Assembly: GCA_026989135.1 (NCBI GenBank)
Contig: JALSJZ010000138.1
Coordinates: 1 to 47,396, forward strand
Length of the DNA: 47,396 nucleotides
Reading direction: 5' to 3'
Source of the DNA: Sedimenticola sp.
GTDB taxonomy: Bacteria > Pseudomonadota > Gammaproteobacteria > Chromatiales > Chromatiaceae
Below are positions 1 to 47,396 of this stretch, piece after piece. How positions within the stretch are numbered: the first letter of the stretch is position 1; every line of letters begins with the position of its first letter. The notes under the pieces are model-generated. The model searched no databases and was not told where the DNA came from. It worked only from the letters and a program-made list of their open reading frames with translations. A program made the translations under genes and the position numbers.

Positions 1-769
1 CGAGGAGGAAGGCACGGCGTCGAGCTTTCAGGCCTTGCAGGAGGTGATTGGCACCCAGGGGCTGCCATCGAGCCTCTACACCGACCGGGGCAGCCATTAC
101 TGGTATACCCCCGAAGTGGGAGGCAAGGTGGACAAGCACAACCTCACCCAGTTTGGACGGGCCATGAAACACCTGGGCATCGAGATGATTCCTTCCTATT
201 CTCCCCAGGCGCGGGGACGCTGTGAGCGCCAGTTCGCCACCCATCAGGCGCGCTTGCCCAAAGAACTGGCTGCCCGGGAGATTACCGACATGGCGGAAGC
301 CAACCGCTATCTCAGGGAAACCTACCTGCCGGCCTTCAACCGGGAGTTCATGGTAAAGCCCGCCGTGGCGGGCAGCGCCTTTGTGCCTTTCCTTGGCACG
401 GGACTGGACGACATCCTGTGCGAGCAGTTCGAGCGCACCGTCAACAAGGACAACTGCGTGGCCTTCGAGGGCAAAAAGCTGCAGATTCCCGCCACCACCT
501 GCCGGCGGCACTATGTCAAAGCCAAGGTGCGCGTCCACCGCTATGCCGATGGCGGCCTGGCGATCTTTCACGGCCCCCGGAAGCTGGCCAGTTATACGGC
601 GCGGGGCTTGCCTTGTGAACCCTTGCCTGAAGAAGCCACCGGGCAGGAGCCCCCCTGCCGCGCCCCCTCATCCGGCGACAGTTTGCCTTCCGCGCCCGGC
701 CTGTCAAGGAGCTTCCCTGCGGGACTCCTCCTTGACAGGCCGTGCCCTCCAGGCGCAGGTTCGCCATGA
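1..769 (+). CDS. ISNCY-like DDE transposase, 5' truncated by window edge
   Basis: The reading frame is open from base 2 to the TGA at 767-769; the TTG at 35 is internal, not a start. The protein has the rve/integrase catalytic core: an Asp in a TDRGSHYW-type motif, and a Glu in GRCERQFATHQARLPKEL, the usual spacing for the second Asp and the Glu of the DDE triad in IS1202/ISNCY-like transposases. The first Asp lies upstream of the window. The tail after the core is basic, then Pro-rich, and includes the hairpin DNA at 698-741. Whether the element is intact cannot be told. The family call rests on motif context and is moderately sure; a related rve-type family is possible. Confidence 0.75.
   Translation, partial: EEEGTASSFQALQEVIGTQGLPSSLYTDRGSHYWYTPEVGGKVDKHNLTQFGRAMKHLGIEMIPSYSPQARGRCERQFATHQARLPKELAAREITDMAEANRYLRETYLPAFNREFMVKPAVAGSAFVPFLGTGLDDILCEQFERTVNKDNCVAFEGKKLQIPATTCRRHYVKAKVRVHRYADGGLAIFHGPRKLASYTARGLPCEPLPEEATGQEPPCRAPSSGDSLPSAPGLSRSFPAGLLLDRPCPPGAGSP
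698..741 (+). repeat. 14-bp perfect inverted repeat at the transposase 3' end
   Basis: GGCCTGTCAAGGAG (698-711) is followed after 16 nt by its exact reverse complement (728-741). The hairpin overlaps the last codons of the transposase. There is no T-tract after it, so it is not a classical intrinsic terminator. It may limit transcription through the element or be part of the IS end. Confidence 0.7.
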
Positions 770-1139
770 GGGTGGGCGGCAATAGCAATCCAATGATTGC
801 ATCAGATACGACCCGGTCACCGTCCGCTGCCAGGTCGCATCAGATCAGAAACAAAAGCGGACAATTCATGTGCTTTAAAACCGGACAGTTCTATTTGTTG
901 CTAACACATACTGTGTTTGGCGGCTAAACCGTAAACACCCAGTTAACCACGTCTCACAGTGGACAGCTTAATCGAATCAAGACCAATATCCCATGGCGGA
1001 GTACGGGTTCATTACCGAACTAATGCTGGAGAAAGCAATTTGGGAGGGTTACCTTTTATTCCTCTTCTTTTGACCTATACTGGCTGCAAGCAAGGCTGTT
1101 TTGTTCCCTCCTTCAGGATAAACCAGAATTTATTTAGCC
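770..1139 (+). other. non-coding: IS right end and sucA leader
   Basis: This stretch holds the IS end repeats (858-908) and a short perfect palindrome AACACA-TAC-TGTGTT (903-917). About 220 bp of sucA upstream sequence follow. TATACT occurs near 1079 but has no convincing -35 hexamer at normal spacing, so no promoter is called. The open frame at 959-1195 overlaps the sucA start and has no recognisable product. Confidence 0.5.
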
Positions 1140-4055
1140 ATGGAAAAATCTATAGAATCTGTCCTTTACGGGACAAATCTCACCTTTGTTGCTGAGCTTT
1201 ATGCGCGGTACCTGAAAAACCCCCAGAGCGTTGATTCAAGCTGGTGCTCTTTTTTCTCTCAACTGGGGGATGATGAGGTTGCTGTATTGCAGGATTTGGA
1301 TGGTGCCAGTTGGGCCTCAGCCTCTTCAAGTGTGGTTAAGGCAGACGCTGAACCAGCTGCCACAGTGCCATCAAACAATATTGAAAATACTGGGCGCGAG
1401 GCGACGCTGCACTCCATTCGGGCGTTGATGCTGGTACGTGCCTATCGTGTGCGCGGACATCTGAATGCCAGCTGTGACCCGCTGGGCCTGGAGGCCAAAG
1501 AGATTCACCCGGAGCTGGACTACAGAAGCTACGGCTTCAGCGACGCGGATCTGGATGAGTCCATCTTTATTGATCATGTGCTGGGGCTGGAATGCGCCAC
1601 CCTGCGGGAGATCATTCAGATATTGCAGGAGACCTATTGCGGCAATATTGGTGTTGAGTTCCTGCATATTCAGGATCCTGACCAGAAATCCTGGATTCAG
1701 TGTCGCATAGAGGGCATCCACAACCAGACCTCATTTACCGAGAAGGGAAAGAGGGCAATATTGGAACGCCTGGTCGAGGCCGAGGGGTTTGAGCAGTTTC
1801 TGCACACCAAACATACGGGTACTAAACGCTTTGGTCTGGATGGTGGTGAGAGCCTGATCCCGGCGATGGAGCAGATCCTTAAACGCGGTGGCCAGCTTGG
1901 AGTCAAAGAGGTGGTTATTGGCATGCCGCACCGTGGTCGGCTCAATGTGTTGGCCAATGTGATGCGCAAACCCTATCGGACAATCTTTGCCGAATTTTTG
2001 GGTCGCCCCTCTCACCCGGAAGAGGCACAGGGCTCTGGCGATGTGAAATATCATCTGGGCACCTCGGCCGATCGTGAGTTTGATGGCAACCTTGTCCACC
2101 TGTCGCTAACCGCCAATCCCTCGCATCTTGAAGCTGTCAACCCGGTCGTGCTGGGCAAGGTGCGGGCAAAGCAGGCGCACACTGAGGATGCTGAGCAACA
2201 ACAGATCATGGGGTTGTTGCTGCATGGTGATGCCGCTTTTGCCGGGCAGGGGCTGGTTCCTGAGTCGCTGGATCTGGCTCAGCTGAAGGGATACCAAACG
2301 GGTGGAACCATCCACTTTATTGTCAACAACCAGATCGGCTTTACCACCAACCCTAGCTATTCCCGCTCTTCACCCTATCCATCCGATGTCGCGAAAATGA
2401 CGCAGACACCGATCTTCCATGTCAACGGTGATGACCCGGAAGCGGTGGTTCATGTCGCCCGGATTGCCACGGAGTTTCGCCAGAAGTTCAAGCACGATGT
2501 TGTGATTGATATGTTCTGTTATCGGCGCTATGGCCATAATGAGAGTGATGAACCCTCGTTTACCCAGCCGATCATGTACCGGGCCATTGCCAAACATAAG
2601 ACGATCAGCCAGATCTATGCAGAGCAGCTGATAAGTGAAGGGCTGTTGACCCCTGCCCAGGCCGATCAGATCACCAATGATTTCAAGGCCCGGCTGGAGC
2701 GGGATTTTGCATCGGCTGACGACTTTACCGCAGACAAGGCCGATTGGCTGGAGGGCAAGTGGGAGGGGCTGAGCATTCTTCAGGAGGAAGAGGAGTTTCA
2801 CAACGATGCAACGACAGTACCCATCGACCAGCTGCAACGGATTGGTGCGGCGCTGATTCGCCAGCCGGAAGATATCCTGCTGCATCGCAAGATTCTCCGG
2901 TTGTTTAAAAACAAGCAAAAGATGCTGGAGTCGGGAGCAGGTTTTGACTGGGCAACGGCCGAGGCATTGGCCTTTGGCTCATTGCTGTGTGAACAGATTC
3001 CGATACGTCTGTCAGGCCAGGATTCGGGGCGTGGAACCTTCTCCCACCGCCACTCGGTATTGGTCGATCAGCAGAATGAACAGCGTTATATCCCGCTGAA
3101 TCATCTTGCCGATCAGCAGGCCCGATATGAGGTGATCGACAGCCCTCTCTCCGAAGCCGCCGTTCTGGGTTTTGAGTATGGCTATACCCTCTCCGAGCCC
3201 AATGCCCTGGTGATCTGGGAGGCGCAGTTTGGTGATTTTGCCAATGGTGCCCAGGTGATCATCGACCAGTTCATCAGCTCTGGTGAATCAAAATGGCTGC
3301 GCCTCTCCGGTCTGGTCATGCTGCTGCCACACGGTTATGAAGGGCAGGGGCCAGAGCACTCTTCAGCCCGGCTGGAGCGCTACCTTCAGCTCTGTGCCGA
3401 AGACAATATCCAGGTGGTCAACCTCACCACACCCGCCAACTACTTTCATGCCTTGCGGCGACAGGTGCATCGTAATTTTCGTAAACCGCTGATTGTCATG
3501 GCACCAAAATCACTGCTGCGCCACAAGCAGTGTGTCAGCACACTGGCCGATATGGGGCCAGACTCGCTCTTTCACCGGGTGATTGGAGAGAGCGGCTCCC
3601 TGGTGGCGGATGAGAGCGTCAGACGTGTCGTGCTCTGTAGCGGCAAGGTCTATTACGACCTGCTGCAAGCGCGCCAAACCCAGGGTATTGATGATGTGGC
3701 CATTGTGCGGGTCGAGCAGCTCTACCCCTGGCCGCGAGACAGCCTGGTCGAGGTGGTCAAACGCTATCAGAATGCAGAGTTGATCTGGTGTCAGGAGGAG
3801 CCAGCCAATATGGGCGCCTGGCTGTTTGTGATGCCGCGCCTGCAATTTATACTGGACGCGATCCAATGTGCTAATGATCGCCCGGTCTTTGTCGGGCGGG
3901 CGGCCTCAGCCTCTACTGCCACCGGCTCTATGGCCAAACACCGGGAAGAGCAGAACCTGCTGGTAGAGCAGGCATTGAATGTCTCATTGGCAGAGCTGCA
4001 ACAACCCTTTCGGCGAGCCACTCCACTGGCTGGCCTGACGCAACCTTCTGAATAA
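1140..4055 (+). CDS. sucA: 2-oxoglutarate dehydrogenase E1 component
   Basis: This is the thiamine-diphosphate E1 subunit of the 2-oxoglutarate dehydrogenase complex, which decarboxylates 2-oxoglutarate and passes the succinyl group to the SucB lipoyl arm in the cytoplasmic TCA cycle. The 971-residue product is slightly longer than the roughly 930 usual in Proteobacteria. The N-terminus (residues 5-40) has the conserved [16 protein letters not shown]-type segment that docks on E2. The region [13 protein letters not shown] and the TPP site (a GDAAF stretch near residue 363, then NNQIGFTT) are present. The transketolase-like C-terminal half has [12 protein letters not shown] and [12 protein letters not shown]. 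The ATG at 1140 has only a weak Shine-Dalgarno. The stop is 19 nt before sucB, indicating one operon. The family is certain. Confidence 0.97.
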
Positions 4056-4074
4056 AAAACTGATTGAGGACATT

Positions 4075-5289
4075 ATGGATATAGAGATTACGGTTCCTAC
4101 CATTGGTGAATCAATAACGGAAGCGACGGTGCTGAAATGGCTGAAGTCTGTTGGTGAAACGGTTACGCTGGATGAACCGCTGCTGGAGCTGGAGACAGAT
4201 AAAGTGACCATTGAGGTCAACGCCCCGGCTGCAGGCCTGCTCAATAAGATTCTGGTGGATGAGGGGGAGGATGTTGATATTGGCGCAGTGCTTGGCCTGA
4301 TTGCGGAAGCGGACTCAGTAGCGGCAGAGAGACCCTCTTCAGCAGCAGCTGAGCCGGAAGCCCCCCCGGCAGCGGCAGAGGATGAGGTGCTGATGCCTGC
4401 TGTGCGTCGGCTGGTGGAGGAGCACAGGCTGAACCCGGCCGCCATCCCAACAGCTGGCAGAGATGGGCGGCTGACCAAAGGTGATGTACTGGCCTATCTT
4501 GAGACGGCCAAGGCAGAGCCAACGCCGGTGCGCGCAGCAGAGGCCGTTCCGACATCAGCTGCAACTGAGGCTCCTGCTGTCACGCAGCCTCAGGAAGAGC
4601 GTGTGCGTATGACCCGCTTGCGCAAACGTATGGCAGAGCGCCTGAAAGAGGCCCAGAATACAGCCGCCATGCTGACCACCTTCAATGAAGTGGATATGAC
4701 CAACTGCATGGAGATGCGCAGCTGCTACAAAGAGCTGTTTGAGAAAAAACATGGGGTGCGTATCGGCTTTATGTCACTCTTTGCCAAGGCCTGCGTGATT
4801 GCCCTGCGGGAATTTCCGGCCATCAATGCGCAGATTGATGGTGATGAGATTGTCTATAAAAATCACTATGACATCGGTGTCGCGGTAGGTTCTGGCCAGG
4901 GGTTGGTGGTGCCTGTCATACGCGGGGTAGAGAACCTTGGTTTTGCACAGATAGAGAGCAAGATTCGAGAGCTTGCAGACAGAGCCAAAACGGGGCAGCT
5001 CACCTTGGATGAGTTGCAGGGTGGTACATTTACCATTACCAACGGCGGCATCTATGGCTCCATGATGTCGACCCCCATCCTCAACAGCCCGCAGTCTGGT
5101 ATCCTCGGCATGCACAATATTACCCAGCGGGCGATGGTGATGCCGGATGGCAGCATTCAGGCACGCTCCATGATGTACCTGGCGCTCTCCTATGATCACC
5201 GTATTGTCGATGGGCGTGAAGCGGTGGGTTTTCTGGTGCGAATAAAAGAGTGCATAGAAGATCCGCAACGCATGCTGCTGGAAGTGTGA
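4075..5289 (+). CDS. sucB: dihydrolipoyl succinyltransferase, E2 of 2-oxoglutarate dehydrogenase
   Basis: E2 core of the complex: it carries the swinging lipoyl arm and moves the succinyl group to CoA. Visible domains are one lipoyl domain at residues 1-76 with the modified Lys43 in ETDKVTIE, an Ala/Pro/Glu-rich linker, and an E1/E3-binding domain at about 104-142 ([10 protein letters not shown] ... GRLTKGDV). A second linker and the catalytic acyltransferase domain from about 175 follow. The active-site DHRIVDG motif (His375, Asp379) lies near the C-terminus. Length 404 matches the family. It is translated 19 nt after sucA and 52 nt before lpdA. The single lipoyl domain and the SucA partner favour succinyl- over acetyltransferase. 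Confidence 0.97.
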
Positions 5290-5341
5290 CGGGCACCCTG
5301 CCACCCTGCTTGTGAGCCATCCAAACCTAGAGAATAATAAA

Positions 5342-6751
5342 ATGAGTGAAAACAGATTTGACCTGACCGTAATCGGCGGCGGACCTGGGGGGTATGTAGC
5401 CGCCATTCGAGCCGCTCAACTGGGGCTGCGAGTTGCCTGTGTAGACAAGCGCGGCGTACCGGGCGGCACCTGCCTGAATGTAGGCTGTATCCCCTCCAAG
5501 GCGCTGCTGCAATCCTCCCACCACTATGAACATGCCGCAGAAGAGTTTGCCAAACATGGCATCCAGACCGGCTCACTGGATATGGATACAGCGGCCATGA
5601 TGGCGCGCAAAGAGAAGGTGGTGATGGATCTGACCAAAGGGATCGAGTTTCTCTTCAACAAAAACGGTGTGACCTATTTAAAAGGAACGGGTGAACTGAC
5701 TGCCCCGGATCAGGTGAAGGTTACCCTGCTGGAGGGTGATGAACAGCTGCTCTCCAGCGCCAATGTGCTGATTGCCACAGGCTCTGATGTTGCCACACTG
5801 CCGGGGCTTGAGATTGATGAGCAGCGCATCGTCTCAAGCACAGGTGCGCTCAGCCTGGATAGAGTCCCCGCCAGCCTGGTTGTCATAGGTGGTGGTGTGA
5901 TCGGTCTGGAGCTGGGTTCTGTATGGCGACGCCTGGGCGCAGAGGTTACCGTGGTCGAGTTTCTGGATACCCTGCTGCCGGGCATGGATCAGGATATTCG
6001 CAAACAGATGCAGCGCAGCATGAAAAAGCAGAAGATGAAGCTGAAACTCTCCACCAAGGTCACCGCTGCGGTTGCCGATGCAGATGGCGTCCAGCTTACT
6101 TTGGAGTCCGTTGAAACGGCTGCCGTTGAAACCCTGCAGGCAGATATTGTACTGGTGGCAGTTGGCCGTCGACCCTACACATCCGGGCTGGGGTTACAGC
6201 AGATCGGCGTCGCGCTGGATGAACGTGGCTTTATTGATGTGGACGAGCACTTTAAAACCAATATCAATGGTGTCTATGCGGTGGGGGATGTGATTGGTGG
6301 TGCCATGCTTGCGCACAAAGCAGAGGAGGAGGGTATGGCTCTGGCTGAACATCTGGCAGGCAAACCGGGTCATGTGAACTATGCGGCCATTCCAGGAATC
6401 GTCTACACCTCGCCTGAAGTGGCCAGTGTTGGCCGTACCGAAGATGGCCTGAAGCAGGATGGTGTCGCTTACAATGTAGGCAAATTTCCTTTTAGCGCCA
6501 ATGCACGGGCACGCTGCAATGGAGAGACCGAAGGGTTTGTAAAGATACTGGCGGATGCGAAAAGTGACCGGGTACTGGGTGTGCATATAGTCGGGCCCAA
6601 TGCCGGCGACCTGATTGCTGAGGCGGTTATTGCCATAGAGGTTGGTGCCTCGGCTGAAGATATTGCCCGCACCTGCCATGCCCACCCCAGCATGGGCGAG
6701 GCACTGAAAGAGGCCGCAATGGATGTGGATGGTCGGGCCATCCATATTTGA
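5342..6751 (+). CDS. lpdA: dihydrolipoyl dehydrogenase (E3)
   Basis: FAD flavoprotein that reoxidises the dihydrolipoyl arm of E2 and reduces NAD+. The N-terminal GGGPGGY binds FAD. The redox-active disulfide is Cys44-Cys49 in GGTCLNVGCIPSK. A second GxGxxG (VVIGGGVIGLELGS) binds NAD, and the catalytic pair is His448-Glu453 in HAHPSMGE. The start is set at the ATG at 5342, giving 469 residues that begin with the FAD fold; an in-frame GTG at 5312 would add ten unconserved residues. It is the last gene of sucAB-lpdA, followed by an intrinsic terminator. It may also serve other lipoyl complexes if no other E3 is encoded. Confidence 0.96.
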   Translation: MSENRFDLTVIGGGPGGYVAAIRAAQLGLRVACVDKRGVPGGTCLNVGCIPSKALLQSSHHYEHAAEEFAKHGIQTGSLDMDTAAMMARKEKVVMDLTKGIEFLFNKNGVTYLKGTGELTAPDQVKVTLLEGDEQLLSSANVLIATGSDVATLPGLEIDEQRIVSSTGALSLDRVPASLVVIGGGVIGLELGSVWRRLGAEVTVVEFLDTLLPGMDQDIRKQMQRSMKKQKMKLKLSTKVTAAVADADGVQLTLESVETAAVETLQADIVLVAVGRRPYTSGLGLQQIGVALDERGFIDVDEHFKTNINGVYAVGDVIGGAMLAHKAEEEGMALAEHLAGKPGHVNYAAIPGIVYTSPEVASVGRTEDGLKQDGVAYNVGKFPFSANARARCNGETEGFVKILADAKSDRVLGVHIVGPNAGDLIAEAVIAIEVGASAEDIARTCHAHPSMGEALKEAAMDVDGRAIHI

Positions 6752-6759
6752 GACCCAAC

Positions 6760-6782
6760 AGCCCCGTTCAGGGGCTTTTCTT
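6760..6782 (+). terminator. intrinsic terminator after lpdA
   Basis: AGCCCC (6760-6765), loop GTTCA, GGGGCT (6771-6776), then TTTCTT. It lies 8 nt after the lpdA stop and separates the sucAB-lpdA operon from recB. Confidence 0.8.
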
Positions 6783-6895
6783 GCCAATTGTGATAAGTTA
6801 TTACCCTCGCTACGGTTTCAACAGCTTTTTTAGGGAGGGTATTAAAAACCCCTGCCGTGGTGCCACTCTGGGTGACTATTCGCTGTATCTAAAAA

Positions 6896-9800
6896 ATGAA
6901 GGAACTGAATCTTCCAGCTACCGAGCTGCGTGACCTTAACCTGATCGAAGCCAGTGCCGGCACAGGCAAGACCTTCACCATTACCGGGCTCTATCTCCGG
7001 CTGGTGCTGGAGATGAACTGCAAGGTGGATAAGCTGCTGGTGGTCACCTTCACCAATGCCGCGACTGCCGAATTGCGGGAGCGCATTCGCAGCCGTCTGG
7101 TGGAGGGGTTGCAGGCCTTCGAACAGGGTGAAAGCAGCGATCCGTTTTACCAGGGATTGCTGGATCAAAGTGAAGATCATGCGCAGTCACAGCGCCGTCT
7201 GCGACTGGCCATCCTGGGCTTTGATCAGGCGGCAATATTTACCATACACGGTTTTTATCAACGGGTTTTGTCAGAACACGCCTTTGAGAGCGGCATGCCG
7301 TTTGAGGCCGAGCTGGTCTCTGAGCAGAGTGAACTGCTACAGGAGATTACCGCTGACTTCTGGCGCTGCCAGGTGCAGGATCTGCCATCGGGTCTGGTGG
7401 ACTTTTTGCTGGCAAGAAAAACAACCCCTGAAGGTCTGCGCTCAAGTGTGAAAGCAGGTATTGGCAGGCCCTACCTGGATGTGCGAGGCAGGGAGTTTCC
7501 CGCTGATCTGGCGCTGCAAGAGGCCGCGTTTCTTCAGGCCTTTGAACAGGTGCGCAGTATCTGGAGCAGTGCCAGGGATGACATTCAGGATCTGCTGCTG
7601 ACGGATGCCGGCCTGTATAGAACCAAATACCGCAAGGACTGGCTGGGCAAGTGGTTCCAGCAGATGAATGATTATCTCGACCTGCCGCCCAGCGCCCCCT
7701 TCGATAAATTCACCAAATTTACAACCCGTGAACTGACGGCCTCGGTCAAAAAAGACAAGCCTCCCCCTGAACACCGCTTCTTTGCTGCCTGTGAGCTGCT
7801 GGCCGAGGCATGGAGCGGCGTGGAATCCCGTTATACCCAGGCGCTGGTGGCGCTGAAAAAGAGCCTGTTGGACTACTGCAACCGGGAGCTGTCGGCACGC
7901 AAGGCCAGGGCGCGCATCCAATCCTTTGATGACCTGCTGCTGGATCTGCATAAGGCGTTATTGGGTGAACATGGTGGCGTGTTGATTGAGGCAATACAGC
8001 AGCAATATTCTGCCGTATTGATTGATGAGTTTCAGGATACCGACCCGATTCAATACCAGATATTCTCAATGATCACCCGTGAAAGTGAGCTGCCACTCTT
8101 TCTGGTGGGTGACCCAAAGCAGGCCATCTACAGTTTTCGTGGTGCTGACATCTTTGCCTATCACAGGGCGTGTGAGGATGCCAAAAATCGCTATACGCTG
8201 AAGACCAACTGGCGCTCCGACCCCAAACTGATTGATGCGGTTAACGCGCTGTTTATGCAATCGGATGCCAGCTTTTTGTATGACTGGATTCCGTTTTATA
8301 AAGCTGATGCAGCAACCAGGCAGCGGGAAGAGCTTCGGGATGGCGGGGATATCGAGGCACCGTTCAGGATCTGGTTGCTGCCTGATGAAGAGAAGGCGAT
8401 GCCCAGGCAGGAGGCCGAGCGTTTGGCCACAGATGCCACCGCAGCAGAGATTGCCCGGTTGCTGCAACAGGGGCAGGAGAGCCAGATCCGGATCGGCAAT
8501 CGAAAGCTGAATGGCGGTGATATTGCGGTATTGGTGCGGTCACACCGGCAGGGCGGGGCGATGGCCCGGCAGCTGCGCGAACGGGGTGTCTACAGCGTTC
8601 AGCAGTCGCGTGAGAATATCTTTCATAGTGATGAGGCCACGCAGCTGCTGCGCGTATTGAGCGCTATTGCAGAGCCGACCAGGCAGGCGCGTATCATGGC
8701 TGCCCTGGCAACCAATATGCTGGGGCTGGATGGCAATGATATTGAACATCTGAAAATGGATGAACAGGCGCTTGAGCTACAGCTGGAACGGTTTCGCAGC
8801 TATCATCAATGCTGGCTGGAAAAAGGCTTTATCCGAATGTTTCGCCAACTGCTGTCGCATGAAGAGGTGGCAAAGCGACTGTTGGGCAGAGCGGGTGGCG
8901 AGCGTGACTTCACCAACCTGCAACATCTGGGTGAGCTGCTGCATCAATATGAGCGTGCAACCCGGCCGGGAATGGAGGGGCTGGTCAAGTGGTTTTCAGG
9001 GCAATCCCAGAGCAGTGATCCGACCAGTGAGGAGCAGGAGTTGCGTCTTGAAAGTGATGAAGAGCTGGTACAGATCATCACCATCCATAAAAGCAAAGGC
9101 CTGGAATATCCCATCGTCTTTTGCCCCTTTTTATGGGCAGAGAATATCTATGCAGAGAAGCCGGGAACCCCCTACTGTTTTCATGATCAGCAGGCGGACG
9201 ACAGACCTGTGCTGGAGCTGGGTTCGACGCGCATGGATGCCGATCGAGTGTTTGCCATTCAGGAAGAGCGGGCAGAAAATCTACGTCTGCTCTATGTTGC
9301 ATTGACCCGTGCCAAGCATCGCTGCTATATCACCTGGGGCATGATTGCAGGCGCAGAAAAATCGGCGCTGGGCTGGCTGCTGGCCCCCGACAGCAGCGAT
9401 CAGATTTCACTCGATGAGCTGGTTGAAAAGGCAGCGGGTGGCATTTGGTTTGGCCCCATTCCTGAAGATGAGGGGGCGGTTGTTGCCTTCCGCAGACAAC
9501 AGGATGAGAGGGGTTCAGTCAAACCCTTTACCCGGCGATTTGATATGCGTTTGCGGGTGACCAGCTTCAGTGCATTGACCTTCGGGCATGCAACGGATCA
9601 GCCCGATTATGATATGCAGCAACCAACACCAATAGATCGTCCCGCTAAAGAGAGCATTCTGGGTTTTCCTAGAGGAGCGCGTGCCGGTCGCTGTATTCAT
9701 GCCATCTTTGAACAGCTTGATTTCGCCCGCTATGAACGGAAAAAACTTGAAAAGCGGGTTGAAGAGGCGCTGTTGCTGAATGGATTTGAGGCTGACTGGA

Positions 9801-10387
9801 TGGCGGTTGTTGCAGATATGGTTGAGTCTGTTTTAGCTACACCACTGGATAAAACAACAACACTGACTCTTAATACAGTCAGTGCAAGCCGGCGGCTGGT
9901 TGAGCTGGAGTTCCACTTTCCTCTGTCACCCATCAGTGCAGAGGGTCTGCGCAACCTTCTGTTGGAGCATGATTTTGCAGCAACAGAAGAGATGCGCCAA
10001 GCCATTGACCGCATCAGTTTTGCAGATGTCCGTGGCTTTATGAAAGGGTTTATTGATCTGGTTTTTGAGGTCGATGGCCGTTTCTATCTGGCGGACTATA
10101 AATCCAACTGGCTGGGTGATGAACTCAGCGGCTACTCCCGTGAGTCCCTGGCACGAGTGATGGCTCAGCAGGCCTACTATCTGCAATATCTTTTTTATAC
10201 CCTGGCGCTGCATCGCTACCTGGGTCTGCGTCTTCCTGACTATAATTATGAACAGCACTTTGGCGGTGCCTTCTATCTTTTCGTACGGGGCATGCAGCCG
10301 GCTACAGGGTCAGAGTATGGCGTCTATCGGGACAGGCCATCGAAGCAGTTGATTGAGGCGATGGATCACTATCTGATTGCACCATGA
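6896..10387 (+). CDS. recB: exodeoxyribonuclease V subunit beta (RecB helicase-nuclease)
   Basis: 3'-5' DNA translocase and nuclease of the RecBCD double-strand-break repair complex. The UvrD-type helicase has Walker A EASAGTGKT (Lys25) at the extreme N-terminus, a DEFQDTDP Walker B/motif II at about residue 377, and LVGDPKQAIYSFRGAD (motif III). Motif VI is in LLYVALTRAKHR. The C-terminal RecB-family nuclease keeps His935 (RCIHAIFE), Asp1054 (GFIDLV), Asp1067 and Lys1069 (DYKSN), so it looks catalytically intact. Length 1163 is near the usual 1180. The ATG at 6896 sits just before the conserved helicase start. Its stop overlaps recD by four bases (ATGA). recC is not adjacent: the preceding gene is lpdA. 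Confidence 0.96.
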   Translation: MKELNLPATELRDLNLIEASAGTGKTFTITGLYLRLVLEMNCKVDKLLVVTFTNAATAELRERIRSRLVEGLQAFEQGESSDPFYQGLLDQSEDHAQSQRRLRLAILGFDQAAIFTIHGFYQRVLSEHAFESGMPFEAELVSEQSELLQEITADFWRCQVQDLPSGLVDFLLARKTTPEGLRSSVKAGIGRPYLDVRGREFPADLALQEAAFLQAFEQVRSIWSSARDDIQDLLLTDAGLYRTKYRKDWLGKWFQQMNDYLDLPPSAPFDKFTKFTTRELTASVKKDKPPPEHRFFAACELLAEAWSGVESRYTQALVALKKSLLDYCNRELSARKARARIQSFDDLLLDLHKALLGEHGGVLIEAIQQQYSAVLIDEFQDTDPIQYQIFSMITRESELPLFLVGDPKQAIYSFRGADIFAYHRACEDAKNRYTLKTNWRSDPKLIDAVNALFMQSDASFLYDWIPFYKADAATRQREELRDGGDIEAPFRIWLLPDEEKAMPRQEAERLATDATAAEIARLLQQGQESQIRIGNRKLNGGDIAVLVRSHRQGGAMARQLRERGVYSVQQSRENIFHSDEATQLLRVLSAIAEPTRQARIMAALATNMLGLDGNDIEHLKMDEQALELQLERFRSYHQCWLEKGFIRMFRQLLSHEEVAKRLLGRAGGERDFTNLQHLGELLHQYERATRPGMEGLVKWFSGQSQSSDPTSEEQELRLESDEELVQIITIHKSKGLEYPIVFCPFLWAENIYAEKPGTPYCFHDQQADDRPVLELGSTRMDADRVFAIQEERAENLRLLYVALTRAKHRCYITWGMIAGAEKSALGWLLAPDSSDQISLDELVEKAAGGIWFGPIPEDEGAVVAFRRQQDERGSVKPFTRRFDMRLRVTSFSALTFGHATDQPDYDMQQPTPIDRPAKESILGFPRGARAGRCIHAIFEQLDFARYERKKLEKRVEEALLLNGFEADWMAVVADMVESVLATPLDKTTTLTLNTVSASRRLVELEFHFPLSPISAEGLRNLLLEHDFAATEEMRQAIDRISFADVRGFMKGFIDLVFEVDGRFYLADYKSNWLGDELSGYSRESLARVMAQQAYYLQYLFYTLALHRYLGLRLPDYNYEQHFGGAFYLFVRGMQPATGSEYGVYRDRPSKQLIEAMDHYLIAP

Positions 10388-12219
10388 AACAGCTACAGGC
10401 ACTAAAAAAACAGGGGCAACTGACCCAGTTGGATGTGAGTTTTGCACAGCTGATCTGTCGCCTGGCTGCCAATGAATCAGACGAGCTGGCATGGGCCGCT
10501 GCATTGGCAAGCCACGCCACGGCCAATGGCCATGCCTGCCTTGATCTGACCCGCGAGGCAGGCAGAAAGGTCTACCTTGGAGATGCTGGCGGATCGGTTG
10601 CATTACCCGATTTTAAAAGCTGGACAGCGGCATTACAGGGGTTCTCCGTCGTGGGTCTTCCTGGAGACTACCGCCCGTTGATTCTGGATCAGGTCGGCAG
10701 GCTCTATCTCTATCGGTACTGGAAATATGAACAGGATATTGCACAGGCGCTGAACAGACGTGCAGGTGCCGCTGCCCCAGCGGTTGATGAGGTTCGACTG
10801 CAAAAAGATCTGCATAAACTCTTCCCGGCTTCATCTGCAAAACCAGATTGGCAAAAGGTGGCGGCGGCAGCGGCGGTACTGAATCAATTCAGTGTCATAT
10901 CCGGTGGCCCGGGAACCGGCAAAACCAGCACGGTGATTCGTATTCTTGCACTGCTGCGTCAGCAACCCAAAGGACTGGATCTAAAGATAGCACTGGCTGC
11001 ACCAACAGGTAAGGCGGCGGCACGCATGCAGGAGGCGATTCATCAGGCAAAACAGGGGCTGCCTGTGGATGATGCTATCCGCGACGCCATACCGGAAGAG
11101 GCCACAACCCTGCATCGTCTGCTGGGTGCGCGTATGGATTCTGTCTACTTTCGGCATAATCAACAGCATCCACTGCCCATTGATGTGCTGATACTGGATG
11201 AGGCCTCAATGGTGGATATCGCCCTGATGGCCAAGCTGATCTGGGCATTGCCTGAGAAGGCGCGTCTTATCATGCTGGGGGACAAGGATCAGCTCTCATC
11301 GGTTGAGGCGGGCGCTGTTCTGGCGGACATCTGTGGAGAACAGCCGCTCTTTTCAGCTGCTTTTCGTGACAAGCTAGCAGGGTTGCTGGGGGAGAATCTG
11401 CCATCCCGGAATGGTTCGTCCCCAGCCATTGCGGACTCTATTCTACTGCTGCACCAGAGCTATCGTTTTTCAGATGAGAGTGGCATCGGTCGGCTGGCGA
11501 AAGCGGTCAATCAGGGCGATGGCAATGTGGCGCTTGCCCTGTTAAATGATAAGAGCGTGCCTGAAATCCATCGGCATGCATCCCGTGACACCATTGCAGA
11601 AGAGGCCGCTGAGAGCTACAAAAGCTATCTCAAGTGTGTAAAAGCAGGGGCGGAGATGGATAGTATCTTTGCCGCATTCAACCGCTTTCGAGTGCTCTGT
11701 GCCATTCGCGGCGGGCCAAATGGTGTCACCCTGCTGAATCAAAAGATTGAACAGACACTTGGGGGATGCAATTTGATAGATACTGGCAGTGATTACTATG
11801 CCGGACGCCCTATCATGGTAACCTGCAATGATCATGGCCTGCATCTCTACAATGGTGATGTGGGTCTGCTGCTGTTCGATCCGGAGTGCGAAGGGCGCCT
11901 GCGTGCCTGTTTTCAAGGCAGCGATGGTGTTGTCCGCAGACTGCTGCCCGCCTCGCTGCCGCAGCATGAGACGGTGTATGCTATGACTGTGCATAAAAGC
12001 CAAGGCTCTGAATTTGAGCGGGTACTGTTGGTGCTGCCGGAAAAGGAGAGCCGACTGCTCAGCCGTGAGCTGCTCTATACCGGGATTACACGAGCTAAAA
12101 GCCGGTTTGAGATTTATGCAGAGGATGACATATTATTGGCTGCAGTGCAGCGAAGACTATCCAGAACGACAGGCCTGCAGGATCTGCTGTGGGGCGGTCA
12201 CTCATTGAGGAGCGCATAA
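10384..12219 (+). CDS. recD: exodeoxyribonuclease V subunit alpha (RecD helicase)
   Basis: Fast 5'-3' helicase subunit of RecBCD. Walker A is SGGPGTGKT with Lys180, followed by APTGKAAARMQEAI (motif Ia). Walker B is VLILDEASMVD and motif III LIMLGDKDQLSSVEAG. The C-terminal UvrD-like block has AMTVHKSQGSEF and ELLYTGITRAK (motifs V-VI). Length 611 equals the short proteobacterial RecD rather than the longer RecD2. The start overlaps the recB stop (ATGA), implying translational coupling, and its stop overlaps the elbB start (TAATG). The N-terminal domain that contacts RecB/RecC is present. Confidence 0.96.
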   Translation: MKQLQALKKQGQLTQLDVSFAQLICRLAANESDELAWAAALASHATANGHACLDLTREAGRKVYLGDAGGSVALPDFKSWTAALQGFSVVGLPGDYRPLILDQVGRLYLYRYWKYEQDIAQALNRRAGAAAPAVDEVRLQKDLHKLFPASSAKPDWQKVAAAAAVLNQFSVISGGPGTGKTSTVIRILALLRQQPKGLDLKIALAAPTGKAAARMQEAIHQAKQGLPVDDAIRDAIPEEATTLHRLLGARMDSVYFRHNQQHPLPIDVLILDEASMVDIALMAKLIWALPEKARLIMLGDKDQLSSVEAGAVLADICGEQPLFSAAFRDKLAGLLGENLPSRNGSSPAIADSILLLHQSYRFSDESGIGRLAKAVNQGDGNVALALLNDKSVPEIHRHASRDTIAEEAAESYKSYLKCVKAGAEMDSIFAAFNRFRVLCAIRGGPNGVTLLNQKIEQTLGGCNLIDTGSDYYAGRPIMVTCNDHGLHLYNGDVGLLLFDPECEGRLRACFQGSDGVVRRLLPASLPQHETVYAMTVHKSQGSEFERVLLVLPEKESRLLSRELLYTGITRAKSRFEIYAEDDILLAAVQRRLSRTTGLQDLLWGGHSLRSA

Positions 12220-12872
12220 TGGCAAATAAAAATGTAGCAGTTATCTTATCAGGTTGTGGCGTCTACGACGGTGCTGAAATCCATGAGTCCGTCCTGGCAC
12301 TGCTGGCCTTGGATCGCCAGGGTGCAGAGTATCAATGCTTTGCGCCGGATATAGCGCAGCACCATGTTATCAATCACATTACCGGCGATGAGATGCCTGA
12401 ATCAAGGAATGTGTTGATAGAGGCGGCGCGCATAGCACGGGGGAATATCAAGCCACTGAGTGAATTTGATGCGGCTGCATTTGATGCACTGCTTCTCCCA
12501 GGTGGTTTTGGTGCGGCCAAAAACCTCTCGACCCTTGCCTTTGATGGTGCGGAATGCACGGTCAATCCAGAGCTTTCCAGCGCCGTCACCGCAATGGTGG
12601 AGGCGAATAAGCCCATCGGTGCGCTCTGTATCTCCCCGGCAGTGCTGGCAAAGATTCTGAAGGGTGCCAGGGTGACGATTGGCAGTGATGCCGACACCAT
12701 CGGTGCCATCGAAGCAATGGGCAGTATTCATCAGCAGACCACGCATGCCGAGGTGGTTGTTGATGAGCAGAGGAAGCTGGTTACCTCACCCTGCTACATG
12801 CTGGATGCTTCGATCAGCCAGATTGCAGAGGGTGCAGATAATGCGGTTCGGGAGTTATTGAAACTAACGTAG
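12219..12872 (+). CDS. elbB: ElbB-like DJ-1/PfpI-family protein (glyoxalase-like)
   Basis: 217-residue DJ-1/PfpI superfamily protein of the ElbB (YhbL) branch. The nucleophile-elbow Cys137 is in IGALCISPA, and the partner Glu20 is in YDGAE. LLLPGGFGAAKNL (about 101-113) and the N-terminal strand VAVILSGCGVYDG are typical. Family members have weak glyoxalase activity and were once linked to isoprenoid synthesis; the true substrate is unsure. The ATG at 12219 overlaps the recD TAA by one base and is preceded by GAGGAG, which decides the start over an in-frame site 30 nt upstream. Co-transcription with recBD is likely but a functional link is not evident. Confidence 0.9.
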   Translation: MANKNVAVILSGCGVYDGAEIHESVLALLALDRQGAEYQCFAPDIAQHHVINHITGDEMPESRNVLIEAARIARGNIKPLSEFDAAAFDALLLPGGFGAAKNLSTLAFDGAECTVNPELSSAVTAMVEANKPIGALCISPAVLAKILKGARVTIGSDADTIGAIEAMGSIHQQTTHAEVVVDEQRKLVTSPCYMLDASISQIAEGADNAVRELLKLT

Positions 12873-12890
12873 ACTGAAAGTGGGCTGAGT

Positions 12891-13265
12891 ATGTCAAAGG
12901 AGAGATCAAAACTGGATCAGGTTGTCATCGATGCCCGGCGTGCAGCGGAGGAGCGCTCCCAGAGCTACCGGGAGCAGTCCCTGCGTCTCCATCCCTGGAT
13001 ATGCGGTCGTTGCGGGCGAGAGTTTACCCGGGCAAACCTTCATGAACTGACGGTGCATCATAAAGATCACAATCACGACAACAACCCGCCTGACGGCAGC
13101 AATTGGGAGAACCTGTGCCTCTATTGCCATGATAACGAGCATCAGCGCTATGTGGAGCAGCTGCGGGGTTATGGTGGCGCGGTAAAAACCGAGCAGAAGG
13201 TCACTACATCCAACCCCTTTGCCAGCCTGGCAGATATGCTCAAACAGGGTAAAAGTGACGAGTAA
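12891..13265 (+). CDS. yajD: YajD-like HNH nuclease family protein
   Basis: 124-residue HNH-fold protein. A CxxC pair (Cys38, Cys41 in CGRCGREF), the HNH core LTVHHKDHNHDNNPPDG, then NLCLYCHDNEH form a zinc-stabilised beta-beta-alpha-metal site. The motif order and the Arg/Glu-rich N-terminus match the YajD family of gammaproteobacteria, whose target is unknown. The C-terminal tail (SNPFASLADMLKQGK) is a conserved family feature. It lies 18 nt after elbB and ends before a strong terminator, so it is the last gene of recB-recD-elbB-yajD. Nuclease activity is inferred from the fold only. Confidence 0.88.
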   Translation: MSKERSKLDQVVIDARRAAEERSQSYREQSLRLHPWICGRCGREFTRANLHELTVHHKDHNHDNNPPDGSNWENLCLYCHDNEHQRYVEQLRGYGGAVKTEQKVTTSNPFASLADMLKQGKSDE

Positions 13266-13287
13266 CGTCGGCGAATTAAAGAGCCAT

Positions 13288-13323
13288 AAAAAAGCCCTCC
13301 CCAGCAATGGGGAGGGCTTTTTA
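13288..13323. terminator. bidirectional intrinsic terminator between yajD and pntB
   Basis: Stem AAAGCCCTCCCC (13291-13302), loop AGCAAT, GGGGAGGGCTTT (13309-13320), flanked by A-rich sequence on the left and T-rich on the right. It therefore works for both the plus-strand yajD operon and the minus-strand acn-pntAB operon, which converge here. Confidence 0.93.
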
Positions 13324-13345
13324 TTTGCAGCTAAAGACGAGTGAC

Positions 13346-14764
13346 TTAGCTGATGTCGGCCAGAATGGCGTCCACACTGGCCTTTGCATCACCGTATAGC
13401 ATACGGGTGTTGTCTCTGAAGAAGAGCGGGTTATCCACACCGGCATAGCCCACACCGCGGCCACGTTTCATTACAACCACAGTGCCTGAGTTCCAGACCT
13501 CCAGCACAGGCATGCCTGCGATGGGGCTGTTTGGATCATCCAGCGCACTTGGGTTGACGATATCATTGGCGCCAATGACCAGCACTACATCGACTTGCGG
13601 CAGATCATCATTGATCTCATCCATCTCCAGTACGACGTCGTAAGGCACCTTGGCCTCTGCCAGCAGTACATTCATGTGGCCTGGCATACGGCCAGCCACC
13701 GGGTGGATGGCAAAACGGACATTGATATCCTTGGCGCGCAGCTTGCGGGTAATGTCGTTGATGGTGTGCTGTGCTTGCGCTACGGCCATGCCATAACCGG
13801 GTACGATCACCACCTCTTTGGCGTTGAGCAGCATCTCTGCGGTCTCATCTGCTGAGGTCTCCGGGGCATACTCCTGTTGTTCCCCATCAGCTGCTGGCGC
13901 TGCTACGCCACCTTCTGAACCAAATCCACCTGCGATAACAGAGATGAACTTACGATTCATGGCGCGGCACATGATATAGGAGAGGATGGCTCCGCTTGAG
14001 CCTACCAGTGCGCCGGTAACGATCAGCAGATCATTGTTGAGCATGAAGCCGGTAGCCGCTGCTGCCCAACCGGAATAGCTGTTGAGCATAGAGACCACAA
14101 CGGGCATGTCCGCACCACCGATGGCCATCACCATATGTACGCCAAAGATAAAGGCGATAAGGGTCATGACGATCAGTGCTGTAACCGCTCCACTGCTATG
14201 CTCGCCACCGACAAAGACGCCACCGAGGATGATGCAAGCCACACCCAGGCCAAGATTCATCCAGTGCCGTCCAGTCAGGGTGAGTGGCTTGCTGGTGATG
14301 ATCCCTTTGAGCTTGCCAAATGCAACCACAGAGCCGGTAAAGGTGACCGCACCGATCAGCACGCCAATGTAGATCTCAATCTCATAGATGGTTTTGGCTG
14401 CGCCCTCCATGGTATGCCCGCTATCACCGGCAATGCCGAAGTAACCGGCATAGCCAACCAGTACTGCAGCCATGCCGACAAAGCTGTGGAGTATGGCAAC
14501 CAGCTCTGGCATCTCGGTCATCTGCACCCTTTTTGCCAGAAACAGCCCGATAGCACTACCAATAACCATGGCGATAATCAGCCAAGCGTAGCCGGCACCA
14601 TGAACCTCCGGGCCAAGGATGGTGGCGGCCAGCGCCAACCCCATACCGATCATGCCGTAGAGATTGCCGCGACGAGCCGTCTCCTGATTGCTCAGACCGC
14701 CAAGCGCGAGAATAAACAGTACCGAAGCGACAATGTAACAAATTGTCTGTAAACCTTCATTCAT
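13346..14764 (-). CDS. pntB: NAD(P) transhydrogenase subunit beta
   Basis: Membrane subunit with the NADP(H)-binding domain III of the proton-translocating transhydrogenase, which uses the proton gradient to make NADPH from NADH. About two thirds are hydrophobic helices beginning at the N-terminus ([17 protein letters not shown]). The remainder is the soluble domain III with the NADP site [13 protein letters not shown] and the late [11 protein letters not shown] segment. Length 472 is close to the usual 462. It starts 12 nt after pntA. The divergent plus strand contains only shadow frames. The gene is the last of the acn-pntA-pntB set and ends at a shared terminator. Confidence 0.96.
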
Positions 14765-14776
14765 CTCTATATCCTC

Positions 14777-16345
14777 TTAGCGCTGAAACATCTTCAGCAT
14801 ACGCTGAGTGACGGCGAAACCGCCTGCAATATTAATGGTGGCGATCAGAACGGCGATAAATGCCAGAAAGACCACCAGTCCGCTTGAGCTTGAGACCTGC
14901 AACAGAGCTCCCACCACGATGATGCCGCTGATGGCGTTGGTAACACTCATCAGTGGGGTGTGCAGTGCTGGTGTCACATTCCAGATCACCATGTAGCCGA
15001 TGAAGCAGGCGAGCACAAAGACCGTGAAGTGCGCCAGAAAATCGGGCGGTGCAACCTGACCCAGCATGGCCAGCAGGATGCCACCGATGCCGAGGCCGAT
15101 GAAGCCGCCTACGGGACTCTTCTTTTCCTCTTTGACCTCAACCGGCGGTGAGGCAGTCGCGAGTGCCGGTTTCGCAGGGGCGGCTGAGACCTCGATGGGA
15201 GGCGCAGGCCAGGTGATCTCACCCTCTTTGATTACGGTAGCGCCACGGACAACCACATCTTCAAAGTCGACAACAATATTGCCGTCCTTTTCAGGGGTCA
15301 TGTCGGTCAGCAGGTGACGCAGGTTGGTGCCATAGAGCTGGCTGGACTGTGCCGCCAGGCGGCTGGGCAGATCGGTGTAACCAATGATGGTAACGCCATG
15401 TTTCACAACCGCCTTGCCCGGCTCGGTGAGGGCACAGTTGCCACCCTGTTCAGCAGCCAGATCAACGATCACGCTGCCATCTTTCATGGATTCAACCATG
15501 CCGGAGGTGATCAGCTCAGGAGCCGGTTTGCCGGGGATCAGAGCGGTGGTGATGATGATGTCGACCTCCATCGCCTGCTCGGCGAAGAGCTTCATCTCGG
15601 CTTCGATGAACTCCTTGCTCATGGTCTTGGCGTAGCCGGTGTTCGGGGAGCCGTCGTCTGCCTCTTCGAACTCAAGCATCAGGAACTCAGCGCCCATGCT
15701 CTCGACCTGCTCTTTAACCTCAGGGCGGGTATCGAAGGCACGCACGATCGCGCCCAGGCTGTTGGCGGCACCAATGGCGGCAAGACCCGCAACACCGGCA
15801 CCGATCACCATCACCTTGGCTGGCGGTACTTTACCCGCAGCAGTGATCTGACCCGTGAAGAAGCGACCAAAGGCATTGGAGGCTTCAATGATGGCGCGGT
15901 AACCCGCGATATTGGCCATGGAGCTGAGGGCATCCAGCTTCTGTGCGCGTGAGATACGCGGTACGCTGTCCATTGCGATGACGGTGGCTTTACGCGCCTT
16001 CAGGCTCTCCAGCAGCTCTTCATTCTGGGCGGGCCAGATAAAGCTGATGAGATGGCCGCCTTCGCGCAGCAGCTCGGTCTCGTGCGCACCGAGTGCAGGG
16101 TGAGGCTCTGGTGCGCGCACCTTCATAATGATGTCGGATTCAGCCCAGAGGGTTCTGGCATCTTCAATAATCTCAGCGCCAGCCTCTTTATAGGCTTCAT
16201 CAGAGAAGTTGGCGGCAGCACCTGCCCCGGTCTCGATAGCCATCGCAAAACCCAGTTTGCGGATTCGTTCGACGGTTTCAGGGGTTGCAGCGACACGTTT
16301 TTCGTTGTCGTGAACCTCTTTTGGGATACCAATTTTCATGGACAT
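14777..16345 (-). CDS. pntA: NAD(P) transhydrogenase subunit alpha
   Basis: NAD(H)-binding subunit of the same inner-membrane proton pump. Residues 1-380 form the two Ald/PntA-type domains. The NAD motif is [18 protein letters not shown], and the conserved [15 protein letters not shown] follows. The C-terminal 110 residues carry four membrane helices ([16 protein letters not shown] ... [14 protein letters not shown] ... [13 protein letters not shown] ... [14 protein letters not shown]). Length 522 is that of the fused alpha subunit. The ATG at 16345 has AAAGGA upstream, inside the end of acn; a second ATG lies two codons later. It is 6 nt downstream of acn, so it is co-transcribed with aconitase. 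Confidence 0.96.
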
Positions 16346-16351
16346 GCCTGT

Positions 16352-18274
16352 TTATCCTTTGCGGGTTGCTTTGAACATAGGTAGTGCGCCACCGGCTTTC
16401 AGTGTCTCCACATCACCTGGCTCGAAAGCCGGGTTCAGGGCGATCTTTTCGCCGTTGACTTCAAGGAACAGATCGCCTTCCAGGTTGGATACGTCGATAG
16501 AGACGGTGTCGCCCTGAGAGATCTTGTCGTAGTCAGCCTCGTTGGCAAAGGTCAGCGGTACGATGCCGAAGTTCACCAGGTTGGCAACGTGGATGCGCGC
16601 AAACTGGGCAACCACAACGGCACGGATACCGAGCCAGCGTGGGCAGAGTGCTGCGTGCTCGCGGGAGCTGCCCTGGCCATAGTTTTCACGACCCACGATG
16701 ATGCCGTGACCGCCTGCATCGCGATGTTCGCAGGCGCGGCGGGAGAAGCTGGGATCTACCTGGTTGAAGGTGGCCTGCATGGCGTACTCTTTGACGTTGG
16801 AGCGCAGTGGCAGGAAGATGCCAGCAGGCTGGATGTCGTCTGTGCTGATATTGTCGCCCAGTTTCAGCAGCACTTCACCGGTCAGTTTTGCAGGCAGTGG
16901 CTCAAAATCTGGCAGCGCCATGATGTTGGGGCCGCGGATCACCTCAACCTTGGCGGCCTCCTCGGGAGGCGGAGGCATGATGAAGGAGTCGGTGTCAATC
17001 ATCTGAGGCACATCCTTGAACTTGACGGGTTCGCTGCCCGGCAGGGTGATCTCGCCGGTCAGTGCGCTGACAGCAGCTACGATCGGGCTGACCAGGTGAA
17101 CCTGGGCGCTCTCGGTGCCGGAGCGTTTGGGGAAGTTGCGGTTGAAGGTACGCAGGGAGATGCCGTTGCTTACCGGAGAGCCGCCCTGGCCGATACAGGC
17201 ACCGCAGCCGTTCTCTTGAACACGCACGCCAGAGGCAAGCAGGGTGGTCATGTAACCGGCTTCAGCCAGCTGCATGGCCACTGCGCGTGAGCCCGGATAG
17301 AGCAGGGTATCGACCTTGACACGCTTGCCTTTCAGGATCTCGGCGAAAGAGGCGATGTTCTCGTAGGAGCTGTTGGTGCAGCTGCCGACAGAGACCTGAT
17401 GGATCTTGGTGCCCGCGTGATCGGCAACCTTCTCCACATTGCCTGGAGAGGGGTAGATGGCGATCAGTGGCTCCAGCGCGGAAAGATCGATATCGATGGT
17501 TTTGTCATACTCAGCACCGTCATCAGCAGCCAGTGGTTGATAATCGCCACCGCGCTGACGGCTCTCCAGAAATTCTTGAGTCCGCTCGTCACTGGGGAAG
17601 ATGGAGGTGGTCGCACCCATCTCAGCGCCCATGTTGGTGATGGTGGCACGTTCGGTCAGTGAGAGGCTGGCAACACCAGGGCCTGCATATTCAAAGATGA
17701 TACCTTTGCCGCCTTTGACGCCGTTGATCTCCAGCATCTTCAGGATGACCTCCATCGCCATGGCGCCATGGCTCAGTGCGCCAGTCAGATTGACCTTGAC
17801 CACCTTGGGCATGGGCATGCTGTAGTGGCCAGTGGCCATCGCCAGAGCGATATCGTAACCGCCTGCGCCCATAAAGATGGCACCACAACCGCCGGCGTTG
17901 ACGGTGTGGCTGTCAGCGCCCAGGCCAGTCATGCCCGGCTTGACAAAGTTTTCCATGTTCAGGAAGTGGCAGATGCCGGTGCCGGGTGGTGAGTAGATGA
18001 TGCCCAGCTTCTCGGCCACAGTTCTCAGGTATTCGTGGTCGTCCGGGTTGCGAAAACCGACCTGCAGCATGCTGTGGTCAACAAAGTTTACAGAGAGTGG
18101 TTTGACACGGTCTACACCCATCGCCTCCAGTTGCAGCATACACATGGTGCCGGTGGCGTCCTGTGTAAAGGCTTCGTCGATCTTGATCTTGATCACTTCT
18201 CCTGCGGCTGGCAGGGTGCCACCATCAACGAGATGCTCTTGCAGGATTTTTTCGGTCAAGGATAACGGCTTCAT
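16352..18274 (-). CDS. aconitate hydratase (compact, Aquifex-type length)
   Basis: [4Fe-4S] enzyme interconverting citrate and isocitrate. The cluster Cys residues are in SVGSCTNSSYEN and ENGCGACIGQGG. Substrate-loop motifs are GLGADSHTVNAGGCGAI and the swivel-domain GRENYGQGSSREHAAL. At about 640 residues it is shorter than AcnA (about 890) or AcnB (about 865) and matches the mitochondrial/Aquifex-like type. The start is placed at 18274 because GGGGA lies 8 nt upstream; the ATG at 18289 would add five residues and has no ribosome binding site. It heads acn-pntA-pntB and is divergent from the fumarate reductase-like genes. No IRE-like or riboswitch structure was seen in the leader. Confidence 0.93.
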   Translation of the reverse strand: MKPLSLTEKILQEHLVDGGTLPAAGEVIKIKIDEAFTQDATGTMCMLQLEAMGVDRVKPLSVNFVDHSMLQVGFRNPDDHEYLRTVAEKLGIIYSPPGTGICHFLNMENFVKPGMTGLGADSHTVNAGGCGAIFMGAGGYDIALAMATGHYSMPMPKVVKVNLTGALSHGAMAMEVILKMLEINGVKGGKGIIFEYAGPGVASLSLTERATITNMGAEMGATTSIFPSDERTQEFLESRQRGGDYQPLAADDGAEYDKTIDIDLSALEPLIAIYPSPGNVEKVADHAGTKIHQVSVGSCTNSSYENIASFAEILKGKRVKVDTLLYPGSRAVAMQLAEAGYMTTLLASGVRVQENGCGACIGQGGSPVSNGISLRTFNRNFPKRSGTESAQVHLVSPIVAAVSALTGEITLPGSEPVKFKDVPQMIDTDSFIMPPPPEEAAKVEVIRGPNIMALPDFEPLPAKLTGEVLLKLGDNISTDDIQPAGIFLPLRSNVKEYAMQATFNQVDPSFSRRACEHRDAGGHGIIVGRENYGQGSSREHAALCPRWLGIRAVVVAQFARIHVANLVNFGIVPLTFANEADYDKISQGDTVSIDVSNLEGDLFLEVNGEKIALNPAFEPGDVETLKAGGALPMFKATRKG

Positions 18275-18289
18275 TTGGATAGTCCCCAT

Positions 18290-18627
18290 TTAATGTTAAA
18301 TAAAACTGGTGCTGAGCTTGCCTTAAAAAAACCCGAACCATACGATTCAGGCGTTAGCTGTTGAAATTACTTAATTAATTGGGTGTTTTCGCGTGTGGGT
18401 CATCTCATTTCTGGTTCGCGAACACCAATGTCTTGCAGTTACGCAAGCATTTGGGCGTGTACTTTATCTTTCAAACTTCAGAACGTAAACGGTTTTTTTG
18501 GCTTTTTTGTAAAAAACAGGGCAGGAATTATGGCGGGTTGCATTGAAAGGGGCTGAAACCGCTATAATGCCCCGCTTTACCTGCTTCTTGCCCGCTTTGG
18601 GGAGGCGCTGGAACTGGACGCGAATTG
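18290..18627. other. divergent intergenic region acn / fumarate reductase genes
   Basis: 338 bp of relatively AT-rich sequence with runs of T and A near 18490-18520. It must hold promoters for both divergent transcripts. The plus-strand one is recognisable (18538-18568); no clear minus-strand promoter was resolved. No ORF or RNA gene was seen. Confidence 0.6.
18538..18568 (+). promoter_or_regulatory. candidate sigma70 promoter of the fumarate reductase-like operon
   Basis: A perfect -10 TATAAT at 18563-18568 with a -35 like TTGCAT at 18538-18543 gives a 19-nt spacer, which is long. Transcription would begin near 18575, about 50 nt before the start codon. The -10 is strong; the -35 assignment is less sure. 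Confidence 0.5.
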
Positions 18628-19287
18628 ATGACAGACAAGCATTCTATGAGAGAAATGGGCGAAAAGCTGGTCAATGTAAAGATTGATGGCAAGGCGATTA
18701 CTGCCCCGGCCTCATTGTCGGCTATCCAGGCGCTGTGGTATGCCGGTTATTCACGTATTAAAAGTGTCGGCTGCCTTGAAGGCGTCTGCGGCTCCTGCCG
18801 CGTGCTGGTTCGGCGCGCGGGGAATTCTGAGGTGCGCACCCAGCTGGGGTGCCAGACGCTTATAGAGGAGGGGATGCAGGTGATGTTTCTGGTCTTTCCC
18901 CGCCCCACGCACCACACCTATAAGCTGGAGGAGATCAGCAGTTCGTGGGAGGTGCAGACCAAGTTCCATAAAATTTTCCCTGAGGCAAGCCGTTGCCGGG
19001 AGTGCCGTGGTTGCAATGCCTCTTGTCCTAAAGGAATCGATGTGATGAAGGGGGTGGCGTTGGCAGCCAGAGGCCGCTTTCGTGAGGCGGGTGAGCTGTT
19101 TGTTGAGTGTGTGATGTGTGACCTCTGCCTGACTGCTTGCCCTGAGCTGATTGCGCCCAACCATGTCGGGCTGTTTTCTCGACGGGTGACCGCCTATTTT
19201 CATACGCGTCCATCAAATCTGATTCGACGCCTGGAAGGGCTACAGCGAGGTAAGTTTGAGGTCAATATAGAAGGTGAGAAGCCATGA
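18628..19287 (+). CDS. fumarate reductase/succinate dehydrogenase-like iron-sulfur subunit
   Basis: 219-residue electron-transfer subunit. A plant-type [2Fe-2S] site is Cys49, Cys54, Cys57 (CLEGVCGSC) and Cys75. Two ferredoxin motifs follow: Cys123/126/129/133 (CRECRGCNASCP) and Cys161/164/167/171 (CVMCDLCLTACP). Ordinary SdhB/FrdB proteins have CxxxxxCxxxCP for the last, [3Fe-4S], centre; here the full CxxCxxCxxxCP predicts a second [4Fe-4S] cluster. There is no transmembrane helix and no anchor gene nearby. The start at ATG 18628 follows an in-frame TTG; an ATG at 18646 is also possible. It overlaps the flavoprotein gene by ATGA. It resembles the ferredoxin-like part of thiol:fumarate reductase TfrB but lacks the C-terminal CCG domains. 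Confidence 0.85.
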   Translation: MTDKHSMREMGEKLVNVKIDGKAITAPASLSAIQALWYAGYSRIKSVGCLEGVCGSCRVLVRRAGNSEVRTQLGCQTLIEEGMQVMFLVFPRPTHHTYKLEEISSSWEVQTKFHKIFPEASRCRECRGCNASCPKGIDVMKGVALAARGRFREAGELFVECVMCDLCLTACPELIAPNHVGLFSRRVTAYFHTRPSNLIRRLEGLQRGKFEVNIEGEKP

Positions 19288-20897
19288 CGGGCATCTCTTA
19301 TTCAGAGGCGCTGGCGCACTACCAGGCTGCCAAATCCCGTGATCTGAAAAAGTCTGATATGGCAACGGATGAGTTGCTGCAAGCCTTTCACCCGGATTAC
19401 CGGGAGGATTCGCTGGTCTCCCTGTGTGTAGGGCCAAACCAGGGTGACAGCTGCCATCGGCAGTTGGCTGAGTTGCTACAATCTGATGCACGCATTGATG
19501 AGGCGGATCTGGCTGGTGCCTCCATTGTGCAGACCGATGTGCTGGTTATCGGCGGCGGTGGAGCCGGTTGTGCGGCTGCCCTGATGGCAGAGCAGGCTGG
19601 TGCAAGGGTTATCATGGCCACCAAACTGCGCCTCGGCGACAGCAACACAGTGATGGCTGAGGGGGGCATTCAGGCATCGATTGAACGAGGTGATACGCCA
19701 CAAATGCACCTGGATGACAGCCTGAAGGCGGGCCATTACCGGGGCGACCCAAAACTGGTGGCCAAGATGGTGATGGATGCACCGGATGTGATCCGCTGGC
19801 TGATCCAGCAGGGGATGCAGTTTGATCTGGATGAGTTTGGTGATCTGATGACGCGCCGAGCGGGCGGCACCTCTGCGGATCGTGTGGTCTATTACCGTGA
19901 TTACACCGGGCTGGAGATGATGCGCGCACTGCGTGAGTCGGTGCGTAACAGCAAGATCGATGTCTGGGACTACAGCCCCGTCGTGGAGCTGATGTCCAAC
20001 GAGTCCGGCCATTGCGCCGGTGCGGTCATCTCCAATCTGAAGGATTGCAGCTATGTGCTGATCGAGGCGCAGACAGTGATTCTGGCAACCGGCGGTATTG
20101 GCCGCATGCATCTCAATGGTTTTCCCACCTCAAACCACTTTGGTGCCACGGGTGATGGCCTGGTATTGGCCTATCGTCTGGGGGCTAAACTGCGTGATTT
20201 GGACTCCTTTCAATACCATCCTACCGGTTTGGCCCATCCACAGCACCTGGCTGGCACGCTGATTACAGAGGGGGTACGCTCTGCGGGTGCCCAGCTTTTG
20301 AATGGGCTGGGTGAGCGTTTTGTCGATGAGCTAAAGACCCGGGATCATGTCTCGGCAGCCATCCTGAAGGAGTGTGCCGAGGGGCGCGGGGTGCGGGTCG
20401 ATGAGAATGCCGTCGGCGTCTGGCTGGATACGCCGGGTGTGGAACGCACGAACCCTGGTATCCTCGCAAAGCGTCTGCCAAAGCTGGTAGAGCTGGGTAA
20501 TAAGTGCGGTATCAATCCGGTCGAGATGCCGCTTTTGGTCTATCCGACACTGCACTATCAGAATGGCGGCGTGGTGATTGATGAGCATGGGCAGAGCACC
20601 GTGCCGGGGCTATATTGTGTCGGCGAGGTCTCGGGTGGAATCCACGGGCGCAACCGGATCATGGGGAATGCCCTGCTGGAGATCATCAGTTTTGGGCGAC
20701 GCGCAGGCCTGCAGGCGGCTGAGATGTCACATGGCCGTGGGCATAAAAAGGTCACCATTGGACATCTTAGCAAACTGCGACGTGAGCTGGCCGTAGCCGG
20801 AATGCCGATGGAGGTGAAGGGGCCGATGCTGTTCCCGGAGTGTGCCAAGTTTGAAAAGGATGCAGACTATGAAGGGTTCCGGCGAAAAAAGCAGTAG
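19284..20897 (+). CDS. fumarate reductase/succinate dehydrogenase-like flavoprotein subunit
   Basis: 537-residue FAD protein of the SdhA/FrdA/L-aspartate oxidase family. The FAD motif VIGGGGAGCAAA is at residues 88-99, after an unusual N-terminal extension of about 84 residues. In the position of the covalent-FAD His of SdhA there is Asn (GDSNTVMAEGGI), predicting non-covalent FAD. Dicarboxylate-site signatures are kept: QYHPTGL, EGVRSAGAQLLN, TRDHVSAA and HGRNRIMGNALLE. The partner Fe-S gene overlaps by four bases, which argues for a fumarate reductase or succinate dehydrogenase rather than NadB, since NadB works alone. The electron donor or acceptor is unknown; with no SdhC/D here the enzyme is probably cytoplasmic. 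Confidence 0.85.
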   Translation: MTGISYSEALAHYQAAKSRDLKKSDMATDELLQAFHPDYREDSLVSLCVGPNQGDSCHRQLAELLQSDARIDEADLAGASIVQTDVLVIGGGGAGCAAALMAEQAGARVIMATKLRLGDSNTVMAEGGIQASIERGDTPQMHLDDSLKAGHYRGDPKLVAKMVMDAPDVIRWLIQQGMQFDLDEFGDLMTRRAGGTSADRVVYYRDYTGLEMMRALRESVRNSKIDVWDYSPVVELMSNESGHCAGAVISNLKDCSYVLIEAQTVILATGGIGRMHLNGFPTSNHFGATGDGLVLAYRLGAKLRDLDSFQYHPTGLAHPQHLAGTLITEGVRSAGAQLLNGLGERFVDELKTRDHVSAAILKECAEGRGVRVDENAVGVWLDTPGVERTNPGILAKRLPKLVELGNKCGINPVEMPLLVYPTLHYQNGGVVIDEHGQSTVPGLYCVGEVSGGIHGRNRIMGNALLEIISFGRRAGLQAAEMSHGRGHKKVTIGHLSKLRRELAVAGMPMEVKGPMLFPECAKFEKDADYEGFRRKKQ

Positions 20898-20981
20898 CAT
20901 CAGAACGTTTTGTAGCAAATTAAACCGTAACTATTCAGCTCACTTGGTCAAGCCATGCTAAATCTGATTTTTAAAGAAATG

Positions 20982-21063
20982 GAACCACAGATTCACACAA
21001 ATAAACACAGATTTCGGCTTGAAACACGACTTATTCGTGTTTATCTGTGTGAATCCGTGGTTC
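20982..21063. repeat. nested inverted repeat (MITE- or REP-like)
   Basis: A 27-bp arm (20982-21008, beginning GAACCACAGATTCACACA) pairs with 21037-21063, with two mismatches. Inside is a second hairpin, AACACGA (21023-21029) with TCGTGTT (21035-21041). Similar CCACAGATT...ACACAGATAAACAC palindromes occur as dispersed repeats in many environmental bacteria; whether this one is repeated in this genome is not testable here. It is not followed by a T-tract. It lies in the 274-bp gap between the flavoprotein gene and the next small gene. Confidence 0.75.
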
Positions 21064-21171
21064 AAAGTAGTGCTTTATGATGTAAGTTTGGCGAAAAAGC
21101 ATGTCTTGCAACACCTGATTAAAATCATGCTGAATAGATAATTAAACCTACTATTGTGGATGGAGGAGTGA

Positions 21172-21540
21172 ATGTCAGATACAGATCAGCGCGGTGACAA
21201 CAGCACCAAACAGGAGTCAGCACAGCTGTTGGGGCTGTGGGCTGTAACCATGGTGGTTGCGATTATATTTATTTCATCGCTCTCCACACGCAGCACAGAT
21301 GACGCAAAAGAGCCTGCTGAGGCAACGGCACAAATAGTGGCACCGCCTCTGGATACGGCGCAGACACTGGCACCGCTTCCGCCGGGGCATCCAAGCATCG
21401 AGCAGTTGCGTGCTGAGGCAGAAGCTGCGCTGCCGGTTATGCCTGGGCTGCCTGCGGGGCATCCTCCATTGGATGCGGTACCGGCCTCGACTCCAGCTGT
21501 TGCACCAGTTGAGGCTGCCAAAGCTGATAACCAATATTGA
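21172..21540 (+). CDS. small membrane-anchored Pro/Ala-rich protein with twin P-x-GHP motifs
   Basis: 122 residues, not recognised as a named family. A hydrophilic N-terminus is followed by one transmembrane helix (LGLWAVTMVVAIIFISSL, about residues 20-37). A Pro/Ala-rich tail of about 85 residues follows, probably on the periplasmic side. The tail carries two copies of a motif: LPPGHPSI and LPAGHPPL, about 30 residues apart. A good Shine-Dalgarno (GGAGGAG) precedes the ATG at 21172, supporting real translation. It is monocistronic between the inverted repeat and trxB. Function is unknown; similar GHP motifs are seen in low-complexity tails of envelope or cytochrome-related proteins, which is only a suggestion. 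Confidence 0.7.
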   Translation: MSDTDQRGDNSTKQESAQLLGLWAVTMVVAIIFISSLSTRSTDDAKEPAEATAQIVAPPLDTAQTLAPLPPGHPSIEQLRAEAEAALPVMPGLPAGHPPLDAVPASTPAVAPVEAAKADNQY

Positions 21541-21756
21541 CAGGAAAAAGACTGTCAGTGCCAAGGTGGGGGATATTCTCTTTGACTGCAAGCCGCCACC
21601 TCTGGAGGTGCTGAATAATGACCCCAGCGCAAAACAGCTGGCAACCTTGCATCGTCGGCACTTGGTTACAAAGGCTCAGTAAAATATAAGCCGGGAGCAA
21701 TAAAAAGCCCCGCAGCCTTCTTAGCACTCCGGCTCCGACAATGTCAGCTTGGTAAG

Positions 21757-22752
<996 letters not shown>

Positions 22753-22910
22753 TTATCTGCAACCGACTGTCTATACTCAATTAATACAGGCTTAACAGCG
22801 GGCTGCATCGTGTTGTAAGCCATCTCAATGCTGTGCAGGATGGAGAGTGGGTTCTTTAAAAATGCAGAGCGAATAGTACGTAATGTTGCCTGATGGGTAA
22901 AGGAGTCAAG

Positions 22911-23990
22911 ATGCTGGTTGGAATTCCGCGTGAAATAAAGCCTCTTGAGGGGCGGGTTGGACTGGTGCCTCAGGCCTGTGGTGAGCTGGTTCATGCGGGC
23001 CACCGGGTTTTTCTGGAGCGGGGGGCGGGGGAGGCCAGTGGTTTTTCTGATGCGCGTTACGCTGCTGTGGGTGTCGAGATTGTGCCCGATGCAGAGGCGC
23101 TCTACAGCGTAGCCAGGCTGCTGGTCAAGGTCAAGGAGCCGGTGGGGGCAGAGCTTGATCTGCTGCGGGAAGATCACCTGCTCTTCTCGTTTTTGCACCT
23201 GGCGGCAGAACCGGCCCTGCTAAAGCGGCTGCAAAAAATCGGCCTTACCGCAATAGCCTTTGAGACGGTCGAGACGGCACATGGGTTGCCACTTTTGGCA
23301 CCGATGAGTGATATTGCCGGCCGCCTTTCGGTGCAGATTGGCACCACCCTGCTGCATCGGCCACAGGGTGGAAAAGGGGTGCTGCTGGGTGGGCTTCCTG
23401 CGGCTGGGCGGGGGAGGGTGGTTATTCTTGGGGCAGGCAATGCCGGGATGAATGCGGCCGTGGTTGCCGCCGGGCTGGGTGCTGAGGTCACCGTGTTTGG
23501 CATCGAGCGCCAGCAGTTGCTGGCTCTGCGGCAGCTGGGTGCCAATGTGACAGCGCTCTATGCCTATGCCCAGCAGATTAATGAGGCTGTGCGGCGGGCG
23601 GATCTGCTGATTGGTGCGGTTCTGGTGACGGGGGCGCGTACGCCACATCTGGTCTCTGCAGAGCAGGTGGCGGCGATGGAGCCGGGCAGTGTGATTATCG
23701 ACATCTCAGTCGACCAGGGCGGCTGCATTGAGACGATCAGACCCACCACCTATGAAGATCCAACCTATAGCGTTTCGGGCGTTACCCATTTTGGCGTGAC
23801 CAACATGCCGGGGGCGGTGCCACGCAGCGCCTCGCTGGCGCTCTCTGCCAGCCTGATCCCCTACCTGCTGCTGTTGGCATCGGGTGACTGGAGATCAAAT
23901 TCAGCGCTGCGAAAAGGGGTCAATGTATCTGCCGGAAAGATTGTCCACCCGGCACTATCCAATCTCCAGTTGCCTGCTCAAATAAGGTAA
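22911..23990 (+). CDS. ald: alanine dehydrogenase
   Basis: Catalyses L-alanine + NAD+ to pyruvate + ammonia + NADH and the reverse. Residues known to bind pyruvate in the family are in the expected places: Arg15, Lys75 (VKEP) and His96 (FLHLA). The NAD fold motif [14 protein letters not shown] is near 170-185. The C-terminal signature SVDQGG ... [15 protein letters not shown] is conserved. The start is the ATG at 22911, preceded by AAAGGAG; an in-frame ATG at 22893 lacks such a site. Length is 359, typical. It lies between trxB (divergent) and ftsK, where lrp stands in Escherichia coli. Relation to PntA is by fold only: there is no membrane part. Confidence 0.93.
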
Positions 23991-24036
23991 GCTCCCTCTC
24001 TTTGATATTACCCAATCTGGTCAGGAGGGCGGAGTA

Positions 24037-26346
24037 GTGGCTCAAGCCAAACAACGGGGGGCGGCCGACCTCTCCCCCGCTTCAACGATGAACAAACGCC
24101 TGCGCGAAGGTGCGGTGCTGTTATTGGTTGCGATTGCATCCTACTTCCTCATATCACTGCTGGCTTATTCGCCGGATGACCCCGGCTGGTCCTTTACCGG
24201 GCAGCGTGAATATGTGCAGAACTCCGGTGGCCCTGTGGGTGCCTGGCTGGCCGATGTCTTTCTCTATCTGTTTGGTTTTCTGGCCTACCTCTTCCCCATC
24301 ATGGTGGGGTGGAGCGGCTGGCTGATTATAAAAGAGCGCACCTCAGATGACGCAGTCAATATCCATCTGATTGCACTGCGTTGGCTGGGCTTTCTGATCA
24401 CCCTGGGTTCCGGTTGCGCCCTGGCGGCCATGTATGTTTCCCAGTTCAATGTGATGATGCCTGTGGGGGCAGGCAGTGGCGGAATATTAGGGACATTTTT
24501 ACAGGCAGAGTTGGTGAGCATATTCAGCCAGACCGGCAGCACACTGCTGCTGTTGGCGCTGTTCCTCGGTGGTTTCACCCTCTTTACCGGCGTCTCCTGG
24601 TTACAGGTGATGGATCTGCTGGGTGGCGTGACGTTGAAACTGGTTGCCTGGCTGATGAAATTCAAATGGCGCTCAGCAGAAGCGCAAGCGGGGCGCGAGG
24701 CCAAACGTAAACGTGCAGAGCTGGTTAAAGAAGATAAAAAGAGGGGGGAGTCACGCACGCCGGTGCGCATTGAGCCGGTGATCCAGGAGATAAAACCCAG
24801 CGTCCGGTCGGAGAAGGAGCGACAGGCGCCGCTGTTTGATACGCTGCCGGAATCTGAACTCCCGCCGCTGGCACTGTTGGACCCTGCCAAATCCAGTGGC
24901 TACGGCTACTCCAAGGAGGCGCTTGAGGCGCTGTCCCGCCAGGTAGAGCTGAAACTGAAGGATTTCGGTGTGGTGGTGGAGGTTGTAGCGGTTCGCCCCG
25001 GCCCGGTTGTCACCCTGTTTGAGCTGCAACTGGCTCCCGGCACCAAGGCGGCAAAGATCTCTGGGCTGGCCAAGGATCTTGCCCGTGCGCTCTCCACCAT
25101 CAGTGTGCGTGTGGTCGAGGTGATCCCCGGCAAGCCGGTGGTGGGGCTGGAGATCCCCAACGAACAGCGGGAGATGGTCTACCTCAGCGAGGTGTTGCAC
25201 TCTGAGGCCTACGATAAATCACGCTCGGTGCTGACTCTGGCGCTGGGCAAGGATATCTCCGGCAATCCGGCGGTGGCTGATCTGGCCAAGATGCCCCATG
25301 CCCTGATTGCCGGCACCACGGGTTCAGGCAAGTCAGTAGCCGTCAATGCGATGATCTTGAGCCTGCTCTATAAAGGCAGCCCGCAGGAGGTGCGGCTGAT
25401 CATGATTGACCCGAAGATGTTGGAGCTGTCGGTCTATGAAGGTATTCCGCACCTGCTGACACCGGTTGTAACGGATATGAAAGAGGCGGCCAATGCACTG
25501 CGCTGGTCGGTCGGTGAGATGGAGCGGCGCTATCGCCTGATGTCTGCGCTGGGGGTGCGCAACCTGGCCGGTTACAACCGCAAGGTGCAAGAGGCCGAGA
25601 AGGCGGGAGAGCCACTGCGAGATCCTGTTTTCACACTGGAGCCAGGGCAGGACAGCACCCAGATCCCCATCCTGCAAGAGATGCCGGTCATCGTGGTTAT
25701 TATCGACGAGCTGGCGGATATGATGATGGTGGTGGGCAAAAAGGTCGAGCAGCTGATCGCCCGTCTGGCGCAAAAGGCGCGTGCCTCTGGCATCCATCTG
25801 CTGCTGGCGACACAGCGCCCCTCCGTAGATGTCATCACCGGCCTGATCAAGGCCAATATCCCAACCCGTCTGGCCTTCCAGGTCTCCTCGCGGATTGACT
25901 CGCGCACCATACTTGATCAGATGGGGGCCGAGCACCTGCTGGGTAACGGGGACATGCTCTATCTGCCGCCTGGCAGCAGCATCCCGCAACGCATCCACGG
26001 TGCCTTTGTCAGCGATGATGAGGTTCACCGCGTAGTGAAACACCTGAAAAAGAGCGGAGAGCCCGACTATATTGACGAGATCGTGCAGGAGCAGACCGAG
26101 GAGATCCCCGGCCTCGCACCTGATGCCAGTGGTGATACAGAGGATACCGATGCCCTGTTTGATGAAGCGGTAAGGATAGTGACAGAGACCCGTCGTGCCT
26201 CCATATCCAATGTGCAGCGGCGGCTGAAAATTGGCTACAACCGGGCTGCCCGCATGATCGAAGAGATGGAGCGGATCGGCATTGTCACTTCTGCGGAAAC
26301 AAACGGCAACCGGGAGGTGCTGGCACCGCCGCCAGTGGCTGATTAG
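24037..26346 (+). CDS. ftsK: DNA translocase FtsK
   Basis: Septal DNA pump that clears chromosomes and activates XerCD/dif recombination. The N-terminal 200 residues hold four or so membrane helices (from [15 protein letters not shown]). A short charged linker follows, then the alpha/beta motor with Walker A GTTGSGKS at 426-433 and Walker [12 protein letters not shown]. The gamma domain (last 65 residues, winged helix for KOPS recognition) has [24 protein letters not shown]. Length 769 shows the short linker of many proteobacteria rather than the 1329 of E. coli. The start is GTG at 24037 with AGGAGG upstream. It is 46 nt after ald, possibly co-transcribed. Confidence 0.96.
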
Positions 26347-26487
26347 CAGAATCAACACAAACTAAGTTGTGCCTTTTGGTAGGCTTTCTCTAAAGTATAT
26401 CTACTTGGCGTCGATACAGGAGCGGGAATACCTTTCTGGTAAGAAAGTTTTCACAAGGAGGTGGTGTCACGCTGAGGAAGAATAATC

Positions 26488-28167
26488 ATGCAAGTTAAAG
26501 AACAATCAGCCCCTTGTTTGTCAGATGGTGGAAGCCATCGCCTGGAGCGGCGGAAAAGAGATCGGGAGACGGGTGAGCGCTTTGGCTCTGAGTGGGAGAT
26601 GAAGACGGCGATATCCTGCATTCTGGATATCGCCCTGAAACCGATAAGCTTTCAGCAGCAGCTCAATGAGGTTCTTGATATTCTCGTCTCCATCTCCTGG
26701 TTGAGCGTGGAAAAGAAGGGTGCAATATTTATTGCCAACAACCACCGGGAGCTGCTGCTGGCGGTTCAGCATGGGTTGCCACCCCAGCTACAGGAACAAT
26801 GCGCAAAGATCCCGTTTGGCTGTTGCCTGTGTGGCAAGGCGGCTGAGTCCGGAACGGTTCTGTTCCGGAGTTGTGTGGGTCAGGATCACGAAATCCAGTT
26901 TGACGGAATGGTGGATCACGGCCACTACAACATTCCATTGCTGGACAGTAGTGAAGCGGTCATCGGTGTCATTGTTCTCTATCTTGAACATGGCCACCAG
27001 ACCCACCCGGAAGAGGCCAGTTTCATGGAGATGGTGGGGCGCACCGTCTCCAGTATCCTGTTGAACAGAAGCCTTCAGCTCAAAGCAGAGATCAACCGTA
27101 TCCGGCTACAGAAGGCGCAATTGGATATTCTGCACAAACTGGTGGCGGCCTCTGAATTTCGTGACAACGAAACGGGCGAGCATATCAAAAGGATGAGCCA
27201 GTATTCCGTCATCATCGGCAGAAAGGTCGGGCTGGAGGATGACCGGCTTGAACTGCTGGAGCAGGCGGCCCCGATGCATGATGTCGGGAAGGTGGGTATC
27301 TCCGACCAGATCCTGCTCAAGCCAGGGCGGCTGACGGCTGAGGAGTTTACCACTGTACAGCAGCATACCGTGATTGGAGCGAAAATCCTCTCAGGCAACC
27401 ACCCATTGATAGAGGCCAGCCGGGAAATTGCGCTGACCCACCATGAGAAGTGGGATGGCAGTGGCTATCCCCAGGGGCTGGTGGGTGAGGCGATCCCGCT
27501 GTTTGGCCGCATCTGTGCGCTGGCGGATGTCTTCGATGCGCTGACCACAAAGCGCCCCTACAAGGAGCCATGGCCCCTGGATGAGGTGCTCGCCTTGATT
27601 ACAAAGGATGCAGGCAGCCACTTTGACCCGGCACTGGTGGATGCACTGCTGGATAGCCTGCCTGAAATCCTGGAGGTCAAGAACACCTACAGCGACACCA
27701 ATAGCAGCTGCAAAGCAAAAAAGGCACTGGAGCAGAAGCCTGTTTCAAATGAGATACTGGCCTGGCAGGATGATCTCTCCATCGGTGTGGAGTTTATCGA
27801 CAGCCAGCACAAGTATCTCATCAACCTCATCAACCGGGTTCATCTGGCGACAGAGCGGCTGGATACCAAGGAGATCGTTGAAACCCTCATCGACATGAAT
27901 GCCTATGCCGAGGTTCATTTTGCCGAAGAGGAGGAGCTGATGCGGCAGCATGGCTATCCTGGCCTGGAGGCCCATATCCGGTTGCATCAGGGTTTTGCCA
28001 GGCAGGCGGAGACCTTTCTCAATGAGCTGGAAGCCGCGCCGCTGGCGATCACCTCTGAAGTGTCGCGATATCTGATGGAGTGGCTGGTCAAACATATCCA
28101 GAAGGCCGATTTTCAGTATGGACGTTTTATAGAAGAGCAGGCGGCCCAGACCCCGGATGCTGGATAG
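26488..28167 (+). CDS. GAF / HD-GYP phosphodiesterase / hemerythrin fusion
   Basis: 559-residue predicted cytoplasmic regulator with no membrane helix. A GAF-like domain (about 45-200) carries clustered Cys in FGCCLCG and a later Cys. A short helix leads to the HD-GYP domain (about 210-400), with the metal pair His264-Asp265 (HDVGK) and HHEKWDGSGYP (318-327), so cyclic di-GMP hydrolysis is predicted. The C-terminal bacteriohemerythrin (about 425-548) keeps all seven iron ligands: His441, His477, Glu481, His496, His500, His536 and Asp541. It should bind O2 (or NO) at a di-iron site and tune c-di-GMP turnover. It lies between ftsK and lolA. The substrate and sensed gas are inferred. Confidence 0.9.
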   Translation: MQVKEQSAPCLSDGGSHRLERRKRDRETGERFGSEWEMKTAISCILDIALKPISFQQQLNEVLDILVSISWLSVEKKGAIFIANNHRELLLAVQHGLPPQLQEQCAKIPFGCCLCGKAAESGTVLFRSCVGQDHEIQFDGMVDHGHYNIPLLDSSEAVIGVIVLYLEHGHQTHPEEASFMEMVGRTVSSILLNRSLQLKAEINRIRLQKAQLDILHKLVAASEFRDNETGEHIKRMSQYSVIIGRKVGLEDDRLELLEQAAPMHDVGKVGISDQILLKPGRLTAEEFTTVQQHTVIGAKILSGNHPLIEASREIALTHHEKWDGSGYPQGLVGEAIPLFGRICALADVFDALTTKRPYKEPWPLDEVLALITKDAGSHFDPALVDALLDSLPEILEVKNTYSDTNSSCKAKKALEQKPVSNEILAWQDDLSIGVEFIDSQHKYLINLINRVHLATERLDTKEIVETLIDMNAYAEVHFAEEEELMRQHGYPGLEAHIRLHQGFARQAETFLNELEAAPLAITSEVSRYLMEWLVKHIQKADFQYGRFIEEQAAQTPDAG

Positions 28168-28258
28168 CATGACAAAATAGTGGAGAGCAAAATTTATCGA
28201 TAAGCTGCTGGCTGTGCCGCTATAATCGCCTCTTTCGTAATCGAAGCGGGGTAACAGC

Positions 28259-28882
28259 TTGTTGATCAGATCTATTTTGGCCGGAATGCTCTCCATGCTC
28301 TTTTCCAGCCTGCTGTGGGCAGGGACAGGGGCAGCCCACCTGCATGCCTTTCTGGACAACCTGGGTACCTTGCAGGCCAGATTTGAGCAGTCGGTGCAGG
28401 ATCCGACACATAGCGAGGCCGAGCGGTTTCAAGGCACCCTCTACCTGCGTCGCCCCGGACAGTTTCGCTGGGACTACAGCGAACCCTACGAGCAACTGAT
28501 CGTGGCGGATGGCGAACGGGTCTGGATCTATGACGGCGACCTGGATCAGACCAACCACCGGCCACAAAAAGAGCTGCTCAGTGGCACCCCTGCCCAGCTG
28601 CTGATTGATGCCAGCCCGGTTGAGGAGAGCTTCGAGGTGATTGATATCGGTGAACGCCAGGGCATGGCCTGGGTGGAGCTGATCCCGCGTGATAAAGAGA
28701 GCCAGTTTGTGCGCATCCTGCTGGCCTTTATGGGCAAGGAGCTGCGCCGCATGGAGATGGCAGATCAGTTTGGTCAGGTGACCCGCTTCCAGTTCTACGA
28801 TATTCAGCGCAACATCCCGCTGCCGGACGAGCTGTTTGAGTTTGAGCCGCCGGAGGGTGTGGAGAGCCTGGGTAACTATTAG
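28259..28882 (+). CDS. lolA: outer-membrane lipoprotein carrier protein
   Basis: Periplasmic chaperone that takes lipoproteins from LolCDE to LolB. A signal peptide is visible (residues 1-26, hydrophobic [19 protein letters not shown]). The mature domain has the LolA pattern [17 protein letters not shown], then [20 protein letters not shown]. It ends with FEFEPPEGV. Length 207 is typical. The start is assigned to TTG 28259 following GCGGGG; an ATG at 28286 would shorten the signal peptide to an implausible length. rarA begins 5 nt after its stop, so lolA-rarA are an operon, as in other gammaproteobacteria. Confidence 0.93.
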
Positions 28883-28887
28883 CGATT

Positions 28888-30234
28888 ATGGTTGCTGAAG
28901 ACCTGTTTGCCGCAGCTGAGCCGGGGTGCTCGACACGCCCACTGGCAGATCGGATGCGGCCTCAACATCTGGCCGATTTCTTTGGCCAGCAACAGATTAT
29001 TGCAGCAGGCAGGCCGCTGTATGAGGCGATTGAGGCGGATCATCTGCACTCAATGATCTTCTGGGGGCCGCCCGGCACTGGCAAGACCACCCTGGCACGA
29101 TTGATTGCACACAGATCCGGTGCCCATTTTCTGAGTCTCTCCGCCGTGCTGGCCGGGGTAAAGGAGATCCGCCAGGCCGTGGCGCAGGCACGGGCTGTCC
29201 GGCAGACAGAGAACAGATCCACCATCCTCTTCATTGATGAGGTGCACCGCTTCAACAAGGCGCAGCAGGATGCCTTCCTGCCGCACCTGGAGGATGGCAC
29301 CTTTGTCTTTATTGGTGCCACCACCGAAAATCCCTCATTTGAACTGAACAACGCCCTGCTGTCGCGCGCCAGGGTCTATGTGCTCAAACCATTAACGGTC
29401 GAAGAGCTGGAACAGGTTCTGGATCGTGCCCTTGCCGATGCAGAGCGGGGGCTGGGCAGCCAGGGTTTCCGGCTTGAACCCAGCCTGCGCCAGCTGATTG
29501 CAGAGGCGGCGGATGGCGATGCCCGCCGTGCGCTGAATCTGCTGGAGATTATTACCGATCTTTGCGAGGGGAAAGAGATACCCAGAGCCGTGGTGGAGGA
29601 GGTGGCCGCAGGCGGGCTGCGCCGATTTGATAAGGGGGGTGACGCCTTTTATGATCAGATCTCGGCGCTGCACAAGTCGGTGCGGGGAACCGCCCCGGAT
29701 GCCGCGCTCTACTGGCTGGCCCGGATGCTGGACGGTGGCTGTGACCCGCTCTATATTGCCCGCCGGGTGGTGCGTATGGCTTCTGAAGATATTGGCAATG
29801 CCGATCCGCGTGCGCTCACCCTGGCGCTCAGTGCCTGGGAGACCCAGCAGCGGCTGGGCAGCCCGGAGGGTGAGCTGGCCATTGCCCAGGCGGTGGCCTA
29901 TCTGGCCTGTGCCCCCAAAAGCAATGCCGTCTACAGCGCATTCAACCAGGCGATGGCGCTGGCCAAATCAGCCGGCTCACTGGAGATACCGATCCACCTG
30001 CGCAATGCCCCAACCAAACTGATGAAGGAGCTGGGCCACGGCAAGGCCTATCGGTACACCCATGATGAACCGGATGGCTATGCCGCAGGTGAGAGTTATC
30101 TGCCCGAAGAGCTGGAGGGGCTTAGGCTCTACCAACCGGTTGAGCGTGGACTGGAGATTAAGATTGCAGAGAAGCTGCGCCGTCTGCGTGTGCTGGATCA
30201 AACTGCTAAAAAGAACCCGGAGAGATCAGATTAA
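28888..30234 (+). CDS. rarA: replication-associated recombination protein RarA (MgsA)
   Basis: AAA+ clamp-loader-like ATPase acting at stalled replication forks. Walker [10 protein letters not shown] (60-68, Lys66), Walker [13 protein letters not shown] (about 114-125), sensor 1 [12 protein letters not shown] and arginine finger region LLSRARVY are all present. The C-terminal MgsA domain (about 260-440) shows [10 protein letters not shown] and [18 protein letters not shown]. Length 448 is the family's usual. The ATG at 28888 is 5 nt after lolA. No intrinsic terminator with a T-tract follows; a 7-bp inverted repeat starts 9 nt after the stop. Confidence 0.95.
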
Positions 30235-30404
30235 ACCTAAATCCTGCAAGTGATCGTGCTTGCAGAGTGTAAGATATTGATCCGTAGAGTGAATGACAAC
30301 TTTGAGTGGCATCCTTGTTGTGATGGCCGAAAAGTTTTATATCGCTATACGGATCAATAGCTTGCGCTATGTGAGCGCGAGCACTTTCAGGATTTAGATT
30401 AAAG
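30235..30404 (+). other. intergenic region with several inverted repeats (possible structured RNA)
   Basis: 170 bp hold three inverted repeats. CTGCAAG (30244-30250) pairs with CTTGCAG (30259-30265). TATTGATCCGTA (30275-30286) matches TACGGATCAATA (30348-30359) perfectly over 12 bp with 61 nt between. GCTTGCGCT (30360-30368) pairs with AGCGCGAGC (30374-30382) with one wobble. Within the 61-nt loop, ACAAC/GTTGT and GGCATC/GATGGCC can pair further. The nested arrangement could be a multibranched RNA in the SET gene leader, or a small palindromic element. No ORF or terminator was found. Confidence 0.55.
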
Positions 30405-30734
30405 ATGAAGGCATCGAAAGAGAGACTTAAAGATATTGTATACAGCAGTGAATCAACCATTCACGGCACCGGGCTGTTTGCCCGGCGCAAGATCAAAAAA
30501 GGTGAATATATTGGCACCTATGAAGGGCCGACAGCCAGGCGTAACGGCACCTATGTGCTCTGGGTCTATGATGAGGAGGGTGAAGAGCCGATAGGCCGTA
30601 GTGGCAAAAACCTGCTGCGTTATCTCAATCATGCCGTTCCGGGCAATACAGAGTTTGATGGCTTTGACCTCTATGCGCGCAAAAAAATCGAGCCGGATGA
30701 GGAGCTCACCTTTGATTATAAAGAGTTTGATTAA
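30405..30734 (+). CDS. compact SET-domain protein
   Basis: 109 residues that are almost only a SET domain, the fold of protein lysine methyltransferases. The N-terminal substrate/cofactor segment is STIHGTGLFARRKIKKGEYIG. The SAM and pseudoknot motif NHAVPGNTEF (about residues 75-84) is next. The C-terminal ELTFDYKEF supplies the catalytic-Tyr motif. No post-SET Cys cluster and no pre-SET region are present. Such single-domain SET proteins are sporadic in bacteria and their targets are mostly unknown (histone-like or ribosomal proteins are candidates). It lies after a structured intergenic region and 48 nt before the radical SAM gene, so the two may be co-transcribed. Confidence 0.82.
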   Translation: MKASKERLKDIVYSSESTIHGTGLFARRKIKKGEYIGTYEGPTARRNGTYVLWVYDEEGEEPIGRSGKNLLRYLNHAVPGNTEFDGFDLYARKKIEPDEELTFDYKEFD

Positions 30735-30782
30735 GTACCTATACTCAAAGAAGAGACTAATCAATTCAGGGGGGGACTTGTG

Positions 30783-31853
30783 ATGAACCCATTCCCAACA
30801 CGTTATTGGCACAAACTTGAAGATGGCCGAGTGCAGTGTGATCTCTGCCCCAGAGCCTGCAAACTGAAGGATGGTCAGCAGGGGCTATGTTTTGTACGCG
30901 CTGCTGAAGATGGCCAGATCGTACTGACCACCTATGGCCGCTCCAGTGGCTTCTGTATTGACCCTATCGAGAAAAAGCCGCTGAATCATTTTTTGCCGGG
31001 TACGCCGGTGTTGTCGTTTGGAACGGCAGGCTGCAATCTGGCCTGCAAGTTCTGCCAGAACTGGGATATGAGCAAGTCGCGGGAGATCGATATTCTTGCC
31101 GATACCGCCTCTCCAGAGATGATTGCCCGAAAGGCCAGTGAACTGAGCTGCCGCAGTGTTGCCTTTACCTACAATGATCCGGTCATTTTTCTTGAATATG
31201 CGGATGATACCGCCATCGCCTGCCGTGAGCTGGATATTAAAACAGTCGCAGTGACGGCGGGGTACATCTCGGCTGATGGCCCGCGTGAACAGTTCTTTAG
31301 CCATATTGATGCGGCCAATGTTGATCTCAAGGCCTTCACGGAAGGGTTTTATCATAAGCTCACAGGTGGTCATCTGCAGGTGATTTTAGATACCCTGCTC
31401 TATCTGCGGCAGGAGACGGATGTCTGGTTTGAGCTGACTACCTTGCTGATCCCCGGCAGGAATGATTCTGATAAAGAGATCGAGGAGATGACTCAGTGGG
31501 TGGTTGAGCATCTTGGCCCGGATGTCCCCATGCACTTCAGCGCCTTTCACCCGGACTGGAAGATGCTTGATGTGCCACCAACCCCGCTGAAAACGCTGCT
31601 TCAGGCGCGTGAGATTGCCATGAAAAACGGGGTGCGCTACGCCTACATTGGCAATGCCCACGACTGGAGGGCAGACAGCACCTGGTGCCACCAGTGTGGC
31701 GAGCTGCTGATTCAGCGTGACTGGTATGAGCTGGGAACCTGGAATTTGACTGCCAGGGGTGAGTGTCAGGCCTGCGGTACCCGCTGCGCCGGCCTGTTTG
31801 AGGCGCAGCCGGGCAGTTGGGGTTCCCATCGGCAGCCGGTTCGGATGGGGTGA
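30783..31853 (+). CDS. amrS: AmmeMemoRadiSam-type radical SAM enzyme (AmrS-like)
   Basis: 356-residue radical SAM protein of the pyruvate formate-lyase-activating-enzyme-like AmrS group. An N-terminal Cys-rich segment (CDLCPRACKLKDGQQGLC) precedes the SAM/[4Fe-4S] motif CNLACKFCQNWDMS. Family blocks TYNDPVIFLEYADD, DLKAFTEGFYHKLTGG and FHPDWKMLDVPPTP are visible. The C-terminal tail has two CxxC pairs (CHQCG, CQACGTRC), probably zinc- or cluster-binding. The ATG at 30783 has GGGGGA upstream; a GTG at 30780 is also in frame. In many genomes it accompanies AmrA and Memo-like AmrB, which are not in this window. The reaction and substrate are not established. Confidence 0.88.
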   Translation: MNPFPTRYWHKLEDGRVQCDLCPRACKLKDGQQGLCFVRAAEDGQIVLTTYGRSSGFCIDPIEKKPLNHFLPGTPVLSFGTAGCNLACKFCQNWDMSKSREIDILADTASPEMIARKASELSCRSVAFTYNDPVIFLEYADDTAIACRELDIKTVAVTAGYISADGPREQFFSHIDAANVDLKAFTEGFYHKLTGGHLQVILDTLLYLRQETDVWFELTTLLIPGRNDSDKEIEEMTQWVVEHLGPDVPMHFSAFHPDWKMLDVPPTPLKTLLQAREIAMKNGVRYAYIGNAHDWRADSTWCHQCGELLIQRDWYELGTWNLTARGECQACGTRCAGLFEAQPGSWGSHRQPVRMG

Positions 31854-31857
31854 GGGA

Positions 31858-32289
31858 TCAGCTGCTGAGGTTGTGCGTCTCCAGCGGGTAACCGCGATCC
31901 TTGTAGAAGCGGTAGCGGAGGCGGCCGTTTTTGCGCACCTCGGCATCCTGGTCGATCGGTTCTGCAACACGCTCAAAGCGGCTGAAAAAACCCGGGGTCT
32001 CCGGGCTGAGGTTGATCAGGATCTCATGTTCATCCTCGGCATCCTCACCATGGCCAATCAGTACCGGCGTCTGTGTTGGGTCTGCCTTGCCATGCAGGCC
32101 GTGAGGGATGAAGCTGCCGTCACGAAATGTCCACAGCAGACGATCCATATGCCGCGCCTCATCCATTGAGCGGGTGTGTACAAAGACCCGGTGCCCCTGC
32201 TGGTAGGCCTTGTCAGCAAGACGGCAGGCCAGGGTGTAGCGGTTGCTGCGTGCGCCATCGGGTAATATATAGAAGCTGATTTTGGTCAT
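31858..32289 (-). CDS. holC: DNA polymerase III subunit chi
   Basis: Clamp-loader accessory subunit that binds SSB and helps hand off the primer. 143 residues. The pattern TKISFYILPDGARSNRYTLACRLADKAYQQGHRVFVHT and DRLLWTFRDGSFIPHGL, then HEILINLSPETPGFFSRFERVAE, is characteristic of HolC. It overlaps the pepA stop by 4 nt (pepA reads through 32286), matching the conserved pepA-holC pair of gammaproteobacteria. valS, which usually follows, is replaced by the convergent amrS-like gene 4 nt away. No terminator is visible in that tiny gap. Confidence 0.93.
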   Translation of the reverse strand: MTKISFYILPDGARSNRYTLACRLADKAYQQGHRVFVHTRSMDEARHMDRLLWTFRDGSFIPHGLHGKADPTQTPVLIGHGEDAEDEHEILINLSPETPGFFSRFERVAEPIDQDAEVRKNGRLRYRFYKDRGYPLETHNLSS

Positions 32290-33785
32290 TTCAACTGATT
32301 GCTGCGCTTGAGCAGCAGATGGGTCAGCAGGGTGACAGGGCGTCCGGTGGCGCCTTTATGGATGCCCGAGCGCCAGGCCGAGCCGGCGATATCCAGGTGT
32401 GCCCATTTCTGTTTTTTGGTAAAGCGTGAGAGAAAACAGGCGGCGGTGATGGTGCCGCCACCCTTGCCGCCGATATTGGCCATGTCGGCAAAGTTGCTGT
32501 CGAGCTGCTTTTGGTACTCCTCCCAGAGCGGCAGCCGCCAGGCTCTGTCATTGCAGTGCTCTCCAGCCTCCAGGATCTCGTCGGCCAGTGTATCGTTGTT
32601 GCTCAGCAGCCCGGTAGCGTGGCTGCCCAGGGCGACAACGCAGGCGCCGGTGAGGGTGGCGATATCAATCACAATGGCGGGGTTGAACCGTTCGCTGTAG
32701 GTGAGGGCGTCGCAGAGTAGCAGTCGCCCCTCGGCATCGGTATTCAGTATCTCGATGGTCTGCCCGGACATGCTGGTGACAATATCGCCCGGCTTGTTGG
32801 CGGCACCATCCGGCAGGTTTTCCGAGGCAGGCACGATGCCAACCACATTGATGGGCAGCTCAAGCCCTGCGCAGGCGGCCAGGGTGCCGATGACGCTGGC
32901 ACCGCCGCACATGTCATACTTCATCTCATCCATGGCGGGGGAGGGTTTGATGGAGATGCCGCCCGCATCAAAGGTGAGTCCTTTGCCCACCAGCACCACC
33001 GGCTTGCTCCTTGCTGGGCCGCCGTGATACTCCATGATGATCAGTTTGGCGGGCTGGCGGCTGCCGCGTGATACAGAGAGGAGTGCCCCCATCTTCAGCG
33101 TCTCCATCTGCTTCTCATCCAGCACCTTGACCTTGAGTTTGCTCGATTTGCGCCCCAGTCGGCGCGCCTGCTCGGCCAGGTGGCTGGGGGTACAGATGTT
33201 GCCAGGCATGTTGCCCAGGTCTTTGGCCAGGTTGATGCCATGGGTTATGGCCTGCCCGTGAGTGACCGCTTTTTGTGCGATCTTCAGCGCCTTTCGGTCG
33301 CTGACCAGCAGGGTGAGTTTTTTTAGTGGCCGCTTGGGTGGCTTGGGGTCGCTTTTGCACTGGTCGAAGCGGTAGGTCGCTTCGTTGCTCTTGATGATGG
33401 CATCGCGCAGTTGGGTGTAGAGATCCGTGGTTGCCGGTGCCAATGCAGGCAGGCAGAGGATGGCCTCCATGGTATGACCACTGTTGAGTTTGGATATGGC
33501 TTTGCCAACGGCCTCACTGTGTTTGCTGCGGTCGTAATCTTTCTGTGTGCCGCAACCTACCAGCAGCACGCGTTCGCACAGTGTGCCGGGCAGATCATAG
33601 AGCATGAGTGTCTGGCCGGGCTCTCCATCCATATCCCCTTTTTTCAGGATGCTGGTGAGAAAACCACTGCTGGCACGGTCTACTGTTTTAGCGGCATCTG
33701 AAAGTTTGCGTCTGGAAAATATGCCCAATACCAGGCAGGGGGTGCGCTGCCTGGAGGGGTCACCCGCTTTGGCGTTGTAGTTCAT
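32286..33785 (-). CDS. pepA: cytosol (leucyl) aminopeptidase, M17 family
   Basis: Two-metal hexameric aminopeptidase; in some bacteria it also binds DNA in Xer recombination. 499 residues. The C-terminal catalytic domain has VGKGLTFDAGGISIKP (metal Lys/Asp), the family signature NTDAEGRLLLCDAL, then ATLTGACVVALG and the late DIAGSAW. The N-terminal macro-like domain is divergent, as is normal. Start at the ATG 33785 follows GGAG. It is divergent from lptF (95 bp apart), an arrangement conserved in gammaproteobacteria, and overlaps holC. DNA-binding function in this species is unknown. Confidence 0.95.
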   Translation of the reverse strand: MNYNAKAGDPSRQRTPCLVLGIFSRRKLSDAAKTVDRASSGFLTSILKKGDMDGEPGQTLMLYDLPGTLCERVLLVGCGTQKDYDRSKHSEAVGKAISKLNSGHTMEAILCLPALAPATTDLYTQLRDAIIKSNEATYRFDQCKSDPKPPKRPLKKLTLLVSDRKALKIAQKAVTHGQAITHGINLAKDLGNMPGNICTPSHLAEQARRLGRKSSKLKVKVLDEKQMETLKMGALLSVSRGSRQPAKLIIMEYHGGPARSKPVVLVGKGLTFDAGGISIKPSPAMDEMKYDMCGGASVIGTLAACAGLELPINVVGIVPASENLPDGAANKPGDIVTSMSGQTIEILNTDAEGRLLLCDALTYSERFNPAIVIDIATLTGACVVALGSHATGLLSNNDTLADEILEAGEHCNDRAWRLPLWEEYQKQLDSNFADMANIGGKGGGTITAACFLSRFTKKQKWAHLDIAGSAWRSGIHKGATGRPVTLLTHLLLKRSNQLK

Positions 33786-33880
33786 CTGAACTCCTTTAAA
33801 GATTAGGTTCTCTCATCATAGGTTTTTCGTTAGGATGCCTACAATCTGGCAAATCTACAAGAATCAACCACCCGTTTTTT

Positions 33881-34984
33881 ATGTTTTCAATTATTGATCG
33901 ATATCTGTTGAGTGAAACGCTAAAGGGGCTGTTCACGATACTGACCGTGCTGTTGCTGATTTTGGTTGGACATGCCTTCATCAATAATCTTGCACGGGTG
34001 GCGATGGGTACCCTGACCAACGGGGTCATCATGGAGCTGTTGGGGCTGGAGGTGCTGCGGGTGCTTGGGATCTTGCTGCCGGCCGCCTATTTTTTTGCCA
34101 TCCTCTATACGCTGGGGCGGATGTATCGGGACAATGAGATGACGGCCATGTCATCCTGCGGGCTCAGCGTGTTTCGCATCTACCGAGCCTTTCTCTATTC
34201 GATGGTGCCGCTGGCGGGGCTTGTGGCATGGCTTACGCTATCGGTGCTGCCCTGGGCCAATCAGTATATTGACGAGATCCGCCATCTGCAGAAGACAGAG
34301 ACCAATGTGACCAGCATGGCAGCAGGCCGTTTCACCGAGTTCAGCCGGGGTGATCTGGTCTTCTATGTAGAAAATCTGATGCTGGATAACCGCATGCAAA
34401 ATGTCTTTGTACAGAATCGGCAACACGGAAAGGTGGGGTTGATCACTGCGGAGGAGGGGTATCAGTATGAGGATGAAGAGACCGGAAGCCGCTATATTGT
34501 GCTGGAGCGCGGCTACCGCTATCAGGGCATTGCCGGGCAGGCTGACTATTCGGTGAGTGAGTTTGAAAGGTATGCGGTGCGGGTTGCACAGGAGGATCCA
34601 TCATCAGCCAGACTCAGGCGCAAATCGCTCTCCTCGGAAGAGCTGATGAACTCAGAGAGTATCAGGGACAGGGCCGAGTTCCAGTATCGTCTGGCATTCC
34701 CGCTGGCGGTGGTTGTCTTTACCCTGGTGAGTGTGCCATTAAGTCGTTCATCCCCCCGCCAGGGGGTCTATGGGCGGCTGTTCATCGCCTTTCTGGTCTA
34801 TTTCACCTTTTTTAACCTGCTTGGCGTTTCGGGAACCTGGATGAAGGATGGCATCACCCCAGAGTGGATGGGACGTTGGTGGGTGCATATTCTGATGCTG
34901 AGTCTGGCTGCCCCGCTGGTGCTGCGAGATTCGGTCTGGGCCTGGTCTATAAAGCGTTGGTGGCTGGCGAGGCGCACTGCATGA
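33881..34984 (+). CDS. lptF: LPS export permease LptF
   Basis: Inner-membrane subunit of the LptB2FGC transporter that extracts lipopolysaccharide. 367 residues. The N-terminal helix begins MFSIIDRYLLSETLKGLFTILTVLLLILV. A cluster of helices is interrupted by a periplasmic jellyroll of about 150 residues (about 115-255: TNVTSMAAGRFTEFSRGDLVFYVE). Three C-terminal helices follow. Conserved coupling-helix region YRDNEMTAMSSCGLS contacts LptB. The ATG at 33881 begins 95 nt from the divergent pepA. Its stop overlaps lptG by ATGA, coupling the two. Confidence 0.95.
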   Translation: MFSIIDRYLLSETLKGLFTILTVLLLILVGHAFINNLARVAMGTLTNGVIMELLGLEVLRVLGILLPAAYFFAILYTLGRMYRDNEMTAMSSCGLSVFRIYRAFLYSMVPLAGLVAWLTLSVLPWANQYIDEIRHLQKTETNVTSMAAGRFTEFSRGDLVFYVENLMLDNRMQNVFVQNRQHGKVGLITAEEGYQYEDEETGSRYIVLERGYRYQGIAGQADYSVSEFERYAVRVAQEDPSSARLRRKSLSSEELMNSESIRDRAEFQYRLAFPLAVVVFTLVSVPLSRSSPRQGVYGRLFIAFLVYFTFFNLLGVSGTWMKDGITPEWMGRWWVHILMLSLAAPLVLRDSVWAWSIKRWWLARRTA

Positions 34985-36045
34985 AGATTCTGGACATCTA
35001 TATCGGGCGGGCGGTCATCCTGGGCACGGTGATGGTGATGGCGGTGCTGCTGACGCTGCTGGGGTTTCTCACGCTGATGGATGAGCTGGGAGATGTGGGT
35101 GAGGGGCGATACCAGGTTGGGGATGCCTTCCTGTTTGTATTGCTGACGCTGCCACGTTTTGCCTATGAGCTATCACCCATGGCCGCACTGCTGGGTAGCC
35201 TGATCGGGCTGGGTGGGTTGGCCAATAACTCCGAACTTACAGCCATGCGGGCGGCCGGTGTGTCGTATGCGCGCATTGTGTTGTCGGTGTTGCAGGCGGG
35301 TCTGCTGATGTTGGTGGTGGCGCTCTTTTTTGGCGAGATCATTGCGCCTGAAACAGAACAGTATGCGCAGACCATGCGTTCACAGGCGCTGGCCAAGCAG
35401 GTGACGCTTAAAACCAAGTATGGTTTCTGGGCGCGGGATGGTGGAGCCTATATCAACATCCGCAATATCCTGCCGGGGTCGCGGCTTGAGGATATCTATA
35501 TCTACGAATACGGTGAAGATAAGCAGCTGAAGTTCTCTACCCATGCCGCATCGGCAAGGTATGAAAAGGATCAATGGCTGTTGCAGGATATCCGGCAGAG
35601 CCAGTTTACGGATGACGGGGTGCAGGTTCGTACCATAGAACGCGCCACCTGGGATTCAATGCTGGATCCAGGGCTGCTGAATGTGGTTTCGCTTAACCCT
35701 CATATCCTGCCAGCCTGGGGGCTTTACAAGTACATTCGCTTTTTACACACCAATGGTCAGGATGCCAAGAGCTATGAGGTGGCCTTCTGGGGCAAGATGG
35801 TCACCCCGCTGGTGACGCTGATCATGCTCTATCTCTCAATGTCCTTTGTCTTTGGTCAGCTGCGCAGCTCCGGGATTGGGCAGCGGGTCTTTCTGGGGGC
35901 GATGGTTGGCAGCGGCTTTTTTCTGATGAGCAAGGCCTTCTCATATATGGCCATCGTATATGACCTGAATGCGCTGTTTGCAGCCTCCTTCCCCGCGCTG
36001 CTGCTGCTGGGTGCTGCGCTCTTCTTGAGTTACAGGGTGAATTGA
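34981..36045 (+). CDS. lptG: LPS export permease LptG
   Basis: Second permease subunit of LptB2FGC. 354 residues from the ATG at 34981, which overlaps the lptF stop; an in-frame start further upstream lies inside lptF and is rejected. Helices include ILGTVMVMAVLLTLLGFLTL at the N-terminus. The coupling helix has NSELTAMRAAGVSYARI. The periplasmic jellyroll covers about 120-270. It ends with LLLLGAALFLSYRVN. Gene order lptF-lptG is universal in proteobacteria. It ends 1 nt from the convergent RDD gene, with no terminator visible between the two. Confidence 0.95.
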   Translation: MKILDIYIGRAVILGTVMVMAVLLTLLGFLTLMDELGDVGEGRYQVGDAFLFVLLTLPRFAYELSPMAALLGSLIGLGGLANNSELTAMRAAGVSYARIVLSVLQAGLLMLVVALFFGEIIAPETEQYAQTMRSQALAKQVTLKTKYGFWARDGGAYINIRNILPGSRLEDIYIYEYGEDKQLKFSTHAASARYEKDQWLLQDIRQSQFTDDGVQVRTIERATWDSMLDPGLLNVVSLNPHILPAWGLYKYIRFLHTNGQDAKSYEVAFWGKMVTPLVTLIMLYLSMSFVFGQLRSSGIGQRVFLGAMVGSGFFLMSKAFSYMAIVYDLNALFAASFPALLLLGAALFLSYRVN

Positions 36046-36046
36046 A

Positions 36047-36520
36047 TTAGTTGCTGTTTTTGACGCGCTTTGCAGCGATCACTAGGCGGGTTTTTGAGAG
36101 CCGGTCATGCCAGGCGAGCTTGTCGTGATCGACCAGAATCCAGAGAAACCCCAACCCTGCCGCCGCCCAGGAGAGCAGGGCAGAAAAATACCGCAGCAGG
36201 GCATCGCGCCATGTGAGTGGTCTCCCATCATCACGTACGGCTCGGAGCCGCCATGCCCGCATGCCCAGTGTCTGCCCGCCTTTGATCCAGAACCACGAGA
36301 AGAAAAAGGGTGGGATAAGGCCAAAAACTATTAATTGAAAGAGCGGGTTGCGGCCTACTGAGGTGTCCCCGGCCTCCAGCCCGAGAGGTATAATAATAAG
36401 CGATGTTGCAACCATCAGAAGCGCCAGAAGCAGCAGTCCGTCATAACAGATAGCGGCCAAACGCCGAAAGAGACCCGGGGTGACGGCCTGTGTAATATCG
36501 ATAGGGTTTTGTCTGCTCAT
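36047..36520 (-). CDS. RDD-family membrane protein
   Basis: 157 residues from the ATG at 36520 (a longer frame to 36577 has a non-conserved N-terminus). It has an RDD-type core: three hydrophobic helices (GLLLLALLMVATSLIIIPLGL, LFQLIVFGLIPPFFFSWFW, and YFSALLSWAAAGLGFLWILV) and the family segment GQTLGMRAWRLRAVRDDGRPLTWRDALLRYF. RDD proteins are thought to take part in transport or stress at the inner membrane; the role is unknown. It converges on lptG. The segment DHDKLAWHDRLSKTRLV is conserved at the C-terminus. Confidence 0.9.
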   Translation of the reverse strand: MSRQNPIDITQAVTPGLFRRLAAICYDGLLLLALLMVATSLIIIPLGLEAGDTSVGRNPLFQLIVFGLIPPFFFSWFWIKGGQTLGMRAWRLRAVRDDGRPLTWRDALLRYFSALLSWAAAGLGFLWILVDHDKLAWHDRLSKTRLVIAAKRVKNSN

Positions 36521-36719
36521 GAGCAGGATTCTACCTGAAACCGGGCAGGAAATTAGGTGGTTTGAGCGCGTTTGCATTTAAATTTAGGGCAAAACTGCCA
36601 AAAGTTGACTAGAATGGACAGTAATGGCTTTCCTGTGGATGATGGGAGGTCACGGGCTAAGAATAATAATATCAAGGGTTAACCATTGAGATTTCTTGGC
36701 AATCAAGGGGGTGAGCAGA

Positions 36720-37079
36720 ATGGAGCACCGTTACGCACTGCGCAAGCCAGTGACACTGGATGTTGTTGTAACCTACCAGGCACTGGGACTGGTTCATGGG
36801 CGCACCATGAATGTCGGCCTTGGCGGCATGTATATCGAGACGGGTCGTGTCGAATTGCCGGTTAATGCGCTGATTAAAACCGCTTTTTTTCTAAATGAAG
36901 ATGGGATGCACAAGCCATGCAGTGCAGATGCAATGGTGGTGCATAGCTGCGCACGCGGGGCGGGTCTGATGTTTAATGATCTCGATGATGAGCTGCACGC
37001 TGCGCTGCAACGCTTGCTGGATCGCTCCCGCGATAATGTAATGCCAGATCAACAGTGCATTGCAGGGGCGCAAATCTGA
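36720..37079 (+). CDS. PilZ-like domain protein with altered motif
   Basis: 119 residues. The first PilZ box RxxxR is kept as RYALRKPV. The second box (D/N-x-S-x-x-G) reads NVGLGGMYIE, with Gly where Ser is usual. A C-terminal helix (DDELHAALQRLLDRSRD) is typical of small PilZ proteins. If cyclic di-GMP is bound, affinity may be lowered by the change. The ATG at 36720 has AAGGGGGTGA upstream; an in-frame TTG at 36696 is less likely. It is monocistronic in a region that also contains an HD-GYP phosphodiesterase about 10 kb away, so local c-di-GMP signalling is plausible. Confidence 0.8.
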   Translation: MEHRYALRKPVTLDVVVTYQALGLVHGRTMNVGLGGMYIETGRVELPVNALIKTAFFLNEDGMHKPCSADAMVVHSCARGAGLMFNDLDDELHAALQRLLDRSRDNVMPDQQCIAGAQI

Positions 37080-37183
37080 TTGCATCTGTCTTGCCCCTGG
37101 AAGGCTCCGGTCAGAGCCAACAAGAGGCACCCCCGGCCTTGTATGAAAATAGGTGGTGGATGCCCAATTTCACTCATCTTCCA
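37080..37183 (+). other. gap between the PilZ-like gene and the rimP promoter
   Basis: 104 bp without an ORF. GGCTC (37103-37107) pairs with GAGCC (37114-37118) in a small hairpin without a T-tract. No tRNA-Met was found here, unlike Escherichia coli, where metY precedes rimP. Confidence 0.5.
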
Positions 37184-37213
37184 TTGATGCAAACAGGGAT
37201 ATGCTGGTATACT
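37184..37213 (+). promoter_or_regulatory. strong sigma70 promoter of the rimP leader
   Basis: -35 TTGATG (37184-37189), 18-nt spacer, -10 TATACT (37208-37213), with TGG just before the -10 (extended -10 element). The expected start is near 37220. No coding region follows until 37481. Confidence 0.8.
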
Positions 37214-37219
37214 CCAGCG

Positions 37220-37378
37220 CCTTAGTCGGGCGGACTCCCTCGTGATTCGATAGTAACGTCCTGATCAGAGCGGGTTTTGGTGCTGTAATACCCTTGGCAA
37301 TGCCAAGCAGACGAAGCGGGCAAACAGCCCTTGCTACCAGATTTTAGAATAAAAAACCCCGGCACCGGGGTTTTTTTT
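37220..37378 (+). ncRNA. candidate small RNA / rimP leader ending at an intrinsic terminator
   Basis: About 155 nt between a strong promoter and a strong terminator, with no convincing ORF. Internal hairpins are GGG/CCC (37228-37230 with 37237-37239), CTTGGC-AAT-GCCAAG (37293-37307) and GGGC-AAACA-GCCC (37318-37330). A rimP-leader attenuator class is known in gammaproteobacteria; this module has the right location and layout, but I could not align it to that family. It could equally be an independent sRNA. A 15-codon frame (37300-37347) ends 3 nt before the terminator stem but has no ribosome binding site. Confidence 0.6.
37351..37378 (+). terminator. first intrinsic terminator in the rimP leader
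   Basis: AAAAAACCCCG, loop GCAC, CGGGGTTTTTTTT. GC-rich stem followed by eight T. It lies about 130 nt after the predicted transcription start and 100 nt before rimP. Confidence 0.9.
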
Positions 37379-37428
37379 CGGGTTTGGTTCGTGGCGTTTT
37401 GGTCACACTAAATTTATTGAATTATTTG

Positions 37429-37452
37429 AAGTGGGCCTTTGGCCCATTTTTT
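37429..37452 (+). terminator. second intrinsic terminator or attenuator just before rimP
   Basis: AAGTGGGCC (37429-37437), loop TTT, GGCCCATTT (37441-37449), then three further T. It ends 28 nt before the rimP start codon. Transcription from the upstream promoter must pass both hairpins to reach rimP-nusA-infB. Confidence 0.8.
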
Positions 37453-37480
37453 ATTTGTGCCCTGTGCTGGGTGGTTATTG

Positions 37481-37939
37481 ATGCGAAGTGCTCCAGACAA
37501 TTTGACTCAAACAATACGCCAGGTCGTCGAGTCCATGGGTTATGAATTGGTGGGCATTGAGCTGTTGAGTCGGCAAAAACAGGGTGTGCTGCTGCGTATC
37601 TATATTGATTCCGACAAAGGCATAACGCTTGATGACTGCACAACCGTCAGTCACCAGGTCAGTGGGCTGCTGGATGTAGAGAACCCTATTGAAGAGAATT
37701 ATGACCTGGAGGTCTCTTCGCCAGGCATAGACAGGCCACTGTTTGACAGAGAGCACTTTGAGCGCTTCAGAGGAAAAAAAGCACGCATCAGAATGCGCAT
37801 CAGACAAAATGGTCGCCGCAGGTATGATGGGGTTTTGATGGGTGTCAAGGGTGATGATGTGACCCTTGATATAGAGGGTGAAAGGTTTAACTTACCGCTG
37901 GATCAGATTGAGTCTGCACGGCTCATACCAGAATTCTGA
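37481..37939 (+). CDS. rimP: ribosome maturation factor RimP
   Basis: Assembly factor for the 30S subunit. 152 residues, typical. The N-terminal alpha/beta domain has GYELVGIELL and LLRIYIDSDKGITLDDC. The conserved DLEVSSPGIDRPLF follows, and a C-terminal SH3-like domain (about 85-152) has FRGKKARIRM ... LPLDQIESARLIPEF. The ATG at 37481 has GGGTGG upstream; the in-frame site at 37439 would start inside the terminator hairpin. First gene of rimP-nusA-infB-rbfA-truB-rpsO-pnp. It is preceded by two terminators, suggesting attenuation or antitermination control. Confidence 0.95.
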   Translation: MRSAPDNLTQTIRQVVESMGYELVGIELLSRQKQGVLLRIYIDSDKGITLDDCTTVSHQVSGLLDVENPIEENYDLEVSSPGIDRPLFDREHFERFRGKKARIRMRIRQNGRRRYDGVLMGVKGDDVTLDIEGERFNLPLDQIESARLIPEF

Positions 37940-37955
37940 TTAGGAATTGGAATAG

Positions 37956-39458
37956 ATGAACAAAGAGATATTAATGGTTGTTGATGCGGTTTCTAATGAG
38001 AAATCTATCGGCAAAGAGGTCATATATGAGGCAATCGAGATTGCCTTGGCCACGGCTACGCGCAAGAAAAGCCCAGGCGATATTGATATTAGAGTTGCGA
38101 TTGACCGTGCGGACGGCTCCTACGAAACCTTTCGGCGCTGGCTGGTGATAGAGGAGTTTGATGAAGAGCATGACAACCCGGATGCCCAGATCACACTGGA
38201 AGATGCACGCCAGGATCATCCGGATATCCAGGTGGGTGAATATATAGAGGAACCTGTTGAATCCATCGCCTTTGGACGGATTGCAGCTCAAACCGCGAAA
38301 CAGGTGATCGTTCAGAAGGTGCGAGAGGCGGAAAGGGCAAAGGTCGTAGAGGCCTATCAGGAGCGCAAAGGTGAGCTGGTGACCGGTGTAGTCAAACGGG
38401 TGGATCGCGGCCAGATTCTGCTGGATTTGGGAGGCAACGCAGAGGCGTTGATCCCAAGAGAGGAGATGATCTCCCGTGAATCTGTACGCACAGGTGACCG
38501 TATCAGGGGTTATCTGTATGACATCCGGGCAGAGCAGCGCGGCCCACAGCTCTATGTCAGCCGTACCTGCCCCGAGCTGTTGATAGAGCTTTTTAAACTC
38601 GAAGTGCCAGAGGTCGGCGAAGGACTTATTGACATCATTGACGCGGCGCGTGATACCGGGCTACGGGCAAAAATTGCCGTACGTGCGATAGATCAGCGTA
38701 TCGACCCGGTGGGTGCCTGTGTGGGCATGCGCGGCTCTCGGGTCCAGGCCGTCTCCAATGAGCTGGGCGGCGAGCGGGTAGACATCATCCTGTGGAATGA
38801 GAATCCTGCCCAGTTTGTGATCAATGCCATGTCACCTGCAGAGGTGGTCTCAATCGTTGTGGATGAGGATGCGCACAGCATGGATGTCGCCGTAAATGAG
38901 GATCAGCTCTCCCAGGCTATCGGAAGGGGCGGGCAGAATGTGCGGCTGGCAAGTGAGCTGACAGGGTGGAATCTGAATGTCATGACCGTAGAGCAGGCGG
39001 CTGAAAAGAGTGAAGATGAGGCGCGCTCCCTGATTGAAAACTTTATGAAACAGCTGGATGTGGATGAAGAGGTTGCAGTCATCCTGGTGCAGGAGGGCTT
39101 CTCATCCGTTGATGAGGTGGCCTATGTCCCGCTGAGTGAAATGCTTGAGATTGAAGAGTTTGATCAGGCCATCGTTGAGGAGCTGCGTGGGCGGGCCAAA
39201 GAGGTGCTGTTAACCCAGGCCATTGCAAAGGAAGAGGTTCTCTCTGAGGCAGAGCCTGAAGCCGACCTGCTTGAGATGAAAGGCATGGATAAAGAGTTGG
39301 CCTATGTGCTGGCCAGCCGCGGCATCAAAACCATGGATGATCTGGCCGAGCAATCCGTTGACGAGTTGATGGATATTGATGAGATGGATGAAGAGCGTGC
39401 AGGTGAGTTAATCATGACAGCGCGCGAGCCCTGGTTTGCTGAAGAGCAACAGGGATAA
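37956..39458 (+). CDS. nusA: transcription termination/antitermination protein NusA
   Basis: RNA-polymerase-binding elongation factor. 500 residues. N-terminal polymerase-binding domain (1-125), S1 domain (about 135-200: [22 protein letters not shown]), and two KH domains (about 200-345: [17 protein letters not shown] ... [19 protein letters not shown]). The two C-terminal acidic repeats (about 360-495) have the helix-hairpin-helix-like [20 protein letters not shown]. The full domain set matches the E. coli protein. The ATG at 37956 is 16 nt after rimP. In E. coli NusA feeds back on this operon; the terminators upstream make that possible here. Confidence 0.96.
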
Positions 39459-39482
39459 AGGGTACTCTGGAGGTTCATCCAA

Positions 39483-42116
39483 ATGAATGAAGTGACAATA
39501 AGACAATTTGCTACAGATGTTGGTATCCCTGTTGATCGCCTGCTCAGCCAGCTGAGCGATGCGGGCGTGGAAAAAAGTGATCCGGATGCGAGCATCTCAG
39601 AAGAAGAGAAGGTCAATCTGCTGAACTATCTGCGTGATAGCCACGGTAAATCCGGTGAGCTTTCAACCGGCGAACCGAAAAAGATCACGCTAAAGAGAAA
39701 AACAGTCAGCCAACTACGCCAGCCGGTTGCCCAGGCAGGAAGAGCCTCGGGCAGGGCGACTGTCAGCCCTCGAGCGCGGGGTGGCAAGACCGTGAATGTT
39801 GAGGTACGCCGCAAACGCACCTATGTGAAGCGGGGCGCCGTTGCTGATAATGAGCAGGAGTCTCAGGAGGCGGAAGCCGCAAAGATAGCACTTGCAGAGC
39901 AGGCCGAAGCCAGACGCAAGATAGAGCTGGAAGATGAGGCCCGGCGGGCTGCGGAAAATGAGCGCAGGGAAAAAGAGGCGGCGCTTCGCCAGGCTGACGA
40001 AGAGGCCAAGCGGGCAGAAGCTGAGGTCAAGCGCCTGCAGGAGGAGGCAGAGCAGCGCGAGCAGGAGCAGGCTGTGGCCAACCAGGCCGCTGAGCGAGCC
40101 AAAAGCACAGAGCCTGCCAAACCGGCAAAGGGTAAGGCACAGCCAGCAGATAAAGATGCTGACAAAACGACCAAATATAAATCCAAGACAAAACCAAAAG
40201 AGTCCGGCAAGGAGCAAGGCAAAGGGGCGCGCAGGCGCGAAGAGCTGCACGTTACAGCGGCAAAGCGCGGGCGTCGTAAACAGAAGTCTGCCAGACGCCA
40301 CTCCGTTGCCTCTCACCAACAGCAGGATGCCGAACATGGCTTTGTGAGGCCCACGGCTCCGGTGATCTACACAATTGAGATTCCTGAAAATATCTCGGTG
40401 GGTGATCTGGCACAGAAGATGTCTGTCAAGGCTGCTGAAGTGATCAAGACACTGATGAAGATGGGATCAATGGTGACGATCAACCAGATCCTGGATCGTG
40501 ATACAGCCACTCTGGTGGTGGAAGAGATGGGGCATAAAGCGACTGTTGCTAAAGATGAGAGCCTGGAAGATGAGCTGCTCATACAGGCGGAAGAGACAGG
40601 CAAAAAAGAGCCGCGTGCGCCTGTTGTCACCATCATGGGGCATGTAGATCACGGCAAAACATCACTCCTGGATTACATAAAATCCACCCATGTTGCAGAT
40701 GGCGAGGCCGGTGGTATTACGCAGCATATCGGTGCCTATCATGTGAATACGGATAAAGGGATGATCACCTTTCTCGATACGCCGGGGCATGCTGCATTCA
40801 GCGCAATGCGTGCGCGTGGAGCCAAGGTTACCGATATTATCGTACTGGTCGTTGCTGCGGATGATGGTGTGATGCCGCAGACCAAAGAGGCCATTCAGCA
40901 CGCAAAGGCGGCAGAGGTGCCGCTGCTGATTGCCGTCAACAAGATGGACAAACCGGATGCCAATCCCGATCGAGTCATGCAGGAGTTATCCCAGGAGGAG
41001 GTTATCCCTGAGGATTGGGGCGGCGACACCATGTTCGTCAACGTCTCTGCCAAGACAGGGGAGGGCATTGATGACCTGCTGGATGCCATCTCACTGCAAT
41101 CCGAGGTGTTGGAGCTGGAGGCGGTGGTCGAAGGGCCGGCTCGTGGCGTGATTGTTGAATCCCGGCTCGATCGCGGTCGTGGCCCGGTGGCAACGGTGCT
41201 GGTGCAATCCGGGACACTCAACCGTGGCGATATCCTGGTCAGTGGCCAGGAGTCCGGCCGGGTGCGCGCCATGTTTGATGAGAGCGGCAAGCCGGTTAAA
41301 TCGGCAGGCCCATCCTTTCCCGTTGAGGTGCTTGGGCTATCCGGTGTGCCCAATGCGGGCGATGACACCATGGCGGTAGCCGATGAGCGACAGGCGCGTG
41401 AAGTGACTGCGCTACGCCAGGAAAAGATGCGTGATAGCCGCCTGGCTGCCCAGAAGGCCGCCAAACTTGACGAACTCTTCTCCCAGATGGAGCAGGGTGA
41501 GGTGAACTACGTCAACCTGATTGTCAAGGCGGATGTACAGGGCAGCGTCGAAGCACTCAAGGATTCATTGACCAAGATTGGCGCGGACGATGTCAAGGTC
41601 AAAGTGGTCGCCTCCGGTGTGGGGGGTATCAATGAGTCCGATGCCAACCTGGCCGTCACCTCAAATGCCATCATCATCGGCTTTAATGTGCGAGCAGATG
41701 CCTCGGCGCGCAAGGTCATTGAAGAGAAAGAGCTGGATCTTCGTTACTACAGCATCATCTACGAGGTGATCGATGATGTTAAGAGCGCCATCGTCGGCAT
41801 GCTCTCCCCTGAAATCCGCGAAGAGATCGTGGGTCTGGCCGAGGTGCGGGATGTCTTCCGCTCTTCAAAACTGGGCTCTATTGCTGGCTGCATGGTGGTT
41901 GAAGGTGTTGTAAAACGTAACAATCCAATCCGGGTGCTGCGTGACAATGTGGTGATCTACGAAGGTGCGCTGGAGTCACTGCGCCGCTTTAAAGAGGATG
42001 CGCAGGAGGTCAAGAGCGGTATGGAGTGCGGCATCGGCGTGAAGAACTACAATGATGTGAAGCCGGGCGACCAGATCGAGGTTTTCGAGCATACCGAAGT
42101 GGCAAGAGAACTCTAA
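39483..42116 (+). CDS. infB: translation initiation factor IF-2
   Basis: GTPase that places fMet-tRNA on the 30S subunit. 877 residues. An IF2-N domain is at 1-50 ([21 protein letters not shown]). A long Ala/Glu/Lys coiled-coil linker covers about 120-290, and a second IF2-N-like domain lies at about 295-355. G1 GHVDHGKT is at 386-393. DTPGH (G3) and NKMD (G4) follow, then domains II-IV (ending [16 protein letters not shown]). The linker has high Lys/Glu content, as in other proteobacteria. It starts 24 nt after nusA and ends 3 nt before rbfA. Internal starts for shorter IF-2 forms are possible but cannot be told from sequence. Confidence 0.96.
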
Positions 42117-42119
42117 AAT

Positions 42120-42494
42120 ATGGCGCGTGAATTCAGCAGAACAGAGCGTGTCGGGTCGCAGATGCAACGTGAACTGTCGGTTCTGGTGCGTGATGATCTT
42201 AAAGATCCACGCCTGGGCATGGTGACGATTCAGGAGGTGCGTGTGGTGCGCGATTTTTCACATGCCAAGGTCTTTTTCACGACCATGGGCAGTGAGAGTG
42301 ACCATCTGGCTACCACACAAATCATGAATAAAAGCGCCTCATTCCTGCGCCATGAGCTTGGGCACAGAATGAAGCTCAGAACCATTCCGCAGTTAAAGTT
42401 TGTCTATGATGACTCCATTGAACATGGCGCCCGCCTTTCGACGATGATTGAAGAGGCGGTAGAGGCAGATCAGGCAAAGCATCAGGAAGAGTAA
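42120..42494 (+). CDS. rbfA: ribosome-binding factor A
   Basis: KH-fold protein needed for 16S rRNA processing and cold adaptation. 124 residues. Family blocks: EFSRTERVGSQMQRELSVL, LKDPRLGMVTIQEVRVVRDFSHAKVFF, RHELGHRMKLRTIPQLKFVYDDSIEHG. The ATG at 42120 is 3 nt after the infB stop; its TAA overlaps the truB ATG (TAATG). Length and order match the standard operon. Confidence 0.95.
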   Translation: MAREFSRTERVGSQMQRELSVLVRDDLKDPRLGMVTIQEVRVVRDFSHAKVFFTTMGSESDHLATTQIMNKSASFLRHELGHRMKLRTIPQLKFVYDDSIEHGARLSTMIEEAVEADQAKHQEE

Positions 42495-43408
42495 TGGGTC
42501 GCCGACACCAAAAACCACGGGGACGGGATGTTCAGGGCATTCTGTTGTTGGACAAGCCCCTGGGTGTATCCTCAAACGCTGCACTACAGCAGGTTAAAAA
42601 GATCTTTCGTGCGCGCAAGGCAGGACATACGGGCAGTCTTGATCCGCTGGCAAATGGTCTTCTGCCCATCTGTTTTGGTGCAGCCACCAAGATCTCAGCC
42701 TTCCTGCTGGATGCCAACAAGCGCTACCGGGTAAAGGTAAGGCTGGGCATCACAACCACAACGGCGGATACCGAAGGTGAAATCCTCGAGAACCGTCCCT
42801 GTGACGGTATCACGGAACAGGATATCCGCACCGTGTTAAAGAGGTTTTCCGGAGAGATTCAACAGCTGCCGCCGATGTACTCCGCGTTGAAGCACAAGGG
42901 CGAGCGGCTCTACAAGCTGGCGCGCAAAGGCATTGAGGTAGAGCGCGAACCCCGTACCGTGACCATCCATGAGATCACCCTGCTGTCTGCTGACCTGCCA
43001 GAGTTTGAGCTGGATGTAAAATGCTCGAAAGGCACCTATATTCGAACGCTGGCAGAGGATATTGGCGAGCAGCTGGGCTGTGGCGGGCATGTCTCCGCAC
43101 TGCGCCGCACTGGAGTGGGGCCCTTTGGCATAGGCGGCATGGTCGACATGGCCGCCATCGAGTCAACTGCAGATCAGGGGATGGATGCGCTGGATCAACT
43201 GCTGCTGCCCACAGAGAGTGCCATAGCGGACTGGCCGGAGATCCAGCTGACGGCGGATGCCGCCTTCTACCTGCGTCAGGGGCAGGCCGTACTGGTGCCA
43301 CAAGCGCCAACAGAGGGCTGGGTGCGGCTCTATGCGGATAAAACCCAATTTATTGGTGTGGGCCAGATACAGGATGATGGTAAAGTCGCACCCAAACGAT
43401 TAATGTAA
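42494..43408 (+). CDS. truB: tRNA pseudouridine-55 synthase
   Basis: Makes the universal pseudouridine 55 in the T-loop of tRNAs. 304 residues. Catalytic Asp50 is in GHTGSLDPLANGLLP. Other blocks are LDKPLGVSSNAALQQVK, RYRVKVRLGITTTTADTEGE and CSKGTYIRTLAEDIGEQLGCG. A C-terminal PUA-like region follows (about 245-304). The start overlaps rbfA by one base. It is 86 nt upstream of rpsO, whose leader has a GTTGGGG/GGCCAAC hairpin (43437-43460) that may serve S15 autoregulation; this is unproven. Confidence 0.95.
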   Translation: MGRRHQKPRGRDVQGILLLDKPLGVSSNAALQQVKKIFRARKAGHTGSLDPLANGLLPICFGAATKISAFLLDANKRYRVKVRLGITTTTADTEGEILENRPCDGITEQDIRTVLKRFSGEIQQLPPMYSALKHKGERLYKLARKGIEVEREPRTVTIHEITLLSADLPEFELDVKCSKGTYIRTLAEDIGEQLGCGGHVSALRRTGVGPFGIGGMVDMAAIESTADQGMDALDQLLLPTESAIADWPEIQLTADAAFYLRQGQAVLVPQAPTEGWVRLYADKTQFIGVGQIQDDGKVAPKRLM

Positions 43409-43494
43409 ATTTTTTGCAACGCCTCCCTGAACTCATTGTTGGGGTGGCTCCCGGCCAACAGGCCATTTTTACTAAAACTGGAAGGTAATTTCCC
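43409..43494 (+). promoter_or_regulatory. rpsO leader with possible S15-type hairpin
   Basis: 86 nt containing GTTGG ... CCAAC and GGCC-AACA-GGCC pairings near 43437-43466, followed by ATTTTTA. It could form a weak terminator or the S15 autoregulatory fold upstream of rpsO. The alternative pairings are mutually exclusive. Seen by eye only. Confidence 0.4.
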
Positions 43495-43764
43495 ATGACA
43501 ATGAGCGCAGAAGAGAAGAGTGCAATCGTAAAAGAGTATCAGCGTGGCGAAGGTGACACAGGTTCGCCTGAGGTTCAGGCCGCGCTGCTGACAAATCGTA
43601 TCAACCAGCTATCCGGGCACTTTGCAGAGCACAAGCATGATCACCACTCCCGTCGCGGTCTGGTGCGCATGGTCAATTCGCGGCGCAAGCTGCTGGATTA
43701 TCTGAAAGGAAAAGACCTTGAGCGTTATCGTACACTGATTTCCCGTCTTGGCTTACGTCGCTAA
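43495..43764 (+). CDS. rpsO: 30S ribosomal protein S15
   Basis: 89-residue primary 16S-binding protein of the central domain. Blocks [30 protein letters not shown], then [26 protein letters not shown], are the family core. ATG at 43495 with AAGGTAATTTCCC upstream. It is 26 nt before pnp, the conserved rpsO-pnp pair. Confidence 0.97.
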
Positions 43765-43790
43765 TCGACTATTTTACTGAGGAGCATAGT

Positions 43791-45878
43791 GTGACCCAGA
43801 TTAAAAAAGAGTTTCAGTTCGGTGCCCACAAGGTCACCATGGAGACAGGCGAAGTTGCCCGTCAAGCCGATGGCGCTGTCATCATTGACATTGAAGGTAC
43901 GACCGTTCTGGTGACAGCAGTAGGCAGGAAAGAGGCACAACCTGGCCGTGATTTCTTTCCTCTGACCATCAACTATCAAGAGCGGGTCTATGCTGCCGGG
44001 CGTATCCCCGGTGGCTTTTTCCGCCGTGAAGGGCGTCCAACAGAGAAGGATACCCTCACCAGCCGCCTGATTGATCGCCCATTGCGCCCGCTGTTTCCGA
44101 AAGGTTTCCTCAACGAGGTGCAGGTGGTTGCCACGGTGATCTCCCTGAATAAAGAGATTGACCCGGATATCCCTGCATTGATTGGCGCATCGGCCGCACT
44201 GGCCATCTCTGGCATGCCATTCAATGGCCCCATTGGTGCAGCCCGCGTAGGTTATAAAGATGGTCAGTATCTGCTGAATCCCAGCAGATCCGAGCTGGCC
44301 GATTCAGATCTGGATCTGGTGGTTGCAGGGACTGAAAATGCAGTGCTGATGGTTGAGTCAGAAGCAGACCAGCTCTCTGAAGAGGTGATGCTGGGTGCGG
44401 TACTGTTTGGACACGAGCAGATGCAGGTAGCGATCCAGACCATCAATGAGCTGGCGGAAGAGGTCGGCAATCCCTCCTGGGATTGGGCTGCGCCTGAGAA
44501 GGATGCCTCCATTGCTGAGAAGGTTGCTGAGACCTGTGCAGCGGACATAATGGCAGCTTATTCAATTGCTGATAAAATGGCTCGCCAGGATCGCATGAGC
44601 GAGATTCGCACCGCTGTCGTCGAGAAGCTCTGTGGTGATGACGAGGGCGCGCTGCCCGAGTCCGAGGTACGTGATGCCGTGTCAGCACTGGAGAAGCGCA
44701 CCGTGCGTTCCAGAATCCTGGCCGGTGAGCCGCGCATCGACGGGCGTGACACCCGCACCGTGCGCCCCATTCAGGTGCGTACGACCATACTGGAGCGCAC
44801 CCACGGTTCTGCACTCTTTACCCGTGGCGAGACCCAGGCCATCGTGGTGGCCACACTGGGCACCGAGCGCGATTCCCAGATCATCGACGCACTGGAAGGC
44901 GAGTACCGCGAGCGTTTCATGCTGCACTACAATTTCCCTCCCTACTGTGTGGGTGAGACCGGCTTCATGAGTGGCCCCAAACGGCGCGAGATTGGCCACG
45001 GCCGACTGGCAAAACGTGGCATCCAGGCGGTTATGCCAGATGCAGAGACATTCCCGTACTCCATCCGCGTGGTCTCCGAGATCACCGAATCCAACGGCTC
45101 CAGCTCCATGGCCAGCGTCTGCGGCACCAGTCTGGCGCTGATGGACGCCGGCGTACCCATTAAAGCGCCGGTTGCTGGTGTGGCAATGGGGCTGATCAAG
45201 GATGAGGGTGCCTTTGCGGTGCTGACCGACATCCTGGGCGACGAAGATCACCTGGGTGATATGGATTTCAAGGTGGCCGGCACCCATGAGGGCATCACCG
45301 CGTTGCAGATGGACATCAAGATTCAGGGCATCACCCGCGAAATCATGGAGGCAGCGCTGGATCAGGCCAAAGAGGGTCGCCTGCACATCCTGGATGAGAT
45401 GAGCAAGAACCTCGACACCCACCGTGAAGAGATGTCCGAGCATGCCCCGCGCATCCTCTCCATCAAGATCAACCCGGACAAGATCCGTGATGTGATCGGC
45501 AAAGGCGGCGTAACCATTCGCAGCATTACCGAAGAGACAGGTGCCACCATCGACGTCAGTGATGATGGCATAGTCAAGGTCTTCTCGGTTGACCGGGCCG
45601 CCGGTGAAGAGGCCAAAAAACGCATCGAAATGATCACGGCTGATGTCGAAGTAGGCACCATCTACGACGGCAAGGTTGCCCGCCTGATGGACTTTGGTGC
45701 CTTTGTCACCATCCTGCCGGGTAAAGATGGCCTGGTACATATCTCACAAATCTGCGAAGAGCGGGTCGAGAAGGTGAGTGACAAACTCTCTGAAGGCGAC
45801 AAGGTCAAGGTCAAGGTTCTGGAAGTTGATAAACAGGGCCGGATTCGCCTTAGCATGAAGGGTGTTGAACAGGGGTAG
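43791..45878 (+). CDS. pnp: polynucleotide phosphorylase
   Basis: 3'-5' phosphorolytic exoribonuclease of RNA decay, a degradosome partner. 695 residues. Two RNase PH domains (about 1-210 and 315-530), with the active one containing [32 protein letters not shown] domain ([22 protein letters not shown]) and an S1 domain ([26 protein letters not shown]) complete the C-terminus. Start is GTG at 43791 with GAGGAG upstream. Last gene of the operon, with a strong terminator after it. Confidence 0.97.
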
Positions 45879-45900
45879 CCAACCTGTCATGTTTATGCAT

Positions 45901-45931
45901 AAAGAGGGAGCCTTTGGCTCCCTCTTTTTTT
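45901..45931 (+). terminator. intrinsic terminator after pnp
   Basis: AAAGAGGGAGCC (45901-45912), loop TTT, GGCTCCCTCTTT (45916-45927), then a T-run. It lies 22 nt after the pnp stop. Confidence 0.95.
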
Positions 45932-46583
45932 GATGCCTTTGCAACATCAAAAGCAGGGGGGGGGATCTATAGCCAATCAATAATTTAAACTCTTTGTGAG
46001 TTGTAAAATTCGGATAGGCTCTAAATTATTACTGAATCACTGATTCCATTTTTCTGACAAGTCCTACTTGGCTGTCAGGATATTCTGACAGAGAGATGGA
46101 TGAGCACAGATAAACTACTTTTGCCGAGACACTGCTTGATGTGGTTGCAATTGAAACAAAAACAGAAATAAAAACGTCATTGCATTACAAATTGCAATGA
46201 CTTAGATTAAAGGCAGCTGAGGCGGACGGATTCTTAATGGAGCTAGCCTCGATAATAAAAGCTCTTCAATGGAGAATGATGGAATTTAACTTAAGTTATT
46301 CTGATAATTCATAGTTAGTAGCCCCATAAGCAATAATAGACTGAGCATAGCATTAAGTTTAGTGCGAGTGTTTTTTGCTGAACTGCTAGCGGTGCTTGAT
46401 TTGCTAAGTTGAATTGAAAACTACCAGCTGTGAACTATTAGCACTCTCTAATTTTGCTCTGAAATAATACAGATCTGCCAAATGTAGATGCATCAAATCT
46501 ATTTCACTGCGGCTGAATATGAAAATGGAACCTCTAGGAAACTAGAATGTTCGACCAAAAATAGTAAAGGAAAGGGAAAAATA
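45932..46583. other. AT-rich spacer with hairpins, no gene seen
   Basis: About 650 bp without a plausible gene and clearly more AT-rich than the rest. A G-run is at about 45956-45964. CTGTCAG (46072-46078) and CTGACAG (46085-46091) form a 7-bp stem; an earlier CTGACA (46054) could pair alternatively. GTCATTGCA (46176-46184) and TGCAATGAC (46193-46201) form a perfect 9-bp stem. No promoter was called. Its base composition fits the adjacent broken gene. Confidence 0.5.
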
Positions 46584-47396
46584 ATGGGATTCAACGAGCA
46601 ATCTTTGGTATCGAAGAAAATAGTGCCTATGTCTGTTGTTCAACAGATATTGGTGCTTTTCCTGGTGATTCCAATAGCGGCTATGGCTGCCTCTTCTACT
46701 TCTCCTGAAATTCTAAGTCGCACACTTCATGATCGATTTGGTTAGCAGACAAATCTGCTATTGGCAACAGTGAATCAAAGCTTGTATGAAACTGCTGCAC
46801 TTATAAATCAGTTTGTAAAAGCGCATAAGAATGGTGGTTTTAGTGAAGGTGCATTGACTGCGGGTCAAAAAATGCAGATAGATGCCAAATTGCATGAACT
46901 AGAGATTATTCAAGCAGAAGTTAAAACCAGCATCCAACAAACAATATCTGAACATAAATCTGGAGTTATAAAGCGGCATGCACGAAGAAAAATGCTCTTC
47001 CTTCAGGAGCAAGGTCAACCTGTATCGGCACAAAGTGTTACGAACAAAAAAAGCAGACAAAAGCAGAAAAAACCATTTCAACAAAGGCTAGCAAAACGGT
47101 TTGATCATTTAAGTGCTGCCTTGTTGGAAATTCGTAATGCACAAGATACCGCTACAGTGGAAGAGGCCCTTGCTAATGCAGAGAAATTATTAAAAAAATA
47201 TCGTAGAACTGTGGCTAGAAAAGGGGCAGTTGTACTGCCAAAAAATGCAGAGGCACTGCCTGCAAAGCTAACCCATCTTTCGATTCCACTGACAATAATC
47301 TTCGCAAAAACAGACGGATAGAGTTTTCAGCGACCATCCTATGGCACTACAGATTTGATTTCTTGGCTAAGACTTGGGCTCAGACGAGGGTTTTTT
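46584..47396 (+). pseudogene. exported protein gene interrupted by an amber codon, window-truncated
   Basis: From ATG 46584 (good AAAGGAAAGGG upstream) the frame encodes a signal-peptide-like start (KKIVPMSVVQQILVLFLVIP, then AAMAASS, residues 11-37) and stops at TAG 46743-46745 after 53 residues. The same frame stays open from 46746 to the TAG at 47319, about 190 residues of helical, Lys/Gln/Glu-rich sequence (AALINQFVKAHKNGGF ... AKRFDHLSAALLEIRNAQ). Another frame, open from about 47276 to the window end, continues with IEFSATILWHYRFDFL, suggesting a later frameshift. TAG ends normal genes here too, so recoding is unlikely. The family is not recognised; a large surface protein's N-terminus is possible. 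Confidence 0.6.

Follow-up and report, generated by a model that had tools for sequence, protein, structure and literature searches.

Two overlapping genes in the window (the whole stretch of 47,396 nucleotides of Sedimenticola sp. DNA that was analysed) encode an FrdB-like Fe-S protein and an FrdA-like flavoprotein. Together with a NuoF-like protein, this pair probably forms a soluble three-subunit NADH:fumarate reductase serving a reductive TCA branch, a reading of the sequences to which we give a probability of about 0.75. According to our best reading, an NADH-type module would stand in place of the quinone anchor of complex II. The evidence that was observed directly consists of gene linkage, co-occurrence, conserved cofactor and catalytic residues, and pathway context. 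No description of a NuoF-linked fumarate reductase pair was found in the literature searched (open-licence papers).

The Fe-S protein and the flavoprotein

The two genes are joined by a four-base overlap (ATGA) and are divergent from an aconitate hydratase gene, both as described in an earlier, sequence-only reading of this DNA (Table 1). The Fe-S ORF is counted here from an ATG, with an alternative TTG one codon upstream. We found the window-type Fe-S protein in 22 of 142 genomes, including its own, with 67–96% identity in the other 21; because of this recurrence, the two ORFs are not due to chance. Compared with the nearest relative, the flavoprotein gene shows 80 synonymous and 14 nonsynonymous codon changes, and the Fe-S gene 44 and 9. 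Compared with the more distant L006, these numbers are 213 and 133 for the flavoprotein gene, and 80 and 78 for the Fe-S gene. In two genomes (G001 and G058), the Fe-S matches read across one TAA, at which the ORFs (215 and 211 aa) stop. AlphaFold models of the two proteins, built from alignments with 7 and 6 rows, gave pLDDT values of 39.2 and 34.2, respectively.

Table 1. Coordinates of the pair, its cofactor and active-site residues, and its conserved neighbours in the window
Feature	Position	Strand	Remarks
pntB, NAD(P) transhydrogenase beta	13346..14764	-	neighbour, conserved in several relatives
pntA, NAD(P) transhydrogenase alpha	14777..16345	-	neighbour, conserved in several relatives
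Aconitate hydratase	16352..18289	-	divergent neighbour, conserved in several relatives
Fe-S electron-transfer subunit (FrdB-like)	18628..19287	+	219 aa; Fer2_4 and Fer4 dicluster matches
[2Fe-2S] ligands C49, C54, C57, C75	18772..18852	+	aligned with SdhB/FrdB CxxxxCxx[CD]...C
First CxxCxxCxxxCP motif, C123/126/129/133	18994..19026	+	alignment
Second CxxCxxCxxxCP motif, C161/164/167/171	19108..19140	+	C164 is the extra Cys versus the SdhB/FrdB compared
Catalytic flavoprotein subunit (FrdA-like)	19284..20897	+	537 aa; FAD_binding_2 1.7e-78; catalytic residues kept
Asn121 replacing the covalent-FAD histidine	19644..19646	+	alignment
Active-site stretch H312, T328, E329, R332, R353, H424, R458	20217..20657	+	alignment to E. 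coli FrdA

The [2Fe-2S] motif and the two full CxxCxxCxxxCP motifs already noticed from the letters alone were confirmed, all 12 Cys being invariant in the alignment (28/28 window-type and 46/46 paralogous Fe-S proteins). By comparison, the SdhB of the same genome and the SdhB and FrdB of E. coli, the only three compared, have a single such motif each, with I or V in the column of C164. This change would give a [4Fe-4S] third cluster. The matching of individual motifs between the window protein and SdhB is unsure, because a profile comparison pairs the second cluster motif of the former with the first of the latter. The Fe-S subunit obtained 26.7 bits against the dhsB model TIGR00384, below the cut-off of 88.

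The flavoprotein, which has an N-terminal extension of about 80 aa, shows the features of the SdhA/FrdA/NadB superfamily, i.e. a FAD_binding_2 domain and the FrdA catalytic residues. With the quinone-linked SdhAB/FrdAB, the pair shares the FAD fold, the catalytic H/R/E residues and the [2Fe-2S] domain. Unlike these enzymes, it has an Asn for the covalent-FAD His (N in 28/28 window-type flavoproteins and 37/37 aligned paralogues, H in 4/4 SdhA/FrdA), an extra Cys completing the second motif, no C-terminal PF02910 match and no anchor gene nearby. In the tree, the pair is placed outside SdhA/FrdA with 100/100 support (4 SdhA/FrdA rows only, with a long-branch warning), and its flavoprotein is no branch of NadB either. 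The alignment contains 37 of the 43 paralogue flavoproteins, 6 being too short, and the tree, which was built without TfrA, flavocytochrome or Aquificota sequences, omits 10 of these 37. The window-type pair of G076 (L034) is absent from all alignments.

Examination of both sequences revealed no SdhC/D-like hydrophobic stretch, and no membrane anchor was seen beside the pair among the ORFs of the window. A soluble enzyme, as first proposed, is thus supported, neither protein giving any sign of membrane attachment. The genome-wide search suggested in the sequence-only reading retrieved an ordinary, complete sdhCDAB on contig C119. The genome has no more than two matches to Sdh_cyt (PF01127), both beside sdhAB on this contig, in a search that did not extend to the FrdC/FrdD families of E. 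coli. Since these anchors sit with their own sdhAB and the tree separates the pair, we rejected the view that the pair is an ordinary SdhAB whose anchor is encoded at a distance. The situation that the sequence-only reading had named as its refutation was thus not encountered.

The NuoF-like partner

A NuoF-like, NADH-binding-type gene lies directly after the pair in 31 of the 40 loci surveyed. These 31 loci comprise 15 mapped ones, that of G076 (contiguous by coordinates, its flavoprotein not having been viewed), 9 others and 6 alpha- and betaproteobacterial plasmid/chromid records (one annotated so). Four of the remaining loci end at contig edges, and the other five are split, all of them in the genus of the window. 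L006 and L144 are one contig and were counted once, and one plasmid match of Cupriavidus metallidurans (H2) was left out of the survey. Moreover, an orthologue of the NuoF-like protein (at least 600 bits) was found in 22 of the 22 genomes with the pair and in only 1 of the 120 without it, relatedness between genomes being ignored. The "two-subunit" enzyme of the sequence-only reading is therefore not supported, as a third protein is kept with the pair, while its proposal of a non-quinone electron partner is supported. Because the kept partner is of the NADH-binding type, NADH is the likely donor, rather than a thiol or ferredoxin.

The NuoF-like protein (415 aa) matches Complex1_51K, SLBB and NADH_4Fe-4S. 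In its alignment, in which one gene appears twice, GEET and a 4-Cys motif are present in 24/24 rows, and 22/24 have the FMN glycine motif. Its best model is NuoF, with 402 bits, below the cut-off of 559. The third subunit thus resembles the NuoF modules of complex I, NAD-linked hydrogenases and formate dehydrogenases in its FMN, SLBB and 4Fe-4S domains. Unlike them, it is tied to a fumarate reductase-like pair, and a PF01257 search of its own genome found no NuoE-like partner for it. Only one PF01257 match exceeded the cut-off; it immediately precedes, on contig C20, a second nuoF, which is taken to be that of complex I.

In the genome of the window, the NuoF-like gene is carried by a different contig (C106:13921-15165), where it adjoins korAB. 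This arrangement, beside korAB and apart from the pair, was seen in G000 and G017 (the pair of G017 being cut by a contig edge), the other four split-pair genomes of the genus being unmapped. Since the genes are not adjacent in this genus, their link there rests on orthology. Because korAB adjoins the NuoF-like gene here and in 12 contiguous loci, the NuoF-like protein could also serve KorAB. It might even belong to KorAB entirely, as part of an NADH-linked 2-oxoacid oxidoreductase, with the pair using a different donor. We regard this as very unlikely: trios without an adjacent korAB are contiguous in L051, L076, L084, L087, L088, L144, L150, L152 and L153, as well as in the 6 plasmid records.

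We infer the formation of the complex, the order of electron flow, the substrate and the direction as follows. NADH would transfer a hydride to the FMN of the NuoF-like subunit, whose [4Fe-4S] cluster would hand on single electrons. The Fe-S subunit of the window would accept these electrons in its two [4Fe-4S] clusters and its [2Fe-2S] cluster and deliver them to a non-covalent FAD, where fumarate would be reduced to succinate. The NADH module would thereby occupy the position of SdhCD in complex II. The succinate formed would be passed to SucCD and KorAB for use in the reductive TCA branch, the oxidative direction being served by sdhCDAB and 2-oxoglutarate dehydrogenase.

Pathway context and alternative electron donors

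The reductive TCA setting suggested at first sight is supported by an ATP-citrate lyase (ACL) match, by kor and suc genes (sucC and sucD assigned by eye) and by the lack of any RuBisCO match in the genome. From the ACL and RuBisCO results, this cycle may be the main CO2-fixing route of the organism, only these routes having been searched. Matches for malate dehydrogenase, isocitrate dehydrogenase and 2-oxoacid:ferredoxin oxidoreductase were also found, and the genome encodes both 2-oxoglutarate dehydrogenase and KorAB. The beta subunit of korAB reached 229 bits for a cut-off of 262, with models that cover 2-oxoacids in general; the substrate of KorAB is thus a presumed one. In other loci, further neighbours add to the pathway context: sucCD next to the trio (L150), mdh beside the Fe-S gene (L085 and L148), fumC_II (L139), dctA (L135) and a DASS transporter (L136). 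The ACL match is missing in 5 of the 22 genomes with the pair, and C. metallidurans is said to be without a reductive TCA cycle in a passage of PMC2864759. The role of the pair is therefore not always in this cycle.

A third fumarate/succinate system of the genome, besides the NADH-type one and sdhCDAB, is a Hdr/CCG-linked paralogue on contig C19. The window pair could itself be a thiol- or Hdr-linked fumarate reductase receiving electrons from an HdrCB/HdrA system, perhaps the HdrABC of C19, but we consider this unlikely. The nearest NCBIfam model of its flavoprotein is TfrA (NF004900), and two full 4Fe-4S motifs are also found in TfrB, together with CCG domains. Unlike TfrAB, the pair remains far under the model cut-off (333 bits vs. 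718), its Fe-S protein has no CCG domain (PF02754) match, and its partner is NuoF-like. The likeness to thiol:fumarate reductase proposed in the sequence-only reading is not supported. The Hdr-linked pairs ("tfrAB", grouped with Hdr-Flx in the Riftia symbiont Endoriftia in a passage of PMC11636981) are the nearest in the tree and have the 12 Cys and Asn121 in common with the window pair. This sister clade lies in clusters of the HdrC-HdrB-FeS-FAD-HdrA-MvhD type in 16 mapped loci (own genome and relatives), with an adjacent aspartate ammonia-lyase in Ilyobacter; no hdr gene was matched within flanks of up to 1.5 kb of 29 paralogues of the phylum sample. However, a branch of the tree separates the window-type from the Hdr-type flavoproteins (92/79 and 100/99), and the Fe-S identity is about 30%. 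Furthermore, the C19 cluster already has its own FeS-FAD pair, a match to the Hdr-type paralogue is missing in 11 of the 22 genomes with the window type, and no hdr gene adjoins the mapped window-type pairs. The exception is L082, where a HdrB-like gene (25%) and sdh-like genes lie between acn and the Fe-S gene.

Electron bifurcation, in which NADH would reduce fumarate and ferredoxin together and supply low-potential ferredoxin to KorAB and POR, appears hardly probable. Textbook potentials would allow this reaction, and the korAB neighbourhood of the trio agrees with it. NuoF-like proteins form the core of the Bfu bifurcating enzymes in a section of PMC9304861, according to which those without clusters B2–B5 are non-bifurcating. 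The NuoF-like protein aligns only to residues 131-524 of the 597 of HydB. Unlike the Bfu family, it has no C-terminal ferredoxin domain of the BfuB type in a Pfam search (the B2 ligands themselves being unchecked), and no BfuC (NuoE-like) subunit of its own was found, so Bfu-type bifurcation was rejected as less likely. In the make-up of the complex, bifurcation and an NADH:fumarate reductase overlap.

In the least probable alternative, the enzyme would be an oxidase or a dehydrogenase acting on a different dicarboxylate, e.g. L-aspartate, or a succinate:NAD enzyme. The L-aspartate oxidase and SdhA/FrdA models score closely (306 vs. 302 bits, both under their cut-offs), and in L152 and L153 the trio is immediately preceded by nadB, an arrangement that the NADH:fumarate reductase reading leaves unexplained. 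Glu121 is a functional residue of NadB, whereas its column (E. coli numbering) contains A or P in 28/28 window-type flavoproteins, and a true NadB (943 bits) is encoded elsewhere in the genome; NadB identity was therefore rejected. As for a succinate:NAD enzyme, the reduction of NAD by succinate would be strongly uphill, and a non-covalent FAD favours fumarate reduction over the reverse reaction.

The fumarate reductase of Hydrogenobacter (FrdABCDE) is reportedly soluble, NADH-dependent and part of the reductive TCA cycle. Compared by description and not by sequence, the enzyme proposed here would be like that of Hydrogenobacter/Aquifex in these three respects. The Aquifex table of PMC10052474 lists five proteins, with FrdD named nox, FrdE named dmsB2 and none named NuoF, unlike the window system (again by description only). 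The idea of a NuoF-like subunit in the Hydrogenobacter enzyme was dropped, since this table names none.

Significance for the reductive TCA cycle

The NuoF-like gene of L135 is presumably Rmet_4300 of C. metallidurans. Our reading of the trio may explain this gene, which a passage of PMC2864759 names as an additional homologue of NuoF. In sulfur-oxidising Gammaproteobacteria with the reductive TCA cycle, the electron route to fumarate is described by models, one of them being that of Hdr-Flx for the Riftia symbiont (passage of PMC11636981). If our reading is true, the answer would be simple and modular, with an NADH module of the complex I type placed on a catalytic pair of the complex II type, and the question of the donor would be directly testable. 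If the trio bifurcates, the fumarate step would power the CO2-fixing steps of the cycle, with low-potential electrons going to the neighbouring KorAB. Finally, the genome holds three fumarate/succinate systems in addition to 2-oxoglutarate dehydrogenase and KorAB, and therefore the choice of which are expressed could set the direction of the cycle.

Cofactor motifs and paralogues of the pair

The window Fe-S protein matched a Fer2_4 (2Fe-2S) domain and 4Fe-4S dicluster domains in domain searches, and scored 26.7 bits with the SdhB/FrdB model, for which 88 are needed. The sequence-only reading had given this subunit a [2Fe-2S] motif and two full four-cysteine motifs, the last in place of the [3Fe-4S] motif of classical SdhB/FrdB. 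This was right, because all 12 cysteines are invariant in the alignment (28/28 window-type and 46/46 paralogous sequences), and the C164 column contains Ile or Val in the SdhB of the same genome and in E. coli SdhB and FrdB. Profile comparison with SdhB aligned 105 columns (E = 7.9e-11), covering the [2Fe-2S] domain. As the second cluster motif of the window protein pairs with the first of SdhB, the dicluster half is a looser match and the motif-to-motif correspondence is unsure.

The flavoprotein (FAD_binding_2, 1.7e-78) remained under the cut-off of the curated models listed, i.e. TfrA (333/718 bits), NadB (306/453) and SdhA/FrdA (302/567). An alignment with E. coli FrdA shows that its catalytic His, Glu and Arg residues are conserved. 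Among the 28 window-type flavoproteins, T328 is replaced by Ser in six, and a truncated sequence is gapped at two positions. Ala or Pro stands where NadB has Glu121, and the covalent-FAD His position is Asn in all 28. E. coli FrdA without this His still reduces fumarate but oxidizes succinate poorly; the window enzyme would thus run towards succinate.

The flavoprotein tree comprised 61 rows (28 window-type, 27 of the clade of the Hdr-type paralogues, 4 SdhA/FrdA and 2 NadB), without TfrA, flavocytochrome or Aquificota rows. Window-type and Hdr-type-clade sequences are each split from the rest by a branch of their own (92/79 and 100/99), and both are jointly apart from SdhA/FrdA and NadB (100/100), with a long-branch warning.

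The window's own genome (2.6 Mb, 98.9% complete) carries an sdhCDAB with an ordinary SdhB on contig C119. It also encodes a true NadB (C128) and, on C19, a second FeS-FAD pair paralogous to that of the window; the window pair is therefore not the only such enzyme of this genome. The C19 cluster reads HdrC-HdrB-FeS-FAD-HdrA-MvhD-FdhB-like-FeS-NAD(P), where HdrB CCG, MvhD and the NAD-binding subunit were named by Pfam, and HdrA and HdrC by eye. The Hdr-linked paralogue of locus L069 is a candidate bifurcating fumarate reductase.

Coordinates of features in the window and in other loci
Source	Feature	Positions	Strand	Remark
Window	sucA-sucB-lpd	1140-6751		Oxidative 2-oxoglutarate dehydrogenase
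Window	Fe-S ORF	18628-19287	+	ATGA overlap with flavoprotein ORF
Window	Flavoprotein ORF	19284-20897	+	FAD_binding_2 match
Window	122-aa ORF and fragment in a different frame	21172-21682		ORF is N-terminal remnant of L072/L073 gene
L069 (own genome)	Hdr-linked paralogue of the pair	2420-11839		With HdrC, HdrB, HdrA, MvhD, NAD(P)-binding subunit
L093	827-aa protein	12351-14834		Directly after korB in own genome and several relatives
L093	PFOR-like protein	15781-19899		1373 aa within the stretch, continuing beyond its end
L138 (Ilyobacter polytropus)	Region of Hdr-type pair	615-13224		Between aspartate ammonia-lyase and aspartate aminotransferase
L152	nadB and trio	7705-12896		nadB directly upstream
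L153	nadB and trio	7781-12965		nadB directly upstream

A probable NuoF-like partner and the predicted electron path

In relatives, the pair is followed by a gene for a protein of ~415 aa with Complex1_51K, SLBB and NADH_4Fe-4S domains (402 bits with the NuoF model, under its cut-off of 559). We compared 40 window-type loci (23 from the 142-genome set, 11 further ones and 6 opened plasmid/chromid records). The trio is contiguous in 31 of them (15 mapped, G076 by coordinates, 9 in a second mapping and the 6 plasmid/chromid records), while four are cut by a contig edge and five are split. All five split loci belong to the window's genus, where the partner is therefore assigned by orthology, a point against the three-subunit reading. 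In the own genome, the NuoF-like gene lies on C106, followed by korA, korB and genes for the 827-aa, an RnfB-like and a PFOR-like protein; beyond these come genes identified by eye as sucC, sucD and rnf. The 827-aa protein (L093) has no NCBIfam match, and Pfam gives a C-terminal 4Fe-4S domain only. The PFOR-like protein of L093, with ferredoxin-like stretches inside, scores 151.8 of 911 bits with the PFOR model.

Among the 142 relatives, a NuoF-like orthologue (at least 600 bits) was found in 22/22 genomes with the pair vs. 1/120 without (Fisher P = 6e-25, kinship ignored). The lone exception, G003, belongs to the window's genus and is 94% complete.

Judged from sequence, the pair and the NuoF-like protein are likely to form a soluble NADH-type fumarate reductase. 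Electrons from NADH would pass via FMN to the [4Fe-4S] cluster of the NuoF-like subunit, then to the two [4Fe-4S] and one [2Fe-2S] clusters of the Fe-S subunit, and finally via FAD to fumarate. At the third cluster position, a low-potential [4Fe-4S] would suit an NADH module better than a high-potential, quinone-facing [3Fe-4S]. With textbook potentials of -320 and +30 mV, this transfer releases ~67 kJ/mol, so the reaction would be a one-way valve if uncoupled. The probabilities given to this reading and to the rival ones are rough estimates with slight overlap.

No NuoF-linked fumarate reductase pair was reported in the literature searched. This linkage would be what is new, soluble NADH-type fumarate reductases being already known as a kind. 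In the Riftia symbiont, a ‘tfrAB’ is placed with Hdr-Flx in the rTCA cluster, with KorABCD between HdrA and HdrBC, a layout like that of Hdr-type loci (e.g. L056 and L065) and unlike the window type (PMC11636981). In large sulfur bacteria, Thiomargarita among them, hdrA was noted to have a gene for fumarate reductase upstream (PMC4914600), and the subunit list of the soluble Aquifex FRD differs from the trio (PMC10052474).

Distribution and pathway context

A window-type Fe-S match (E of 1e-40 or better) was detected in 13 of the 369 class genomes sampled. In the phylum sample (398 genomes), the window type occurs in the own genome alone and 29 others carry a 28-35% paralogue. In PLSDB, seven records matched at 44-52% and one of the Hdr type (Ilyobacter) at 32%. 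The neighbours of the latter pair point to fumarate from aspartate.

Genes around window-type loci encode consecutive reductive-branch steps: mdh adjoins the FeS gene in L085 and L148, in L150 the end of the NuoF-like gene is overlapped by sucC, in L076 both sucC and sucD are found farther downstream of the trio, and korAB follow it in 12 contiguous loci. KorAB is a 2-oxoacid:ferredoxin oxidoreductase by model, with 2-oxoglutarate the presumed substrate. The window and several relatives also have acn and pntAB in divergent orientation to the pair. Burkholderiales trios neighbour genes for DctA (L135), a DASS transporter (L136) and a class II fumarase (L139); the DASS transporter is also present at L139-L141, judged by similar N-termini, L136 being the one tested. 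On the other hand, two gammaproteobacterial genomes (L152 and L153) have nadB next to the trio, which is unaccounted for by an NADH:fumarate reductase and counts against it.

The L072/L073 protein (361-373 aa) has a C-terminal part that, judged by eye from the sequence, is carbonic-anhydrase-like; besides the 122-aa remnant, the window contains another fragment in a different frame.

The own genome has matches to ATP-citrate lyase (ACL), malate dehydrogenase and isocitrate dehydrogenase; no RuBisCO large-subunit match was found in it, despite the ACL match. As sucA, sucB and lpd lie in the same window as reductive-branch genes, both directions of the 2-oxoglutarate step seem to be encoded. Finally, ACL is present in 17/22 genomes with the pair vs. 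9/120 without; the trio is thus linked to the rTCA cycle, yet not confined to it.
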